64,000 nt of DNA from Massilia sp. erpn (GTDB taxonomy: Bacteria > Pseudomonadota > Gammaproteobacteria > Burkholderiales > Burkholderiaceae_D). Positions 1 to 64,000 of the stretch are shown here, piece after piece (position 1 is the stretch's first letter; every line of letters starts with the position of its first letter). A program made the translations under genes and the position numbers. The stretch covers positions 4,030,001 through 4,094,000 of the forward strand of contig NZ_CP053748.1 of NCBI RefSeq assembly GCF_024400215.1, in the 5' to 3' direction. The notes beneath the pieces are model-generated. The model did not search any database, was not told the origin of the DNA, and saw only the letters and a program-made list of their open reading frames with translations.

Positions 1-555
1 TTCAACCAGTCGCCCAGCACGCCGCTGGAAAATCCCCATCTGCCTGCGGCCGTTTACGGCTGGCCATCGATCCAGTACGAGACCCGGCAAAGCAAGCGCC
101 TGGGCGGCGGCGGCGGCCAGCCTTATCACGATGTGACGACCGGCGATTTTCTCGATCGCGGCCTGCGCGTCAGCCACGTGCGCCTGCGCGGCGACGCCTA
201 TGTCGACCTGATCGAGATCACCTACAAGGATGCCAACGGGCAGACCACCAAATTCACCCACGGCCAGGAACAGGGCAACCAGGTCGAAAACATTTCGCTC
301 GGTGACGCCGACTACATCACCGAGATTGCCGTGCCGGCGGGCGAGGGCAATATCTACATCGACTATATCCGCATCAAGACCAGCAACTTCCCGCAGGGCG
401 TGGGAGTGGGCGGCAATAACCGCAATCTGGAGCCGATCTTCTCCTACGACGACCGCAACCAGCACATCTTCGTTGGACTGGCCGGCCGCTGCGAGCGCTG
501 GAACGATGCGCTGAGCGCGCTCTTCCTGCAGATCAAAGGGGTGAACTGGCTGTAA
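1..555 (+). CDS. Jacalin-like lectin domain protein, 5' end outside the window
   Basis: The frame is open from the first base, so the gene starts upstream; 184 residues are visible before TAA. The visible part reads as one jacalin-type beta-prism lectin domain. It has an FLDRG start strand, a central ITYKDANGQ...HGQEQG strand-loop, a segment ending in DADYITEIAV, and a closing block with FVGLAGRCERWNDAL, which resembles the family's 'GF-GR-G..ld.ig' ending. Jacalin-like domains bind sugars and in bacteria are often the C-terminal module of a larger secreted protein, so the missing N-terminus may hold a different activity. The substrate cannot be predicted. A strong hairpin terminator follows directly. 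The lectin fold assignment is moderate; anything about the rest of the protein is unknown. Confidence 0.65.
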   Translation, partial: FNQSPSTPLENPHLPAAVYGWPSIQYETRQSKRLGGGGGQPYHDVTTGDFLDRGLRVSHVRLRGDAYVDLIEITYKDANGQTTKFTHGQEQGNQVENISLGDADYITEIAVPAGEGNIYIDYIRIKTSNFPQGVGVGGNNRNLEPIFSYDDRNQHIFVGLAGRCERWNDALSALFLQIKGVNWL

Positions 556-561
556 GGAAAA

Positions 562-590
562 GGCGGCCCGATGGCGGGCCGCCGTTTTTT
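562..590 (+). terminator. Rho-independent terminator after the lectin gene
   Basis: A perfect 9-bp GC-only stem (GGCGGCCCG at 562-570, CGGGCCGCC at 575-583) with loop ATGG is followed by six T residues. It lies 7 bases after the lectin stop codon and 15 bases before the next start codon. Confidence 0.9.
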
Positions 591-604
591 GACCGAGGAG
601 AAAA

Positions 605-1192
605 ATGAAAGTCGCAAGCAAATATAAACTGAACGGCAAAAGCTACGATATGAAAGCCCTGGCAGCTATTGGAGCGGGCAAAAATTGCTATCACTTCGCC
701 TATGATCTGAATTTCCAGGCCCACGGCAAAGCATTCAAATTCAACTCCGGTAATCTTAACGACCGAGCCTGCTATGTCCAGCACGACTTTATGCCCGACT
801 ATGAGAACGGAGTCATCCTCAAGTTCGATAATCTGGCGGATATTCAGCCGCTCGATATCGTTATCATCGCGTATATCAATCAACGTGTGCAAAGCCGCCC
901 GCTGGTCCAGTCCCATCAGATGATCTGCTTGCTGAACAAGAGCTTCGACAGCGCTCATTTTGCTGGGTCGAACAATGTCTATACCTTAAAGGATGATGTG
1001 ATCGAGAGCGCATACACGCTGCCGAGGACCGCCATCCAGCTGTTCTCCTTCCCGCTCAAGAATACCGGTACTGTTACAACAGGCATCGATGGCTATCTCA
1101 AGGCGGGCGATACGCCATTCCAGGTTTTTCGCCTGCCTGCGGCAGACGCGTTTGAGTTTGCGAAGAACAATAACTGGGTTCAAGAGAAATAG
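605..1192 (+). CDS. Hypothetical protein, 195 aa, possibly papain/NlpC-like
   Basis: I do not recognise this protein. It starts at an ATG preceded by GAGGAGA (good ribosome binding site) and is clearly lower in GC than its neighbours, which suggests a different history. No signal peptide or membrane segment is visible. A weak pattern recalls papain-like NlpC/CHAP hydrolases: Cys28 at the start of a helix (GKNCYHFAYD), then an 'lqPgDivii' type segment at about 79-89 (DIQPLDIVIIA), then His104 in a short strand (SHQMICLL) with Asp116, His118 and Asn123-124 after it. This is inference from spacing only. The terminator before it indicates that it has its own promoter or depends on readthrough. 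Confidence 0.7.
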   Translation: MKVASKYKLNGKSYDMKALAAIGAGKNCYHFAYDLNFQAHGKAFKFNSGNLNDRACYVQHDFMPDYENGVILKFDNLADIQPLDIVIIAYINQRVQSRPLVQSHQMICLLNKSFDSAHFAGSNNVYTLKDDVIESAYTLPRTAIQLFSFPLKNTGTVTTGIDGYLKAGDTPFQVFRLPAADAFEFAKNNNWVQEK

Positions 1193-1241
1193 AAGAAATA
1201 GCCGGACCCATCCGTAAGCAGCGCCGCGCCACTCTCTGTTG

Positions 1242-1907
1242 TCACCCCAGCCGGATGGACAGCTCGACATCCTCCGCGAACGGCGTGGAGAGGTAGCCGC
1301 TGGCAGGCGCCCTCACGCGCGCCAGGTACTCGGGGCTGTCGTCGGCATTGTCGGCGACGATGAGGGCGCCGGGCCGCAGCCGGCTTTCCACCAGGTCCAG
1401 GATGTCGGGATAGAGCGCCTTGGCGCCATCGAGCAACAGCAGGTCGATCTTTTCCGGCAGGTCACGGCCCAGGGTTTGCAGCGCGTCGCCGGCGCGGATG
1501 TCCACCAGGTCGTCCAGCCCGCCCGCCTGTAGATTCGCGCGTGCCCGCGCCACCTTGGACGGCTCGAATTCGCTGGTGATGAGCAGACCGCCGCCGTTGT
1601 CGCGCAAGGCGGCGGCCATATGCAGGGTGGAGATGCCGAAGGAGGTGCCGAATTCCACGATCACATGGGCGCGCATGCTGCGCGCCAGCATATACAGCAG
1701 GCTGCCGGTGGCGCGCGAGACGGGCAGCGCGGCATCTTTCAGCCGGCCGTATAGGTCGGCGTAATCGGTTTTGCTCTGCATCAGCTGCTTGAGCTGCGCT
1801 TCGGACAATTCGGCCACGGCCGGAATGGCCAGGATATTCAGGGCGTCGGCTTCCTCGAACAGGCGATTCAGCAGCGTGGCGAGGGGAGCGGAGGTCAGGG
1901 GCGTCAT
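1242..1907 (-). CDS. SAM-dependent O-methyltransferase (class I, COG4122 type)
   Basis: A 221-residue cytoplasmic methyltransferase with a Rossmann-like SAM fold. Motif I is VEFGTSFGIST at about residues 83-93, followed by the acidic strand end ITSEFEP and the metal/active-site strand LLLLDGAKALY. This arrangement is typical of the small-molecule O-methyltransferase family 3 (catechol/caffeoyl-CoA type), usually 200-230 residues, so the protein is full length. The substrate is unknown. It is divergently oriented to a TetR gene 36 bp away, and an inverted repeat in or near the shared promoter region suggests that the TetR protein controls it. The start ATG at 1907 has AAGGAAA upstream. Confidence 0.85.
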   Translation of the reverse strand: MTPLTSAPLATLLNRLFEEADALNILAIPAVAELSEAQLKQLMQSKTDYADLYGRLKDAALPVSRATGSLLYMLARSMRAHVIVEFGTSFGISTLHMAAALRDNGGGLLITSEFEPSKVARARANLQAGGLDDLVDIRAGDALQTLGRDLPEKIDLLLLDGAKALYPDILDLVESRLRPGALIVADNADDSPEYLARVRAPASGYLSTPFAEDVELSIRLG

Positions 1908-1940
1908 AAGGGTATTTCCTTTTGTTTTGGGAGAGGTAAT

Positions 1941-1962
1941 AATATGAATAATCCTTCATATT
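1941..1962. promoter_or_regulatory. Inverted repeat, candidate TetR operator
   Basis: AATATGAA (1941-1948) and TTCATATT (1955-1962) form a perfect 8-bp inverted repeat with a 6-bp spacer between the divergent methyltransferase and TetR genes. The size and position fit a TetR-family operator. It overlaps the upstream candidate start codon of the TetR gene at 1944, so a start at 1989 is also plausible. Confidence 0.55.
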
Positions 1963-2621
1963 TTCTATTCGCTTTCCGGAACCCTGCCATGACCGACCAC
2001 GAAAACGCCCCGATCTCCTCGCGCAGGAAGCCGAAACAGGCCCGTTCCACAGAGCTGGTTTCAGCGATTCTGGAGGCGGCTATTCAGGTTTTGGCGAAGG
2101 AGGGCGTGCGGCGCTTCACCACCACGCGGGTGGCGGAACGGGCTGGGGTCAGCATCGGATCGGTGTACCAGTACTTCCCGAACAAGGCTTCGATCCTGTT
2201 CCGGCTGCAGAGCGACGAGTGGCGCGAGACCGGCGCCATGCTGTGGAATATTCTGGGCGACGCCAGCCAGCCGCCGCTGGAAAGGCTGCGCCGCATGGTG
2301 CATGCCTTCATCCAGTCCGAATGCGACGAGGCGGCTGTGCGGCGCGCGCTGGACGATGCCGCGCCGCTGTACCGCGATGCGCCCGAAGCCAAGGCGGCGC
2401 GGGCCGAGGGCGAGCAGAATATTGCACTGTTCATGCGCGAGTTGCTGCCGTCCGTGGACGAAGCTGCGCGCGCCATCGCCACGGATATGATCATCACCAC
2501 AATGAGCACGGTCGGCAAGCAGTTCTCGGAAACGCCGCGCACGGCGGACGAAATCGAGACCTATGCCGAGGCGATGAACGCCATGTTCCGCGCCTATCTC
2601 AAAAGCCTGGAGCCGGCGTGA
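1944..2621 (+). CDS. TetR family transcriptional regulator
   Basis: A 225-residue one-component repressor. The N-terminal helix-turn-helix is clear: ILEAAIQVLAKEG, then RFTTTRVAERAGVS and the recognition helix IGSVYQYFPNKASI, followed by a poorly conserved ligand-binding C-terminal domain. The start at 1944 has GAGAGG 7 bases upstream; an alternative ATG at 1989 (MTDHENAP) gives a more typical short TetR N-terminus but has only a weak ribosome site. The divergent O-methyltransferase is its likely target, through the inverted repeat at 1941-1962. The ligand is unknown. A terminator at 2645-2672 ends the transcript. Confidence 0.9.
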   Translation: MNNPSYFLFAFRNPAMTDHENAPISSRRKPKQARSTELVSAILEAAIQVLAKEGVRRFTTTRVAERAGVSIGSVYQYFPNKASILFRLQSDEWRETGAMLWNILGDASQPPLERLRRMVHAFIQSECDEAAVRRALDDAAPLYRDAPEAKAARAEGEQNIALFMRELLPSVDEAARAIATDMIITTMSTVGKQFSETPRTADEIETYAEAMNAMFRAYLKSLEPA

Positions 2622-2644
2622 AGTATGGTAGAGTTATAGGCTTG

Positions 2645-2672
2645 AAAAAATCGCCGCTAGCCGGCGATTTTT
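2645..2672 (+). terminator. Rho-independent terminator after the TetR gene
   Basis: AAAAATCGCCG and CGGCGATTTTT form an 11-bp perfect stem around CTAGC. The run of A on the left and T on the right means it can act in both directions. It sits 23 bp after the TetR stop codon. Confidence 0.88.
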
Positions 2673-2707
2673 CATTTCCGGCCTACTGCAATATTGTCGA
2701 TAATCTC

Positions 2708-2959
2708 ATGAGTCACGAAGTCAAAACCATCAAGGAAATCTGTGCCCTGACGCTGCGCGTGTGGCGCGAGGCTGCAGCATACTTCATGAGCATCGAAGTC
2801 TGGCTGCTGATGCTGGTGGCGGTGTCCCTGGTGGCGGGCCTCTTCCTCGCCTTCATGGGCGAAGCCAGCAGCCTGCTGGCCTTCGGCTTCTCCCTCGGCT
2901 ACCTGATCGCCCGCCCGGTGCTGCATGCGAAGGGCATCCTCAAGTGGCCTTTCCTGTGA
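2708..2959 (+). CDS. Small membrane protein, two predicted TM helices, 83 aa
   Basis: A short reading frame placed after a terminator and convergent with the stress protein gene. The N-terminus (MSHEVKTIKEICALTLRVW) looks amphipathic and is followed by two hydrophobic segments, about residues 29-50 (VWLLMLVAVSLVAGLFLAFM) and 55-72 (LLAFGFSLGYLIARPV), ending in a short basic tail. No family is recognised. The same frame stays open far upstream inside the TetR gene, but the composition there is that of a shadow frame, so the ATG at 2708 is chosen. Confidence 0.65.
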   Translation: MSHEVKTIKEICALTLRVWREAAAYFMSIEVWLLMLVAVSLVAGLFLAFMGEASSLLAFGFSLGYLIARPVLHAKGILKWPFL

Positions 2960-2974
2960 ACCCCTAAGCGGCGC

Positions 2975-3823
2975 CTAGTGCGCCATCAGCACCGGCACCG
3001 TCATCGACGCCAGCACGGTGCGCGTGGCGCCGCCCAGCAGCATTTCGCGCAGGCGGGTGTGGCCATATGCACCCATCACAATCAGGTCGGCCGAAATATT
3101 CGCCGCCAGCGAGAGCAGGGCATTGCCTACATCTGACGTGGCCGGACGCTGTTCGACCGTGACCTCCACATTCACGCCATGGCGCGCCAGATAGAGCGCG
3201 ATGTCGGCGCCCGGTTCCTCGCCATGGGCGCGGCTGCCGATCTGCGGATCGAAGACGGCGATGGTGACTTTGGCGGCGCGGCGCAGCAGGGGAAGGGCGC
3301 CGGTGACGGCGCGCGCCGCTTCCACGCTGCCGTTCCAGGCCACCAGTACGCGGTTGCCGCTGGTGGCGAACTGGCCGATGTAAGGCACCACCAGCACGGG
3401 ACGGCCGCTGTTCAGCACCACGTATTCGGGCAGGTCGTGCAGCAGGGCGCCGTGGTCGGGACCATCCGGATCGGCCTGGCCCAGCACCACCAGGTCGGCG
3501 TAGCGCGCCTGCAGACATAGGCCACTGTATTCGTCGTCGTTGAGCAGCCGTTTTTCGCTCGACTTCAGTTCCACCCTGGCTGCCAGCCGCTCGAACTCGG
3601 ACAGTGCTTCTCCCGCCCGCCGTTCGGCGGTGGCGGCGACGTCGCCGATCACGATGCCGGTCATATCGAAAGGACTGCCGGCATACATATAGCGCGGAAT
3701 GCCGGTCAAGGCTGTGCCGACCAGGTGCGCCCGTTCCTGCTGCGCCAGTTTGGCTGCGAGCCCAATGCGTGCGGACGAGCCTTTCGATTTGTCCGCATGA
3801 ACCACGATGGTTTGATACGACAT
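2975..3823 (-). CDS. Tandem universal stress protein (UspA family)
   Basis: A 282-residue protein of two fused Usp domains (about 1-150 and 155-282). The second domain keeps the ATP-binding signature G-x2-G-x9-G-(S/T) as GAYGHTRLREMLLGGAT, near residues 251-267; the first domain is degenerate at this site. Tandem Usp proteins are cytoplasmic and respond to growth arrest, oxygen limitation or envelope stress. The start ATG has AAGGAGA upstream. An FNR/Anr-type box lies about 115 bp upstream (3938-3951), which fits the known anaerobic control of many Usp genes in beta- and gammaproteobacteria. The downstream small membrane gene is convergent, with only 15 bp between the stop codons. Confidence 0.92.
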   Translation of the reverse strand: MSYQTIVVHADKSKGSSARIGLAAKLAQQERAHLVGTALTGIPRYMYAGSPFDMTGIVIGDVAATAERRAGEALSEFERLAARVELKSSEKRLLNDDEYSGLCLQARYADLVVLGQADPDGPDHGALLHDLPEYVVLNSGRPVLVVPYIGQFATSGNRVLVAWNGSVEAARAVTGALPLLRRAAKVTIAVFDPQIGSRAHGEEPGADIALYLARHGVNVEVTVEQRPATSDVGNALLSLAANISADLIVMGAYGHTRLREMLLGGATRTVLASMTVPVLMAH

Positions 3824-3937
3824 GGCGATCTCCTTGACGAGCCTGGTGATGGGGGGATTCCCTTATACCCAGACTAAAACCCGGCGTTTGATGCGTCTAC
3901 AAATGTTTGCGGATTGCGCCCGAAGAGTGGGGGAAAT

Positions 3938-3951
3938 TTGATCCAGGTCAA
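3938..3951. promoter_or_regulatory. FNR/Anr-type binding site
   Basis: TTGATCCAGGTCAA matches the FNR consensus TTGAT-N4-ATCAA at 9 of 10 defined bases. It lies in the divergent region between the universal stress protein gene (start 3823) and the blaI gene (start 4025). Control of the stress gene is the more usual role; an effect on blaI cannot be excluded, since the blaI promoter starts 13 bp away. Confidence 0.6.
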
Positions 3952-3963
3952 ATCCGGCACGGC

Positions 3964-3993
3964 TTGACAGGTTTGTGACATATGTCGCATACT
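3964..3993 (+). promoter_or_regulatory. Sigma-70 promoter of blaI with an internal BlaI-type operator
   Basis: A consensus -35 (TTGACA, 3964-3969) and a -10-like CATACT (3988-3993) are 18 bp apart. The spacer holds an imperfect palindrome at 3974-3989, TG-t-GACATATGTC-g-CA, whose 10-bp core is perfect. The half sites resemble the TACA/TGTA type bound by BlaI/MecI/CopY repressors. Repressor bound here would block polymerase directly, so blaI, blaR1 and ampC should be induced together. Confidence 0.7.
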
Positions 3994-4015
3994 CGCCATT
4001 ATCGTCACATACTCA

Positions 4016-4408
4016 ATGTTAACCATGGCAATTCCCTCCTCAACCGAACTATGCGTGCTGAAAGCGCTGTGGAAGCAGCAGCCCCTCAGCGCGCGCGAAA
4101 TCCATGTGGAAGTCGAGCGTGAACTCGGCTGGTCCTTTTCGTCCACGCGCAAGACGCTGGAGCGCATGCTGGAAAAAGAGATGGTGGCGCAGAATATGCG
4201 TCACGGCGTGCAGGTCTACGCGGCGCAGCTGGAAAAAGTCGGGACCCTGGCGGCGTTCGCGCGCGACTTCGGCCGCCGCGTGATGGAGATGGACGCGCCG
4301 CTGCCCGTCAATATGTTCACCGGCAGTAAGCTGGTCGATGCGCAGGAGCTGGCGCAGCTCGAACAGATGCTGAACGACTGGCCGGACGACGAGGAGCCGC
4401 AGCAGTGA
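4016..4408 (+). CDS. blaI: BlaI/MecI/CopY family repressor
   Basis: A 130-residue winged-helix repressor (127 if the ATG at 4025 is used; neither start has a strong ribosome site). The N-terminal domain has the family pattern: STELCVLKALWKQQPLSAREI, a second helix, and the recognition segment WSFSSTRKTLERMLEKEMV. BlaI proteins hold beta-lactamase operons off until a membrane metalloprotease, BlaR1, triggers their cleavage. Gene order supports that: blaR1 follows with an overlapping GTGA, then a class C beta-lactamase. A promoter with a central palindrome lies just upstream, implying autoregulation. The C-terminal dimerisation part is short and acidic (DWPDDEEPQQ). Confidence 0.88.
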   Translation: MLTMAIPSSTELCVLKALWKQQPLSAREIHVEVERELGWSFSSTRKTLERMLEKEMVAQNMRHGVQVYAAQLEKVGTLAAFARDFGRRVMEMDAPLPVNMFTGSKLVDAQELAQLEQMLNDWPDDEEPQQ

Positions 4409-6201
4409 GTTCCTTCGACCTTGTGCTGCTGCGCTTCCTGCTGGCCAGCCTGGGCTGTCTGCTGGCTGGCCTGAGCGTGTGGGGATTGAGCGCGCTGCTG
4501 CGCCGCTATCTGCCGGCACTCGCGGCCCAGCGTTCGATCTGGCTGCTGGGACAATTGACCGTGATCGGCACCTTCGTGCTGATTCTGCTGCCGCACGCCG
4601 AGCGGGTACGCCTGCTGCTGCCGATCGAAGGCGCGACCGAGACGGTCTCGCATTATCTGGCGCCCGCCGCGCCGGCTGCCGTGTCGTCGCTGCCCGTGGC
4701 GCCGCTGGCCCAGGCGCAGCGCGCCGAGCGCCCCTGGCTGAACCTGGCCGCCCATGCCTGGCTGGCCGTATACCTGCTTGGCCTGGCCTATACCCTGGGC
4801 CGCCTGCTGCATGGTCAGCGCATGCTGAACCGGCTGGCTGGCAGCGGCCAAGGTTTGCCCGAGTGCGAAGCGCATGCGGGCTTCGGCAGCGAGCTGGCGC
4901 GCGCCAGCCGCGCCCAGGTCATCGAGGTCGATGCGCCGATTTCGCCCATGCTGCTCGGCCCTTTGCGTCCGCGTCTGCTGCTGCCACGCCACCTGCGCGA
5001 ATTCGACGCCATGCAGCAGCAAATGATCGTCGAGCATGAGCTGACGCATTTACGTCGCCGCGACCTGCAGTGGATGGCGCTGGGCCTCGCGCTGCAAACC
5101 CTGTTGTGGTTCAACCCCTTCATGCGCCTGCTGCGCGCCAGCCTGGGTTGGGCGCAGGAGCTGGGCTGCGACCGCGATGTGCTGCGCGGCCGTCCGGCGG
5201 CCCAGCGCAAAGTGTATGCCGCCGCGCTGCTGGCCCAGCTCAAGCTGCAAGCGCGCCCACCGGAAATGGCGCTGGCCTTCGGCAGCATCGACGCATCCAC
5301 GCTGGCTTCGCGTCTAGCCCTGATCCGCCAGCCGGGCAGCGTGCTGCGCAGCCGCAGGGCGCGCTGGGCTGGCGTGGCCACGCTGGTGGGTCTGGCCACG
5401 GGCAACTTCGCCCTGCAATCCGCGCTGGCCGGCAATGTGGCGCCGGACCTGGAGGCACTTGCCACCATCCGCTGCACGCAGCTGATGGATGTGGCCAGCG
5501 GCCGGGTGCTGCAGCGCGAAGGGCAATGCGAGGCGCGCGTCACGCCCGCTTCCACCTTCAATATTGCGGTCAGCCTGATGGGCTATGACAGCGGCTTCCT
5601 GCGTGACGCGCACACGCCCGTGCTGCCGTTCAAGGAAGGCTATCCGGCCTGGATTCCCGAGTGGCGCCAGGATCTCGATCCTACCAGCTGGATCAAGTAT
5701 TCGTCGGTCTGGTATGCGCAGCAGGTCACGCGGCAGCTGGGCGCGGCGCGCTTCCAGCGCTATATCGCGGACTTCGGCTATGGCAACCGCGACGTTGCCG
5801 GCGATGCGGGAGCGGGCAATGGCCTGGGCTACGCCTGGATCAACTCCTCGCTCAAGATTTCGGGCGATGAACAGATCGCCTTCCTGCGCCGCATGGCCCG
5901 GCGTGAGCTGCCGCTGCAGCCGCAGGCGTATGAGATGAGCGCCCGCCTGTTCAAGCTGGCCAGCTTCGCCAACGGCTGGGAAGTGTACGGCAAGACCGGC
6001 ACCGGCTACCCGGTCAAGGCCGACGGCAAGGAAGACAAGACGCGCGCCTACGGCTGGTTTGTGGGCTGGGCGGCCAAGGGCGGCCGCACGATCGTATTCG
6101 CCTATCTGGTTCAGGACCAGAAGGAGGAGGAAGGAGCAGCCGGACCGCGCCTGCGCGCTGCCGTGCTGAATCAATTGCCAGCGCAGCTGGAAACGCTTTA
6201 A
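4405..6201 (+). CDS. blaR1: BlaR1/MecR1-like M56 antirepressor with a class D-like sensor
   Basis: A 598-residue membrane sensor-protease. Hydrophobic segments lie near 5-30, 43-62, 112-134 and 320-342. The M56 zinc protease domain carries HELTH (211-215) with a later acidic ligand candidate in QELGCD (251-256). The extracytoplasmic sensor (from about 345) resembles class D beta-lactamases: P-A-S-T-F-N at 381-386, S-S-V at 433-435, YGN at 459-461 and KTG at 530-532. The acylation serine is Ser383, but the carbamylated lysine of S-x-x-K is replaced by Asn386. It starts with GTG overlapping the blaI stop (GTGA). In the known pathway, beta-lactam acylation of the sensor activates the protease, which ends BlaI repression. 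The Lys to Asn change raises doubt about how this copy senses drug. Confidence 0.88.
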   Translation: MSSFDLVLLRFLLASLGCLLAGLSVWGLSALLRRYLPALAAQRSIWLLGQLTVIGTFVLILLPHAERVRLLLPIEGATETVSHYLAPAAPAAVSSLPVAPLAQAQRAERPWLNLAAHAWLAVYLLGLAYTLGRLLHGQRMLNRLAGSGQGLPECEAHAGFGSELARASRAQVIEVDAPISPMLLGPLRPRLLLPRHLREFDAMQQQMIVEHELTHLRRRDLQWMALGLALQTLLWFNPFMRLLRASLGWAQELGCDRDVLRGRPAAQRKVYAAALLAQLKLQARPPEMALAFGSIDASTLASRLALIRQPGSVLRSRRARWAGVATLVGLATGNFALQSALAGNVAPDLEALATIRCTQLMDVASGRVLQREGQCEARVTPASTFNIAVSLMGYDSGFLRDAHTPVLPFKEGYPAWIPEWRQDLDPTSWIKYSSVWYAQQVTRQLGAARFQRYIADFGYGNRDVAGDAGAGNGLGYAWINSSLKISGDEQIAFLRRMARRELPLQPQAYEMSARLFKLASFANGWEVYGKTGTGYPVKADGKEDKTRAYGWFVGWAAKGGRTIVFAYLVQDQKEEEGAAGPRLRAAVLNQLPAQLETL

Positions 6202-6236
6202 CCGCATGCTTTGCACGCATCTGAAAGGACTCTGTT

Positions 6237-7400
6237 TTGAAACTCCGCTCTTGCAAAACCCTCGCCCTCATGGCCGCCTGCCTGCTGCCCGTCAGCAGCT
6301 GGGCCGACGACCAGGCCGCGCAGATCCGCGCCATTGTCGACAGCGCCATCCGCCCCGTGATGGCGGAATTTGATGTACCCGGCATGGCCGTCGCCGTAAC
6401 CATCGGCGGCCAGCCGGTCTTCGTCAACTACGGCCTGGCCTCGCGCGAGCAAAACACGCCGGTCACGGAGAACACCCTGTTCGAGCTGGGCTCCATCAGC
6501 AAGACCTTCACTGCTACCTTGGCTTCTTACGCCCAGGCGCAGGGCAAGCTGTCCTTCGAAGACCATCCCGGCAAATACATCCCCGCGCTGAAAGGCAGCG
6601 CGGTCGACAAGGCCAGCCTGCTGCACCTGGCCACTTATACCGCCGGTGGTTTCCCCTTGCAGTTCCCGGAAAAGTTCGATAGCAGGGGCCAGGAGCTGGC
6701 CTACTTCAAGCAATGGAAGCCGGACGCCGCGCCAGGCGTGCAGCGCCGCTATTCCAATCCCAGCATCGGCCTGTTCGGCCACGCCGCCGCCGCCGCGCTG
6801 AAGAGCGATTTCGCCGACGCCCTGGAAAAGCAGCTCCTGCCCAAGCTGGGATTGAACGCCACCTATGTCCATGTGCCGGAGGCGGCCAAGGCCAACTATG
6901 CCTGGGGCTATAACAAGGACAACAAGCCGGTGCGCGTGAGCGGCGGCGCCTTCGATTGGGAAGCTTATGGCGTGAAGTCGACGGCGGCCGACATGATCCG
7001 CTACCTGCAGGTGAATATCGATCCAAGCCCGCTCGATGCGGTGGCGCGGCGCGCGGTGGATGGCACCCACGTCGGCTACTTCGAGGTGGGCGCCATGGTG
7101 CAGGGCCTGGGATGGGAGCAGTATCCCTATCCGGTGAGCCTGGAGCGCCTGCAGGACGGTAACTCCCGCAACATGACCTGGGAAGCCAACCCGGTCAAGC
7201 GGATTGCCTCGCCGGTTGCCGCGCCAGCCATGACCCTGTTCAACAAGACCGGTTCCACCGGCGGCTTTGGCGCCTATGTGCTGTACGTCCCGGGGAAGAA
7301 AATCGGCATCGTGATGCTGGCAAACAAGGCCTATCCGAATCCGGCCCGCATCAAGGCGGCGCACGCGATTCTGGAGCAGCTGGCGCCGATGGCGAAGTAA
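6237..7400 (+). CDS. ampC: Class C (AmpC-type) serine beta-lactamase
   Basis: A 387-residue exported serine hydrolase with a cleavable signal peptide (MKLRSCKTLALMAACLLPVSSWA). All class C landmarks are present: S-I-S-K at 86-89 with catalytic Ser86 and Lys89, Y-S-N at 172-174, and K-T-G at 337-339. The length and order match periplasmic AmpC enzymes that hydrolyse cephalosporins and penicillins; a DD-peptidase or esterase of the same fold is a less likely alternative. The start is TTG at 6237 with GAAAGGA upstream. It follows blaR1 by 35 bp in the same direction. Class C enzymes are more often controlled by the LysR protein AmpR, so control by BlaI/BlaR1 is the unusual point. Confidence 0.9.
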   Translation: MKLRSCKTLALMAACLLPVSSWADDQAAQIRAIVDSAIRPVMAEFDVPGMAVAVTIGGQPVFVNYGLASREQNTPVTENTLFELGSISKTFTATLASYAQAQGKLSFEDHPGKYIPALKGSAVDKASLLHLATYTAGGFPLQFPEKFDSRGQELAYFKQWKPDAAPGVQRRYSNPSIGLFGHAAAAALKSDFADALEKQLLPKLGLNATYVHVPEAAKANYAWGYNKDNKPVRVSGGAFDWEAYGVKSTAADMIRYLQVNIDPSPLDAVARRAVDGTHVGYFEVGAMVQGLGWEQYPYPVSLERLQDGNSRNMTWEANPVKRIASPVAAPAMTLFNKTGSTGGFGAYVLYVPGKKIGIVMLANKAYPNPARIKAAHAILEQLAPMAK

Positions 7401-7543
7401 CTGTTGTTTTATCGCCGGCTTGCCGGGCCTGGCAAGCAGCGGGAAGCCAATGCGCGCTTTGCCGCATTCCGGGAGGGGAAAGCGCGCGTGGGGCGGGTCA
7501 AGACATCGCCCGGCCAGCGGCGCTTGATACGGACGGCCGCGCT

Positions 7544-8020
7544 TCAGGGCACGGGCTGGCGCAGCAGTTCCAGCGGCAGCTCCAGGCGCGGCAAGGTCGG
7601 CGCGAAGCGGTGGCGCGTGGTCTTGTAAGGCAGCAGCACGCCTTGTTCGGCAAGGCGCTCCATCTCGCTGGCGGCGAAGGGCCGACCGGTGCTCCAGTGG
7701 CAGACCGATATCCGCCGGTCTTCATAGGAGAGCGGAATGCAGGGCAGCTGGCGCAGACCCAGCCGGTGCGCCACCGCCAGCCGGTGGTTGCCGTCCATGA
7801 TGTAGCCGGTGTTTTCCTCCACCGGCAGCGCGGTTGACCACATGCCTTCGGCCATGACGCGGCGCGCCAGCAGCTCTACCGCCTCGGCATCCACCGCCTC
7901 CGAGTAGCGGAAGAAGGGCAGCGCACGCAAGGCCACGGTATAGTTTTCAAAGCTGAACCAGTCGCTGTCCGCTGCCGCGCCGGGCGTGCAGAAAGCTGGA
8001 TCGGAGATGAGTCGGTTCAT
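7544..8020 (-). CDS. ParB/Srx-fold protein, SbnI/SerK-like free serine kinase
   Basis: A 158-residue protein, last gene of the ten-gene operon, starting at an ATG with AGGAG upstream and 10 bp after the preceding stop. The key motif is IMDGNHRLAVAHRLG at about 74-88; the DG(N/H)HR signature marks the ParB/sulfiredoxin-fold free L-serine kinases (SbnI of staphyloferrin B synthesis, archaeal SerK), which make O-phospho-L-serine. O-phosphoserine is the substrate of SbnA, and SbnA-like and SbnB-like genes lie upstream in this operon. It is shorter than SbnI (about 250 residues) and appears to contain only the catalytic core. ParB-type DNA binding is the alternative reading and is less likely in this setting. 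Confidence 0.72.
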   Translation of the reverse strand: MNRLISDPAFCTPGAAADSDWFSFENYTVALRALPFFRYSEAVDAEAVELLARRVMAEGMWSTALPVEENTGYIMDGNHRLAVAHRLGLRQLPCIPLSYEDRRISVCHWSTGRPFAASEMERLAEQGVLLPYKTTRHRFAPTLPRLELPLELLRQPVP

Positions 8021-8030
8021 CGAGGTTCTC

Positions 8031-8861
8031 CTAAACTTTGGGCAGGCATAGCGAATCGATGGCCAGCGAGGCGGCATCGGCCGGCTGCCAGTGCAGCATA
8101 TCGTCCTGGCGCGAGCGTGCGGTAGGGCGGGCCGGCACGCCCACCACGGTGGTATAAGGTGCGACATCGCCCAGCACCACGCTGCCGGCGCCGACCTTGG
8201 CGCCGACGCGGATGCGCACATTGCCCAGGACCTTGGCGCCGGCGCACAGCAGCACGCCGCGCTCCACCTTGGGATGGCGGTCGCCGCTTTCCTTGCCGGT
8301 GCCGCCCAGCGTGACGTCCTGGAACATCGAAACGTCATCGGCCACCACGCTGGTTTCTCCGATCACCACGCCGGTGGCGTGGTCGATAAACACGCCGGTG
8401 CCGATGCGCGCCGCCGGATGGATATCCACGCCGAATACTTCCGAGGCGCGCGCCTGGATATGGCTGGCCAGGCTGCGCCGTCCTTCCTGCCATAGCTCAT
8501 GCGCGATGCGGTAGGTCTGCAGGGCCTGAAAGCCCTTGTGGTTGGTGAAGGGGTGCACCAGGCTGTTGCAGGCCGGATCGCGCTCCACGGCGGCCAGCAG
8601 ATCGCGCCGGACAGCGTTGCCGAGGCCGCGCGCGCGCTGGCACACCTGCAGCGCCGGTGCATACAAATCCTCCTCGGGCAGCAGGGGCGCGGCCAGTTTG
8701 CCGGCGATCAGCCGCGCCAGCGCGCTTTCCAGGGACGGGCAGTTCAGAACGAGGACGCACAACAGGCTTTTGAGCAGCGGTTCCTGCCTTGCCGTTTCGG
8801 CTGCCTCGATGCGCAGCCTGCTCCAGACGGTATCGGACTCGGCCACCAGACGATCAAGCAT
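8031..8861 (-). CDS. cysE: Serine O-acetyltransferase (CysE family)
   Basis: A 276-residue enzyme, the usual CysE length. An N-terminal helical domain is followed by left-handed beta-helix hexapeptide repeats (IHPAARIGTGVFIDHATGVVIGETSVV), the active-site region FIDHATGVVIG with the catalytic His, and the loop VTLGGTGKESGDRHPK. It acetylates L-serine to O-acetylserine. The start is fixed by AAAGGAGA 7 bases before the ATG at 8861; a longer start at 8891 is not needed. Set inside a biosynthetic operon next to a serine kinase homologue, it is probably a pathway copy rather than the housekeeping cysteine enzyme: either it feeds an alternative acceptor step of the SbnA-like enzyme or it supplies another beta-substituted alanine. 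Confidence 0.88.
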   Translation of the reverse strand: MLDRLVAESDTVWSRLRIEAAETARQEPLLKSLLCVLVLNCPSLESALARLIAGKLAAPLLPEEDLYAPALQVCQRARGLGNAVRRDLLAAVERDPACNSLVHPFTNHKGFQALQTYRIAHELWQEGRRSLASHIQARASEVFGVDIHPAARIGTGVFIDHATGVVIGETSVVADDVSMFQDVTLGGTGKESGDRHPKVERGVLLCAGAKVLGNVRIRVGAKVGAGSVVLGDVAPYTTVVGVPARPTARSRQDDMLHWQPADAASLAIDSLCLPKV

Positions 8862-8925
8862 CTTTGTCTCCTTTGCGGATGCCTGTGGCATCCTGTGTGT
8901 ATTGGGATCGGACCCGCGCCATGCT

Positions 8926-10737
8926 TCAGGCGTAGCTGCGGCCGGCCGGCTGCCCTGCCTCGCGTTCCCGGCCGCAGGCCGCCAGCACCGCTTGCGCGAT
9001 GCGGTGGGCGTCCATGAAGGCGCGCGAGTAGGCGCCGGAAGAGGGAACGTAATGGTTGTAGTAAGTCGAGCCTTCGGCCAGGGGACCCAGCACCCATAGG
9101 TTGTCGGCGCAGCGTCCTTGCGCGTCGATGGCGCGCCCCTGGCCATCGGTGCGCACGCCGAAGCCGCTGCCGTCCAGGCATTGCAGCAGTTGCGCGCGGC
9201 GCAGGCTGGCCACGGCCTCGGGCTGCTGCTCGGGATGGCGATTGTCGGGGATGCGGGCGGCGACCAGGTAGTCCATGGCAAGCGGCTGCGCCTCCTCGTC
9301 CAGCCACAGCGTGGCGCCTGCGCCGCGGCGCTCCACGCGCCGCACGCGCGCCAGCCGCAGCACGCCCGCCGACAGCAGGGCCAGCAGCTCTTCATGCCGC
9401 TCCTTCTGCGGGCCGGCCACCAGCTGGTTGACCAGCGGCGCATAGCTCTGGAAGAACAGGCGCTGCGAGGCCGGCGTCAGGCCCCGATCGTCGATCACGC
9501 GGCGCAGCTGCTCGCGGCAGTCGCGCCAGACTTCGGCGGCGGCTTTCACGGGACTGTTGGCCAGGCCGCACGCGCTGTCGCGCAAATCCTGTTCGATAAA
9601 GGCGCGCATCCAGTTCTGATAGCCGGCGCCGTGCGCCGCCATCGGCAGTTCGGTCATCAGCAGCGTGCCGAGATCGAAGGGGCTGAAGCGGCAGGCCAGC
9701 ACCTGCAGTTCCTTATCCAGCCGGCCGGCGCGGAACCAGGCGCCGATGCGCGCGCGCAGCGCCTCGTCGCGCGCCGTCGTGCCGTAGTAGGCCGCGATCA
9801 TTTCCGCCTTCAGCAGCGGCAGCACCTGGGCTTCGAAATCGATGCCTAGCGGATGCTGGCGGCGCAATTCGGCCACCGCCTCCAGCGTCAGCGCCACGGG
9901 CGGAGCGCGGCGCTGGCCGGGCGCGATGTCGGGACGGGTACGGAAGGGCAGGCCGCTGCGCGAATACATCACGATGCGCGCTTCCCGGCCCGAAGGCTGG
10001 TAGCGTAGCGTGCCGTCGGCATCGCGCCGGTAGCTGCCGCCCACGCCCACGGTCAGCGCGGCCAGGGCGTCCATCGCGGCCAGGCCCAGTCCTTCCAGCG
10101 CCACGCCGGCGCCCGGCGCGGCAAGCGGCGGCGCCGTGTGAACGGCCGGCCGCCGGCCGCTATGGCCCATGCTCAGTACCACGGCGTCGGCCTGCCGCGC
10201 CATGCCGGAGGGCGTGCTGAGAATGTAGCCGATGCCGTCGCCGTGGGCGATGTCCGATACGCGCTCGGCGATGTGGTGCACACTGACGTTGGGCGGCAGG
10301 CCGGCCAGGATGTGGCGGTAAGCCCAGACCAGGTATTCGCCCAGCCAGCCGCGCGGCAGAAAATCGGCCGGACCGGCCGGCTGCGCTGGCTCGCCGGCGC
10401 AGCGCGGCGGGCGGCAGGGCCGGCCCTTGTACTCCACGCACCACTGGTAAAAGCCCGGCCCGGCGCGGCCGGGCTGGCCCGCCAGGGCGTCGTCGTCGGG
10501 GAAGATGGAGAGCTGGCTGGCCACCGTGTTCAGCATCAGGTAATCGGGCTGGCCGGGCGAGTGCAGGCCTGGTCCCGGCTCCTGCGGATCGAAGACCAGC
10601 ACCTCGACGCGGTGCTGGCTGCCCGCGGCCAGCGCCGCCACCCTTTCCAGCACGCTCAGCCCGCGCGAGCCGCAGCCCACGATGGCCAGCTGATAGGGGC
10701 GCCCGGCGGAGCCCGGCATGGGGCCGCGGCTCACCAT
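8926..10737 (-). CDS. Large FAD/NAD(P)-binding oxidoreductase, NAD_binding_9 type
   Basis: A 603-residue flavoprotein. The dinucleotide-binding motif is at the N-terminus (IVGCGSRGLSVLERVA, about 18-33), followed by an early PDYLMLNTVASQLS segment typical of the large single-chain FAD/NAD(P)-binding family of unassigned enzymes. A C-terminal GPLAEGSTYYNHYVPSSGAY block, of the type that closes over FAD, ends the protein. There is no signal peptide. The start ATG at 10737 follows GAGGAGG and overlaps the end of the SbnB-like gene by 7 bp. Enzymes of this family have been linked to amine or amino acid oxidation in natural product clusters, but I cannot assign the reaction. Its place in the operon suggests oxidation of the diaminopropionate or hydrazine intermediate. 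Confidence 0.75.
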   Translation of the reverse strand: MVSRGPMPGSAGRPYQLAIVGCGSRGLSVLERVAALAAGSQHRVEVLVFDPQEPGPGLHSPGQPDYLMLNTVASQLSIFPDDDALAGQPGRAGPGFYQWCVEYKGRPCRPPRCAGEPAQPAGPADFLPRGWLGEYLVWAYRHILAGLPPNVSVHHIAERVSDIAHGDGIGYILSTPSGMARQADAVVLSMGHSGRRPAVHTAPPLAAPGAGVALEGLGLAAMDALAALTVGVGGSYRRDADGTLRYQPSGREARIVMYSRSGLPFRTRPDIAPGQRRAPPVALTLEAVAELRRQHPLGIDFEAQVLPLLKAEMIAAYYGTTARDEALRARIGAWFRAGRLDKELQVLACRFSPFDLGTLLMTELPMAAHGAGYQNWMRAFIEQDLRDSACGLANSPVKAAAEVWRDCREQLRRVIDDRGLTPASQRLFFQSYAPLVNQLVAGPQKERHEELLALLSAGVLRLARVRRVERRGAGATLWLDEEAQPLAMDYLVAARIPDNRHPEQQPEAVASLRRAQLLQCLDGSGFGVRTDGQGRAIDAQGRCADNLWVLGPLAEGSTYYNHYVPSSGAYSRAFMDAHRIAQAVLAACGREREAGQPAGRSYA

Positions 10738-11735
10738 CTTGCCTCCTCGGCGAAGAAGTGCTCGATCGCCACCGTGTCCGGCGCCTGGCGCGCCTCGGCC
10801 AGCACCAGGCGCGCCAGCTCCAGATCGAGCACGCCCAGGCCGAACGGCGAAAAGATCAGCGGGCGGCTGCGGTCCAGTTCGAATTCACCGCGCATCAGGG
10901 CGGCCAGACTGCCCTTCATGAAGGCGCGCGTGCCGCTCAACTGCTCGGCCAGATGGGGCGAGGTGCCGGCCTTCATGCAATGCTCGACGTCGTCGCAGAT
11001 GTTTTCCGCTGCCAGGATCAATTCCGGCGCGATGTCGCGCAGCGAGATGTTCAGCACGATCTGGCCGGGACGGAAATGGAAGGGTGGCTGCACATACGGT
11101 TCGCCCGCGGTGGTGGCGAAGACCACGAGATCGGCTTGCAAGGCTTGCTCCAGGCTGCCGCCCTGCACGGCCGGAAAGTCCTGCCGGCGCAGCCAGGCCT
11201 GCAGCGCGTCGGCCGACGCCGGATCGGCGTCGTGCACGATGGCCTGGCCGATGGCCCAGCGCTCCACGCGCAGCATGCGCGCGATATTGCGGGCAATGAC
11301 GCCGGCGCCGATGAAGCTGACGCTGGCGCAATGGCGCTGGCGCCCGTTCATCCACCATGCACCCAAGACGGCCGAGGCGGCGGTGCGCACGGCGCTGATC
11401 TGCGCCCCTTCCATGCAGGCGATGGGATAGCCGGTGCGGCGGTCGTTGAGTACGATCACTGCCGAGGCGCGCGGCAAGCCTTGTTCGGTATTGGCGGGAA
11501 AGCTGGAAATCCACTTGATGCCGGCCACGCCGTCCGCGCCTTCGATGGCGCCGGGCAGGGCGATGATGCGGTTGCGCGGCTCGCTGGGAAAGCGCAGGAA
11601 ATAGCTGTCCGGGTTGATGGTCTGCCCGGCATGATGGCGCAGATAGGCCTGGCCAACGCGCTCGGCCATGCCCGCCAGATGGTCATCCAGGATCTGCCTG
11701 ACCCGGGCGCCGGGAATCACATGGAATTCGAACAT
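10731..11735 (-). CDS. SbnB-like N-(1-amino-1-carboxy-2-ethyl)glutamate dehydrogenase
   Basis: A 334-residue member of the ornithine cyclodeaminase/mu-crystallin family, the same length as SbnB (about 336). The substrate part contains GIKWISSFP (72-80), and the Rossmann NAD site is FIGAGVIARNIARML (141-155). SbnB oxidatively cleaves ACEGA to L-2,3-diaminopropionate and 2-oxoglutarate. The SbnA-like gene immediately before it, overlapping by 19 bp, makes that assignment strong; an ornithine or lysine cyclodeaminase would not be expected next to SbnA. The start ATG at 11735 has AAAGGA upstream, inside the sbnA-like coding end, indicating translational coupling. Confidence 0.88.
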   Translation of the reverse strand: MFEFHVIPGARVRQILDDHLAGMAERVGQAYLRHHAGQTINPDSYFLRFPSEPRNRIIALPGAIEGADGVAGIKWISSFPANTEQGLPRASAVIVLNDRRTGYPIACMEGAQISAVRTAASAVLGAWWMNGRQRHCASVSFIGAGVIARNIARMLRVERWAIGQAIVHDADPASADALQAWLRRQDFPAVQGGSLEQALQADLVVFATTAGEPYVQPPFHFRPGQIVLNISLRDIAPELILAAENICDDVEHCMKAGTSPHLAEQLSGTRAFMKGSLAALMRGEFELDRSRPLIFSPFGLGVLDLELARLVLAEARQAPDTVAIEHFFAEEARW

Positions 11736-12745
11736 TCGATTTTTCCTTTATAGGTGGTGACCAGGGCGCGCAGGCTGGCGTCCACGCCGTTGGCCGGCAG
11801 GGCTGCCAGCGCGTTGGCGCCGAACTTCTCGCGCACCCATTCGTCGTTGTAAATGGTGTCCAGGTAGCGTTCGCCCGCGTCGGGCGAGATGGCGACGATG
11901 GTGGCGTCGCGCGGCAGTTCCTGGGCCAGGGCGGCCACGCCGGCCAGCACGGTGCCGGTCGAGCCGCCGGCCAGGATGCCGTTGCTGCGCGCCAGCCAGC
12001 GGCAGATGGCGATGGCGGCGCGCTCGTCGACCATCTGGCAGCGTCCGATGCCGGCCGGATCGAAGATCGGCGGGCGCTGGCTGGACCCCAGGCCGGGGAT
12101 GAAGCGCTTGCCTGGCGCCAGGCCGAACGTCACCGACCCCTTGCTGTCGACCGCGATGATTTCGGTGCGTGGCGAGTGGCGCCGGAAATACTGCACGCAG
12201 CCCATCAGCGTGCCGCTGGTGCCGGCGCCCACGAACAGATAGTCCAGCGCCGGGAAGGCGATGTGGATGGAGCGGGCCGTGGTGCTGGCGTGGGCCTGGG
12301 CGTTGGCCGGATTGCTGTATTGATTGAGCCACAGATAGTCCGGATTGCGCGCCACCGCGTCCTTGACGTAGCGGATGCGGGTGCCGAGAAAGCCGCCGTT
12401 CTCGTCGCGCTCCGTGACCTTGACCACCTGCGCGCCGTAGGCTTCCATCAGCCTGATATTGTGCGCATTGGTGTTGGGGTCGACCACGCAGATGAAGCGG
12501 TAGCCGCGCTCGGCGCACACCAGGCTCAGGGCCACGCCCAGGTTGCCCGACGACGATTCGATCAGGGTGGTGTCGGGCGTGATGGCGCGCTGCTCGGCGT
12601 AGTGTTCGATCAGGCCGATGGCCGTTTTCATCTTGATCGAGCCGGCCGGATTGCAGGACTCCAGCTTGAGATTCAGGTTGCTCAGGCCCAGGCCGCTCAG
12701 GCGTACGAAGTTGGAGTCGCCGATGATGTGAGAGACGCAGTTCAT
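11717..12745 (-). CDS. SbnA-like PLP-dependent ACEGA synthase (2,3-diaminopropionate pathway)
   Basis: A 342-residue fold-type II PLP enzyme of the cysteine synthase family. The PLP lysine is in NPAGSIKMK (Lys38), the substrate loop is ESSSGNLG (63-70) and the phosphate cradle GAGTSGT is at 173-179. The NPAGSIK(M/T)K form is characteristic of SbnA, which joins O-phosphoserine and glutamate to give N-(1-amino-1-carboxy-2-ethyl)glutamate; true cysteine synthases read NPTGSVKDR. Both the SbnB partner and a serine kinase homologue are in the operon. The start ATG at 12745 follows GGAG. No siderophore (NIS) synthetase accompanies it, so the diaminopropionate is used for something other than staphyloferrin B. 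Confidence 0.88.
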   Translation of the reverse strand: MNCVSHIIGDSNFVRLSGLGLSNLNLKLESCNPAGSIKMKTAIGLIEHYAEQRAITPDTTLIESSSGNLGVALSLVCAERGYRFICVVDPNTNAHNIRLMEAYGAQVVKVTERDENGGFLGTRIRYVKDAVARNPDYLWLNQYSNPANAQAHASTTARSIHIAFPALDYLFVGAGTSGTLMGCVQYFRRHSPRTEIIAVDSKGSVTFGLAPGKRFIPGLGSSQRPPIFDPAGIGRCQMVDERAAIAICRWLARSNGILAGGSTGTVLAGVAALAQELPRDATIVAISPDAGERYLDTIYNDEWVREKFGANALAALPANGVDASLRALVTTYKGKIECSNSM

Positions 12746-12759
12746 TGTCGCTCCGGTAT

Positions 12760-14085
12760 TCAGGCCGCCTGCGCCGAACGCAGGCCGGTTTCGCGCTGCG
12801 CCGCCAGCAAGCCTTCCAGCAGCGCCTGCGCGCGCACCGCCACCATGGAGAACGATTGCGCGTCGCTGATGCCGTGGGTTTTCTCGGAAGTGCCGTTGGC
12901 GAAGATGGCGATGCCCTGGGCGTGGCGCAGGCCGACGCGGTACTGGCGGTCTACCATCATGCTGCCGTCCGCATCGCGCTCCAGCCAGGGCTGGAGCATG
13001 GCCAGCAGCGGCGGAATCGGCGGCTGCTCGTAGCCCGTGCCGAGCACGATGGCGTCCACCACGATGGTGCTGGTCTTGCCGGTGTTGCTGTCGCGCAGGG
13101 TAACGGCGTAGGCCTTGCCCAGCGCCTCCACCGCCTCCACCGCCGACCAGGCATGCGGCTCGTAGCGGCGCTGGCCCGTCACCTCGCCCTCGTACAGGAA
13201 GGAATACAGAGCCTGGCTTTCGTCGGCGTCGACGCCGGCGTAGTTGGTGCTGCGGATATCGTCGAAAACGCGGGTGCGCGCGGCGGGATCGAGGTGGTGG
13301 AAGTAGTCGACCTGCTCGGGCAGGAAGGCGAGATTGGGGAACTGGCCTTGCTGGCCGACGCGGAAGCCGACACCGCCATGCACCGAGTGCACGTGGGTGG
13401 TGGGCGCCCGGCCCAGCAGATGCGCCACCGCCTCGCCGGCGCTTTGGCCGGAACCGACCACCAGCCAGCGCTGCGGCAGCGGACCGCTGCCCAGCGAGAC
13501 CTTCTTCAGATAGTCGCTGGTGTGGAACACGCCGTCGCCCAGGTGGGGCTGGAAGACCTGCGGAATGCGCGGCAGGCTGCCGTTGGAGAGCACCAGGCGC
13601 CGCGTGCGGTAGCTGCCGTGCGCCGTGATCACGTCCACCGCGCGCAGCTTGCCGTCCTCGGTGTGCGGCAGCACTTCCAGCACGCCTTCGTCATACGCCA
13701 CGTAGTCCGTCAGCTGGGCGGACGCCCAGGCAATATAATCCGACCATTCGACGCGGCTGGCCGGGCGGCCCAGCAGGCCGAATTTGAACAGGCGGCCTTT
13801 TTCCTTCAGATACATGGCGAAGGAGAAGCGGCTGCGCGGATTGCGCGGCGTGACCAGGTCGCGCAGTAGATGATGGTTGATATCCGTGCCGGACAGCAGA
13901 AAATCGCCATGCCAGGCGGTGTTTTTGGCGCGCTCGAAAAAGCGCACGCCGGCAAAGGCCTGCCGGCCGTTCTCCTCGGCGTGGTCGGCGATGGCGCAGG
14001 CCAGGGCGATGCCGGCCGGGCCGAAACCGGCCGCCGCGACTTCCAGCTCGTGTGGGCCGCTCGTGTTGTGAATGGATCCGCTCAT
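12760..14085 (-). CDS. SidA/IucD/PvdA-family amino acid N-hydroxylase
   Basis: A 441-residue flavin N-monooxygenase when started at the ATG at 14085, which has GGAAGGAAGG directly upstream; the frame is open a little further but that part is not needed. The FAD motif is AAGFGPAGIALA (18-29), the NADPH motif is VVGSGQSAGEAV (209-220), and the family's late signature LGTGYEQPP is present. These enzymes hydroxylate the terminal amine of lysine or ornithine. In hydrazine pathways (for example Spb38 in s56-p1, and its formycin, pyrazofurin and triacsin counterparts) a lysine N6-hydroxylase of this family makes the hydroxylamine joined to an amino acid by the MetRS/cupin pair. Those partners are here in the same operon. 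Lysine is the default guess; diaminopropionate is an open alternative. Confidence 0.85.
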   Translation of the reverse strand: MSGSIHNTSGPHELEVAAAGFGPAGIALACAIADHAEENGRQAFAGVRFFERAKNTAWHGDFLLSGTDINHHLLRDLVTPRNPRSRFSFAMYLKEKGRLFKFGLLGRPASRVEWSDYIAWASAQLTDYVAYDEGVLEVLPHTEDGKLRAVDVITAHGSYRTRRLVLSNGSLPRIPQVFQPHLGDGVFHTSDYLKKVSLGSGPLPQRWLVVGSGQSAGEAVAHLLGRAPTTHVHSVHGGVGFRVGQQGQFPNLAFLPEQVDYFHHLDPAARTRVFDDIRSTNYAGVDADESQALYSFLYEGEVTGQRRYEPHAWSAVEAVEALGKAYAVTLRDSNTGKTSTIVVDAIVLGTGYEQPPIPPLLAMLQPWLERDADGSMMVDRQYRVGLRHAQGIAIFANGTSEKTHGISDAQSFSMVAVRAQALLEGLLAAQRETGLRSAQAA

Positions 14086-14101
14086 ATCCTTCCTTCCAGT
14101 T

Positions 14102-15079
14102 TTATTGGTTTGATGTGTCCTGGCCCAGCGGGGCAAGGATGGCGTGTTCCCGCAGCGCGCCGCCGCCGTGCCGCCACAGCGATACCTGCGCGTGCAGGTT
14201 TTCGCCGGCGGCGAAGCGGATGGCGCCCAGCGGACTGGCGAACTCGCGTTCGCGCAGTGTCTGCAGCAGAGCCGGACCCGATAGGGGCGCCGGGCTGGCT
14301 TGCGCCGCCTGTTCCAGCACGGCGAAGGCGGCCAGCGTTTCCAGCGTGTACAGCAAGGGCGGGGCGCCGAAGAAGGCCTGGCAGGGCGTCAGCGCCGCCG
14401 CCGCCATCCCGGCCGGAAAGCTCAGCACCGATACCTCGCCCGGCATTTCCAGCTGCGCGGTGAGTGCGGGCGAGGCGGCATCGTCGGTGAAATACAGGGG
14501 CAGGGCGTTGCCGGCGGCGCGCTGCTCCAGCAAAAAAGCGCGGCTGGCCTTGAGCCGGCCGCAATACACGCCGGCCTGGGCCTGGCGCCAGTCCGGCAGC
14601 GGCTGCAGTCCGGCCGCCAGCAGCGCTTCATGCAGTTCTTCCAGCTGGCTGCGGCCATGCAGGCTGTCGTCACCGGCCAGGCAGACGCGCTGCAAGCCTT
14701 GCCCGCGCAGCAGGGCGGCGGCATGGCGCGCCAGCACCCGGTCCGAGGCGCAGATGCGCAAGGCGGTGCTGCCTTGCCGCGTCAGGTCGGCGCGGGTGGA
14801 GGCGGGCAGCAGCAGCGTCAGGCCGGCGCTGCGGTAATGCGCCAGCGCCGCTTCCGCCGAGGCCGAGGCGAAATGCCCGATCACGGCGTGAACGCCAGCC
14901 TCGATAAAGGCCGCCGCCGCCCGCGCACCACCTTCGGCGCTGGCGCCGTCGTCGTAAAACAGCAGCTCGGCGCGGCGGATGCCGGGCAGGGTGCAGGCCG
15001 CCAGATGTACGCCGTGCAGGAAGCCGCGCGCATGGACGGTGCTGTCCACCTGCAGGGCGGCGCAGACGCCGATGCGCAT
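14102..15079 (-). CDS. Periplasmic-binding-fold protein without signal peptide
   Basis: A 325-residue protein with the type 1 periplasmic binding fold of branched-chain amino acid and amide receptors (LivJ/AmiC-like). Seen are the first strand MRIGVCAAL, a G-(V/I)-HAVIGHFAS segment followed by a late 'LTLLLPAST' strand, and the domain-swap region RVCLAGDDSLHGRSQ. No export signal precedes it: the ATG at 15079 overlaps the oxidase stop codon (ATGA), and the longer open frame upstream is the shadow of that gene. A cytoplasmic binding-fold protein in a biosynthetic operon may be a ligand sensor, as AmiC is, or a carrier, but no regulatory partner is adjacent. The function is unknown. Confidence 0.7.
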   Translation of the reverse strand: MRIGVCAALQVDSTVHARGFLHGVHLAACTLPGIRRAELLFYDDGASAEGGARAAAAFIEAGVHAVIGHFASASAEAALAHYRSAGLTLLLPASTRADLTRQGSTALRICASDRVLARHAAALLRGQGLQRVCLAGDDSLHGRSQLEELHEALLAAGLQPLPDWRQAQAGVYCGRLKASRAFLLEQRAAGNALPLYFTDDAASPALTAQLEMPGEVSVLSFPAGMAAAALTPCQAFFGAPPLLYTLETLAAFAVLEQAAQASPAPLSGPALLQTLREREFASPLGAIRFAAGENLHAQVSLWRHGGGALREHAILAPLGQDTSNQ

Positions 15080-16185
15080 CACGCTCCCCCTCCCAGGCGC
15101 GCCGGCGAACAGGCTTGCAGCATGGCTTGCTGGCTGGGCGCGGGCGGCCGGCCGCCCAGGCGGCGCTGCACGTCGGCGGCGACCAGTTCGGCTACCGCCG
15201 GCGCCATCTTGTAGCCGACGCCGCAAAAGCCGCTTGCCAGGTAAAGCCGTTCGGCGCCATCGGCAAAGCCGATGGCGGGACGGCCATCGTCGACGTAGGC
15301 GTCATAGGCCACCGTGGTGCCCAGGCTCTGCAAAGCGCCGCAGTCGAAGCCCAGCATGGCAAGGCGCTGGCGCGCATCGTCTTCGTTGCCGCCAGGGCTG
15401 CGGTCGAGCTGCGCCAGGCCGGCGGCGCGGCTGCGGATCTGGCCGCCGACCTGGATGGCCGACGGTCCCAATGGCAGCACATAAGTGCCGGCGGCGTGCG
15501 CGATCAGGGGGCGCAGCGGCACCTGGTGCGTGACGAAGCGCGTGAAGGGAATGCTGCGCGCGTGCACCAGGCCGGGCGGCCGGCCCTGCGGGGCGCGCGC
15601 GCCGCAGGCGTCGATCACCACCTCGGCGCTCAGTTGCATGCCGCCGGCCTGCACCAGCGCGGCCTGCGCCGTGGCGTGGTAGGCCTCCACCGGTAGATGG
15701 TCGTGCAGCGCGGCCCGTTCCCGCACATAGGCCGCCAGACGCGCCACATAGCCATGCACGTCGGAGATGCCGCCCTCCGGCTCCACCAGCGCCGCCAGCG
15801 GATGGACCGGATGGGGGGCCAGCGCCAGACCGGCGGCTGCGGCCACGTCGCTGTCGACCCGCAGGCTGTCGCCGGCGCTCTCCAGCAGCTCGCGGCAGGC
15901 AGCGGGCAAAACCAGGTGGGCCGCGCCGCAGCGGCGCAACGCCGCCGCGAAGGCCGCGCGCACCACGCCCGATTGCGGCCAGGGCGGTGCGGCCGCGGCC
16001 AGACGCGCGCGCAGCGGATCGCTGTCCATCTGGCGCACGATGCCGCCGGTATAGCGCGTTGCCCCCTGCGCCCCGGCGCAGCCGCGCTCGAGCAGCGCCA
16101 CGCTGACGCCGGCTTCGGCCAGCGCGGCGGCGATGGAAGCGCCGATGGCGCCGGCCCCGATGACGATCACCTGGTAAGTAGCCAT
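15079..16185 (-). CDS. DAO-family FAD-dependent amino acid oxidase
   Basis: A 368-residue flavoprotein of the glycine/D-amino acid oxidase family. The GAGAIG dinucleotide motif is at 10-15 after a short first strand, and a C-terminal block LYLASGFCGVGYKMAPAVAELVA contacts FAD. Start ATG at 16185, 5 bp after the MetRS-like stop. In s56-p1 synthesis an oxidase of this family (Spb39) cleaves the lysine-glycine hydrazine adduct to hydrazinoacetate and a semialdehyde. Position between the MetRS-like and hydroxylase genes supports the same step here. The substrate residue side of the adduct is not predictable from sequence. Confidence 0.82.
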   Translation of the reverse strand: MATYQVIVIGAGAIGASIAAALAEAGVSVALLERGCAGAQGATRYTGGIVRQMDSDPLRARLAAAAPPWPQSGVVRAAFAAALRRCGAAHLVLPAACRELLESAGDSLRVDSDVAAAAGLALAPHPVHPLAALVEPEGGISDVHGYVARLAAYVRERAALHDHLPVEAYHATAQAALVQAGGMQLSAEVVIDACGARAPQGRPPGLVHARSIPFTRFVTHQVPLRPLIAHAAGTYVLPLGPSAIQVGGQIRSRAAGLAQLDRSPGGNEDDARQRLAMLGFDCGALQSLGTTVAYDAYVDDGRPAIGFADGAERLYLASGFCGVGYKMAPAVAELVAADVQRRLGGRPPAPSQQAMLQACSPARLGGGA

Positions 16186-16190
16186 GGCGT

Positions 16191-17699
16191 TCAGATCACG
16201 TACTCGGGCGCGTTGCCGAGCAGTAGCTGGCCGATGGCCTCGGCCTCGCTGGCCTGGCAGCTGGCCAGCAGGCGCGCCGACAGGCCGGGCGCCAGCGGCG
16301 CGGCGATGGCGCCGGCCAATGCCACGAAAGGCAGCACGCCGGCGCCGGCGGCCAGGCGTTCGCGCGCCGTCTGCACCACGTCCAGCGCCAGGCGCGCCAA
16401 GGCGCGCATCGAGAAGTGTTCGAGTGAAGTGGCCTCGAGCCAGCGCGCGGCCAGAGCGTTGATGACGGCAGCGTCTTCGCCATCGGCTTGCAGCGGTGCG
16501 CCGGCTGCGCATTCGGCCGCGGCGGCGGCAGCCAGCTTGCCGCCGATGTCGGCGAACACCTCGCGGCGCCAGGCTTCGAAGCGGGCCACGTCGAAATCGC
16601 CTTCGCCTTCCTCCGGCGCCACCGAGGCCAGATACAGGCGCGCGCTGTCGGCGCAGGACTGGTCGACCAGGTCGCGTGCCCAGATTGCGTGGTTGCGGCT
16701 GGTGGACAGGTTCTTGCCGTTCAGCGTCAGGAACTGGTTGGTGTAGAAGCTTTGCTCCATGCGGTAGCTCTTCATGCATTGCAGCAGGGCGGGGTAGACG
16801 ATCATGTGGCTGAAGGCGCAGTCGTAGCCGAGGAAGTGCACCAGCCGTCCCTGGCCGGACTTGCAATACTCGTCGTACTCGTGCGGCGCCTGCTTCTTCT
16901 CATGCAGGAATTCGCGGAAGGCGGCAAAGTAGCCGGACAGGCCCATCACCCAGGTGTGGATGCGGCGGCTGCCATCCTCGCGCAGATCGAGGCCGCCATC
17001 GTGGGGGCGGGTGATGCCCCAATCGGGAAAGCCCATCTCGAATTCTTCGCGCAGGAACTGGCTCATCGAGGCGCGCGCGGCGCCGTTGCCGAACAGGGAT
17101 TGGAACAGGGGGCGGAACTGCGCCAGCTGCAGGAATTCGCGCCGCACCGGCTGCCAGTGCATGGGGCGGGCGCACAGCTTGCAGCGGAACTCCTGCATTT
17201 TTGCCGCGTCGGGCGTATGGGCGCAGCCCTCGCACTGGCTGGCGTCCGAATCCACGCCGCAGTGGTTGCACAGGCCGCGGCCAAAGGCTTCATAGCCCCA
17301 TTTGTCGCAATGGGCACAGTAGGGTTCCTGGCTGTCGCGGCTGGCGATGGCGCCGGCTTGCGCGGCGGCGTCATAGGTTTCCTGCACGGCGGCGCGGAAG
17401 TAGGGGTTGTCCTGGGCCAGCAGCCAGTGGTCGATGCCGATGCCGATTTTTTTTAGCGTGGCCTGGATCTTGGTACTGTTCTCATGCGCTATTTCCTGGT
17501 GGTCGCGCCCCAGCTCGATACCCTTGCGCAGCATATACGATTGATAGTCGTCCGAGTAGGAAACCAGGGTGCAATCGTGGCCGCGCTGGCGCTGCACGCG
17601 GGCATACACGTCGGCCGCCAGGAAGGGGCCGGCGATATGGCCGATATGCAGGTCGCCGTTGGGCGTGGGCGGCGTGATGGTGACGAGCAGGCGGGCCAT
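16191..17699 (-). CDS. MetRS-like ligase of the hydrazine-forming type
   Basis: A 502-residue class I aminoacyl-tRNA synthetase homologue. The HIGH box is intact (His18-His21 in NGDLHIGHIAG). The zinc region has four CxxC knuckles: C128/C131, C144/C147, C156/C159 and C173/C176. The KMSKS loop is degenerate (KNLSTSR, 329-335), and the protein is far shorter than housekeeping MetRS (over 650 residues in most relatives). Such stand-alone MetRS paralogues, fused or paired with a cupin, activate an amino acid and attach it to the hydroxylamine oxygen of N-hydroxylysine; the cupin then rearranges the ester to an N-N bond. The cupin gene overlaps it by one base (TAATG). A translation role is unlikely. 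Confidence 0.85.
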   Translation of the reverse strand: MARLLVTITPPTPNGDLHIGHIAGPFLAADVYARVQRQRGHDCTLVSYSDDYQSYMLRKGIELGRDHQEIAHENSTKIQATLKKIGIGIDHWLLAQDNPYFRAAVQETYDAAAQAGAIASRDSQEPYCAHCDKWGYEAFGRGLCNHCGVDSDASQCEGCAHTPDAAKMQEFRCKLCARPMHWQPVRREFLQLAQFRPLFQSLFGNGAARASMSQFLREEFEMGFPDWGITRPHDGGLDLREDGSRRIHTWVMGLSGYFAAFREFLHEKKQAPHEYDEYCKSGQGRLVHFLGYDCAFSHMIVYPALLQCMKSYRMEQSFYTNQFLTLNGKNLSTSRNHAIWARDLVDQSCADSARLYLASVAPEEGEGDFDVARFEAWRREVFADIGGKLAAAAAAECAAGAPLQADGEDAAVINALAARWLEATSLEHFSMRALARLALDVVQTARERLAAGAGVLPFVALAGAIAAPLAPGLSARLLASCQASEAEAIGQLLLGNAPEYVI

Positions 17700-18088
17700 T
17701 ATGCGGCCTCCTTTTCCAGCGCGTTCTCTTTGAGGAAGCGGCCGGCGCTATGTTCGTCCCACCACACCACGTAGAAGTGGAAATCCTCGTCCGTGTCGTT
17801 CAGCACGTAGTGATCGGTGTGCTTGGGAATGGCGGCGACGTCGCCCATGGTAAAGGGATAGACGGCAGCGCCGATCACCAGCTTGGCATTGCCCTTGATG
17901 CCGATGAAAACCTCCTGGTCGATCTGGGTATGCGCTTCCGATTGGGTATGCGGCCGTACCACGCACCAGGCGCCGCCTATGGGCATGGAATAACCGGGCC
18001 AGGGCAGCAGGCGGGAGCCATCCAGATCGTACTCGTGGACCAGCTTGGACCAGTCCATCGGACGAAAGTGTTGAAAATCAGATGCCAT
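17699..18088 (-). CDS. Cupin protein, N-N bond-forming partner of the MetRS-like ligase
   Basis: A 129-residue single-domain cupin, first gene of the operon. Metal-ligand candidates are His47, His53 and Glu59 in PHTQSEAHTQIDQEVF, and His93 in the second cupin motif (GDVAAIPKHTDHYVLN). The ATG at 18088 has GAGGAC upstream; its stop shares a base with the next start. In characterised hydrazine synthases such as Spb40 and PyrN a zinc cupin domain sits N-terminal to a MetRS-like domain in one chain. Here the same order is kept as two overlapping genes, so the pair probably works as a split enzyme. Alone, the sequence would only be called a cupin; the assignment rests on context. Confidence 0.8.
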   Translation of the reverse strand: MASDFQHFRPMDWSKLVHEYDLDGSRLLPWPGYSMPIGGAWCVVRPHTQSEAHTQIDQEVFIGIKGNAKLVIGAAVYPFTMGDVAAIPKHTDHYVLNDTDEDFHFYVVWWDEHSAGRFLKENALEKEAA

Positions 18089-18300
18089 ATTGTCCTCTTC
18101 ATAGGTAGGCGGCGCCCGTGCCGGGCACCGCGAAATGGAGTGCCGGGAAACGTTGTCGGCCAAGCTATATTCCGGGATGGCCGCGCAGGCCGGCAATGGA
18201 GGAATTCGAAGGGGGGACTTAAGTTTGACTAAACTGCTACACCAATTCTCACACCGGCAAAAACTTGCAAACGTGAAGGCATGGCGGTGTGACGGGCGGT

Positions 18301-19197
18301 TCAGGAAGGCAGGAATTCGCCCTGGTCGGCGCGCGCTTCGGCTATCAGCCATTGGCGGAAACGCTGGTTGCTGGACTGCAGCAGGGCGCTGTCGTCATAC
18401 ACGAGGTAGTAGGCGAGCGGCGTCTCGATGGCCTGCCGCAGCGGCATCACCAGGCGGCCGCTGGCCAGCTCCTGGCGCACCAGCGAGCCGCGCAGCAGGG
18501 CGATGCCGCGCCCGGCCAGGGCGGCATCGACGGCGCCGTTGGAGTCGACAAAGACCGGGCCGCGCCCCGGATCCACGTGGGGCGCCTGGACCGCGCGCAA
18601 CCACATGGTCCAGTCCAGGCGGTGCTCGTCGTGCAGCAGGGTGTAGCCGGCCAGTTCGCCCGGTGTTTCCAGCGGCCGCGCCAGCAAGGCGGGACTGCAG
18701 ACCGGCAGCAGGCGGTCGTTGATCAGGCATTCGCTTTCCAGGCCGGGGTAGCAGCCCAGGCCATGGCGCACGGCGAAGTCGATGCCGTCGACCAGCAGGT
18801 CGACGATGCGGTCGGTGGTATTGATGCGCACATCGATATGCGGCTCCCGGGCCTGGAAGCGCGCCAGACGCGGCAGCAGCCACTGCATGGCGAAGCCGCT
18901 GGTGCAACTGAGCGTGACGACGCTGGCGCCATGCTGCTGGCGCAGGCGTTCCGTGGCTTCGGCGATCTGGCGCAGCGCGGGCAGCACGGCGCGCAGATAC
19001 GCCTTGCCTGCCTCGGTCAGCGCCAGGCGGCGCGGGCTGCGCACGAACAGCTGGGCGCCCACGGCCTCTTCCAGCTTAGCGATCTGCTGGCTGACGGCGG
19101 CCGGCGTGACGTGCAATTCTTCCGCCGCCTGCTTCATGCTGAGCCGGCGTCCGGCGTTGGCAAAGCAGAGCAAAGCGTGCAGCGGCGGCAGTTTCAT
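18301..19197 (-). CDS. LysR regulator, GcvA type, of the hydrazine operon
   Basis: A 298-residue LysR protein: winged helix at the N-terminus (ALLCFANAGRRLSMKQAAEELHVTPAAVSQQI) and a C-terminal substrate-binding effector domain. It reads in the same direction as the operon, 212 bp upstream of the cupin gene, and divergently from an EamA exporter. Both flanking intergenic regions carry an AAACTTAAG element (minus strand at 18218-18226 and plus strand at 19216-19224), a candidate binding sequence. GcvA-type LysR proteins respond to small amino acids or their derivatives, which would suit a pathway using serine, glutamate and probably glycine. The link is by position; no direct evidence. Confidence 0.88.
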   Translation of the reverse strand: MKLPPLHALLCFANAGRRLSMKQAAEELHVTPAAVSQQIAKLEEAVGAQLFVRSPRRLALTEAGKAYLRAVLPALRQIAEATERLRQQHGASVVTLSCTSGFAMQWLLPRLARFQAREPHIDVRINTTDRIVDLLVDGIDFAVRHGLGCYPGLESECLINDRLLPVCSPALLARPLETPGELAGYTLLHDEHRLDWTMWLRAVQAPHVDPGRGPVFVDSNGAVDAALAGRGIALLRGSLVRQELASGRLVMPLRQAIETPLAYYLVYDDSALLQSSNQRFRQWLIAEARADQGEFLPS

Positions 19198-19351
19198 GCA
19201 GGGCCTGATTTAGAAAAACTTAAGCCCGAAAGAATAATTAGCTTGAATCCGGACTCTGAACAATGGTGAAATAATGTTAACAGAAAAAGCGCGGGCCGGC
19301 TATTGCCAGCTGCCCGGTCGCGCGTGCCATCAATCTCGTGAAAGGGCGAAT

Positions 19352-20278
19352 GTGAGACCCGGCGACTATTTCCGCTTATTCCTGCTGGCTGCCATCTGGG
19401 GGGCCAGCTTTTTGTTCATGCGCATGGTGGCGCCGGTGCTGGGTGCGGTGCCGACCGCGTTTTTCCGCGTGCTGCTGGGCGCTGCCGGCCTGGCGGTGAT
19501 CTTGCTGGTGCTGCGCCTACCCTGGCTATTCAAGGGCAAGTTTGGCGCGACCTTGCTGTTGGGCGTGATCAATTCCGGCCTGCCCTTCCTCATGTATTCG
19601 CTGGCGGCGCGCCTGCTGCCGGCCGGCTATTCGGCGATCTTCAATGCCACCACGCCGCTCATGGGGGTACTCATCGGCTATCTCTTCTTCCATGAGCAGG
19701 TCACGGCGCGCAAGGCGCTCGGTGTGCCGATCGGCATTGCCGGCGTGGCTTTGCTGACGGCCGTCGGCCCGCTGCGGCTGGACGCGGCGGCAGCGCTGGG
19801 CGCGCTGGCCTGCCTGGTCGCAACCTGCTGCTATGGCGCGGCCGGCTTCCTGACCAAGCGCTGGATCACCGAGCGCGGCGGCTTGGACGCCAAACTGGTG
19901 GCCTGCGGCAGCCAGATCGGCGCCACCTTGCTGCTGGCGCCTTGCTTCGGCGCTTCCTGGCTGCTGGCGCCGCCGCCCAGCTGGGGCGGTCCGGCGACGT
20001 GGCTGGCGCTGGCGGCCGTTGGCCTGGTGTGCACGGCGTGGGCCTATATCCTGTATTTCCGCCTGATCGCCGACATCGGCCCGCTGCGCTCCCTGACCGT
20101 GACCTTCCTGATTCCGCCTTTTGGCGTGCTATGGGGCGCGCTCTTCCTGGGCGAACAGGTAAGCTGGGCCCATTTGGGTGGCGGCGGCTTGATCGGATTG
20201 GCGCTGTGGCTGGTGCTGGTCCAGCCGCAGCCGGCGGCCGTGGCGCCGGCCCAGACCAAAGTCGCCGATCCCGGCTAG
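19352..20278 (+). CDS. EamA-family (DMT) exporter next to the hydrazine operon
   Basis: A 308-residue inner membrane transporter with ten hydrophobic helices arranged as two EamA repeats (about 5-135 and 145-285). The GTG at 19352 (VRPGDYFRLF) is preferred because AAAGGG lies 5 bases before it; the frame is open to 19274 but that extension is hydrophilic and unlike the family. EamA proteins export amino acids, O-acetylserine, cysteine and related metabolites. It is divergent from the LysR gene and, with it, frames the biosynthetic operon, so export or self-protection for the product is the natural guess. A general metabolite exporter is the alternative. Confidence 0.85.
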   Translation: MRPGDYFRLFLLAAIWGASFLFMRMVAPVLGAVPTAFFRVLLGAAGLAVILLVLRLPWLFKGKFGATLLLGVINSGLPFLMYSLAARLLPAGYSAIFNATTPLMGVLIGYLFFHEQVTARKALGVPIGIAGVALLTAVGPLRLDAAAALGALACLVATCCYGAAGFLTKRWITERGGLDAKLVACGSQIGATLLLAPCFGASWLLAPPPSWGGPATWLALAAVGLVCTAWAYILYFRLIADIGPLRSLTVTFLIPPFGVLWGALFLGEQVSWAHLGGGGLIGLALWLVLVQPQPAAVAPAQTKVADPG

Positions 20279-20499
20279 CCGGGAGCGTTTTCTTGCCGGT
20301 GCCAGCGGTCTGGCGCCGGTTGCCCTTGAACCGATGCCGCTCCCCGGCCGGAGCCATGCCGGCGCCGCCCACCGTGCCGGCACGGCCAGCAAGCCCGGCG
20401 AGCCCGTTTTGCCGGGAACCGAATGAAGAAAAATAAGAGCCAGGCCACACCAGCGCAGCCGCAGCGTCCATTTGCCTCCGTGCGCCGCCGGAGGCGGGC

Positions 20500-21552
20500 A
20501 TGAGCCGGGCTATTCCCATGGTGGCCCTGCGCACCTTCGTCAAAGTATGCCGCTATGGCAGCATGAAGCGGGCGGGGGAAAGCCTGTGCATCTCGCTCGG
20601 CGCAGTCAGCCAGCAGATCAAGGGTCTGGAGAGCCGCATCGGCAAGCGCCTGTTCCAGCGCGATGTGCATGGCTTGCAGCTGACGTCCTCCGGCCTGGCG
20701 CTGTACGAGAAGCTGGCCGAGCCGATGGACGGCATCGAGGGCTGCTGGGCGGCGGTATCGGGTGAATTGCCGGGGCGCGCGCGGCTGGTGCTGAGCACCA
20801 CCAGTTCCGTTGCCAGCTCCTGGCTGATACCGCGTCTGGCCGACTTCCATGCGCGCTGGCCCGATATCGAAGTGTCGGTGGAAGTGAGCGCGCGCCTGGC
20901 CGATCTGCGCCACGGCCATGTGGACGTGGCGCTGATGTACGACCAGGGCGATTACGCCGGGCACAGCGTGACGCCGCTGTGGTATTCGCGCCTGATCCCG
21001 GTCTGCAGCCCGGCCCTGCTGGTGAATGGGCCGCGCATCGAACAGCCGCAGGATTGCCTGGCTTATCCCCTGCTGCAGGACAGCGACCGCCTGAACTGGA
21101 AGCTGTGGCTGGGCGCGCGCGGCTGCATCGACAAGCGCGCCCTGCGCGGCACCAGTTTTTGTGACGAGTCGTTGCTGATCGGCGCCGCTTGCGCCGGCCA
21201 GGGCATCGCCCTGGTCAGCGATGTGCTGGTCGCCCGCGAGGTGGCGACGGGTAAGCTGGTGCAGGCCATCGACGTGGCCTGGCCGGCCAAAGGCTACCAC
21301 CTGGTCATTGCCAGGGAGCGCATCGATGAATGGGCCATTCGCGCTTTCCGCGACTGGATGGTGCAGCACGCCACCGATGCGGCGCACCGGCCGCACGCCG
21401 TGCGCTACGAGGCGCACCGCCCAGTCGCGCCGTTTTTTGATTCAAAGATTAATATCATGCGATTTCTACCAGAGACAGATTTAAACCCCAGCCCGCGCGA
21501 CGCCGGCAAGGCTTCCGCCCTCGACAATTCACCACGAAAGGGGCGTGCATGA
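20500..21552 (+). CDS. LysR family regulator with C-terminal extension
   Basis: A 350-residue LysR protein of the GcvA group: HTH TFVKVCRYGSMKRAGESLCISLGAVSQQI at about 12-40, then the effector domain to about residue 305. The final 40 residues, after RPHAVRYEAHRP, are an unusual extension with lower GC and no recognised fold. The start ATG follows GGAGGC. The stop overlaps the start of the transposase-derived gene (ATGA at 21549-21552), so the two are translationally coupled. The 220 bp between the exporter and this gene hold nothing I can identify. The target genes are unknown. Confidence 0.88.
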   Translation: MSRAIPMVALRTFVKVCRYGSMKRAGESLCISLGAVSQQIKGLESRIGKRLFQRDVHGLQLTSSGLALYEKLAEPMDGIEGCWAAVSGELPGRARLVLSTTSSVASSWLIPRLADFHARWPDIEVSVEVSARLADLRHGHVDVALMYDQGDYAGHSVTPLWYSRLIPVCSPALLVNGPRIEQPQDCLAYPLLQDSDRLNWKLWLGARGCIDKRALRGTSFCDESLLIGAACAGQGIALVSDVLVAREVATGKLVQAIDVAWPAKGYHLVIARERIDEWAIRAFRDWMVQHATDAAHRPHAVRYEAHRPVAPFFDSKINIMRFLPETDLNPSPRDAGKASALDNSPRKGRA

Positions 21553-22094
21553 AGGACACCGTACTGTATGAGCAGTTGCTGGGTCTGAAAGCGCCCTGGT
21601 CGGTGCGTTCGGTTGAATTGTCGGCCAATGACAGGCGGGTCATCATCGAAGTGGCATTGCGCCGCGGCCAGTTCTCGCCGCCGGCCAGCGGCCGCATTCA
21701 CGCCTGGCGCGAACGGGAATGGCGGCACCTCGACACCTTCCAGTTCGAAACCGTGATCCGGGTCAAGGTGCCGCAGATCCGCTACAGCGACGGCCGGCTG
21801 GAGGACATCGACGTGCCCTGGGCCGAACGCTATGCACGCACCACGCGCCTGATGACGGGCTTCGTCATCAGCCTGCTGCAAGCCATACCGCAGCTGCAGT
21901 CGGTGAGCGGGATTTCCGGCCTGGAGCGCAGCACGGTGCAGGAAATCATGCAGCGCGCCGCAGAGCGCGGCCTGCTGTGCCAGGATAGCGGCATGCTGGA
22001 GGAGGACTGCCGGGGCGGCGCTTCCCTGCGCGGCAATTGTCCGCTGCCCGCCGGCGCCTGGGTGCCGCCGAGCGGCGAACGGTCGGCTGGCTGA
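21549..22094 (+). CDS. ISL3-transposase N-terminal domain protein, catalytic part absent
   Basis: A 181-residue protein that follows the N-terminus of ISL3-family (IS204/IS1001/IS1096/IS1165) transposases: YEQLLGLKAPWSVRSVEL at the start, REWRHLDTFQFETVI near 55-69, the VPWAERYARTTRLM segment, then a helix-turn-helix-like region LQSVSGISGLERSTVQEIM. In real transposases the first region holds a zinc ribbon, CPxCG and CPxHG; here the cysteines are replaced (SPPASG, RYSDG). The DDE catalytic domain is missing and no remnant of it follows. The frame is intact, has its own ATG overlapping the LysR stop, and no terminal inverted repeats are visible, so it looks like a domesticated DNA-binding protein rather than a fresh IS fragment. 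Confidence 0.7.
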   Translation: MKDTVLYEQLLGLKAPWSVRSVELSANDRRVIIEVALRRGQFSPPASGRIHAWREREWRHLDTFQFETVIRVKVPQIRYSDGRLEDIDVPWAERYARTTRLMTGFVISLLQAIPQLQSVSGISGLERSTVQEIMQRAAERGLLCQDSGMLEEDCRGGASLRGNCPLPAGAWVPPSGERSAG

Positions 22095-22200
22095 CCCTGC
22101 ACATTTTGACCGGGGAGCTATAAAATAGCGGCCTGCTTTGCCGGCGGGCCGCCATGGGGCGGCGCGGGCGAGGCCGCCGCAATAGCTCAGAGGTCAGTAC

Positions 22201-24567
22201 TTGTTCCAAGCGCAGCAAGGTTTTCTGTTGACCCGCCACTGGCGCGACACGCCGGCCGGCACGGAGGTCGAATTCTGGCTCGCCACAGACCAGGGGCCAC
22301 GCCACGTCCGTTTGCCGCCGCAAACCTCGGTAGCATTCATTCCAGCCGAGCAGCAGGAGGCGGCGCAGGCGCTGCTGCGCGGCGAGCGCGGATGCGAGTT
22401 GCGGCCGCTGGCGCTGAGCGACTTCCAGCATCGGCCGGTGCTGGGCCTGTACTGCCGGAAGTACCGCCATCTGCTGAAACTGGAGAAGCGGCTGCGCCAG
22501 GCCGGCATCGATGTCTACGAGGCCGATATCCGGCCGCCCGAGCGCTACCTGATGGAGCGCTTCATCACGGCTCCTATCAGCTTTGAAGGCGAGGCCGGGG
22601 GCGATGGCGCCGTCGTTCTGCAGGCGCCCCTCAAGCCGTCGCCCGATTACCGTCCCGCCTTGCGCCTAGTGTCGCTCGATATCGAAACTTCGCCCCATGG
22701 CGAACTGTATTCGATTGCGCTGGAAGGCTGCGGCCAGCGCCAGGTGTATATGCTGGGCCAGCGCGCCGGGAATGCGGAGGAGGTGGACTTCGATCTCGAA
22801 TACTGCAGCAGCCACGCGCAGATGCTGGAGCGCCTGAACGCCTGGATGGCGCAGCATGACCCGGATGCCATCATCGGCTGGAACCTGGTGCAGTTCGACC
22901 TGCGCGTGCTGCTGCGCCACGCAGAACAGGTGAAGGTGCCGCTGCTGCTGGGCCGCGGCGGCGGCGAATTGGAATGGCGCGAGCACGCGCACCACGAGCA
23001 CTTCTTCGCTGCTGCTGCGGGCCGCCTGATCATCGACGGCATCGAGGCGCTGCGTTCGGCCACCTGGAATTTCCCGTCCTTCAGCCTGGAATCGGTGGCG
23101 CAGACCCTGCTGGGCGAGGGCAAGTCCATCGACAATCCCTATCAGCGCATGGCGGAGATCGAGCGCCGCTTCCACGAGGACAAGCCGGCCCTGGCCCGCT
23201 ACAACCTGAAGGATTGCGAGCTGGTGACGCGCATTTTCGCCAAGACCGAGCTGCTGTCCTTCCTGCTGGAGCGCGCCAGCATGACTGGACTGGCGGCTGA
23301 CCGCAGCGGCGGTTCGGTGGCCGCGTTCGAGCATCTGTATATGCCGATGATGCACCGTCTGGGCCATGTGGCGCCAAATCTGGGCGATGTGGTGGGCGAA
23401 AACAGTCCGGGCGGTTTCGTCATGGATTCGCGTTCCGGCCTGTACGATTCGGTGCTGGTGCTGGACTATAAAAGCCTGTACCCGTCCATCATCCGCACCT
23501 TCCTGATCGACCCGGTCGGGCTGGTGGAGGGCATGCGCGATCCCGATTCCGCCGCGACGGTGCCGGGTTTTCGCGGCGCCCGCTTCTCGCGCGGGAAGCA
23601 CTGCCTGCCCGCCATTGTGCGCCAGATCTGGCAGGGACGCGATGCCGCCAAGCGCGAAAAGAATGCGCCGCTGTCGCAGGCGCTGAAAATCATCATGAAT
23701 GCTTTCTACGGCGTGTTGGGATCAAGCGGCTGCCGCTTCTTCGATCCGCGCCTGGCCTCGTCGATCACCATGCGCGGCCACGAGATCATGCATCGCACGC
23801 GCGAACTGATCGAGGCGCAGGGCTATCAGGTGATTTACGGCGATACCGACTCCACCTTCGTCTGGCTCAAGTCGGCGCATGAAGAAGCCGAGGCGGAAAA
23901 GATCGGCCGCCAGCTGGTGCGCCATGTGAACGGCTGGTGGGAAAAGCATCTGCGCGAGGATTTCGGCCTGGAGAACGCGCTGGAGCTGGAATACGAGGCG
24001 CATTACCGGCGCTTCCTGATGCCCACCATCCGCGGCTCGGAAGAGGGCAGCAAGAAGCGCTATGCGGGCCTGATCGCACGCGCCGACGGCAGCGACGAAA
24101 TCGTCTACAAGGGACTGGAAACCGTGCGCACCGACTGGACGCCGCTGGCCCAGCAATTCCAGCGCGATCTGTACGAGCGCATCTTCAAGGGCGAGCCATA
24201 CCGCGACTATGTGCGCGATTACGTGGAACGCACCGTGTCCGGCGAGTTCGACGAAATGCTGGTCTACCGCAAGCGTCTGCGGCGGCCGCTGGAAGAGTAC
24301 CAGCGCAATGTGCCGCCCCATGTGCGTGCCGCCCGCATTGCCGACGAGTTCAATCAGCGCCAGGGCCGTCCGCTGCAATACCAGAACGGTGGCTGGATAC
24401 GCTATGTGATCACCACCGCCGGGCCGGAGCCGCTGGAAACCCGGCGCTCGCCCATCGATTACGAGCATTACCTGAGCCGCCAGCTGCAACCGGTGGCCGA
24501 CGCCATCCTGCCCTTCCTGCGCGACGATTTCAGCGCCCTGGTCAGCCGCCAGCGCACCCTGTTTTAG
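22201..24567 (+). CDS. polB: DNA polymerase II (family B)
   Basis: A 788-residue polymerase, the length of E. coli PolB (783). The 3'-5' exonuclease motifs are Exo I D160-I-E162, Exo [12 protein letters not shown] and Exo [12 protein letters not shown]; the polymerase motifs are [11 protein letters not shown] starting at Asp422, [13 protein letters not shown], and C, YGDTDST with Asp548 and Asp550. All catalytic acids are present. It acts in restart and translesion synthesis after DNA damage. The only in-frame start consistent with the family N-terminus ([11 protein letters not shown]) is TTG at 22201; no canonical SOS box is visible in the 107 bp upstream. Its stop overlaps the convergent SWIM gene by 4 bp. 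Confidence 0.97.
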
Positions 24568-26681
24568 CGCGGCAGGAAGCGCATATCGAGTTCGGCGCAG
24601 GTCTGGCAGAGGTGGACCAGGATCAAGGCCTGGACGGCGCCCGGTTTGGCGAGATAGCTGGCGAGGGCGCGGGCAACGGTGTCCAGGCCCACGGCCAGCA
24701 GCAGGTGGCGGATGGATTCCAGCTCGGCGCGTTCGCTGTCGATAATGTGCAGCCGGCCCGTCATGCCCTTGTTTTCCAGCAGATCGAGCAGGCGTGCCAT
24801 GGCTTCCAGGTGGGCGGCGGTGGGCTGCACGGGCGGCGTGGCCTCGCGGGTCTTGAACATGCGGGCAATGCTGGCGGTCAGCGACCAGCCTTTATTCACT
24901 GTGCAGGCTTCGTAGTCCAGCGTGACGCTGCGCAGGCTGCCATTGGTGTCGACCATCAGTGCTGCCGGTTCCAGTTGGGCGCCATGCACATTGCGCTCCA
25001 GACGCGCCAGCACGGCGGCAAGCGTCAGGCCGGATTTGGCCCAGGCTTCCAGGTTCTCGATGCGTTCGCGCTGGCTGGCGTCGAAAGGGAGGCGCAATTG
25101 CAAGGGAACGCCCTGCCGGTCGTACAAGGTCCAGAGTACGGCCTGGCCGATGTCGTCCGGCTGGGGCGCTTCAAAGCGGGCTGGCTTGAGCAGGACGTAT
25201 TCCAGGTTTTCGCCGCATAGGCCGGCTGCTGCGCGCAGCGAAGACACCAGCGCCTGCCAGTCGTCGAAACCGGCCTGGCGCCAGCGCGCATCGTCGCTGC
25301 GCCATGCCGGAAGCTGGCTGGCCCTGGTCTCGCCGCCCAGACCCAGGCGCCGGTCGCTGGACAGGCGCGCGTCTTCCAGCCGCAGCGTGCCTTGCGCCAG
25401 CAGGGCGGGGGCCGAGGAGCCTTGCCAGAGAGCCTGGCTGGTCCAGGCTTTCTGGCGGTCGAAGCTTGGGTCATTGCCGTCGCGCCGGGCCAGCACGGCT
25501 TGGACGATGCCGCCTTCGGCGTGATCCCAAAAAGCGATGCTCAGGCCGCGCGCACCGCTGCGCTGCTGCCACCAGTGGGCGCCCAGCGGCAGCAGCTCCA
25601 GGCTGGCACTGTCGTCAAAGCTGCGCCGGGCCTGGCCGCGCAACAGCGGCAGGGCCGATTGCGGTGCGTGTTCCAGCGCGTGGCATAGGGCGTGGATGCG
25701 CGCGGCCAGGCGCAGGGCTTGCCGTTCATCGGCGCTGAAGTCGCGCCGGACCAGCAATTCCGCCGTGCCGGCCAGGGTGCGCAGCAGGCCTGCCAGACGA
25801 GGGAAGGATTCCAGCCGTGCCGAGGTGCCGAGGGCGCGCAGCTGGGGCGGCATGATGTCGCTGATGTGGGACCAGCCGATGCCGCACAGCTCCAGCAGGA
25901 TACGCCGCACATGGGCGAGGAATTGGCGCTCGGCTTGCGACAGACCTTCCGGCGCAGCGCCGGCGGCGGTATCCGTGGCAGTGGGCCCGGCATCGGGCCA
26001 GTTGATGCTGTATCCCGCATCGCGCCAGACCAGGGTCAGAGCCAGCAGGTGCAGGGCGGCGCGGCCGGCGGCGGGCGCTTCCGACACCATGCCTTTCAAG
26101 CCGCCGCCTGCAATGTAGCGGCAGGTCAGGTCCAACTCCGGCACTTCGATCAGCAACACGCCGCCTTGTGCGGTGATGCTGGCCGGTCCCGCTGCCGCAT
26201 ACAGGTCCGCCGCCTTGCGCGTGGCGGTTCGGCCGGCCTGCTTGAAGGCCTGGGATTGTGCCATGGCCAGTACTTCGCCGAGGGCATTCGCCTGCGGCAT
26301 GGCGGTGACGGATTGCGCTGTCTCGCCAGGCGCGGGCTGGTCATCGGCAGCGCCGTGCTCCGGTTGACTGACCTCCGCCTGCTCGGTTGCCGCAGCAGTG
26401 CCGGGCGCTGGCGGCGCGCTGCGCAGCCACAGGGCTGTGGCCAGGATATGCTTGCAGATGCCAGGTGCGGAGCAGTCGCAGCGTGCCTTGGCCGGGCCTT
26501 GCGCATCGGCCTGCACCAGCTGGCCATCGGCACGGATAGCGCCGCCTTGTTCAGCGGGTGGCGCTGCCCACTCCACCTTGCCCGCTTCCACGTCCTTGGC
26601 AGCGCGGCGCAGCAGGCCGGCGCTCGCCAGGGCCGCCAGCGCGTCGTCGTCGAAATTGCGGTAGATGGCGAGCCAGTTCAC
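24564..26681 (-). CDS. SWIM zinc-finger protein (YehQ-like)
   Basis: A 705-residue protein with an N-terminal SWIM zinc finger of the C-x-C-xn-C-x-H form ([12 protein letters not shown], near residues 68-79), which suggests nucleic acid or protein binding, followed by a long region of no recognised family. The start is GTG at 26681, overlapping the VWA stop (GTGA). It is the last of five coupled genes in the order DUF4132, MoxR, DUF5682, VWA, SWIM, matching the set of E. coli yehI, yehL, yehM, yehP and yehQ, in which YehQ is the SWIM member of similar size. The function of that system is not established; a link to molybdate regulation has been annotated for the E. coli locus. Confidence 0.85.
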
Positions 26682-27805
26682 CCCATCACCTCGGCCAGCC
26701 ACTCGGCGAAATGGGTGGGTGTGAGGGCCGCCACTTCCATGCCGGCGCCGGCCAGGCGCTGCGCCATTTTCCGGTCGTAGGCGGGGTGGGCGTCTTCATC
26801 CAGCGCGGCCAGGCCAAGCAGCTTGACGCGCGATTCGGCCAGGCGGCGCACGCTGCGCAGCAAGGGGCCGGGCAGGGCGCCTTCATCGAAGTCGCTGATC
26901 AGCGCCACCACGGTGCGCTGCGGCGTGCGCACCAGGCTTTCGCAGTACTCCATGGCGCGGCCGATATCGGTGCCGCCGCCCAGTTGCACCGTGAGCAGTA
27001 CCTGCACCGGGTCAGCGGCCATGTGGCTCAGGTCCACCACATTGGTGTCGAACACCACCAGCCGCACCTGCACCGCGGGCAGGCTGCTCAGGATGCCTGC
27101 CACCACGGCGCTGTACATGACCGAATCGAGCATGGAGCCGCTCTGGTCGACGCACAGGACTACGTCCCACGGCAGCTTGCGCTGGATGCGGGCATTGAAG
27201 CGCGGCTGCTCGATCACCAGGCGCTGGCTGTTGCGGTCGTAGTGGCGCAGATTGGCCTGGATGGTGGCGCGCCAGTCGAAGTTTTGGGCGCTCGGCATAT
27301 GCGAGCGGCGGAAGCGGTTGCGGCGGCCCACCAGGGCGTTGACGAAGTCCTGGCGCAGACGGCGCGTGATCTCTTCGACCACGGCGCGGATCACGTCCTG
27401 CACCGCGTCGCGCATCTCCGCGCCGAGGCGGCCGCGCATGCCCAGCAGGGTGCGCGCCAGTGCGTGGTTCGGCTCCAGCGAACGCAGGACCAGCGGGTCT
27501 TGCAGCAACTCGCTCATCTGGTAGTTTTCGATGGCGTGCTGCTGGATGCGCTCATATACGTCATGCGGGAAGAGCTTGCGTACGCGCTGCAGCCAGTCGA
27601 TGGCCTTGATCTGGCTGGGGTCGAGGTTGGCACCGCGTTTCCCGAGCGGCGCCATGCCTTTGCCGTCGTAGGCGCGGCCATACAGGTAGTCGAGCGATTG
27701 CTCGAGTTGCTGTTCATGGGCGCTCAAACCGCTCGTGTCGAGCGACTGGCGCGCGTAGCGGCCCAGCACCAGGCGCCAGCGGCGCAGCAGCTGTTCGTCG
27801 CTCAT
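26678..27805 (-). CDS. VWA-domain protein (YehP-like)
   Basis: A 375-residue protein with a helical N-terminal half and a C-terminal von Willebrand A domain. The MIDAS metal site is intact: D-Q-S-G-S in LCVDQSGSML, Thr in GGGTDIG, and Asp in LISDFDEG. There is no signal peptide, so it is cytoplasmic. VWA proteins encoded next to MoxR ATPases normally act as the metal-dependent substrate adaptor of the ATPase. The ATG at 27805 overlaps the stop of the DUF5682 gene (ATGA), and its own stop overlaps the SWIM start. The length matches YehP (about 378). Confidence 0.9.
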   Translation of the reverse strand: MSDEQLLRRWRLVLGRYARQSLDTSGLSAHEQQLEQSLDYLYGRAYDGKGMAPLGKRGANLDPSQIKAIDWLQRVRKLFPHDVYERIQQHAIENYQMSELLQDPLVLRSLEPNHALARTLLGMRGRLGAEMRDAVQDVIRAVVEEITRRLRQDFVNALVGRRNRFRRSHMPSAQNFDWRATIQANLRHYDRNSQRLVIEQPRFNARIQRKLPWDVVLCVDQSGSMLDSVMYSAVVAGILSSLPAVQVRLVVFDTNVVDLSHMAADPVQVLLTVQLGGGTDIGRAMEYCESLVRTPQRTVVALISDFDEGALPGPLLRSVRRLAESRVKLLGLAALDEDAHPAYDRKMAQRLAGAGMEVAALTPTHFAEWLAEVMG

Positions 27806-30333
27806 GACGCGCCTCCCCAGACGGACAGGCCATCGCGCGCCAGGCTTTCGGCCAGGGCGGCCTGCAGAGCTGCGCCGGCCAGCATATCCTGCTCGCTGGC
27901 GCCATGCCAATCCACCGCCAGCGGCAGGCCCGGCGTATTGGTGTCGGCCAGGGTAGCCGCCAGCTGCGCCGTTTCCTGCGGCTTGAGCTGGGCAAAGGTC
28001 TGGCGCAGCTCGGGCAGGTAGCGGATGAAGGTGGCGTCATCCCAGCCGGCCAGGATGGCATTGACGTCCTGGCGCAGGCGGGGCTGGGTGAGCAGCAGTT
28101 CCGGTGCGGCCGACAGCAGGCCATGCAGGGCGCGCACCGCGTCGCCCGCGCTGGCGCCGGGACCGAAGCGGCTGGCCAGCATGGCCGATAGTTCAGCCTC
28201 GCTCCAATGGCCGTCGAGGAAGAGCAGGGCGGCGCAGGCGCTACCAACGCCCGGCGCGGCATCGGCGCGGCCGGCCATGGCCTGCAGGCGCGCCGGCCAG
28301 TCCGCTGTTTCGCCGGGCAGGGGATCGTCGAGCAGGGTGCGCAGCGCATGGTGGAAGGCGCGCAGCGAGAGCAGGCTGGTGATGGCGGCGGCTTCCTCCT
28401 CCGGCTTGGCCTCGGCCAAACGCGGCAGCAGGTAGAGGGCGGCGGGCCAGACGCGCAGCAGCAGCGCGCGCAATTGCGGGTGCTCCTGCATGCCCAGCGG
28501 CTCGCGCGCGCGCCACAAGGCCAGCAGGCGGTGGCCGCAAACGATGACGGAATGCGGGCTGGCGTCTTCGTCCAGGTGGGCGGCCAGTGCAGCCAGCAGG
28601 ACCGGCAGGCGTTCGTGCAGGCCGATCAGGCAGGCGCGCGTGAGCAGGGCGACGGCCTGGCTGGCCGAGCGGGCCTTGCCTTCGGCCGCCAGGCCGGCTT
28701 CTTCCGCGCGCAGCCGCGCCAGGGCGATGCCGGCCAGGCTGCTGCCCTGCGGCGCCAGTTCGATCAGGCGCGCTTCCACCACTGGCGTCCAGGCCACATC
28801 CCATTCCTCGATCAGCAGCTCCATGCGCGTGCCGTTGAGGAAATCGGGACCGGACTGCCAGCGCGCCAGTCCCACGTCCAGATAGCGCAGCAGGTGCAGG
28901 AAGCGGCTGCGTTCGCGGTGTCTTTCCTTGCGGTAGATATCGAGCCGCATGCTGCGCGGCTGGCTGTCGTCGAGGCGCACGCCCATGCGGCGCGCCAGGC
29001 GCAGCGCGTCGTCCAGCAGCGGCGGGGCGGCCACGCCGGGCGGCACATCGCCCAGCAGGCTGCCGCCCAGCACGCGGCGGATATCGCCTGCCAGGCCCAG
29101 GTTGCCCTCGTCGATGGCGCCTTTGACGAAGCAGGAGAGCACGGCGTCGAGCAAGTCCTGGCGCCCCGGACCGGCGTGGCCGCGCAGCGCGGCCAGGCGG
29201 CAGGCTTGCAGCAGGGCTGCTTGCACGTCAGCGGTGGAGATGGTTTGCGCCAGATTCAGTTCGCGCGATTCGCGCGCCAGCCTGGCCAGCGCGTCGGCGG
29301 CGACCTGCTGCAGATGCGGGCCGTCGCTGGCGGCGATGGCGCTTTGCCAGACCCGCTGGTAATAGGCCGGCGCGGGCATGCCCGAGGCATAGCCGTTCAA
29401 GGCGTCGAGCCGGTCGAAGCTGTAGCGTATCAGCCAGTTGCCGCCCTGGTTCGTCTTGGCGCTGGTGGCGGCGCGGCGATGCGGCTTGGCCTCGGACGTG
29501 GCGGCTGCCAGCATCGCTTGCAGGGCCGAGGTATGGAAGCCGCCGGTGACGATCACGATGGGACCATCGGTTTTCGCGCGCCACTGCCGGATATGGGCCG
29601 CCATATGCCGTTCGCGCGGCAGGCTGCCTTCGGCTTCCAGCACCGCTTCCTCATAGTCGGCGCGCGCCATGGCGCAGTAGCTGAAGATGTCGGCAAACAG
29701 GGCGCGCCAGTCGCGCAGTTGCGCAGCCGGACGCAGTTCGAACAGATGGTCCCACAGCTCGTCCTGGTCGCGGCAGCCGCTGCGCGCGGCCAGGGTGCGC
29801 AGCCAGGCGCTGTGGGCCAGGTAGCGTTCCGTCATGAGGCTGCGCGCCTCTTCGGCGTGCTCGCCCGCATTGTCTTCTTCGGCGCCGCGCGCGCGCCAGG
29901 GCAGGTCGATGAAGGCCAGTTGCGCATTCACCTGCCGGCCCGCTTGCAGGGCCACCCATTCCGGGCTGTAATCGCAGAAGGGGAAGAAGGCCGATTGCAG
30001 GGCCGGCGTGGCCTGTTCCTCATCGTCCGCCGCTGCTTCGCGCATATTTTGGCTCAGGATGGCGACCGGTGGCCGGGTGCGCTCGTCCAGCAGTACCGGC
30101 AGCAGGGCGTCGAAATCGTCCGGGCCTTCGATCAGTACGGCGGCCGGGCGCAGCTCGGCGATCATCGCCTGCAAGGCCAGGGCGCAGGCCGGACTATGGT
30201 GGCGGATGGGCGCGAAATGCAGACGGTTGGCGCTCAGCAGGGACAGGCCATCGCGCACCATGGCCGGCAGGGCGGCATGAAGCTCTTCCGTACTGGCCTG
30301 CGCCTGCGCTGGCTGGGATGCGTTCAAGGCCAC
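27802..30333 (-). CDS. DUF5682 family protein (YehM-like)
   Basis: An 843-residue cytoplasmic protein. The family opening is clear: HFAPIRHHSPACALAL near 40-55, then an IEGPDDFDALLP segment around 70-80, and later FIDLPWRARGAE. The charged HH and acidic positions hint at an enzymatic site, but no activity is known. The rest is rich in Ala and Leu helices. The start is GTG at 30333, overlapping the MoxR stop by 10 bp. E. coli YehM is a little shorter. Genes for DUF5682 proteins are regularly found with MoxR and VWA genes, as here, so it probably works in the same complex. Confidence 0.83.
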   Translation of the reverse strand: MALNASQPAQAQASTEELHAALPAMVRDGLSLLSANRLHFAPIRHHSPACALALQAMIAELRPAAVLIEGPDDFDALLPVLLDERTRPPVAILSQNMREAAADDEEQATPALQSAFFPFCDYSPEWVALQAGRQVNAQLAFIDLPWRARGAEEDNAGEHAEEARSLMTERYLAHSAWLRTLAARSGCRDQDELWDHLFELRPAAQLRDWRALFADIFSYCAMARADYEEAVLEAEGSLPRERHMAAHIRQWRAKTDGPIVIVTGGFHTSALQAMLAAATSEAKPHRRAATSAKTNQGGNWLIRYSFDRLDALNGYASGMPAPAYYQRVWQSAIAASDGPHLQQVAADALARLARESRELNLAQTISTADVQAALLQACRLAALRGHAGPGRQDLLDAVLSCFVKGAIDEGNLGLAGDIRRVLGGSLLGDVPPGVAAPPLLDDALRLARRMGVRLDDSQPRSMRLDIYRKERHRERSRFLHLLRYLDVGLARWQSGPDFLNGTRMELLIEEWDVAWTPVVEARLIELAPQGSSLAGIALARLRAEEAGLAAEGKARSASQAVALLTRACLIGLHERLPVLLAALAAHLDEDASPHSVIVCGHRLLALWRAREPLGMQEHPQLRALLLRVWPAALYLLPRLAEAKPEEEAAAITSLLSLRAFHHALRTLLDDPLPGETADWPARLQAMAGRADAAPGVGSACAALLFLDGHWSEAELSAMLASRFGPGASAGDAVRALHGLLSAAPELLLTQPRLRQDVNAILAGWDDATFIRYLPELRQTFAQLKPQETAQLAATLADTNTPGLPLAVDWHGASEQDMLAGAALQAALAESLARDGLSVWGGAS

Positions 30334-31427
30334 AGGCTGCGGGCGGCGTCGCGGAAGGTTTTCCAGTGCTCGTCGCGGCGGGCGCGTTCGCGCACCACCG
30401 TGTCGAAATAATGCTGCACGCGTTTCAGGTCGTCGGCATTATCCTTCAGCACCACGCCTTGCAGCTGGTTGGCGATCTCGCGCGCGCTCAGGCGGCCAGT
30501 GCCGAAATAGCGTGCCTCCAGCGCTGCCGCATAGGCCACGTTGACCGCTTCGGCGGTGGACATCACCGTGTCCGGCGTCTTGATCGGCGTGCCTTCGCGG
30601 GTCTGGCCGGAGCGCAGCTCCTGGAAGGCCGTGACCAGCAGGGCGATCACGTCGCGCTCGATTTCCACCGGCACTTCGGCGCTGTCGAGGTCGCGCTGTA
30701 CCTGGCGCAGTACCAGCTCGACTTCGAAAGCATGGTCCTTGATCGGGCGCACGGTTTCGAAATTGAAGCGCCGCTTCAGCGCCGACGACATTTCATGCAC
30801 GCCGCGGTCGCGCAGGTTGGCGGTGGCGATCACATTGAAGCCGCGCCGCGCGTGCATGCGCGCCTGCTCGCCCAGCTCAGGCACCATGATCTGCTTTTCC
30901 GACATCAGCGAAATCATCACGTCCTGGATTTCGGGTGGGCAGCGCGTGATCTCCTCGAAGCGCACCAGCTTCCCGCTTTCCATGGCCTGGTACAGCGGCG
31001 AGGCCACCATGGCGCGCTTGCTCGGTCCCTCGGCCAGCAGCAGCGCATAGTTCCAGGAATACTTGATATGGTCTTCCGTGGTGCCGGCCGTGCCTTGGAT
31101 GGTCAGGGCCGAATCGCCGCTGATGGCGGCGCTCAGCAGCTCCGACAGCAGGGACTTGGCGGTACCCGGTTCACCCACCAGCATCAGGCCTTGGTGGCCC
31201 ATCAGGGTGACGATGGCGCGGTCCACCAGCGGATCGTCGCCATAGAATTTGCGGCTGATGTCCTGTTTGTCGTCGCCCAGGATGAAGCGGCGCACCGCGC
31301 GCGGCGACAGCTGCCAGCCCTCGGGACGGGGATCGCTGTCGGCCGCGCGCAGGCGCGCCAGCTCGTCGGCATAACGCAGCTCGGCGCTGCTGCGCAGGAT
31401 ATTGGATGGATTGTCTTCTGTCGTCAT
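30324..31427 (-). CDS. MoxR-type AAA+ ATPase (YehL-like)
   Basis: A 367-residue AAA+ ATPase. Walker A is GEPGTAKS (85-92), Walker B is LVRFEEI (154-160) with the catalytic acidic pair, and the sensor 1 Asn is in FNVIATANLRDRG, followed by the arginine-finger region SSALKRRFNF. MoxR ATPases act as chaperones together with VWA proteins. The ATG at 31427 is taken because it follows the DUF4132 stop by 8 bp; an upstream ATG at 31460 would lie inside that gene. It forms the motor of the five-gene system. Confidence 0.9.
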   Translation of the reverse strand: MTTEDNPSNILRSSAELRYADELARLRAADSDPRPEGWQLSPRAVRRFILGDDKQDISRKFYGDDPLVDRAIVTLMGHQGLMLVGEPGTAKSLLSELLSAAISGDSALTIQGTAGTTEDHIKYSWNYALLLAEGPSKRAMVASPLYQAMESGKLVRFEEITRCPPEIQDVMISLMSEKQIMVPELGEQARMHARRGFNVIATANLRDRGVHEMSSALKRRFNFETVRPIKDHAFEVELVLRQVQRDLDSAEVPVEIERDVIALLVTAFQELRSGQTREGTPIKTPDTVMSTAEAVNVAYAAALEARYFGTGRLSAREIANQLQGVVLKDNADDLKRVQHYFDTVVRERARRDEHWKTFRDAARSLWP

Positions 31428-31435
31428 GGTGGTGC

Positions 31436-34400
31436 TTACCAGGGCATCTTGCTTTGCCATTGCGGATCGAAGCCGGCGCAGGCGGCGGCTACGGCATGAT
31501 AGTCGCCATAGGCCTCGGCCAGCAAGACCGGCGGTACTTTGTCCAGCGGCAGGATGCTGCTGCCGAAACGGCTGCCTTCGAGCTGCTGGAAGGACAGCGA
31601 TTTCAGCGCGGCGGGCCGGTTCTCCTCCGGCAGGCAGTTGCCGGAGAATTCGATCGCCACGCGGACGCCGGCGTGGACGAAGTCCTTGCTGTACTGGGAG
31701 AAGAAGCCACCATCCTCGCCCTGGCCGCGCTGATAACCGAGTTTGGTGAAGGCGCCGCGCAGCGTGAAGGTGTCGCTGATCCAGCCCTCGCGGTCGATGA
31801 TGCACTCGGTCTTGGCCGCGTCGGCAATCTCGGGGCGCTGGCGTTTCATCTGCGGGAACAGGGCGTCAACCTTGTAATCCTTGAAGTGGGCCAGCCAGGC
31901 CTTGGCCTGCGCCGCATCCAGCAGCGAGGCATGGGCCAGGCGCACATTGGCGTCCGCCGCCAGCGCAATCTCCTCGTCCTCGATGTCGATCAGGCTGCCG
32001 TCCTCGGTGGGGCGGAACAGGCGCAGGAGCTTGCCCTCGGCATCGCTTTCCATCCACACCAGGCGCTGCACCAGGCGGCCCATGATGGGATGTTGCAGCA
32101 GATATTCGCGCCACTCGGCAGCCGGCCAGACGCGGCCCGAGCACATGGCTTCATACAGGCGCGCCGACTGGATGGTCAGCACCTGCTTGAGTTCCTTCTT
32201 GCAGGCGGTGAGCTGCTGCTTGGCCTCCTTGATGCGGGCAGCATCGTCGTTCTCGCGCGGCGCGGGCAGGGCGCTGATAGTCTTGCCCTCGGCATTGCGC
32301 AGCACCGGCTTCAGCGCCGCGTCCAGCACCACGCTGAATTCGCGGCCGCCGTATTGCAGTTGCAGCACACCGCTGTCATCCAGCCCCGCAGTAGGGATGG
32401 TGCGGTCGCCCAGTTGTTCCGGGGTCCAGCCATTGCGCTCGGCGATGCGGTCCACCAGCAGGCGGGCCTTCTCCTGCACGGAAGCGGTGCGGTAGCGGCG
32501 CGCGATGCCCAGCACGAACTGGATCACGCCCGGCTGGTTCGACACGCAGGCCGCTTCCAGCAGAGCCTCGACCTGGGCGCGGCGCTGATAGTGATCGCGC
32601 ATATACAGTTGCAGGGTGCCGACCAGTTCATGCGCAGGCACGCCGGACACCAGGGCCAGCATGCCTTTCTCGCCGATGGCCGTACCCAGGTATTCCGACA
32701 TCTTCTCGCGCTTGACCTCCTCAAACACCTCTTCCCGCGTCCGTGCGCCTTCGGCCGCATAGTATTCGGGATGGCGCGCCGCCGAGCGCTGGTACGAGTC
32801 GTAGCGTTCATCGGCATGCTGCGCAGCCCAGGCGGCGCCTTCCTCGTGCGAGGGGCGGCGGGTGTCCTGGGCGATGAACTGGTGCAGCAGCCAGGAGCCG
32901 AGGGCTGCGCGCGACAGCGGCTCCAGCAGGCCGAGATAGCGCTCCAGCAGCGCGTTGCCGGCCGGTTCCTTGAGCTTGCAGGCCAGGATGACCCACCAGC
33001 GTATCAGCTCCGCTTCCACCGGTGCGCCATCGAGCCAGCGGCCAGCCGGTAGGGCGTCCAGGTTGATCCAGACCATGCCGGCCGGCGGCTTGGCCTTCAA
33101 GCCTTTACGGGCCTGGGCCAGCAGGCGCTCCGGCGCCAGGTAAGGCGATAAATCCTCGCCCAGCTGCTCCAGCGCCGTCATCAGGGCGGCGCTGGCCGTT
33201 TCGCGGGTTTCCTTTTCCAGCGCCGCATACAGGGCCGGCACGCCGGCGCGGTAATCGAGCTTCGCCAGCCAGCGCGCCGCCTCGATGCGCAGTTCCTGCT
33301 TGCCCGACTTGAGCGCCTCGCTGACGCGCAGGCCGATATCGGGCAGGGTGCTCAGGGTCTGCTGCGCCAGTGCGCGGTGGGTCTTGCCTTCACCCAGCGC
33401 CAGTTCCATGACGCGCGGCAGCCAGCGGCCTGGCAGACTGGGGAAGGTGGCCAGCACCGCCAGCGTCTGGCCCAGGTCCAGTGCATCGTAGTGCTGGCGT
33501 TTGCTGGCGATCAGGCCCAGACCCTCGTCGATCAGGGCTGGGCGCTCGGCGAAGTAAGGCCAGATGCTCTCCGGCGGCAGCATATACTGCGGCAGGGAGC
33601 TGCGGTACCAGCTTGGACGCAGGCAGACCAGACCCAGGTTGTCGTCGTCGGCGCCGCATTCGGCCGCCAGGGCGGTCAGCTGGCGCATGTCGGGCTTGTC
33701 CGCGCCTGGTTTCGCCAGCAGCTGCAATACCTGCGCGCTGCCCCAATAGTTATAGACATTGATTTTGCCGCCAATGGCCCAGCGCACGGCCTGCGCCAAG
33801 CCATAGTCCGAACGCGCCTGCAGCCGGCCGCCGCATGCCAGCACGCGCAGCACCGCCGGATACGCCAGCCGGGCGACGGTGGACTTGCCCTTTTCCCCAT
33901 TCAGCGCGCGCAGCGCCAGATACAGGTCTTCTTCCACCAGCTCCTGCTGTTCCTTGTATGCCCTGCGCGCATGGGTGTATTGGTAGGTGCTGCTGCGGTT
34001 GGACTCCACCTCCTCGGCCGCCTCCTGTTTGAGCTTTTCCAGTACTTCCTGCTGGTTGGTCCGCAGCAGTTCCAGCGTATCGTCGGCCAGCTCGGTGAGG
34101 GGCAGCGTATCCAAAGGCTGCGGCACCGGCAGCTCCAGCCCTGGCGTTTCGACCGCCGCCGGCAGGCGCGATAGCGCCTGGGCGATGGCTTGCTGCACCG
34201 GCTTGCTGCTCTCCTTGTCCAGCGCGCTTTCCAGCAGGGCGGCGGCGTCCGCATTGCCGCAGCGCGCCAGCAGGTCGGCGGCGTGGCCGCGTTCCTCGCC
34301 CTTGCCCTGTTCCAGCAGTTGCGTCAGCAGGGTGTAGCGCTGTTCCGGTGCGATATCGTTCAGATAGCCGGCAGCGACCTTGCGCACCGTGACGCTGTCG

Positions 34401-35197
34401 CCAACGGCCAGCTTCAGGACCAGCGGCGCGTACTGCGCCAGCAGCGCCGGGGTGCCGCCGATGCGCTGGCAAAGCTGCTGCTTGCCGCCCGCAGACAGGC
34501 TGGCGGCCGTGTTTTCCACTTCGGCGGGATGGGCCAGCATATACTCGTCCAGCGCGCCGGTGACGAGCAGGCGGCGGTAGCAGCGTTCGGTTTCATAGCC
34601 GTTCATATTGCGGCGCTCGAAGACGATGGGCAAGGCCATGGCCGGCGGCAGTTCCTCGCGCGCGAGGATGGCGCGCAGCAGGCTGATATCCCAGGCCGGC
34701 AGGTGGCTGAGCAGATCGAGTTCGGTGACTTCGGGATGGGTGGCCCAGAGCGCATCGTTGAGCAGGTATTCCAGCCAGTCAGGCATGGCGGCGCCGGCGT
34801 GCTCCAGCGACTTGCCATTGTCGGCCGCGTCCAGCACCTTGGCGAGACGGACCAGCACATCGACATCCTCGTCCTGCAGCGTGCTGCGGCGGTAGAGCGC
34901 ATGGCGCGCGCTCAGGCTGGACTTGGCCGCTGCTGAGTCGTCCTTGTCGGCGAGATAGGCGAAGAAGGCATAGTGCAGGCGGCCGGGCTGGCCCAGCAGC
35001 ACGCTGCTCTCACCGCCTGTAGCGCGCAAGTCCGCCAGAATGGCGGCATCTTCGCCGCTGGCGACAAAATGCGCGGCGCGTGCGGCCAGCTTCTTGTCCA
35101 GCCTTTCCAGGCCGGCCAGGCCGTTGCGGATCAAGCCTTCGTCGGAGCTGAGGGCATTCTTCACTGCGCCCAGGGCGCCGAGCAATTTGTTTAACAT
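31436..35197 (-). CDS. DUF4132 HEAT-repeat protein (YehI-like)
   Basis: A 1253-residue protein, first gene of the five-gene operon. The N-terminal two-thirds contain HEAT-like helical repeats (for example LLTQLLEQGKGEERGHAADL near 330-350, and RIEAARWLAKLDYRAGVPAL around 640-660). The DUF4132 region lies in the C-terminal third, and the chain ends in a block with GQGEDGGFFSQYSKDF. The ATG at 35197 has AGGAAT upstream; the frame is open another 50 codons without a ribosome site. YehI of E. coli has comparable length and place. Such large repeat proteins usually act as scaffolds, so it may be the target or platform of the MoxR/VWA pair. Function not established. Confidence 0.87.
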   Translation of the reverse strand: MLNKLLGALGAVKNALSSDEGLIRNGLAGLERLDKKLAARAAHFVASGEDAAILADLRATGGESSVLLGQPGRLHYAFFAYLADKDDSAAAKSSLSARHALYRRSTLQDEDVDVLVRLAKVLDAADNGKSLEHAGAAMPDWLEYLLNDALWATHPEVTELDLLSHLPAWDISLLRAILAREELPPAMALPIVFERRNMNGYETERCYRRLLVTGALDEYMLAHPAEVENTAASLSAGGKQQLCQRIGGTPALLAQYAPLVLKLAVGDSVTVRKVAAGYLNDIAPEQRYTLLTQLLEQGKGEERGHAADLLARCGNADAAALLESALDKESSKPVQQAIAQALSRLPAAVETPGLELPVPQPLDTLPLTELADDTLELLRTNQQEVLEKLKQEAAEEVESNRSSTYQYTHARRAYKEQQELVEEDLYLALRALNGEKGKSTVARLAYPAVLRVLACGGRLQARSDYGLAQAVRWAIGGKINVYNYWGSAQVLQLLAKPGADKPDMRQLTALAAECGADDDNLGLVCLRPSWYRSSLPQYMLPPESIWPYFAERPALIDEGLGLIASKRQHYDALDLGQTLAVLATFPSLPGRWLPRVMELALGEGKTHRALAQQTLSTLPDIGLRVSEALKSGKQELRIEAARWLAKLDYRAGVPALYAALEKETRETASAALMTALEQLGEDLSPYLAPERLLAQARKGLKAKPPAGMVWINLDALPAGRWLDGAPVEAELIRWWVILACKLKEPAGNALLERYLGLLEPLSRAALGSWLLHQFIAQDTRRPSHEEGAAWAAQHADERYDSYQRSAARHPEYYAAEGARTREEVFEEVKREKMSEYLGTAIGEKGMLALVSGVPAHELVGTLQLYMRDHYQRRAQVEALLEAACVSNQPGVIQFVLGIARRYRTASVQEKARLLVDRIAERNGWTPEQLGDRTIPTAGLDDSGVLQLQYGGREFSVVLDAALKPVLRNAEGKTISALPAPRENDDAARIKEAKQQLTACKKELKQVLTIQSARLYEAMCSGRVWPAAEWREYLLQHPIMGRLVQRLVWMESDAEGKLLRLFRPTEDGSLIDIEDEEIALAADANVRLAHASLLDAAQAKAWLAHFKDYKVDALFPQMKRQRPEIADAAKTECIIDREGWISDTFTLRGAFTKLGYQRGQGEDGGFFSQYSKDFVHAGVRVAIEFSGNCLPEENRPAALKSLSFQQLEGSRFGSSILPLDKVPPVLLAEAYGDYHAVAAACAGFDPQWQSKMPW

Positions 35198-35431
35198 TGA
35201 TATTCCTGCAAAATACGAATGCCCGGTATGCTGCCACGGATTCAAGGCAGGGGCAATGGTGCGGGAATCAATTCCAGGATGGTAGTAAACCGTACTGGTT
35301 GGGGCGTGAATTGAGGCGCGATGTCCGGCGACCGGCAGCATCCGCATCCGGTCGCGGACCTTCGTATTTATTCCCGAACGCCTAAGCGGAACGAAATCGT
35401 CTTTTCAAGATAGGGTATTTCTCCAGCATCT

Positions 35432-35677
35432 TCATGGTTCGATGATCTGGACGGATGGCGAATAGACTAGCGCCTCGTCAATGAATAATCGCAATGCCAC
35501 AGATGCAACATCCCGGCTCACCAGGTGATCGATAAAATAGAATCCGTCTGGTTCAAGCGCATAGTTGTAAATCTCAACCATGGATGAGCGATCAATTGGA
35601 CTCGGCAACTTCTTAAGCAATGCCGACGGATTAAAATCGCCCGGCACCGCAAACTTGATTTTGTATTCAATTCCCAT
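35432..35677 (-). CDS. Hypothetical protein, 81 aa
   Basis: A short unrecognised protein with lower GC than its surroundings. It opens with a beta-strand-like segment (MGIEYKIKFAVPG), then a helix-like ALLKKLPS, and ends in strands (EALVYSPSVQIIEP), a plausible small alpha/beta domain. No signal peptide, metal motif or membrane segment is visible. The upstream ribosome site is weak (GAAAG). It stands alone between the DUF4132 promoter region and the AraC gene, in about 560 bp that otherwise contain no gene. It could be an immunity-like or orphan accessory protein; this is a guess. Confidence 0.5.
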   Translation of the reverse strand: MGIEYKIKFAVPGDFNPSALLKKLPSPIDRSSMVEIYNYALEPDGFYFIDHLVSRDVASVALRLFIDEALVYSPSVQIIEP

Positions 35678-35758
35678 AAACGATGGTCTTTCTGATCATG
35701 CAAAACAATCTACGAAGCCACTCCTGGCCGATTAAATAGTTAATTTACTGCAATATTT

Positions 35759-36538
35759 CTAGTTCCGCGCCGAGCTGTAGTGGCTGGGGGCATCACCAAG
35801 AACCTTCTTGAATACCGTGGCGAACGCACTCGGACTGCTGTAGCCAAGTTCCATGGCTACGCGGGTGACAGGCTCGCCGTTTCCCAATCTGACCACGGCT
35901 GCCAGCAGGCATGCCTGCTGGCGCCATTCCAGATAGCTGATGCCGGTATGCTGCCGGAACTGGCGGGTGAAGGTGCGCCGGCTCATGCCCGCATGCTGCG
36001 CCATATCGTCCACGCTCGCCCCCAGCGACGGGGCGGCCATGAAGGCGCGGCAGGCCCGGGCAAGCCGCGGTTCGGCGGGCAAGGGCGCATTCAGCGACAG
36101 CATCGGCATGCTGGCGATTTCGTGCAATAGAAGGCCCATCAGGCAGGCATCGCGGCCGTGGGCGGCATAACGGATCGGTACATCCACGGCTTTTTCCAGC
36201 AACTGCCTCAGGAAAGACGATACGCCATAGACCTGGCAATGCGCGGCCAGGCCCAGGCGCTGCGCCGCCTGCGGGCGGATGTAGGCATTGAGCATGGTGA
36301 CCGGGCCGCGCATCTGCATGGCGTGCGCCAGCCGCGCCGGAACCCAGATCGCGCGCTGCGGCGGAACGGCCCAATTGCCATCCTCCGTTTCCACCGTGAT
36401 GACGCCGCGCGCGGCATAGGCGAACTGGCCCCGGCCATGACTATGCAGCGGGAAAACATCGCCATCGGCGTAATGGCGCGTGGTGACGACCACATCGCGC
36501 GGTGTATTAGCGTAAAGATCCGGAGCCTGTTTCTGCAT
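35759..36538 (-). CDS. AraC family regulator, cupin sensor type
   Basis: A 259-residue regulator. The N-terminal half is a cupin-like sensor (GDVFPLHSHGRGQFAYAARG near 26-45), and the C-terminal half holds two helix-turn-helix motifs: SVDDMAQHAGMSRRTFTRQF near 175-194 and VTRVAMELGYSSPSAFATVF near 222-241. This architecture is common in regulators of neighbouring exporters. It is divergent from an EamA transporter gene, 112 bp away, which is the likely target. The ligand is unknown. Confidence 0.9.
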   Translation of the reverse strand: MQKQAPDLYANTPRDVVVTTRHYADGDVFPLHSHGRGQFAYAARGVITVETEDGNWAVPPQRAIWVPARLAHAMQMRGPVTMLNAYIRPQAAQRLGLAAHCQVYGVSSFLRQLLEKAVDVPIRYAAHGRDACLMGLLLHEIASMPMLSLNAPLPAEPRLARACRAFMAAPSLGASVDDMAQHAGMSRRTFTRQFRQHTGISYLEWRQQACLLAAVVRLGNGEPVTRVAMELGYSSPSAFATVFKKVLGDAPSHYSSARN

Positions 36539-36650
36539 GGCCCGATTTTAATGGTAAATGACCTTGAATTGAAAGCAGGCCAAATCCCATCGTGGCATAT
36601 TCCTGCGCTCAAACGCCTCTTTCACCACGATTGCAGAAAGCACACCGAGC

Positions 36651-37529
36651 ATGCAGAGAAAACATCTGATCCTGGCCGTCCTTGTGACGGCCGTTTGGGG
36701 ATTGAACTTCCCCATCACCAAGCTGGGGCTGGCGCATATCGATCCGCTTTTACTGACGGCGATCCGCTTTACCCTGGCCGCCTTGCCCTGGGTCTTCTTC
36801 GTCAGACGGCCAAAGGTGGCGCTCAAATGGCTGGCACTATATGGCCTGATCTTTGGCGTGGCCATGTGGGCCTTGATCAATATCGGCATCACGCTGGGCG
36901 TCCCGCCGGGCAGCGCCGCCTTGCTGATACAGTTCAGCGCCTTCTTTACCCTTGGCTGGGGTGTGCTGCTGTTCCGCGAAAGCCTGACCCTGCCGCAGCT
37001 GGCCGGCATGGCCTTGGCCCTGCTTGGCCTGCTCGGCATCGTGCTCGACAGCCCCGGCAAGGCGAGCACGCTGGGACTGGCGCTGGTGCTGGTCAGCGCG
37101 CTGGCCTGGAGCGTGGGCAACGTTGTCATCAAGCTGTCCAAGGTCCAGGAAATCTTCGCTTTCGTGGTCTGGGCCAGCCTGTTTCCGCCGCTGCCACTGT
37201 TTCTGTTGACCTGGCTGCTGCATGGCGTGGCGCCATTTAGGGGGCTGGCAGCGCAGCTGAATGCGCTATCGCTCTTTTCGCTGGCCTTCCAGGTCTATGG
37301 CGCGACGCACTTTTGCTACTGGGGATGGAACTTGCTGTTGCGCGAATACCCGGCGTCCAGGGTAGCGCCCTTATCGCTGCTGATACCGGTGTTCGGCATG
37401 GCCAGTTCCGTTGTCATTGTCCATCAGACTCCTGGCGTATTGGTCTGCCTTTCCATGGCCTTGATCCTGGCCGCGCTGGCGGTCGGCTTGCGCAAGGGGC
37501 GGCCCGTGTTTGCCAGAACGGAGGCCTGA
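36651..37529 (+). CDS. EamA-family (DMT) transporter
   Basis: A 292-residue inner membrane protein with two five-helix EamA repeats, about 5-135 and 148-285. The start MQRKHLILAVLVTAVWGLNFPITKLGL is typical of the E. coli EamA (YdeD) group, which exports O-acetylserine and cysteine pathway metabolites. The start ATG follows a weak GAAAG site. It is divergent from the AraC gene and ends at a bidirectional terminator facing the APC permease. It is not closely similar by eye to the EamA copy at 19352. Confidence 0.9.
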   Translation: MQRKHLILAVLVTAVWGLNFPITKLGLAHIDPLLLTAIRFTLAALPWVFFVRRPKVALKWLALYGLIFGVAMWALINIGITLGVPPGSAALLIQFSAFFTLGWGVLLFRESLTLPQLAGMALALLGLLGIVLDSPGKASTLGLALVLVSALAWSVGNVVIKLSKVQEIFAFVVWASLFPPLPLFLLTWLLHGVAPFRGLAAQLNALSLFSLAFQVYGATHFCYWGWNLLLREYPASRVAPLSLLIPVFGMASSVVIVHQTPGVLVCLSMALILAALAVGLRKGRPVFARTEA

Positions 37530-37531
37530 AA

Positions 37532-37565
37532 CGCAAAAGCCCACGCCGAGGCGTGGGCTTTTGCG
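37532..37565. terminator. Bidirectional terminator between EamA and APC genes
   Basis: CGCAAAAGCCCACGCC (37532-37547) and GGCGTGGGCTTTTGCG (37550-37565) are perfect 16-base arms. The A-rich and T-rich ends let it stop both converging transcripts. It starts two bases after the EamA stop codon and ends 24 bp before the permease stop. Confidence 0.92.
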
Positions 37566-37588
37566 GCGGCGAGGAACTCAGGCCGTCA

Positions 37589-38983
37589 TCAAGCCTTGTT
37601 CAGCAGCGAGCGGTGGCGCGCGTAGCCGAAGTAGACCACCAGGCCGATTGCCAGCCAGATGCCGAAGGCGATCCAGGTGGTCAGGCTCAGGTAGGCCATC
37701 AGTACGAAGCAGAAGGCCACGGCCAGCAGCGGGATCACGGGCACGGCCGGGCAGCGGAAGCCGCGCTTCAGGTCGGGACGCTTCTTGCGCAGTACGATCA
37801 CGGCGATCGACACCAGGCTGAAAGCAGCCAGGGTGCCGATATTGATCAGCTCACTAAGCACATTCAGCGGCACCACGGCGGCGATCAGGCCGAAGATGAT
37901 GCCCACCACCCAGGTGGCGAAGTAGGGCGTGCTGTGCTTCGGATGGATGGAGGACAGCTTGCGCGGCAGCAGGCCGTCGCGCGACATGGCGAAGATGATG
38001 CGGGTCTGGCCGTAAGCCATCACCAGGATCACGGTGGTCATGCCCAGGATCGCGCCCAGGTCGACGAAGCCGGCCACCCAGTTTTCGCCCGCATATTTCA
38101 GGGCCAGGGAGACCGGATGGTCGATGCCGAGGAATTTCTGGTAAGGCACGATGCCGGTCATGATGGCCGACACGATCACGTACAGTATGGTGCAGGCGCC
38201 CAGCGAACCGATGATGCCGATCGGCAGATCGCGTTCCGGACGCTTCACCTCCTCGGCCGCCGAGGTCACGGCGTCGAAGCCGATAAAGGCGAAGAAGACG
38301 ACGGCTGCGGCGCTCAGCACGCCGGTATAGCCGAAGGGCATGAAGGGCTGCCAGTTGGCCGGCTGCACATGGCGCGCGCCGACCACGATGAACAGCAGCA
38401 CCACGCCGATCTTGATCGCCACCATGACGTTGTTCATGCGCGCCGATTCGCGGATGCCCCAGGACAGCATGGCCGTCAGCACCATCATGATGAGGAAGGC
38501 GGGCAGGTTGAACAGGGTATGCACGCCAGGCACGGAGCCTGGCGCGGCTGTCAACTCGGGCGGCAGGTGCAGGCCGAAGCCGGCGATCAGGGACTGGAAG
38601 TAGCCCGACCAGCCGACCGACACGGCCGACGTGGCAAGGCCGTATTCGAGCATCAGATCCCAGCCGATCATCCAGGCCACCAGTTCGCCCATGGTGGCAT
38701 AGCTATAGGTGTAAATCGAACCGGCCACCGGCACGCTGGAAGCGAATTCCGCGTAGCACAGGGCGGCAAAGCCGCAGGCGAGGGCGGCGACGATGAAGGA
38801 AATGGTCAGGGCAGGGCCAGCCGTCAGGGCGCCGGTGCCGGTCAGTACGAAAATCCCTGTACCGACAATGGCGCCGATGCCCATCAAAATCAGGTCCATG
38901 GGACCGAGCACTTTTTTCAAGCCGCCAGGATGGCGGCTTGCCGCGACCATCTCGTCTAGGTTCTTCGTTCTGAAAATACTCAC
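37589..38983 (-). CDS. APC family amino acid permease (cationic amino acid type)
   Basis: A 464-residue transporter with about twelve membrane helices. The first helix carries the APC substrate signature MGIGAIVGTGIFVLTG, and FFAFIGFDAVTSAAEEVKRPERDLP in the middle is the hallmark of the CAT (cationic amino acid transporter) branch. The start is GTG at 38983 (SIFRTKNLDEMV) with GGAGAG upstream. The substrate is probably a basic or small neutral amino acid. No obvious functional link to its neighbours is seen. Confidence 0.93.
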   Translation of the reverse strand: MSIFRTKNLDEMVAASRHPGGLKKVLGPMDLILMGIGAIVGTGIFVLTGTGALTAGPALTISFIVAALACGFAALCYAEFASSVPVAGSIYTYSYATMGELVAWMIGWDLMLEYGLATSAVSVGWSGYFQSLIAGFGLHLPPELTAAPGSVPGVHTLFNLPAFLIMMVLTAMLSWGIRESARMNNVMVAIKIGVVLLFIVVGARHVQPANWQPFMPFGYTGVLSAAAVVFFAFIGFDAVTSAAEEVKRPERDLPIGIIGSLGACTILYVIVSAIMTGIVPYQKFLGIDHPVSLALKYAGENWVAGFVDLGAILGMTTVILVMAYGQTRIIFAMSRDGLLPRKLSSIHPKHSTPYFATWVVGIIFGLIAAVVPLNVLSELINIGTLAAFSLVSIAVIVLRKKRPDLKRGFRCPAVPVIPLLAVAFCFVLMAYLSLTTWIAFGIWLAIGLVVYFGYARHRSLLNKA

Positions 38984-39379
38984 TGGTTTCTCTCCGTTCT
39001 ATTCAGGCGTGAAGTTTGGTTTTTATTGTTCCTCGGCAATAACGCAGGGCCGGGCAGCCGGAAGGCTGCCGAATACTAGCATACGGGATGGGGGATGCAG
39101 ACCACTTCTGTACGGTGGCGAGCGCTTTTGCAGAGGCAATATTGCTAATTTTCCACACCTGTCTATTTCTTAAAAACATGTCATTTACAGAACACGGTTT
39201 ATCCCTTAGGAAACACCTTTTCAGTTCTGTAAGACCATGGAAATATCTTGTAACAATCTTGTTTATTTTCTATTGAAAAACAATACCAATTTGAGTCCAC
39301 TTAAGCTAGTATTGAGGCCAGTTTAAGACCAGAAGGCAACAGACCTGCGCCGTTCAACAATATCCTTGAGGTGGACGAG
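38984..39379. other. Divergent upstream region of the permease and the MFS operon
   Basis: About 395 bp without a gene. The half near the MFS gene (from about 39120) is AT-rich for this genome and contains several A/T runs, such as TTGTTTATTTTCTATTG, where the operon promoter probably lies; no single -35/-10 pair is convincing. The half near the permease has a 7-bp hairpin with a GGAA loop (39053-39070) that would be in its leader RNA, without a T run. Confidence 0.5.
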
Positions 39380-40588
39380 ATGTTTGAAAAGAGAAGGCCG
39401 CTCCTGTATTTCTCCCTGTTTTTCATCCTGTACGAGCTGACGATCTATCTATCCAACGATATGATCATGCCGGCCATGCTGCAGGTGGTGAAGGACTACC
39501 AGGGCGCGCCGCGTCATATCGCGCTTTCGCTCAGCCTGTACATCCTGGGCGGCGCCAGCCTGCAGCTTTTCCTCGGGCCGATCGCCGACCGCGTCGGCAA
39601 GCGCAAGGTCATGCTGACCGGGAATGCCTTATTTGCCCTGGCCACGCTGGCTATTCCATTCACGCATACCATCGGCGAATTCCTGGCCGCGCGCTTCTTC
39701 CAGGGCATGGGTACCTGCTTCATTTTCATCGGCTACGCCATGATCCACGAGCTGTTCGAGGACAAGGAAGCGGTCAAGCTGACCGCCATCCTGTCCAATA
39801 CCGGCATCTTCGCGCCCCTGATCGGACCCGTGGTGGGCAGCGGCATCATCAGCGTCCTGCACTGGAAATACATCTTCCTGATCTCGCTGGCGCTGGCCGT
39901 CGTCACCTGGCTGGGCCTCTACCGCACCATGCCGGCTGGGCAGATCGAGGCCCCGCGCTTCGACTTCGCCGCCGTGCGGCGCAGCTATCTGAACATCTTC
40001 CGCAACCGCCAGTTCATGTTCGGCATCTTCATCGCCGGCATCGCCATCACGCCGCTGACGGCCTGGATCGGCCTGTCGCCGGCCATTGTGCTGGGTCATA
40101 TGCATGAATCCTACGGCACGTACATCGCCTATCAGTGCGTGATCTTCTCCGGCTTCATCCTCAGCACGGTGATGATCCAGAAGCTGGACAAGAACTTCTC
40201 GATGAGCCGACTGATCCGCCAGGGCGGGGCGCTGGCGCTGTTCGGTTTTCTCGGCGCGGGATTGGCGCGCGAGAACGGCCTGCTGTTCATCGCCTGCATG
40301 TTCGTCTTCTCGGCCGGCTTCGGCCTGTTCAACGGCGCCTTGATCCGCATCTCGCTGACAGCCACCGGCGAGTCCATGAGCCTGACCTCGTCGGCCATGA
40401 GCCTGTTGTACTGCATCTATATCTCGGCCGGGCTGGAGGTCTACAACCTGGTGTGCGAGAAGTTCAATTACTCGTTGTCCTCCTATGCGCTGTTCAATGT
40501 GCCGCTGGGACTGGCCATCTATATCGGTTTGCTGTTGTTTGTAAGGAGGCATGAGGCCCGGCAGCCTGCGCCGGCTTATGCCAGTTGA
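39380..40588 (+). CDS. MdfA-like MFS multidrug/metabolite exporter
   Basis: A 402-residue major facilitator with twelve helices, first gene of a four-gene operon. The first helix reads LYELTIYLSNDMIMPAM, matching the MdfA pattern LYEFSTYIGNDMIQPGM with its Glu and Asp membrane charges, and the loop 2-3 signature GPIADRVGKRKVML (G-x3-D-R-x-G-R-R type) is present. Motif C lies near the fifth helix (GIFAPLIGPVVGS). The ATG at 39380 is chosen because GAGGTGG lies 5 bases before it; a GTG at 39371 is the alternative. In E. coli MdfA exports cationic and neutral drugs. In this operon it probably carries out the product of the three enzymes that follow. Confidence 0.9.
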   Translation: MFEKRRPLLYFSLFFILYELTIYLSNDMIMPAMLQVVKDYQGAPRHIALSLSLYILGGASLQLFLGPIADRVGKRKVMLTGNALFALATLAIPFTHTIGEFLAARFFQGMGTCFIFIGYAMIHELFEDKEAVKLTAILSNTGIFAPLIGPVVGSGIISVLHWKYIFLISLALAVVTWLGLYRTMPAGQIEAPRFDFAAVRRSYLNIFRNRQFMFGIFIAGIAITPLTAWIGLSPAIVLGHMHESYGTYIAYQCVIFSGFILSTVMIQKLDKNFSMSRLIRQGGALALFGFLGAGLARENGLLFIACMFVFSAGFGLFNGALIRISLTATGESMSLTSSAMSLLYCIYISAGLEVYNLVCEKFNYSLSSYALFNVPLGLAIYIGLLLFVRRHEARQPAPAYAS

Positions 40589-40630
40589 TGTGCAGTAGGC
40601 AGTGGAAGAATTGAGTGAGGCGAGAAGCGA

Positions 40631-42712
40631 ATGACAAATTTCGATCTTGAGTATGAAATTCTGATCAAAAACCTGAAGTCGGAGTTCTTGAGCTGCAAGC
40701 GCTGGGAGCTGTACTGCGCGACCAATAATATCGATATGGCGAGCGATGTCGCCTGGCTTAGGACGCAACAGGATAACTACCGCGAGCATTTGCAGGATCT
40801 GCGGCGCTTCGTGCGCTCCAATTTCCGCCTGTTCGATGCGCGCAGTATTTCCTCGCTGGCCGGTATTCCGACCCAGCTGATGGACGATGACGAGCGCTTG
40901 ATGCACCGTATCTGGATGGGCGGCCCGCTGCCCGCGATCGCCGTCAGCGCCATCGAGCAGTGGCAGGGCGCCATCGACGAGGTGGAGGCGGCCAACGCCT
41001 TCCGCTACCAGGTGGTGCTGTGGGTGTGGGATGCGGCTCAGCTGCGCGCCGATCCCCTGTTCGCGGCCGAGCCGGAAGAGACTCCTTATGCGCTGGGCAG
41101 CTACGCCATCGGTGCGCGGCGTTATCCGGTGCGCAGCCTGCGCGCCCTGGCCGCCAGCCATAGCGGCGAGCATCTCGCCTATCTGGAAGAGCTGCACGAA
41201 AAGCGCTATTACGTGAATCTGGCCGATTTCTTCCGCCTGCTGATCCTGCGCGAATACGGCGGCGTTTACCTGGACGTGGACACCATCCCGTACAAGTCGG
41301 CCACCATCTTCCTGACCAAGCCGGAAGTGCCGGACTATCTGGATTTCCGCATTGAACCGGGATCGGGCGAAATCCGCCAGTACGCCGTCAGTTGGCTGAA
41401 TCTGTTCAAGGACGAAAACGGCATGCTGGTGGCGAAGAAGGGCAATGCCTCGGTGCGCAAGATGGTGCGCGAGATGACGGCCAATTTCAGCATCATCAGC
41501 GGCAATATCCCGGACAAGGCTTCGGTACGGTCCAAGGACTACGCCTCGGCTCTGCACGACGCCACCTATGGCGTATGGCAGAAGGAGATCGGCCACGCCT
41601 TCCTCAGCTATGGCGAGATGGAGACGCACCATTCGGTGCTGTACGACGAACGCCAGGAAACCACCATCTGCGGCCTGCTCGGCATGCGCCTGGTGCTCGA
41701 TGCGATCACCTGCGCTCCCATGCCGCTCAGCGCCGAGGAGCAGGCCGGCTACGACAGCTGCATGCACGCCCTGCAGCAGCGCGACTGGATATTGGACGAT
41801 ATTCTGGAACTGGAGCAGCTGGGCCAAGTGACATATATCGAGGAAGTGCCGCGCATGGCTTACGCGCCGCAGCTGCGAGCCCAGCCCGAAAGCTGCCATT
41901 ACTATTCCTTCCTCTCGCACGACCGCAAGCTGGACAAGGTCAACACCCTGTTTTCCGCCTACCTGATGGCGAAGAATGGCGCGGCGATACGGCGCGGCGA
42001 CTTCTGGCGCGCCACGCGCGGCCAGTCGCGCCTGGGCGAGGAGGCGGTGCCCACCACCCAGCTGGCTGGCCTGCTGGCCTGCGGTGAATCCTCGGCGCGC
42101 ATCGCCACGCCCCTGCTCAAGGCCAGCAACTGCGCCAATTTCGTGCCCGGCAGCGTGGTGGCGGAAAAACACAAGAACCGCATGGCGGCCCTGCTGTTTT
42201 CCACCAGCTACCTGGAGTACTGCTCCTTCAACAATAAGTTGAACCTGCCCCTGGTCGAACTGCAAAGGCGGCAGAACATCGACCAGTACATCGAGCATGT
42301 CTACGGTATGTTCGACTATGAGCAGAACTTCACCGGCTTTTTCACCGGCGGCACCATCGCCGAATTCAACCAGGTGAAGGCCGTGTCTTACTACCGCGAT
42401 GATATGAAGCCGATGGATGACGCCTACGATGAGTTCATCAGCCGCAATTCCGACGCATCGGACTACTTCGTCGCCAGCCTGGCGCTGGAAAGCGAGTACC
42501 GCGGCAAAGGCCTGTTCAACACCATGTTCGCCGAGATCGAGCGCCTGGCGCGCGAGAAGGGCAGCCAGCGCATCATCCTCACCGTCTGGGAGCAGAGCGA
42601 GGCGCTGCGCATTTATCTGAAGAAGGGTTTCAAGGTGTGCGGCCGCTTTGAGTATGCCTACAACCTGTTCTTCGACCGTCTGAATTTCCTTGAATACGAT
42701 GTCCGCAACTGA
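40631..42712 (+). CDS. Glycosyltransferase (DXD, TcdA/TcdB or Och1-like) fused to GNAT acetyltransferase
   Basis: A 693-residue two-domain enzyme. The N-terminal glycosyltransferase has the GT-A features of the TcdA/TcdB-Och1 superfamily: HRIWMGGPLP (92-101), and LREYGGVYLDVD with the metal-binding D215-V-D217. A middle section of unknown role (about 380-540) leads into a C-terminal GNAT domain, where the acetyl-CoA loop is YRGKGLF (Arg624-Gly627), followed by LRIYLKKGFKVCG. It would transfer a sugar and acetylate an amine, possibly on the same acceptor. No signal peptide is present. It lies 42 bp after the exporter gene and 13 bp before the dioxygenase gene. I know no characterised protein with this pairing, so the acceptor is open. 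Confidence 0.78.
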   Translation: MTNFDLEYEILIKNLKSEFLSCKRWELYCATNNIDMASDVAWLRTQQDNYREHLQDLRRFVRSNFRLFDARSISSLAGIPTQLMDDDERLMHRIWMGGPLPAIAVSAIEQWQGAIDEVEAANAFRYQVVLWVWDAAQLRADPLFAAEPEETPYALGSYAIGARRYPVRSLRALAASHSGEHLAYLEELHEKRYYVNLADFFRLLILREYGGVYLDVDTIPYKSATIFLTKPEVPDYLDFRIEPGSGEIRQYAVSWLNLFKDENGMLVAKKGNASVRKMVREMTANFSIISGNIPDKASVRSKDYASALHDATYGVWQKEIGHAFLSYGEMETHHSVLYDERQETTICGLLGMRLVLDAITCAPMPLSAEEQAGYDSCMHALQQRDWILDDILELEQLGQVTYIEEVPRMAYAPQLRAQPESCHYYSFLSHDRKLDKVNTLFSAYLMAKNGAAIRRGDFWRATRGQSRLGEEAVPTTQLAGLLACGESSARIATPLLKASNCANFVPGSVVAEKHKNRMAALLFSTSYLEYCSFNNKLNLPLVELQRRQNIDQYIEHVYGMFDYEQNFTGFFTGGTIAEFNQVKAVSYYRDDMKPMDDAYDEFISRNSDASDYFVASLALESEYRGKGLFNTMFAEIERLAREKGSQRIILTVWEQSEALRIYLKKGFKVCGRFEYAYNLFFDRLNFLEYDVRN

Positions 42713-42725
42713 TACGGAGGAGCGT

Positions 42726-43688
42726 ATGAAAAGCATAGAAGAAATCAGTAAAAACAGTATCGGCGAGCGCAATCTGTCGACCATCGGCAAGCAGGTGTTT
42801 CGCTTGAACGAACGCGCCGGCGGCGAGCCGCTGCGCGTGCTGAGCGAGGCCGATTGGCGCTTCTGGCGCGAAAATGGCTATATCGTCATCAAAAGAGCGG
42901 TCGACGCCGAGCAGGCCGACCGCTTGCAGAAGCTGATGTGGGAGTTCGAGGAACTGGACCCGGCCGACCCGTCCACCTGGTATCCGCCGCTCAAATCCCA
43001 GCTGCGCAAGACGGAGCTGAGCTTTAACGCCGGCATGATCGAACTGTATAATCACCAGTATCTATGGGATGCGCGCCAGACCCCGCGCGTGCACCAGGCC
43101 TTTGCCGATGTGTGGGGAACCGAGAAGCTGTGGGTTTCCATCGACCGCATGAATTTCAACCTGCCGCCCGAACCGGGCTTCGTCTTCAAGAGCTTTATGC
43201 ACTGGGATTACGACCCCGATACCGACCCGCAGAATGTGCAGGGCGTGCTGGCCGTGAACGACCAGCTGGACGAGGACGTGGGTGGTTTTGTCTGCGTGCC
43301 GGAGCTGTACCGCAACTACGCCGAATGGCGGCGCGAGCAGCCCGACAACTGGGACTGGTATCGCCCCGATGTCAGCCAATTCCAGTTCGTGAATGTGTAC
43401 CTGGAGAAGGGCGATCTGCTGATTTTCAACAGCAAGCTATGCCACGGCATCCGACAGAACAAGTCCAAGGACAAGGTGCGGCTGGCGCAATACATCTCCA
43501 TGATGCCGGCGCAGGAAGACAACCCGGCCTTGCGCGACTGGCGCATCCGCTCCTGGAGCGAGCGCCTGGCGCCGGAAGGCTACAGCCTGCATGGCGACCC
43601 GCGCAACTGGGAGCAAACCAAGTACCGGCGCGCGGTCCTGACATCGCTGGGCGAAAAACTGCTGGGACTCAGTCCCTGGCAAGCGTAG
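42726..43688 (+). CDS. Phytanoyl-CoA dioxygenase-family Fe(II)/2OG oxygenase
   Basis: A 320-residue PhyH-type dioxygenase. The iron triad is H159-x-D161 (FMHWDYDPDT) and His240 (SKLCHGIRQN); Arg252 is placed to bind 2-oxoglutarate. The ATG at 42726 is chosen over one at 42690 because GGAGGAG lies just before it and the earlier start would overlap the glycosyltransferase. PhyH oxygenases in small operons usually hydroxylate or epimerise a natural product. Here it likely modifies the sugar or aglycone made by the fusion enzyme upstream. Confidence 0.9.
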   Translation: MKSIEEISKNSIGERNLSTIGKQVFRLNERAGGEPLRVLSEADWRFWRENGYIVIKRAVDAEQADRLQKLMWEFEELDPADPSTWYPPLKSQLRKTELSFNAGMIELYNHQYLWDARQTPRVHQAFADVWGTEKLWVSIDRMNFNLPPEPGFVFKSFMHWDYDPDTDPQNVQGVLAVNDQLDEDVGGFVCVPELYRNYAEWRREQPDNWDWYRPDVSQFQFVNVYLEKGDLLIFNSKLCHGIRQNKSKDKVRLAQYISMMPAQEDNPALRDWRIRSWSERLAPEGYSLHGDPRNWEQTKYRRAVLTSLGEKLLGLSPWQA

Positions 43689-43734
43689 GACAAAATTCAG
43701 TAAACATAGTGGGACAAACCGGAGGAAAGAAAGA

Positions 43735-45276
43735 ATGGAGCAGGGATTGCGGGAAAAAGTAGGCCAGCTGTTCATGGTGGGCTTCGATGCGCTGGAAGCC
43801 AATGACAGCATCAAGCGGCTGATTCGGGAAAAGAAAGTGGGCGGCGTCATCCTGTTCCGCCGCAATGTGCACACGCCGGAGCAGCTCTCCGCCCTGTGCC
43901 GCGAGCTGCAGGACATCAATGCCGAAGTCAGCGACGAACCGCTGCTGATTGCCCTCGACCAGGAAGGCGGCATGGTGATGCGCATCGAGCAGGGCGTGAC
44001 GCCGATTCCGGCCGCCATGGCCTTCCAGGAAGCCGGCTCGGTCCAGGACTGCGAGCAGCTGACCCATATCGGCGCCGACGAAATGCGCCAGATCGGCATC
44101 AATATGCTGCTGGCGCCGGTGCTGGACGTGAACAACAACCGCCTGAATCCCGTGATCGGCGTGCGCTCCTACGGCGAAGAGCCGGCCACCGTCATCGAGT
44201 ACGGCTTGGCCGCCGTGCGCGGCGTGAAATCGGCGGGCATTGCCGCCACCGCCAAACACTTCCCCGGCCACGGCGACACTGCCAGCGACACGCACCACTC
44301 CACGGCTCTGGTGCCGCACGATAAGGAGCGCCTGCACGCCGTCGAGCTGGCCCCGTTCCGCGAAGCGATCGCCCAAGGCGTCGACGCCATCATGACCGCC
44401 CACGTGGTCTTCCCCGCGTTCGAAGCCGACACCTCGGTCCCGGCCACGCTGTCCAAAGCGGTGCTGACCGGTTTGCTGCGCGACGAAATGGGCTATCAGG
44501 GCACGGTGATTTCCGACTGCCTGGAAATGGCGGCGATCTCGGAAGGCGTGGGCATCCCGCAAGGCGCCATCTCGACCCTGCTGGCCGGCACCGACATCGT
44601 GCTGATCTCGCACCGCGAAGCGCAGCAGCACGCCGCCATCGACGCCGTGCTGGAAGCGGTGGAGCAGGGCCGCATTCCGCTGGCGCGCATCGACGAAGCC
44701 GCGCGCCGCGTGCACGAGCTGAAAAAGGTGAAAGCCGTGCAGCAGTGGCGCGAACGCCCCGTCAAACCGCAAGGCCTGATGCAGCCCGAAGCCATGGCCC
44801 TGGCCCGCAAGGTGCAGGCCGACGCCCTGCGCGTGCAAGGCGACTTCCGCCCGCTCGACCCGGCGCAGCCGGTTGTGCTGCTGACTATCGAAGTGCGTTG
44901 CCGCAGCGAGATCGATGAAGTGGCCCTGGCGCGTAACAAGGAACCGCGCAGCTCCATGCTGCCGGCCCTGCAGGAGGCTGGCCTGAACGTGCGCGAATAC
45001 GCCCTGTCGGCCGAAGCGAAGGAAGAGGAAGTGGCCGAAGCCATCGCCTTTGCCAAAGGCGCGCCGCAGATCGTGGTGCAGACCTACAACGCCATGCTGG
45101 TCGACGGCCAGCAAAAGCTGCTGGCCGCGCTGCCGCACGACAAGCTCTGGCTCGTTGCCGGCCGCATGCCTTACGACCTCGACCTGGCTCCCGGCGCCGC
45201 TGGCCGTCTGGCTGCCTACGGCTGTCGTCCCGCCGCCCTGGTCCCCGTCGTCGCCAAGCTCGCCGGCCGAGCCTAA
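43735..45276 (+). CDS. GH3 beta-N-acetylglucosaminidase (NagZ-like), cytosolic
   Basis: A 513-residue glycoside hydrolase family 3 enzyme. The NagZ-type acid/base His-Asp region is KHFPGHGDT (174-182) with THHST further on, and the nucleophile is Asp261 in VISDCLEM. The C-terminal 170 residues, about 345-513, form the second GH3 domain, which short NagZ proteins lack. There is no signal peptide, so it acts inside the cell. The start ATG at 43735 follows GGAGGAAAG, 46 bp after the dioxygenase. A cytosolic N-acetylhexosaminidase at the end of a glycosyltransferase operon could remove a protecting sugar, or it may be the cell-wall recycling enzyme. Confidence 0.88.
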   Translation: MEQGLREKVGQLFMVGFDALEANDSIKRLIREKKVGGVILFRRNVHTPEQLSALCRELQDINAEVSDEPLLIALDQEGGMVMRIEQGVTPIPAAMAFQEAGSVQDCEQLTHIGADEMRQIGINMLLAPVLDVNNNRLNPVIGVRSYGEEPATVIEYGLAAVRGVKSAGIAATAKHFPGHGDTASDTHHSTALVPHDKERLHAVELAPFREAIAQGVDAIMTAHVVFPAFEADTSVPATLSKAVLTGLLRDEMGYQGTVISDCLEMAAISEGVGIPQGAISTLLAGTDIVLISHREAQQHAAIDAVLEAVEQGRIPLARIDEAARRVHELKKVKAVQQWRERPVKPQGLMQPEAMALARKVQADALRVQGDFRPLDPAQPVVLLTIEVRCRSEIDEVALARNKEPRSSMLPALQEAGLNVREYALSAEAKEEEVAEAIAFAKGAPQIVVQTYNAMLVDGQQKLLAALPHDKLWLVAGRMPYDLDLAPGAAGRLAAYGCRPAALVPVVAKLAGRA

Positions 45277-45299
45277 GCCCCGTCCCATAACAGCAGAGT

Positions 45300-45337
45300 C
45301 CGTGTCCGATTGGTGCCAGGCACCAGGGTGGACACGG
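45300..45337. repeat. REP-like nested palindrome
   Basis: Outer arms CCGTGTCC (45300-45307) and GGACACGG (45330-45337) enclose inner arms TGGTGCC (45311-45317) and GGCACCA (45319-45325) around a single A. The nested structure in an intergenic site after a gene stop is typical of repetitive extragenic palindromes. No second copy was seen in this window. Confidence 0.55.
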
Positions 45338-45416
45338 GCTGAGCTGAGGGTTTTCGCCGATTGTGGGCAGACCTGGAATGGACGGGACGGCCATCCGGCG
45401 GATTTGGCGGACGGTG

Positions 45417-45491
45417 TCAGCGCACAAACAAGGCGATCAGAATCACGATAGGCAGAGGAATGCCCAGCAGCAGAAGCAAGATGGAACGCAT
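45417..45491 (-). CDS. 24-residue membrane peptide
   Basis: A very short gene that standard ORF calling misses. The peptide is basic at both ends with one hydrophobic segment between (MRSILLLLLGIPLPIVILIA then LFVR), long enough to cross the membrane once. It has a strong ribosome site, GGAAAGGAAG, 9 bases before the ATG. It lies 20 bp downstream of the membrane protein gene at 45511, in the same direction. Similar short 'MRxILxLLLGIPxPI' peptides occur next to membrane genes in other proteobacteria, to my recollection. Function unknown. Confidence 0.65.
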   Translation of the reverse strand: MRSILLLLLGIPLPIVILIALFVR

Positions 45492-45510
45492 AATGGTCTT
45501 CCTTTCCTGA

Positions 45511-46386
45511 TCAGATAGCGGGAGGCGTTAGTACGCGCTCGTTATCGCGGCTGCGGCCGCCGAAGGTCGCGCTTAAGCTGGCGACAAAGGCGCCAGCCAG
45601 CAGGGCGACAAACATCCACAGCGCGGAATGGGCAGCCGCCTTGCGCGCCTCATCGGCAACCTGCAGGGTTTTGGCCCTGGCGTTGGCTGCGCGGCTGTAG
45701 ATCTCATCGACGCGGCGTTCGGCATCGGCCTGGGGCAGGGAAGAGCGCCGGGCGATGATTTGCGCCAGATAGCCGCGGTCGCCCGGCGGCAGGCTGCCAG
45801 CGGCCAGGGCCGGACCGAAGATGCGGGCGATCTCGGCGCGCTCGATGTCGGTGGGAGGCGTGGCGGTCGCGGAACGCAGGGTTACATCGGTGGCATAGTC
45901 GATCACGCTGAAAGCGCGGCCTTCGTTGCCTTTGGACTTATCACCCGCCATGGCGGTGGCGGCGGTCTGACCGATTGCCGCAGTGCTGTCGATAGCCCCG
46001 CTCAGCGCAGCGCGCATGCCGCCGGCCAACAGGCTGGCCGTGAGCAGCGTGGCCACGCCCCAGGCCAGCAAGCCATGCGCGGTATCGCGGAAATGCACCT
46101 CGTCCGTATGCACTCCGGCCCATTTCACGCGCAGGCGTCCGGCTACGTAACCGCCGACAGCCGATGCGGCCAGTTGCATAAAGATGACCCAAGCGATGGT
46201 ACTGCCGGCGATGGGTGCATCGTTATATGCGTAAGGCGAGATCGACGACAGCCCCAGACCAAGTCCCAGAAACAGCAGGATAAAAGACAGCGACGCCGCC
46301 GCGGCAGCGCCCCCCAGAATAGCGCCCCAGGAAACGCCGGATGTATTGCTGTCAGCGACAGCTGGGGACAATGTTTGCGATTGCAT
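45511..46386 (-). CDS. Conserved membrane protein of unknown function
   Basis: A 291-residue inner membrane protein. The ATG at 46386 with AAGGAGAA upstream is the start; the frame is open further but without a ribosome site. Helices are predicted near 15-45 (SWGAILGGAAAAASLSFILL), 55-80, 98-118 and 262-285, with a long soluble section between the third and fourth (about 150-255). SWGAI(L/F)GGA followed by a GLGLSS segment is a recurrent opening for this family in proteobacteria. It is followed by the 24-residue peptide gene, so the two are likely a unit. No function is known; an envelope stress role is only a guess. Confidence 0.75.
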   Translation of the reverse strand: MQSQTLSPAVADSNTSGVSWGAILGGAAAAASLSFILLFLGLGLGLSSISPYAYNDAPIAGSTIAWVIFMQLAASAVGGYVAGRLRVKWAGVHTDEVHFRDTAHGLLAWGVATLLTASLLAGGMRAALSGAIDSTAAIGQTAATAMAGDKSKGNEGRAFSVIDYATDVTLRSATATPPTDIERAEIARIFGPALAAGSLPPGDRGYLAQIIARRSSLPQADAERRVDEIYSRAANARAKTLQVADEARKAAAHSALWMFVALLAGAFVASLSATFGGRSRDNERVLTPPAI

Positions 46387-46497
46387 GAGCTTCTCCTTGT
46401 TGTTATAAAACCCGGATAGCAGGTAGGAAGGATCATGCACGCGGCAAACGCTGGCGTATGTACGGGAACGAACACTGAACGGCATTGCCGTTTCTGC

Positions 46498-46527
46498 ACA
46501 GCCGGGTCCTCTGGCGGACCCGGCTGT
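46498..46527. terminator. Strong hairpin after the PEP-CTERM gene
   Basis: ACAGCCGGGTCC (46498-46509) and GGACCCGGCTGT (46516-46527) are 12-base perfect arms with a 6-base loop. It follows the PEP-CTERM stop on the minus strand. A T run is missing on both sides, so termination may be partial or it may be an mRNA end-stabilising element. Confidence 0.5.
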
Positions 46528-46542
46528 TCATGGGGAGCGCGC

Positions 46543-47166
46543 TTAAGCGCGGCGGCGTGCGATGGCCAGCAGGCCGAGGCCGGCCAGCAGCAGGGCGGGC
46601 GTGGCGGGTTCGGGGACGGCGCTGACGTTGCCCAGGGCGACGTCGGTGATGCCGGCCAGGTAGCCATCACCCTGGCTGCGCAACTCGAAGCCGGTGAAGT
46701 ATTCGCCGGCGGTGGTGCGGAAGCCGAGGAAGCCGAAGCTGTTGCTGCCGTCCGGCAGGACCAGGCCTTTGAAGTGGTAGCTGGCCAGATTGGTCGTGAT
46801 GCTCAGGTCCACTGTGCCGGCGCTGACGGCGGCGTCGAAGCCGAACAGCGTGTAGGACTGGGCGATGCTGCCGCTGATGGGCGACCAGTATTCGTTGCTC
46901 ATTACGGGGCGCAGGCTGCCGATGCCGAAGGCGGCGCCACTGCCCACGATCAGGTTTTCATCCGACACATAACTCACATCGCCACGCGTGAAACCGTAGC
47001 CGGGATAGTTGTAGCTGCCGGCGAAGTCGTCGAAGTTGCTGCGCTGGGCGATTTGACCGAGGGCGTTGAAGCCACTGCGCTGCTCGATGCGCAGCACGTC
47101 GGCCTTGGCGCCGGCGGCGCACAGCAGCAGGGCGAGGGCGGTGGTCTTGAAGAAGTGTTTCGTCAT
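46543..47166 (-). CDS. PEP-CTERM sorted exported protein
   Basis: A 207-residue exported protein with a signal peptide (MTKHFFKTTALALLLCAAGAKA) and the full PEP-CTERM tail: the VPEPAT box, a hydrophobic stretch (LLLAGLGLLAIA) and a final RRRA. This tail is recognised by exosortase in bacteria that make exopolysaccharide. The middle (about 25-175) is an all-beta domain with no named family. PEP-CTERM proteins support the betaproteobacterial placement. It is followed on the same strand by a hairpin and lies 14 bp after the phospholipase gene, so the two could be cotranscribed. Confidence 0.9.
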   Translation of the reverse strand: MTKHFFKTTALALLLCAAGAKADVLRIEQRSGFNALGQIAQRSNFDDFAGSYNYPGYGFTRGDVSYVSDENLIVGSGAAFGIGSLRPVMSNEYWSPISGSIAQSYTLFGFDAAVSAGTVDLSITTNLASYHFKGLVLPDGSNSFGFLGFRTTAGEYFTGFELRSQGDGYLAGITDVALGNVSAVPEPATPALLLAGLGLLAIARRRA

Positions 47167-47180
47167 TTCGGATATTCCAA

Positions 47181-49877
47181 TCAGGTGATGGTGAAGGCGA
47201 CCGGGCCGCCCAGGACGCTGTAGCCGTCGTTGTAGAGCAGCCAGGCGGTGTAGCTGCCGGGTGTCAGCGTGCTGGTGTCGAAGCGCGCGCCGCCGCTGGT
47301 CTGCGTGACGTATTGCCACAGCAGGGAGCCAGTAGCGCCAGGCGCGCTGCCCGCGCGGTATAGGCCGATCCAGTTCTTGACGCTGGCGCGCGAAGCCGGA
47401 ATGGCGAAGTCGAATACGGCCTGCGTACCGCGCGCCACCGACGGCGTGGTGGTGACGAAATGGGTGACGCCGAAATTGACCGCATCGCCCAGCGCCGTGT
47501 AGCCGCCGCGATGGAAGTACCAGGCCGTGTATTCGCCCACCGCCAGCGTGGCAGTGTTGAAATTCAGGCTGCCGCTGGCGGCTGGCGCGTACGCCGAGAG
47601 CAGGGCGGGCTTGGCGGCGCTTGGCGTGATGCCGGCCGCGTAGATGCCGATCCAGTTCTGCGCATCGGCCTTGCCGCCGGGTGCGGCGTAGCTCATGGTC
47701 AGCGTGGCGCCGCGCTGCACGATCTGCGCGCTGGCGCTCAATTCAATGCGGCGGCTGTTGGTGCCGATCACGGGATCGGTGCGCGAAGCCATGCCGGTTT
47801 CGACGTGGCCCGCCACGCGGCGCAGGAACTGGGCGTCGGCATCGCTGGTGATGCTGTAGTCGTACCAGCCAAAGCTGCTGGAAAGGATGCAGCTGAGGCG
47901 CAATTGCTGGCCCGCCGCCACCGTGTAGCTGGCGGCCGCCGCGCCGTAGGCATTGTCGCTCAGGGTGAAGCTGCAGCCCTTGCCGCCTTCCAGATTGGAA
48001 AGCACGATTTCGATATTGCCCTTGGCGCTGTCGTAATTGAGCACCACTTCCGGCTTGGCGCTGCCGGCGGCGAGGAAGCCGCCCGCCAGTTCGCGCAGAT
48101 AGCCGTTCGGCCCCGTCACCGCCAGGTGGTAGGCGTTGCCGCTCCAGTTCCACACCTCCTTCTCGATTTTCTTGCCCGCTTCCACGGTGTAATGCCAGGG
48201 ACCGTCCGTGCGCAGCCGCGAATACACGGCGAAGGCGGCACCGGCCTGGCCCTGGTTGATGAAGGACAGTTCCACTTGGCGGCTGCCGGCGACCCGCGCC
48301 GGCGTGTGCAGCGCATAGGGCAGGGCGCAGGCGTACTTGGTGCGCGTGACCGTGCGGCAGGGCTCCTGCAGGGGCAGGCTTTGTACGGCGGGCGGCATGG
48401 GGTATGGCTTGCCCGACACCAGCTGATACTCGGTATTTTTCGGCACGTTGGCCGGCCAGCTGCTGTTCGGCGTGCGGAAGTCGAAGGCCGAGGTCATATC
48501 GCCGCAGACGGCGCGGCGCCATGGCGAGATATGTTCGGCGGTGACGGCGGCGCGGTTCTTCTTCAAACCCACACTCAGCCATTCTTCCAGGAAGCGCAGC
48601 TTGGAGGTATGGTCGAACAGCTGCGAGCATACGCGGCCACCCTTGCTCCACGGCGAAATCACCAGCATGGGCACGCGCGGGCCAAGGCCGACCGGCACGC
48701 CGTTATAGTTTTCATACGCGCCGATATCGGCCAGGGTGGTGCGGCCCATATTCGTATTCAGTGGTGCGACGGGCGATGGCATATGGTCGAAGAAGCCGTC
48801 GTTCTCGTCGTAGGTGAGCAGGAACACGGTCTTCGACCAGACCTCGGGATTGGCCACCAGGGCCGCCAGCAGGCGCGCCGTCAGGTTCTCGCCCGCGTTC
48901 GGCGAATTCGGCGAGTGCTCGGTATAGTCGTTCGGCGCGCAGATCCACGATACCTGCGGCAGGCGGTTGTTGCGCACATCCTCGGCGAATTCGTTGACCA
49001 GCCATTGACCCTTGGTGCCGCGCGAATTGGCTTCGTTGGAGCCGGCGGCCAGGGCGCGACCCTTGCGGTAGAGCGGACTTTCGGGCGACAGACGGCTGCC
49101 GTCGGGATTGACGCGGAAGTTCTTGAAGTAGGCCAGGTAGTTGTCGCCGTAGTTGTCCCACTCCTGGTAGACCTTCCAGCTGACGTTGTTCGCTTCCAGC
49201 ACCTCGGCATAGCTGCGCCAGTTCGGCGCGCCGGCGGTGACGGCGGGCGAGATATCGTCGCGGGCCGGGTCGTTGTTGTAATAGCCGGCGCTGCTGATGT
49301 TATACAGCTTGCCCATCGCGCCCAGCCAGTTGCGGTTGGTGCCGGTCAGCGAATACATGCGGTTTGGATCGGTGGCGCCGAAAATCGAGCAGTGATAGGC
49401 GTCGCAGATGGTGAAGGCGTCGGCCAGCGCGTAATAGAAGGGGATGTCGCCGCGGTCAAAGTAGCCCATGCACTGTGGGGTTTTCTTCGGCACCCAGGCG
49501 TCCCAGTTCTGCCAGGTCTGCTGCGAGCCTTTCCAGGAATGGTCGGTGCCGAGCGACAGGGCGCTGGTGTTCTTGGCGTCGAAGTGGAAGGGCAGCACCG
49601 GGCTGCCGCCGGCGTCGGGCTGGAACCAGACCGGCTTCCCGCTGGGCAGGGTGATGGCGCGCGGATCGTCGTAGCCGCGCACGCCGGGCAGGCAGCCGAA
49701 GTAATGGTCGAAAGAGCGGTTCTCCTGCATGAAGATGACCACATGCTCGACGTCGGCCAGGGTACCGGTGACGTTGTTGGCGGGGACGGCGAGCGCTTCG
49801 CGGATCAGATCGGGAAACAGGGTGCTGGCGGCGCTGGCCGAGGCCAGGCTGAGGAACTTGCGGCGGCTGGTGGACAT
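47181..49877 (-). CDS. plcC: Tat-exported phospholipase C with two extra C-terminal repeats
   Basis: An 898-residue secreted enzyme. The ATG at 49877 follows AGGAAGAG. The Tat signal S-R-R-K-F-L is at 4-9. The acid phosphatase/phospholipase C domain (about 40-480) has the family pattern IFMQENRSFDHYFG near 50-63, the HCSIFGATDPNR metal region, and YDENDGFFDH near 365-374. Two short domains of the phospholipase C C-terminal type follow. Beyond these are two further repeats of about 100 residues, each opening with NWIG(I/L)Y and ending near FHRGGYTALG or LYNDGYSVLG. Known relatives cleave phosphatidylcholine or sphingomyelin; the choline preference here is not certain. Confidence 0.9.
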   Translation of the reverse strand: MSTSRRKFLSLASASAASTLFPDLIREALAVPANNVTGTLADVEHVVIFMQENRSFDHYFGCLPGVRGYDDPRAITLPSGKPVWFQPDAGGSPVLPFHFDAKNTSALSLGTDHSWKGSQQTWQNWDAWVPKKTPQCMGYFDRGDIPFYYALADAFTICDAYHCSIFGATDPNRMYSLTGTNRNWLGAMGKLYNISSAGYYNNDPARDDISPAVTAGAPNWRSYAEVLEANNVSWKVYQEWDNYGDNYLAYFKNFRVNPDGSRLSPESPLYRKGRALAAGSNEANSRGTKGQWLVNEFAEDVRNNRLPQVSWICAPNDYTEHSPNSPNAGENLTARLLAALVANPEVWSKTVFLLTYDENDGFFDHMPSPVAPLNTNMGRTTLADIGAYENYNGVPVGLGPRVPMLVISPWSKGGRVCSQLFDHTSKLRFLEEWLSVGLKKNRAAVTAEHISPWRRAVCGDMTSAFDFRTPNSSWPANVPKNTEYQLVSGKPYPMPPAVQSLPLQEPCRTVTRTKYACALPYALHTPARVAGSRQVELSFINQGQAGAAFAVYSRLRTDGPWHYTVEAGKKIEKEVWNWSGNAYHLAVTGPNGYLRELAGGFLAAGSAKPEVVLNYDSAKGNIEIVLSNLEGGKGCSFTLSDNAYGAAAASYTVAAGQQLRLSCILSSSFGWYDYSITSDADAQFLRRVAGHVETGMASRTDPVIGTNSRRIELSASAQIVQRGATLTMSYAAPGGKADAQNWIGIYAAGITPSAAKPALLSAYAPAASGSLNFNTATLAVGEYTAWYFHRGGYTALGDAVNFGVTHFVTTTPSVARGTQAVFDFAIPASRASVKNWIGLYRAGSAPGATGSLLWQYVTQTSGGARFDTSTLTPGSYTAWLLYNDGYSVLGGPVAFTIT

Positions 49878-50099
49878 CACTCTTCCTAAGATTGCGGTGG
49901 GCGGGGGCATCTTTCCGTGCCGCGCATAGCGATTTGCTAGTCGGCCCGAAAAGTTGTCGCAATCATATCGGCCGATTGTGACGGGGATATTTCATCGTCA
50001 ATCGTGCGCATGGGAGTCGAGTGTGAGAATGTGTGAGAAAGTACGCAGCCGGCCGGGATTATGATCGCGTTCCTTATTTTTGAAGGAGTGCGATTGCAT

Positions 50100-53000
50100 A
50101 TGCTGAGGTTAAATCTTGAACGCCGGATTGGCGCCTGTCGCGGGAATTTGTCCCGCTTGACGCTCCCCCTGGTTCTTGGGACGCTGCTTGCCGGTCCGGC
50201 CACGGCCGGGCTGCCTGCCGCGATTCTGCAGGAACATCCCCATGTATTGATTAATACTGCGGATATCCAAAGGCTGAAGGCGCTGGTGCCGTCCTATCTG
50301 GAACGGCCGCAGGATGGCGGCAGCATCAGTTTTACCCTTACCGCCAAGGTCAAGGCTGATGGCGATATGCCGGCGCAGCCCATATTTGGCAGAGCCCAGC
50401 CCTTTACCATCTTTTTGCGGCACTTGAATAAATACCAGTCCGGTCAAACGTCCGTGCAGCTTGGCTTGGGCAAGCCAAACGGCGCCTATGCATTTGTGAC
50501 CGAGTTCCTGGTTCCCCTGGATAAGGAGGTGCGCATCACGCTTCGCTGGGATGCGAAGGCAGAAAAATTCTCCTATCAGCTGGGCGGCCAGGATGCAGTG
50601 AATCTGGCCTGGCCTAAAGGGGAGAAGTGGGAACCAGGCATTCAGTATTATGAGTTCGGTTCGTGGAAGGACGAGTCCATTAAAGACATCGAGCTGCAGG
50701 ATCTGGGCGGTAAGACGCTATGGACCTGGAACAAGGCGGATGTGGCGATACAAACCGCATGGCAGGACTATGGCAGCTGGTTGAACAGCGTTGTTCCCAA
50801 AATCGCAGGCTGCAAACTGGATTCCGTGATTACCGCCGAAAACCGGTTTTGCAATGTCAAGGTCGGTGCCAGGAATGAGATTACAGAGACGATGAGGCAG
50901 ATCGCACTGGCCTACCGCCTGACCGGGCGGCCGGAGTACCTGGAGGCCGCAAAGGCATATGCCAGACTGCTATTCAAGATCGGCGAAGAGGCGGCTATTA
51001 ATGGCAATGATCCGCGCACCGTGGGCGGAGAATGGTCAATGGGAGCGCGTGTCGCGGCCATGGGTTATCTCTATGACTGGCTTTTCAATGAGATGGGCGA
51101 AACGGTTAAGGACAAATCGTATAGCTACCGCGATAAGCTGGTTGCCGAAATCAAGGCCACCGTTGCGGCCGACATTGCGGGGTCAAGCGGCGATTTGCAG
51201 AACATGGTGTGTGGCCTGGCCGGCTTTACGAACGATGCCTTGAAATTCTCCTGCGCCGGACAGCTTTCCTACGACAAACCGGGCAGAAACTCCATCGCGG
51301 ACACCTATCTGGGAGGCCACAACGGCAGCGCGATTGTCGCAACATTGACGGCAATGCTGGCCATCGCCCCGGAGCATCCGGAAGTGCAGGAGCTGGTTGA
51401 GGTCATTTACAATCATTTCGATAAAGGCTTGCTGCCCGCGCGGGCGTATGTCTCACTCGATGGCGGCTACCACATGGGCTATGGCTACAGTGCTACTGGC
51501 GCCGATATCGCTGAACGCATGCTGTTGTGGCGTAAGGCGTTGGCGGAGCCGGTAGGTGGCCCTGTGTTCGCGGGAGAATGGCAATCAAAACTGATCTATC
51601 CCTTCATATACGGGATGCGCCCGGATAAAACCTTCCCGGCCAGCGGCGATAACTTCGCTTTTTCGGCCATGGAAGTTGCCAGCCTGGCCTTGCATGCGGC
51701 CGTAAATAACGACGACCCCTATGCCATGGCTTTCTATCAGCAGCAACTGGCGGGCAAACGGACCTTCGACAAGAAACGGCTGCTGTGGGAGAAGCTGCTG
51801 TATCCCGTCACTACCACGGGAAGCGATTTATCCAGCCTGCCTTTGGGACAGCATTTCCGTCGTGCCGGCCAGGTCCTGGTGCGCGATACCTGGGACTATG
51901 ACAAGGCTACCTTACTGGAGTTCAAATCCACTTCGTTCAGCAGCCTGAATCACCAGCACCTTGACCAGAACAGCTTTGCCCTGAGTTACAAGGCCCCGCT
52001 TCTGCTGGATTCCGGTGGGCTGGACAAGTATGAAAGCTCGCATTGGAAAAATTACTATACGCGCACCATCGCCCATAACAGCATCGTCGTCTTCGATGAG
52101 AAGGAGCAGTTTGCAAAAGACGGTGTTGTGTACAGCAACGATGGCGGCCAGTGGTTCCACAACAAAGTCTTCTCGCCAACGCTGCCCGATATTCTGCCTG
52201 GCGCCCGCAATAGCCTGGATGGCGTCACGTCCTTCGAACATGGTGCTGACTACACCTATATGCTGGGTAATGCCAGCAAGGCTTATAACGCCGAGAAGAT
52301 GGATCAGAACCATGGATTCCTGCGCCATATCGTTTATCTGCAGCCGGACCAAGGCGAGAGCAAACCGACGGTGATCGTGTTCGACGCTGTGCGGACAAAA
52401 GGATTGAAGGCGACATCGTTGCTGCATTTTGCCCAGAAGCCGGAGGCCGATGCCACGGTAAGCGAGGGAGTGGAGGCTGCCGGACGCCGTCAGCTGCAGT
52501 TCGCGGAAAATAGCCAGCGCAACCTGACCATCCGTAACGGTGGTGGCCTGGTGACGGTGCAAACTCTGTTGCCGCAAAACGCGGTTTTCCATAGTGTTGG
52601 CGGGACGAGCGGCTCCTGCAGGCAAAAGGAGGGCGATACTCCGGTGGAGCCGGGAAGCGACTGCCGCTTCCTCGTCAGGGCGCTTGACGAAAGCGGCCGC
52701 TATCAGTGGACCAACTTCCGTTTCGGCCCCTTCGGCTCGGACAAGGCGGACCCGCAGGATTATGGCGCATGGCGACTGGAAACCATGCCGCTGGAATACG
52801 CACCAGTGCAGCACTTCCTGGTTGTTCTGAACGTGGGGGACAACGCGGCTGGCGCTTCCGGCCCCGCAGCGGTGGCACCGGCGACACGCCTTCCGGCGCA
52901 AGGTGCGGAAGCGGTACAGATTGGACGGCGGCTTGTGATCTTTAATCGGGAACCTACGCCCGCCACCTCCTATGGCTGGACCGCGGCCTGTAATCTGAGC

Positions 53001-53183
53001 ACCCTGGTCACGGGACTTAAGCCTGGCAGCCGCTATGCCCTGAGCATGGCGAAGAACGGCGACCAATACGTCCACACGCTGCTCGAAACGGCATCGGGCG
53101 GCCATGTCAGCTCCGATAACGGCGTATTAAAGCTTGGACCTTCGGCCCAAAGCGCTTGCGGTAATGGCGGCAGCGGCAGCTGA
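50100..53183 (+). CDS. Heparinase II/III-family polysaccharide lyase, secreted
   Basis: A 1027-residue exported enzyme. The ATG at 50100 with AAGGAG upstream gives a signal peptide (SRLTLPLVLGTLLAGPATA); an upstream ATG at 50061 is the alternative. A lectin-like insert (about 75-190) precedes an alpha/alpha toroid (about 230-560). The heparinase II/III sheet domain follows, with the catalytic region SSLNHQHLDQNSFAL (His618, His620), then Tyr652/Tyr653 and His659 in YYTRTIAHNS. These match alginate, heparin or oligo-uronate lyases of this clan; the polysaccharide is not predictable. GC content is visibly lower than in neighbouring genes. It is divergent from the phospholipase gene, with 222 bp between them. 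Confidence 0.85.
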   Translation: MLRLNLERRIGACRGNLSRLTLPLVLGTLLAGPATAGLPAAILQEHPHVLINTADIQRLKALVPSYLERPQDGGSISFTLTAKVKADGDMPAQPIFGRAQPFTIFLRHLNKYQSGQTSVQLGLGKPNGAYAFVTEFLVPLDKEVRITLRWDAKAEKFSYQLGGQDAVNLAWPKGEKWEPGIQYYEFGSWKDESIKDIELQDLGGKTLWTWNKADVAIQTAWQDYGSWLNSVVPKIAGCKLDSVITAENRFCNVKVGARNEITETMRQIALAYRLTGRPEYLEAAKAYARLLFKIGEEAAINGNDPRTVGGEWSMGARVAAMGYLYDWLFNEMGETVKDKSYSYRDKLVAEIKATVAADIAGSSGDLQNMVCGLAGFTNDALKFSCAGQLSYDKPGRNSIADTYLGGHNGSAIVATLTAMLAIAPEHPEVQELVEVIYNHFDKGLLPARAYVSLDGGYHMGYGYSATGADIAERMLLWRKALAEPVGGPVFAGEWQSKLIYPFIYGMRPDKTFPASGDNFAFSAMEVASLALHAAVNNDDPYAMAFYQQQLAGKRTFDKKRLLWEKLLYPVTTTGSDLSSLPLGQHFRRAGQVLVRDTWDYDKATLLEFKSTSFSSLNHQHLDQNSFALSYKAPLLLDSGGLDKYESSHWKNYYTRTIAHNSIVVFDEKEQFAKDGVVYSNDGGQWFHNKVFSPTLPDILPGARNSLDGVTSFEHGADYTYMLGNASKAYNAEKMDQNHGFLRHIVYLQPDQGESKPTVIVFDAVRTKGLKATSLLHFAQKPEADATVSEGVEAAGRRQLQFAENSQRNLTIRNGGGLVTVQTLLPQNAVFHSVGGTSGSCRQKEGDTPVEPGSDCRFLVRALDESGRYQWTNFRFGPFGSDKADPQDYGAWRLETMPLEYAPVQHFLVVLNVGDNAAGASGPAAVAPATRLPAQGAEAVQIGRRLVIFNREPTPATSYGWTAACNLSTLVTGLKPGSRYALSMAKNGDQYVHTLLETASGGHVSSDNGVLKLGPSAQSACGNGGSGS

Positions 53184-53191
53184 TCTGCCGG

Positions 53192-53222
53192 AGCGCCCAG
53201 GTCCCGGATGGATTTGGGCGCT
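53192..53222 (+). terminator. Weak terminator after the lyase gene
   Basis: AGCGCCC (53192-53198) pairs with GGGCGCT (53216-53222) across a 17-base loop, followed by TTCCTC. The stem is short and the T run poor, so this is a modest candidate. Confidence 0.4.
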
Positions 53223-53305
53223 TTCCTCAGTGCATTTCTTGTATGATGAGGGGTTGGTTGCAAACCTTCCAATACTATGAATATGTAAAGAAATGGGGAA
53301 AGCTC

Positions 53306-56300
53306 ATGGTAAGCATTAAACAAAAGGGCGTGGCCTGGCTGCTGCTGGTGGTGGCTTTGGCTGCTGCCGTGGCGGGCGGCACATGGTGGTATAAGAAGCA
53401 GCGTGCGCCGCGCGGCGTGGCGGCGGGCAGTGCGGTGCTGCCGAATCCGAACCTGCCTTTTGCCGTGAACAGCTGCGTGGCGCGCCTGTATGAGGACAAG
53501 CCGGCGCTGGCCCTGACCTTCAGCGACGCCGTGAAGGGCGATCAGCAGCTGGAGCAGGTGATCGAGGTGTCGGATATGGGCGACTCGAAAGCGCCGCCCG
53601 TTCCGGCCACGCCGGCCGCCGATGGCGCCAAGCCGGCCAAGCCTGCGGGCACGCTGCTGAAAGGCGCCTGGGTGGTGTCGGACAATCCCCATGTCGTGCT
53701 CTTCCCGTATGTGAAGCCTGGCCACCGCTATAGCATCAAGGTAAATACCGCGCTGGCGGCGGAGGGTGGCCGCAAGCTGGCCCAGACCCACCAGTGCGAG
53801 GTGCTGAGCGACCAGATGTCGCCATCGTTCTTCTTCGCCAGCAAAGGCACGGTGCTGCCGGCTGGCCTGAATGGAGGCCTGCCCATCGTCACCGTGAACA
53901 TTCCCGAAGTGGATGTGGAGTTCCTGCGCGTTTCGCCGCAGAAGATGCCGAAGTTTATGGAGATGGTGCTCGGTATCCGCCAGCAGAACAATGAGGAAGG
54001 CGAGTACGACGGCTACTACGATCGCACCTCCTTCAAAGGTCAGGTCGGCGGCTGGCAGCTGAACTCCCTGCAGGGCATCGCCGACAGCGTGTACAGCAAC
54101 CGCTTCACCACCAGCGACGAGAAGAACAGCCGCAAGGTGACTTTCCTGCCGGTGGAAAAAGTCGCCGAGCTGAAAGAGCCCGGCGTGTATATCGCCGTGA
54201 TGCGCCGTCCCGGTTTCTTCGACGGCGAATACCAGGTGACCTATTTCTACACCAGCGATATCGGCCTGCACGTGCGGCGCCAGGTCAAGCATACCGACGT
54301 CTTCACCACTTCGCTGAAGAGCGGCAAATCGCAAAGTGGTGTGGAGCTGGAAGTGCTGGGCGAGGGCGGCAAGGTGCTCCTGCGCGGCAAGACCGATGGC
54401 GATGGCCATGGCGTGCTGCCTGGCCTGCCCGATACGGCGCGCCTGCTGCTGGCGCGGCGCGACAAGGAAATGTCGGTTGTGGCCCTGCGCGAACCGGGCC
54501 TGGACCTGGCCGAATTCGATATCGGCGGCCATCTGTCGCGCGATGTAAAACTGTTTGCCTATTCGGGCCGCGATGTATACCGCCCCGGCGAGAAATTCAC
54601 CGTGTCGCTGCTGGCGCGCAAGGCCGATGGCACGGCGCTGCCGCCAGCGCCGGTCAAGGTCGAGCTGAAAAAGCCGGACGGCGATGTGGTCAGTGCCTCG
54701 CTGTGGCAGCCGAGCGCGAAGACGCCGGGCTATATGCAGCAGCGCATCGACCTGCCGGTCGATGCCGCCACCGGCAAATGGAGCCTGGAATTCCGCGCCG
54801 ATCCGACGGCCAAGCGGGCCGACTCCATCTATCAGTTCCAGGTCGAGGAATTCCTGCCCGAGCGCATGAAGCTGACCCTGAACAGCGATGCCGCGCCGAT
54901 GGCGGCGGATGCCACCAGCTTCAAGGTGGCGGTGCAGGGCGATTATCTGTACGGCGCGCCTGCTTCGGGCAATCGCCTGCTGGGCAGCGTGGCGCAGGAA
55001 CGCGCGCGCAATCCGCTGCCGAAGGAATGGCCGGGCTTCATCTTCGGTGACTTCGCCGACGATAAGGAGAAGAGCCGCGCCGAATTGCCGGAAACCGATC
55101 TGGATGAAAACGGCAAGACCAGCCTGCAGGTACCGGTCAAGGCCGAGGCCAGGTCGGCGATGCGGGTGCGCGCTTCCCTTAGCCTGCTGGAATCGGGCGG
55201 CCGTCCCGTGGTGCGCTCGGTGGAGCGCCTGTGGTGGCCCGCGCCGGCCATGATCGCCGTGCGTCCCGCTTTCGATAGCGATGTGGCGCGCGAAGGCAGC
55301 ATGGCGGAATTTGAACTGATCCGCGTGAATGCGGCGGGCAAATTCGACCCGATCAAGGAAGCGCCATTCCGCCTGGTGCGCGAAGACCGCCAATACTACT
55401 GGCGCTATGACGCCGACCGTGGCTGGCATTCGGGCTATACCGAGGCCGAGGAAGCCGTGCATGCGGGCGTGCTGGCGCTGAAGGAAAGGGCCAAGCTGGC
55501 CGTGCCGGTGCAGTGGGGTACTTATCGCCTGGAAGTGACCGATCCGTCCACCAAGCTGGTGACGCGCTACCGCTTCTACGCTGGCTGGAATGCGCAGGAT
55601 GCGGAGAGCATCGGCAACCGTCCCGACCGCGTGAAGCTGCAGCTGGAAGGTGCGCCCGCCAAAGCCGGCGGCGACGTAAAACTGAAGATCGTGCCGCCGC
55701 ATGATGGCGAGGCGCTGGTGATGGTGGAGGCGGACAAGGTCTTGTGGAGCACCCGTGTTTCGGTGAGCACCCAAGGCACCAGCCTGACCATCCCTATCGA
55801 CAAGAGCTGGAACCGCTCGGATATGTATATTTCGACGGTGGTCTTCCGCCCCGGCAGCCAGGGCGACCGCGTGACGCCGGCGCGTGCCGTGGGCATGACC
55901 TGGCTGCCGATGGCGCGCGAATCGCGCAAGCTGAAAGTGAGTCTGACCGCGCCGACCCAGGTGGTGCCGGACAAGCGCATGGTGGCGAAAGTGAAGGTGG
56001 ATGGCGCGGCTGGAAAAACGGCCATGGTTACGCTGTCGGCGGTGGACGTGGGCATCCTGAACATCACCAGCTTCAAGTCGCCTGACCCGTTCGACTTCTT
56101 CTTCGGCAAACACCGCTTCGGCGCGGAGCTGAGCGATATCTATGGCAAGCTGATTGAGCGCATGGACGGCACCCCCGGCAAGATCAAATGGGGCGGTGAT
56201 GCCGGCAAGCGCGATACGCGCAGCATGCCGAAGAAGGTCAAGCTGGTGGACCTGTTCTCGGGTCCGGTGCAGCTGAACGCCAAGGGCGAGGCCGAGATTC

Positions 56301-58387
56301 CGCTGGATATTCCGGACTTTAACGGCACGCTGCGCCTGATGGCGGTGGCGTCGACTGCCGATTCCTACGGTAGCGCCGACCGCGAGGTGGTGGTGTCCGC
56401 GCCTATCGTGGCCGAGATTTCCCTGCCGCGCTTCATCGGTCCCGGCGACAAATCGACGGTGGCGCTGGACGTCAGCAATATGATGACGGGCGAGCAGGAT
56501 ATCGATATCCGCCTGAGCAGCGACCGTCTGCTGCGCATCGGCGACGGCGAGCAGAAACTGCGCCTGGCGCCGCGCCAGCGCAAGGTGCTGCGCTTTACTG
56601 TGGAGCCGAGCGAGCCATATGGCTTGGCGCGCCTGGTGCTGGACGTGAAGACGGGCGGCGCCAAGCCGGTCGAAATCCACCGCGAATTCGCCCTGCAGAT
56701 CCAGCCGCCGGTAGCGCGCGAGCAGGATTCGGTGCGCGTGCGGCTGGAACCTGGCGCCACGCATAAGATCGACCCGGCCGCGGTGGAACGCTTCTTCCGC
56801 GGTTCGGCAGCGCTCAATGTGACGGTGTCCAACCGTCCGCCGCTGAATGTGCGCAGCATCGTCAAGGGCTTGCTGGATTATCCATACGGCTGCCTGGAGC
56901 AGACCACCAGCGCCGCCTATCCGCATATCTATATCGACGAGGAGAGCGCCAAGGCCGTGGGCCTGGAGCCGCGCACCCGCGAGCAGCGCGCCAAGTTCAT
57001 CGAGGGCGCGATCGGCCGCATCGCCGGCATGCAAGGTTCGGCCGGCGGCTTCCGCCTGTGGGGCGGCGACAATGGCCAGTACGAAAACTGGCTGACGCCA
57101 TATGTCGCCAGCTTCCTGATGGATGCGCGCGAAGGCGGTTTCAATGTGCCGGAAGAGATGGGTAAACGCGCGCAGCAATGGATGGTGGAGCGCCTGAACG
57201 GCGCCTCCAGCCAGTTCTCGCCATTCCCGGCCAGCGTCAAGCCGGATGCGCAGGGCCGCTTCGAGTGGCGCGACTATGAGCTGGTGCGCAACAGCCACCA
57301 GCGCTTCGCCGAACTGGCCCACATCGGCTATATGCTGGCGCGCGAACAGAAAGCCTCGCTGGCCTCGCTGCGCCTGCTGCATGACCAGTACCGCGAGCGC
57401 GCCCGTTCGCCGCTGCCGCTGGTGCACCTGGGTATCGCCTTGTCCCTGATGGGTGACACCAAGCGCGCTGAAACCGCGATTGCGGAAGCGATGGTCAAGC
57501 CTTACGGCATCCGCCCCGATTCGGATTGGGAGTGGATGGGCGACTACGGCAGCGCGGTGCGCGACAACGCCATGGCATATGCACTGCTGCTGCGCCATAA
57601 GATCAGCCATCCGCAGCGCGAAACCCTGCTGAACAATCTGGGCGAGCGTCTGGCAAGGGGGCATATGTACTACTCGACGCAGGAGCGTATCGCCCTGTTC
57701 CTGGCGGCGCGCGCCGCCGGCGGCAGCACTGGCGAGACATGGCAGGCGGTGCTGCATACGCCGGACGGCAATACGGCGCTGTCTTCGCGCAATGGCGAAA
57801 CGCGCAGCCTCGATCCAGCGCAAGCGGCTAAAGGCATCACGCTGGAGAACAAGGGCAGCAACGCGGTGTGGGTGGAGGTGGAGGCCAGCGGCTTCCCGCT
57901 GAAACTGACTGCGAACAGCGACAAGATGTCGGTGGAGCGTCGCTGGTTCACCACCCAGGGCACGCCATGGAAGGGCGGCGCGCTGAAAGTGGGCGATATG
58001 CTGCTGGTGCGCGTCACGGCGCGTTCCAAGCAGACCATTGAGGATGCGCTGATCGTCGACCATATTCCGGCTGGCCTGGAGGTGGAAAACCTGAACCTGT
58101 CGCAAGGTCCGCAGGCGGGCGAGTTCAATATCGAGGGCGTGAACCTGGCCTCGGCCATGTCCGACTCGCGCATCAAGCATAAGGAATACCGCGACGACCG
58201 CTTCGTGGCGGCGGCGCGCCTGGACGGCAATCCGCTCAACCTGTTCTATATGCTGCGCGTGGTGACGCCGGGCCGCTTCAGCGTGCCGGGTACGTTTGCC
58301 GAGGATATGTACCGTCCAAGCATCCGCACCTACGGTCCGGCGGGCGAGCCAGTAACGGTGGTCGATCCGAAGGCGCCGGCAAAGTAA
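53306..58387 (+). CDS. yfhM: Bacterial alpha-2-macroglobulin (YfhM type), thioester form
   Basis: A 1693-residue periplasmic protease trap. The ATG at 53306 with GGGGAAAG upstream begins with one membrane helix (VAWLLLVVALAAAVAGGTWW) and no lipobox cysteine, so this copy is anchored by a helix rather than by lipid as in E. coli. MG-type beta domains fill roughly the first 850 residues. The reactive thioester C1196-L-E-Q1199 is in YPYGCLEQTTS, followed by the alpha/alpha thioester domain (about 1200-1480). The bait region is not identifiable by eye. Such proteins trap host or predator proteases, and pair with PBP1C in cell wall defence and repair. pbpC follows by 9 bp, confirming that pairing. 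Confidence 0.93.
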   Translation: MVSIKQKGVAWLLLVVALAAAVAGGTWWYKKQRAPRGVAAGSAVLPNPNLPFAVNSCVARLYEDKPALALTFSDAVKGDQQLEQVIEVSDMGDSKAPPVPATPAADGAKPAKPAGTLLKGAWVVSDNPHVVLFPYVKPGHRYSIKVNTALAAEGGRKLAQTHQCEVLSDQMSPSFFFASKGTVLPAGLNGGLPIVTVNIPEVDVEFLRVSPQKMPKFMEMVLGIRQQNNEEGEYDGYYDRTSFKGQVGGWQLNSLQGIADSVYSNRFTTSDEKNSRKVTFLPVEKVAELKEPGVYIAVMRRPGFFDGEYQVTYFYTSDIGLHVRRQVKHTDVFTTSLKSGKSQSGVELEVLGEGGKVLLRGKTDGDGHGVLPGLPDTARLLLARRDKEMSVVALREPGLDLAEFDIGGHLSRDVKLFAYSGRDVYRPGEKFTVSLLARKADGTALPPAPVKVELKKPDGDVVSASLWQPSAKTPGYMQQRIDLPVDAATGKWSLEFRADPTAKRADSIYQFQVEEFLPERMKLTLNSDAAPMAADATSFKVAVQGDYLYGAPASGNRLLGSVAQERARNPLPKEWPGFIFGDFADDKEKSRAELPETDLDENGKTSLQVPVKAEARSAMRVRASLSLLESGGRPVVRSVERLWWPAPAMIAVRPAFDSDVAREGSMAEFELIRVNAAGKFDPIKEAPFRLVREDRQYYWRYDADRGWHSGYTEAEEAVHAGVLALKERAKLAVPVQWGTYRLEVTDPSTKLVTRYRFYAGWNAQDAESIGNRPDRVKLQLEGAPAKAGGDVKLKIVPPHDGEALVMVEADKVLWSTRVSVSTQGTSLTIPIDKSWNRSDMYISTVVFRPGSQGDRVTPARAVGMTWLPMARESRKLKVSLTAPTQVVPDKRMVAKVKVDGAAGKTAMVTLSAVDVGILNITSFKSPDPFDFFFGKHRFGAELSDIYGKLIERMDGTPGKIKWGGDAGKRDTRSMPKKVKLVDLFSGPVQLNAKGEAEIPLDIPDFNGTLRLMAVASTADSYGSADREVVVSAPIVAEISLPRFIGPGDKSTVALDVSNMMTGEQDIDIRLSSDRLLRIGDGEQKLRLAPRQRKVLRFTVEPSEPYGLARLVLDVKTGGAKPVEIHREFALQIQPPVAREQDSVRVRLEPGATHKIDPAAVERFFRGSAALNVTVSNRPPLNVRSIVKGLLDYPYGCLEQTTSAAYPHIYIDEESAKAVGLEPRTREQRAKFIEGAIGRIAGMQGSAGGFRLWGGDNGQYENWLTPYVASFLMDAREGGFNVPEEMGKRAQQWMVERLNGASSQFSPFPASVKPDAQGRFEWRDYELVRNSHQRFAELAHIGYMLAREQKASLASLRLLHDQYRERARSPLPLVHLGIALSLMGDTKRAETAIAEAMVKPYGIRPDSDWEWMGDYGSAVRDNAMAYALLLRHKISHPQRETLLNNLGERLARGHMYYSTQERIALFLAARAAGGSTGETWQAVLHTPDGNTALSSRNGETRSLDPAQAAKGITLENKGSNAVWVEVEASGFPLKLTANSDKMSVERRWFTTQGTPWKGGALKVGDMLLVRVTARSKQTIEDALIVDHIPAGLEVENLNLSQGPQAGEFNIEGVNLASAMSDSRIKHKEYRDDRFVAAARLDGNPLNLFYMLRVVTPGRFSVPGTFAEDMYRPSIRTYGPAGEPVTVVDPKAPAK

Positions 58388-58396
58388 GGTAGTGTT

Positions 58397-60760
58397 ATGT
58401 TGTCGTTTGCTGTTGCAAGAGCGTGGGCGCGCAGGCATCCTGTGCGCGCCGCGCTGGCGGCTTCGCTGTCGCTGATCCTGCTGCTGGATCTGTTGTTCCC
58501 GCCGCCGCTGCCGCAGGATGCCCCCGGCATGCTGGTGGTGGCGCGCGACGGTTCGCCGCTGCGCGGCTGGCCGGACGCGGATGGCGTCTGGCGCATTCCG
58601 GTCAAGCCGGAGCAGGTCTCGCCGCTGTATCTGGACGCCTTGCTGACCTATGAGGACCGCTGGTTCTACTGGCACCCGGGCTTCAATCCGGCGGCCATGC
58701 TGCGCGCGGGCTGGCAGTGGATGACGCAGGGACGCATCGTCTCCGGCGGCTCCACGCTCAGCATGCAGGTGGCGCGGGCGCTGGAGCCGGTGCCGCGCAG
58801 TATGGCGGGCAAACTGCGCCAGCTGCTGCGCGCCATGCAGATCGAGATGCGCCTCTCCAAGCGCGAAATCCTGACCCTGTATCTGAACCATGCACCCATG
58901 GGCGGCATCGTGGAAGGCGTGGAAATGGCCAGCCGCAGCTATCTGGGCAAGAGTTCCAGCCAGCTGTCGGCGGCCGAGGCGGCGCTGCTGGTGGTGCTGC
59001 CGCAAGCGCCGTCGCGCCTGCGGCCCGATCGCCATCCGGCGCGCGCCCAGCAGGCGCGCGATAAGGTCTTGCAGCGCATGGTGGACCTGGGTCACTGGAC
59101 GCGCGCCGAGGCCGACGATGCCATGATCGAAAAAGTCGGCGCCAATCCGCCGCGTCTGGCCTGGCTGGCGCCACTGGCAGCCGAACGCCTGCACCAGGCG
59201 GCGCGGCGCGAGGCGCGCGCGGGCAAGGGTGGCAGCGCGGCCACGGTGGTGCATTCGACGCTGGACCGCGATATGCAGACCACGCTGGAGCGCATGCTGG
59301 CCGACCGCGTGGCTCAACTGCCGCGTTTCGTCTCGATGGCGGCGCTGGTGATGGATAGCCGCAGCATGGAAATCCTGGCTTATGCCGGTTCGGCCGATTT
59401 CGCCGATGCGCGCCGTTTCAGCCACGTGGACATGGTGCGGGGCATCCGTTCGCCCGGCTCCACGCTGAAACCCTTCCTGTATGCGATGGCGCTGGACGAC
59501 GGCATCGTCCATTCCGAAAGCCTGCTGGCCGATACGCCGCAATCTTTCGGCGGCTACGATCCGGGCAACTTCCAGGCCAGTTTCTCCGGCCCGGTCAGCG
59601 TGGCGGAAGCCTTGCAGCGTTCATTGAACGTGCCCGCCGTCGACTTGCTGGACCGCGTGGGGCCGGTGCGTTTCGCGGCGCGCCTGTCCAGTGCCGGCCT
59701 GCGCCTGCGCCTGCCGCGCGACGCCGAACCGAATCTGAGTGTGATCCTGGGCGGGGCCGGCACCAGCCTGGAAGAATTGGTCGGCGCCTACCGCTCGCTC
59801 GCCATGGGCGGCATGGCGGGTACGCCGCGCATCACCGCCAACGCGCCGGTGCGCGAGGCGCGCATGATGAGCGCGGGCAGCGCCTACATCATCCGCAATA
59901 TCCTGGAAACCGGCGGCCACCCCGACCAGCCTTTCGTCGAAGGCGATGAGGGCGGCGTGCGCCTGGCGTGGAAGACCGGCACCAGCTATGGCTTCCGCGA
60001 TGCCTGGGCGGTCGGCGTCAGCGGCCGCTATACGCTGGGCGTATGGGTGGGGCGGCCGGACGGCACGCCCAATCCCGGCTTCTTCGGCGCGAACGTGGCT
60101 GCGCCCCTGCTGCATCAGATCGCGTCGGCTTTACCGCGCAGCGAGGAACTGGGCCGCGCGCGGCCGAAAGAAGTCTCGGTGGCGCAAATCTGCTGGCCTT
60201 TGGGAACCTCGGCCAGCGTCACCGCGCCGGAGCATTGCCACGCCAAGCGCAGCGCCTGGGTGCTGAACGACACGATTCCGCCGACCTTGCCCGACCGCCT
60301 GCGCGCGCGGGGCCTGCTGGAAACCGTGTGGATCGATCCGCAGAGCGGCTTGCGCAGCATGCCGTCCTGCACGCCGGACGCCAAGCCGCGCGAAGTGGCG
60401 CGCTGGCCCTCGCTGCTGGAGGCCTGGCTGCCTGCAGCGCAGCGTGAACAATTGGGACTGGCCGGCTGGTCGCCCGACTGTCCGCAGCAGAACAGCGCGG
60501 CCAGCATCCGCCTCGCCGGCTTGCGCAACGGCAGCCGTCTGCGCGCCGCGCCCGGCCAGCAGCAGGTGGTGCTGACGCTGGATGCGGTGGGCGGCGTCGG
60601 CCGCCACTACTGGCTGCTGGATGGCCAGACCGTGGCCGGCGCCACCGGTCCGGCCAAGCGGCAAAGCTTCACGCTGAACACGGCCGGTCAGCACAGCGTC
60701 GCCGTCATCGATTCGGCAGGCCATTACGACAGCCTGCAGTTCCGCGTCGACGGCCTGTGA
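58397..60760 (+). CDS. pbpC: Penicillin-binding protein 1C
   Basis: A 787-residue bifunctional class A PBP with one N-terminal membrane helix (about 18-34). The glycosyltransferase domain has the catalytic Glu86 in YEDRWFYWHPGF and the second motif GGSTLSMQVAR. The transpeptidase motifs are S355-T-L-K358, S409-L-N411 and K526-T-G528. The C-terminal 100 residues match the BiPBP_C beta domain typical of PBP1C. It makes and cross-links peptidoglycan, probably where the adjacent alpha-2-macroglobulin protects damaged envelope. It is 9 bp after yfhM, in one transcript. The next gene is on the opposite strand. Confidence 0.96.
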   Translation: MLSFAVARAWARRHPVRAALAASLSLILLLDLLFPPPLPQDAPGMLVVARDGSPLRGWPDADGVWRIPVKPEQVSPLYLDALLTYEDRWFYWHPGFNPAAMLRAGWQWMTQGRIVSGGSTLSMQVARALEPVPRSMAGKLRQLLRAMQIEMRLSKREILTLYLNHAPMGGIVEGVEMASRSYLGKSSSQLSAAEAALLVVLPQAPSRLRPDRHPARAQQARDKVLQRMVDLGHWTRAEADDAMIEKVGANPPRLAWLAPLAAERLHQAARREARAGKGGSAATVVHSTLDRDMQTTLERMLADRVAQLPRFVSMAALVMDSRSMEILAYAGSADFADARRFSHVDMVRGIRSPGSTLKPFLYAMALDDGIVHSESLLADTPQSFGGYDPGNFQASFSGPVSVAEALQRSLNVPAVDLLDRVGPVRFAARLSSAGLRLRLPRDAEPNLSVILGGAGTSLEELVGAYRSLAMGGMAGTPRITANAPVREARMMSAGSAYIIRNILETGGHPDQPFVEGDEGGVRLAWKTGTSYGFRDAWAVGVSGRYTLGVWVGRPDGTPNPGFFGANVAAPLLHQIASALPRSEELGRARPKEVSVAQICWPLGTSASVTAPEHCHAKRSAWVLNDTIPPTLPDRLRARGLLETVWIDPQSGLRSMPSCTPDAKPREVARWPSLLEAWLPAAQREQLGLAGWSPDCPQQNSAASIRLAGLRNGSRLRAAPGQQQVVLTLDAVGGVGRHYWLLDGQTVAGATGPAKRQSFTLNTAGQHSVAVIDSAGHYDSLQFRVDGL

Positions 60761-60892
60761 GCCGGGGGCGCGCCGTGCCGCCCATGGCCCTTGCCGTTGT
60801 GCCGTACCGCGCAGGCGACATATAGGCATCCCAGCGGGCGGCGGCGGAGCAGGGCGGTGCGGGCAGATGGATGCGGTGTTTTCTTGCCATGG

Positions 60893-62392
60893 CTAGTGGC
60901 CTTTCCCTCGGCGTGCGCCGGCCAGCAATACGGCCAGGACCAGCAGCGCCAGTGTCCACGCGGGCAGGGCTGCCAGCCGTGTGCCCGGCGTTCCCGGCTC
61001 CGCCAGCGCCATCGAGGCGCGGAAGCGCGGCACGCTGTCGAAGTCGCGGAAACCGTAACCGCCCAGGCAGGACTTGGCGCAGGGCTGGCGTTCGTCTCCC
61101 AGCGCCGCTTCCTGGATGGCGCGCTGGAAGAAGTCGCGCAACTGACCCTGGTGCAGTGCCACCTCCTGCAGGAAACGCTGCTGGCGTGCCTTGTCCTTGC
61201 CCGCCAGCGTCGCCAGTGACTGGTAGGCCAGCGTCACGGGGCTGAAGATTTGCAGGCTGTCGAACCAGGCGTCCTGCTTCTGGCGTGCCGCCGCATGTTG
61301 CCGTTCCACGCCGCGCATGGCCGCTTCCAGTTCCTGGGCGCGCTGGATGCGGCTCACGCTCGACGATACCTTCTCCAGCGCAGTGCGGTTGGGCTTCCAT
61401 TCCGGATGACTGTCGTAGAAGCGCGCCAGGCTGGCCAGCTTGTTGGCGTTGACTTCGTCGTTGGCGTCGCGCATGGCTTGCACATACAGCTCGCGCGCCG
61501 GAACGGGCGCCAGCAGGCGCACGCCTACGGTCTGCGCGCCGGGCAGCAGCACGGCCAGCAGAATCCAGCAGCCGAAGGCTGCGAACGATGCAGTCATGCG
61601 GCTATGGCAAACGGCGCAGACAGCTGCCGCCACCGCAGCCCAGAAGGCCGAGTACAGCAGCACGATGCAGCCCCATGCCGCCAGCGCCGTGAAGCCGCCA
61701 GCACTGACGGGCACCACGCCGGACAGCAGCGCGGCCATGCCGCACGCTGCTACCAGCGCAACGCTGGCCAGCAGTACGCGCGCCATGAGCTGTGCCAGCA
61801 GCAGCCTTCCCAAATGCACGCCTTGCAGCAGCAGGGCGCGTATGCGCTTGCTTTCGCGGTCCTGGGTCAGGACCGAAACGCTCAGCGAGAGCAGGAAGAG
61901 CGGCCACAGATAGACCACGAAGAACAGCAGGTCGAAGCGGCCGGCCGCCAGCCGGCCCGGATGTTCGATTTCGCTGGCAGTACGGACCGACTCCATCGAT
62001 TCGGCACGCACGCGGACGTAGGCGGGCAGCAGGTCGGCCTGTCCGATCGCCAGTGCCGCGCCAGGCAGGGTGGGCTTGGCAGCGAAGCCGACATGCTCGC
62101 GGAAGGCATAGCCGCGCACGTCGATGGGCGTGCGATACCACTGCAATTGCGCGAACTCCGGCTTGTCCGGATTATCGAAATAGCTGTTGGCCAGCGCATT
62201 GGCTTTCACGCGCGCCGTGCTTTCCTGGCTGGCCGCATCGGCCACCGCCTGGCGCTGGGTGGATTCGAAGCGCGCGCCTTCAAACAGGCCAAGCAAGGCC
62301 AGAAGCAGCGCTGCCAGCAGCAGGAACAAGGTGCCGCGTTCGCGCAATTGGCTGCGCAGATCGTAGCGGATCAGGGTGATGATTTGATTCAT
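60893..62392 (-). CDS. ABC transporter permease, DUF3526 type (second)
   Basis: A 499-residue membrane protein: an N-terminal helix (RGTLFLLLAALLLALLGLF), a large soluble loop (about 50-165), then a block of five helices (about 170-300), another soluble region (about 320-450) and a final helix near the C-terminus. This layout is that of DUF3526 ABC-2 permeases. The ATG at 62392 overlaps the stop of the first permease (ATGA), showing tight coupling. The transported substrate is unknown. It ends 132 bp from the convergent pbpC gene. Confidence 0.85.
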   Translation of the reverse strand: MNQIITLIRYDLRSQLRERGTLFLLLAALLLALLGLFEGARFESTQRQAVADAASQESTARVKANALANSYFDNPDKPEFAQLQWYRTPIDVRGYAFREHVGFAAKPTLPGAALAIGQADLLPAYVRVRAESMESVRTASEIEHPGRLAAGRFDLLFFVVYLWPLFLLSLSVSVLTQDRESKRIRALLLQGVHLGRLLLAQLMARVLLASVALVAACGMAALLSGVVPVSAGGFTALAAWGCIVLLYSAFWAAVAAAVCAVCHSRMTASFAAFGCWILLAVLLPGAQTVGVRLLAPVPARELYVQAMRDANDEVNANKLASLARFYDSHPEWKPNRTALEKVSSSVSRIQRAQELEAAMRGVERQHAAARQKQDAWFDSLQIFSPVTLAYQSLATLAGKDKARQQRFLQEVALHQGQLRDFFQRAIQEAALGDERQPCAKSCLGGYGFRDFDSVPRFRASMALAEPGTPGTRLAALPAWTLALLVLAVLLAGARRGKGH

Positions 62393-63870
62393 TTCAGACT
62401 CCCGCGTCGCAGATGGCGCAGAGCGATGGCGCACAGGGCCAGGCTTGCAAGAAAGACCGCCAGCAGCGGCAGGATCTGCTGGCCGAACAGCGCGCCCATA
62501 TCCAGGCGGTCAAAGCGGAAGCGGAAAGGCGGCACGCTATTCCACAGCGCTTCATCGCCGTCATAGCGCTTGCCGTCCACTTCGGGATGACGCGCAATCG
62601 CCTCGTTCAGCACCTTCTGGATGGTGCGCCGCTGTGCCTCGGCCGCATTGACGAACTGGATGTGGTGGCCGGTGTCGCTGGCCGCGGCAGCAGTGGATAG
62701 ACCCGCCACGGCCACCGTGGGGGACAGCCATCCAGCCAGCGCGGCTGCGTCGCTTTGCTTTTGCATGGCGGCGTACAGGCGGCCATAGTGCGCGTCGAAG
62801 ATCTTGTCGCCATGTTCCTCGCCGCGCTGCAGGCTAATGCCGGCCCAGTTCAGCGGCAGATCCTTGACATCGCTGACGCCGTGTTCGCGCAACAGCGCCT
62901 GCTTGTGGCGTTCCGCCTCCTGCGGATCGTCGGGCATACCCAGGGTGTTATCCATCTCTTCACGGAATTGCTGCATCGACGGCAGCGGCGCCGCGTGCTG
63001 TGAGAATTCCACCGCAAGACGCGGCAGCACCAGCGCCGTCGCGGCCCAGATGGCGATCAGCGCGGCAAGGCTGGCGCGCAGGCTGGCCGCCCGCGCCGAC
63101 ACGGTGGCAATCAGTGCCGCCCAGGTGGCGAGATACAGCAGATAGCCGCCGCCGAAGACGGCCAGGCGCAAGGCGCCGTCCTGGAAAGGACTGGGCGCGT
63201 GCGACAGCCACTTCATCAGCATCACGGCGGCGCAAGCCGGCAAGGCCATGCTGAGCGCGAGGCAGAGCAGCACCGCGCCGCGCGCCATGGCCAGCGCACT
63301 CAATGGCGCGGCATTTACGCGCAGGGCGGCCAGCGTGCCACGTTCGCGCTCGCCGGCGAACATGCCGAAGCCGAGGAAGATCATGGCCATCGGCGCCAGC
63401 ACCTGCAGCACAAAGGCCGGCGTCAGGCGGAACTGGCGCGTGCTGCCCGCTTCGTCGGCGGCCGGGCGGTAGACCAGCTCATTCTGCTTGTGCGCCTCCA
63501 GATACACGCTGGAGCCGACGTAATTTTCCACGCCCGGTTCCAGCGCGGCCAGCAAAGGCAGGGGCTTGAACACGTACACGCCGTAATGGGCCGCCGAATG
63601 CGGATATTTTTTGCCCTGCTGCGACCAGCGCGTTTGCTCGGCCCGCGTGGCGCTGGCGCGCGCGTCGAGCGTGGCTTGCAGCTCGATGGATGTCAGCAGC
63701 GCCGCGCACGCGGCCAAAGCCAGGCCCAGTCCCAGCAGCAGCCACACGCGCCAATCGCGCCGCCGTTCGCGCCAGTCGGCCTGCCATGCGCCGTGGCAGG
63801 CGCGCCACCAGCGGCTGCGGTCAGACGCCGGCCAGGGTGTTGAGGTAATTGCGTTCAAGTTCGCCTGCAT
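62389..63870 (-). CDS. ABC transporter permease, DUF3526 type (first)
   Basis: A 493-residue protein with the same topology as the one that follows: first helix near 42-62 (WLLLGLGLALAACAALLTSI), a soluble loop to about 150, a helix bundle near 150-290 including the GERERGTLAALRVN loop that couples to the ATPase, then a soluble loop and one last helix. The ATG at 63870 follows AGGAG and overlaps the ATPase gene end by 50 bp. Two unequal permeases of this type with one ATPase form an exporter of ABC-2 architecture. Its cargo is unknown. Confidence 0.87.
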   Translation of the reverse strand: MQANLNAITSTPWPASDRSRWWRACHGAWQADWRERRRDWRVWLLLGLGLALAACAALLTSIELQATLDARASATRAEQTRWSQQGKKYPHSAAHYGVYVFKPLPLLAALEPGVENYVGSSVYLEAHKQNELVYRPAADEAGSTRQFRLTPAFVLQVLAPMAMIFLGFGMFAGERERGTLAALRVNAAPLSALAMARGAVLLCLALSMALPACAAVMLMKWLSHAPSPFQDGALRLAVFGGGYLLYLATWAALIATVSARAASLRASLAALIAIWAATALVLPRLAVEFSQHAAPLPSMQQFREEMDNTLGMPDDPQEAERHKQALLREHGVSDVKDLPLNWAGISLQRGEEHGDKIFDAHYGRLYAAMQKQSDAAALAGWLSPTVAVAGLSTAAAASDTGHHIQFVNAAEAQRRTIQKVLNEAIARHPEVDGKRYDGDEALWNSVPPFRFRFDRLDMGALFGQQILPLLAVFLASLALCAIALRHLRRGSLK

Positions 63871-64000
63871 TCAATTCTCCTAAAGTCCATTCGCCCACCA
63901 GATGTCCCGCCACCAGCATGCCGCAGCGATGCGCCAGTTCCTGGGCGCGGAACAGGTCGTGGGTCGCCATCAGCACCGCCGCGCCGTCCCGCGCCAGCTC
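63821..64000 (-). CDS. ABC transporter ATP-binding protein, C-terminal end only
   Basis: The last 59 residues of an ABC ATPase, cut by the window edge. The visible part carries the switch histidine region VLMATHDLFRA, followed by a typical helical tail ending NYLNTLAGV before TGA. It overlaps the first permease gene, so the ATPase and both permeases form one transporter operon. The Walker motifs lie outside the window. Confidence 0.88.
   Translation of the reverse strand, partial: ELARDGAAVLMATHDLFRAQELAHRCGMLVAGHLVGEWTLGELNAGELERNYLNTLAGV

Follow-up and report, generated by a model that had tools for sequence, protein, structure and literature searches.

In the biosynthesis of s56-p1, triacsin, azaserine and N-nitroglycine, lysine and glycine are the substrates of a hydrazinoacetate set consisting of an N-hydroxylase, a MetRS/cupin protein and a DAO-type oxidase, and the triacsin pathway also contains an aspartate hydroxylase homologue, Tri21, with the lyase Tri16 as its partner (accessible parts of PMC11705231 and PMC7347517). 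In the actinopyridazinone pathway, a short diamino acid, diaminobutyrate, is N-hydroxylated and joined to a small amino acid, alanine, by a hydrazine synthetase, and cleavage by a DAO-family oxidase leaves the hydrazine on the retained diamino skeleton (Apy11, Apy9, and Apy10); the accessible description mentions no FzmM/CreE-type oxygenase (PMC11705231). The por cluster of Pseudomonas orientalis is described in the same text as having an N-hydroxylase and a hydrazine synthetase (Por9 and Por11) and no known product (PMC11705231). The published RHS1 locus of Rhodococcus jostii (L086, L087) encodes stand-alone cupin and MetRS-like proteins together with a SidA-family hydroxylase, which act on N6-hydroxylysine and glutamate (PMC8664883, accessible part). 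L-Alanosine biosynthesis involves L-2,3-diaminopropionate (Dap), its N-hydroxylation, and a CreE homologue, AlnM; there, Dap is tethered to a carrier protein, the product is a nitrosohydroxylamine, and the description available to us mentions no MetRS-like partner (PMC7347517, PMC11705231).

In this study, we analysed a 64,000-nucleotide stretch of the genome of Massilia sp. erpn (hereafter the window), in which a preliminary description had proposed that hydrazine-forming genes are combined with a pathway to diaminopropionate. The gene families support this joining of two modules, but the analogy with s56-p1 is weak and the core set is not unique. Compared by description, the locus resembles the actinopyridazinone system, from which it differs in that Dap would take the place of diaminobutyrate and in the presence of an FzmM/CreE-type oxygenase.

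Results

Organization of the locus

The ten same-strand genes of the preliminary description, whose spacing ranges between an overlap of 19 bases and a gap of 64 bases, were confirmed in presence, strand and span (7544-18088), with each gene starting at the higher coordinate given in Table 1. The unit runs on, beyond what had been described, into a LysR-EamA-LysR cassette ending at 21552, whose EamA gene is kept in all 16 of the nearest loci. Pfam and NCBIfam place the genes in the families given in Table 1; the supposed serine kinase homologue has no Pfam match and scores 24 bits against the NCBIfam SerK cut-off of 380. The binding-fold protein has no evident signal peptide, and our guess is a cytosolic carrier or sensor. 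A neighbouring class C β-lactamase was rejected as a self-resistance gene of the operon, as it is conserved in two operon-free relatives (AmpC 89-96% and the BlaR1-like protein 94-95% identical).

Table 1. Genes of the operon and the adjoining cassette
Predicted function	Position	Strand	Evidence
Cupin, stand-alone, predicted hydrazine-forming partner (N-N rearrangement)	17699..18088	-	Cupin_2
MetRS-like, predicted amino-acid adenylating and ester-forming partner	16191..17699	-	tRNA-synt_1g; NLSTSR loop; tree
DAO-type FAD oxidase, predicted hydrazine-conjugate cleavage	15079..16185	-	DAO, PF01266
Amino-acid-binding-fold protein	14102..15079	-	Peripla_BP_6
SidA-family N-hydroxylase, Arg type	12760..14085	-	Lys_Orn_oxgnase, PF13434; 5cqf; tree
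SbnA-type diaminopropionate synthesis enzyme 1	11717..12745	-	TIGR03945 above cut-off
SbnB-type diaminopropionate synthesis enzyme 2	10731..11735	-	TIGR03944 above cut-off
FAD/NADPH N-oxygenase related to FzmM/CreE (aspartate N-hydroxylases), with altered substrate pocket	8926..10737	-	NAD_binding_9
CysE-type serine acetyltransferase, outside conserved core	8031..8861	-	SATase_N; TIGR01172 above cut-off
ParB-N/SerK-like small protein, candidate serine kinase, outside conserved core	7544..8020	-	weak SerK match
LysR-type regulator, member of conserved cassette	18301..19197	-	
EamA-family exporter, member of conserved cassette	19274..20278	+	PF00892
Second LysR-type regulator, member of conserved cassette	20500..21552	+	

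Related loci

An alignment scan yielded 364 relatives, and the locus counts given here cover the best 80 of these, ranked by similarity to the window, which is itself additional to the 80; a single-protein scan of genome contigs found no relative. Genes were counted as present on a tblastn match at E 1e-8 covering more than a quarter of one query, with flanks of up to 10 kb. SbnA occurs in 53 of the best 80 loci, from Pseudomonas, Burkholderia and Paraburkholderia, and all 53 also have the cupin, MetRS-like, DAO, binding-protein and N-hydroxylase genes; SbnB and the FAD enzyme are found in 51 (both are missing from L046 and from L047, which ends shortly after SbnA). This association exceeds chance. 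CysE and the SerK-like gene, with counts of 4/53 and 0/53, fall outside the conserved core. The core gene set is not unique to the window; we found no published description of the gene set, in literature lacking most subscription journals.

Eighteen of the best 80 loci carry a class-III aminotransferase instead of SbnA (a relative in L091 is annotated ectB), none carry both, and nine carry neither. Such an exchange would be predicted were the diamine to supply the N-hydroxylase, but it may be a single event, since the SbnA-type loci form one clade in the tree.

The diaminopropionate module

SbnA and SbnB together make Dap, and SbnI is a free serine kinase. The window proteins exceed the NCBIfam cut-offs for SbnA (411.9 bits against 349.95), SbnB (384.3 against 326.9) and cysE (222.2 against 210.65, with SATase_N). 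SbnA and SbnB are fused in one open frame in 31 of the 51 relatives that have both. An SbnI-like role for the SerK-like protein is inferred from the neighbourhood of its relatives, one of which lies beside SbnA/SbnB in L093 (33%) and another on an NRPS plasmid (L122, 40%).

The module also occurs apart from the hydrazine genes: SbnA, SbnB and the FAD enzyme stand together in L093, L094 and L123, with the hydrazine genes absent from the DNA examined. In L093, a DcsG-like protein follows. The S. nigrescens plasmid of L123 has a MetRS-like match about 500 kb from SbnA, and the neighbours in L123 were uninformative. In Deefgea, an insertion sequence adjoins sbnA, so this lineage may once have had a hydrazine part and lost it.

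The predicted hydrazine-synthetase set

The cupin and MetRS-like genes are adjacent and overlapping, both are present in 53/53 SbnA-type relatives, as is the DAO-type oxidase gene, and the MetRS-like protein and cupin are the predicted hydrazine synthetase. The cupin matches plu4264 in the PDB (E 1.3e-41) and has the motif H-x-Q-xxx-E (H-T-Q-I-D-Q-E in the window) with a second His. The invariant Glu held essential in PyrN (E56) and RHS1 (E69; residues checked on L087) is kept in the window and in 73/73 aligned locus rows. At the position of the metal ligand RHS1 His65 (PyrN 52), however, the window and 53/53 SbnA-type loci have Gln, which counts against our main reading, since His65 is required for zinc in the RHS1 cupin (PMC8664883, accessible part). 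As this position varies within the cluster group (among the aminotransferase-type rows, Asn in 10/15 and His in the other 5), we did not take the His as defining.

The MetRS-like protein is 28.6% identical to that of RHS1 over 75%. Its degenerate loop, already remarked on in the preliminary description, reads NLSTSR in place of KMSKS; this motif may correspond to the region of the ATP-binding Lys of PyrN (K458). The genome's other MetRS, encoded elsewhere, has KMSKSR and is 24% identical. A housekeeping role was rejected, because the protein has no intact KMSKS and clusters in the tree with homologues from hydrazine loci, at a distance from the one translation MetRS included, the genome's own; both this tree and that of the hydroxylases are quick trees with long-branch warnings. 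At 29 pocket positions, which we take from E. coli MetRS numbering, 24 are equal between the window and Photorhabdus, whose locus has no Dap genes, so the amino acid activated is probably not Dap. It is thus very improbable that the MetRS-like protein activates Dap itself to give an α-hydrazino-β-amino acid from a hydroxylated partner: although Dap would then enter the product without a ligase, the pocket is near-identical in loci without SbnA/SbnB.

The SidA-family N-hydroxylase

The hydroxylase matches 5cqf, a Pseudomonas syringae hydroxylase of the same clade, at E 1.6e-145. In SidA, the essential Lys107 binds the carboxylate of ornithine (PMC7347517, accessible part). In the window enzyme this position is Arg, so that the lysine/ornithine carboxylate anchor is missing, and the substrate-site loop has one residue inserted. 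Arg is found in 72/72 hydroxylases of SbnA- or aminotransferase-type loci; Where a locus has neither gene, 5/6 hydroxylases have Lys, as do the four PDB references that fall outside the clade and the hydroxylase of the published RHS1 locus. Because Lys107 anchors the ornithine carboxylate, the longer Arg would fit a shorter diamino acid, and the predicted substrate is a short diamine. A siderophore-type ornithine hydroxylase was rejected on the Arg and because the enzyme's clade excludes the PvdA, SidA and KtzI references. The hydroxylase type need not mean Dap, as the Arg type is paired with an aminotransferase in Sphingomonas loci, and in the Photorhabdus/Serratia loci (3 of the best 80) the two hydroxylase types occur together without SbnA.

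The s56-p1 analogy of the preliminary description is weakened by the missing anchor. On that analogy, N6-hydroxylysine would be coupled with glycine and the conjugate split to give hydrazinoacetate, with Dap made separately and combined later. The enzyme types do match Spb38-40, and 5cqf carries the name L-lysine 6-monooxygenase, but the Arg, the longer loop and the lack among the ten genes of a ligase to combine the parts make this route decidedly unlikely.

The FAD/NADPH oxygenase

The product of the gene first labelled simply as an FAD/NAD enzyme is an aspartate-N-hydroxylase-type (FzmM/CreE) oxygenase. It keeps the whole fold of the L-aspartate N-hydroxylase 8cp2 and most catalytic-core residues (N62, R266, R409, R412, and R416), whereas Trp51 at the flavin is replaced and the aspartate-chamber residues Asn413 and Arg577 are Glu and Ser. 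SbnA-type relatives have Asp or Glu at N413 in 48/50 (Asn in 2) and Ser, Thr or Ala at R577 in 50/50. These changes speak against an aspartate pocket without proving Dap; L120 and L121, with no SbnA seen nearby, likewise depart from the reference at both positions. By Pfam/NCBIfam, the ten genes include no lyase, whether a Tri16 counterpart or a nitrosuccinate lyase partner (CreD/FzmL). Among 369 genomes of the class, three matched this enzyme at E 1e-50: one is the genome of the window, and the other two have neither SbnA nor SbnB within 19.9 kb.

This oxygenase might instead be the Dap N-hydroxylase, in which case the SbnA-SbnB-FAD module would stand in for the aminotransferase and hydroxylase paired in sister clusters, and the SidA-type enzyme would act later. 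It follows SbnA/SbnB in three contexts with no SidA-type enzyme in the DNA examined, and the Photorhabdus/Serratia loci likewise carry two N-oxygenases. We nevertheless regard this arrangement as unlikely, given that characterised FzmM-type enzymes oxidise the α-amine of aspartate (PMC10404684, accessible part), that hydrazine synthetases are usually accompanied by an enzyme such as the SidA-type one (PMC11705231, accessible part), and that the latter is present in 53/53 SbnA-type hydrazine loci.

Discussion

The sequence itself shows which enzyme families are present, that they form two separable modules, and that the pockets of both N-oxygenases are changed. We give an even chance to the reading that the Dap and hydrazine modules yield a free small Dap-derived N-N product; all substrates, the order of steps and the product are inferred. 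Serine would be activated by the SerK-like protein and/or CysE, and SbnA and SbnB would convert it to Dap, which the Arg-type SidA-family enzyme would N-hydroxylate to N3-hydroxy-Dap. The MetRS-like protein would adenylate a small amino acid and esterify it with the hydroxylamine, the cupin would rearrange the ester to a hydrazine, and the DAO-type oxidase would cleave the conjugate, leaving both nitrogens on the Dap skeleton (β-hydrazinoalanine type). The FzmM/CreE-type oxygenase may then oxidise a nitrogen of Dap or of the hydrazine product, and EamA would export the free, amino-acid-like compound under LysR control.

A free small product, as first suggested, is plausible: the conserved EamA exporter is of the amino-acid/metabolite type, and the one adenylation-domain query used had no match in 53/53 SbnA relatives with flanks of up to 10 kb, in keeping with the described absence of NRPS-type assembly. 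The same null result stands against a metallophore or signal, which we consider most improbable as the product even though N-hydroxylases and Dap are both known from chelator pathways.

A more specific outcome is possible, if speculative: a ligase-free route to β-hydrazinoalanine (2-amino-3-hydrazinylpropanoate) or, cyclised, 4-aminopyrazolidin-3-one, with further tuning by an oxygenase of the nitrosuccinate-synthase type that has been retargeted. The same pathway would then be present in many species of Pseudomonas and in some of the Burkholderia group. The ring form is an aza-analogue of cycloserine, and in a Rhizobium cousin the Dap and oxygenase genes are paired with a cycloserine-synthetase-like protein; no DcsG-like cyclase was found in the Massilia genome at E 0.001. 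Within the literature scope given above, we found no papers on β-hydrazinoalanine or aminopyrazolidinone.

The locus is a compact operon in a soil-type bacterium, with close versions in many Pseudomonas species, and names one N-N gene family, 53 of the best 80 loci, with a clear substrate prediction. It also points to what two structurally solved proteins without a clear function, 5cqf and plu4264, may do, the latter a Photorhabdus cupin with metal-site letters equal to those of the cluster cupin in L053. Two N-oxygenases appear to have been tuned away from their textbook substrates within one operon. Given the small size of the set and the absence of carrier proteins from its ten genes, test-tube reconstitution is a realistic prospect that could bring to light a new kind of amino-acid antimetabolite as well as biocatalysts for N-N bonds on three-carbon skeletons.

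Results

The ten genes of the operon all lie on the minus strand, and neighbouring genes either overlap or are separated by gaps of at most 64 bases. The gene families named in the preliminary description are those assigned by Pfam and NCBIfam, with SbnA and SbnB exceeding the curated NCBIfam cut-offs, and both its list of parts and its view of the locus as the union of two pathways were right. The nearest named proteins of the genome are those of Massilia, at 97-98% identity.

Coordinates of the operon and of other features in the window and in two loci from other genomes
Feature	Sequence	Positions	Strand	Remarks
BlaI-type repressor, BlaR1-like protein with a class D beta-lactamase-type domain, class C beta-lactamase	Window	4016-7400		Operon neighbours
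Stretch compared with two same-genus genomes	Window	~7410-18331		No alignable DNA in either
Ten-gene operon	Window	18088 -> 7544	minus	
Amino-acid-binding-fold protein	Window	14102-15079	minus	No evident signal peptide
LysR, divergent EamA exporter, second LysR	Window	18301-21552		
ORF matching DXD-type glycosyltransferase domain PF04488, more weakly PF12919	Window	40631-42712		
Large ORF near the preceding one	Window	47460-49889		No Pfam match at E 1e-8
Second large ORF in the same region	Window	50061-53183		No Pfam match at E 1e-8
SbnA-SbnB-FAD N-oxygenase-DcsG-like-EamA-SerK-like	L093, Rhizobium sp. CB3171 plasmid	7969-14903		
Hydroxylase-cupin-MetRS-FAD oxidase-MFS-ATP-grasp-binding protein-GNAT	L092, Pantoea ananatis plasmid	5362-13413		Another hydrazine-type cluster

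In the MetRS-like protein the KMSKS motif is replaced by NLSTSR, and the protein is distant from the other MetRS of the genome. In a 45-row quick tree, which carries a long-branch warning, it clusters with all 16 SbnA-type rows used (SH-aLRT 99), the Photorhabdus and Serratia rows are sisters of this clade (support 90), and the published RHS1 locus falls outside it. At 29 pocket positions, chosen by E. coli MetRS numbering, the window and Photorhabdus proteins are identical in 24, and the Roseobacter and, most of all, the Sphingomonas loci diverge further from the window than Photorhabdus does. WP_007299751, the RHS1 cupin described in PMC8664883, was found in locus L087, where residues 63, 65, 69 and 103 are D, H, E and H, matching the publication. 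The window cupin retains the essential Glu and carries Gln at the position of His65, as do the cupins of all 53 SbnA-type loci. The binding-fold protein is found in 70 of the 80 hydrazine-type loci that are most similar to the window among 364 relatives.

Among the same best 80 of 364 relatives, the diamine-supply gene is SbnA in 53 and a class-III aminotransferase in 18, with both present in none and neither in 9. SbnA and SbnB are fused in a single open frame in 31 of the 51 loci having both. One aminotransferase relative, on a Xenorhabdus plasmid, is annotated as ectB (diaminobutyrate), and a PLP decarboxylase is additionally present in Photorhabdus and Serratia loci. In three loci from these two genera (L053, L054 and L055), two SidA-type hydroxylases, an aminotransferase and the decarboxylase surround the hydrazine core. 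The cupin plu4264 (PDB 4mv2) appears to come from this cluster.

The first N-oxygenase, the SidA-type hydroxylase, differs from SidA at Lys107, a residue reported to be essential in SidA, where it holds the carboxylate of the substrate (PMC7347517). This column is Arg in the window, in 53/53 SbnA-type hydroxylases and in 19/19 from aminotransferase-type loci; it is Lys in five of the six hydroxylases from loci with neither diamine-supply gene, in the RHS1 locus, in a Pantoea plasmid and in four PDB references outside the clade. SidA Asn293 is conserved in all 53 SbnA-type enzymes and is not conserved in the aminotransferase-linked NMO1 type, and the substrate loop nearby has one extra residue in the hydroxylase. 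The P. syringae structure 5cqf is a member of this Arg-type clade, and its name, L-lysine 6-monooxygenase, is therefore doubtful.

The cassette extends beyond the ten genes in its nearest Pseudomonas relatives. In 16/16 such loci (L003-L017 and L072), two LysR genes lie upstream of the operon, the first at 64-65% and the second at 47-52% identity, with a divergent EamA exporter (63-69%) between them; the order matches that in the window. Two same-genus genomes keep the flanks of the operon at 90-94% DNA identity and lack alignable DNA for the operon stretch itself; beyond ~18331, one of them (L118) has a 74% LysR/EamA stretch and the other (L119) shorter pieces at 76-78%. The operon is therefore variable within the genus, and insertion and loss are equally compatible with these data. 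A search of 392 genomes from the family gave a MetRS relative at E 1e-60 or better in four, one of which is the genome containing the window. Two relatives that lack the operon share two of its neighbours in the window, the BlaR1-like protein and the class C beta-lactamase.

The last operon gene, SerK-like, has no Pfam match and matches the NCBIfam SerK model only weakly (24 bits against 380). Because relatives adjoin SbnA/SbnB both on the Rhizobium plasmid L093 (33%) and on a Janthinobacterium NRPS plasmid (L122; 40%, annotated as a ParB N-terminal domain), the gene likely has a role in supplying the diaminopropionate (Dap) pathway. Among the best 80 of 364 relatives, the SerK-like gene is found in none of the 53 SbnA-type loci and CysE in four, so both are local additions. 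The L093 gene set, around which no hydrazine genes were found in the stretch examined, could possibly encode a cycloserine-like pathway starting from Dap.

Discussion

The exchange between SbnA and the aminotransferase may have been a single event, since the SbnA loci form one clade. The simplest reading is that the diamine would serve as the hydroxylamine partner, as it does in actinopyridazinone biosynthesis (PMC11705231). All substrates and the product proposed for the operon are inferences. The hydrazine would be built on the Dap skeleton, with two retuned N-oxygenases taking part, and this is a better-supported proposal for the operon than a lysine-derived hydrazinoacetate.
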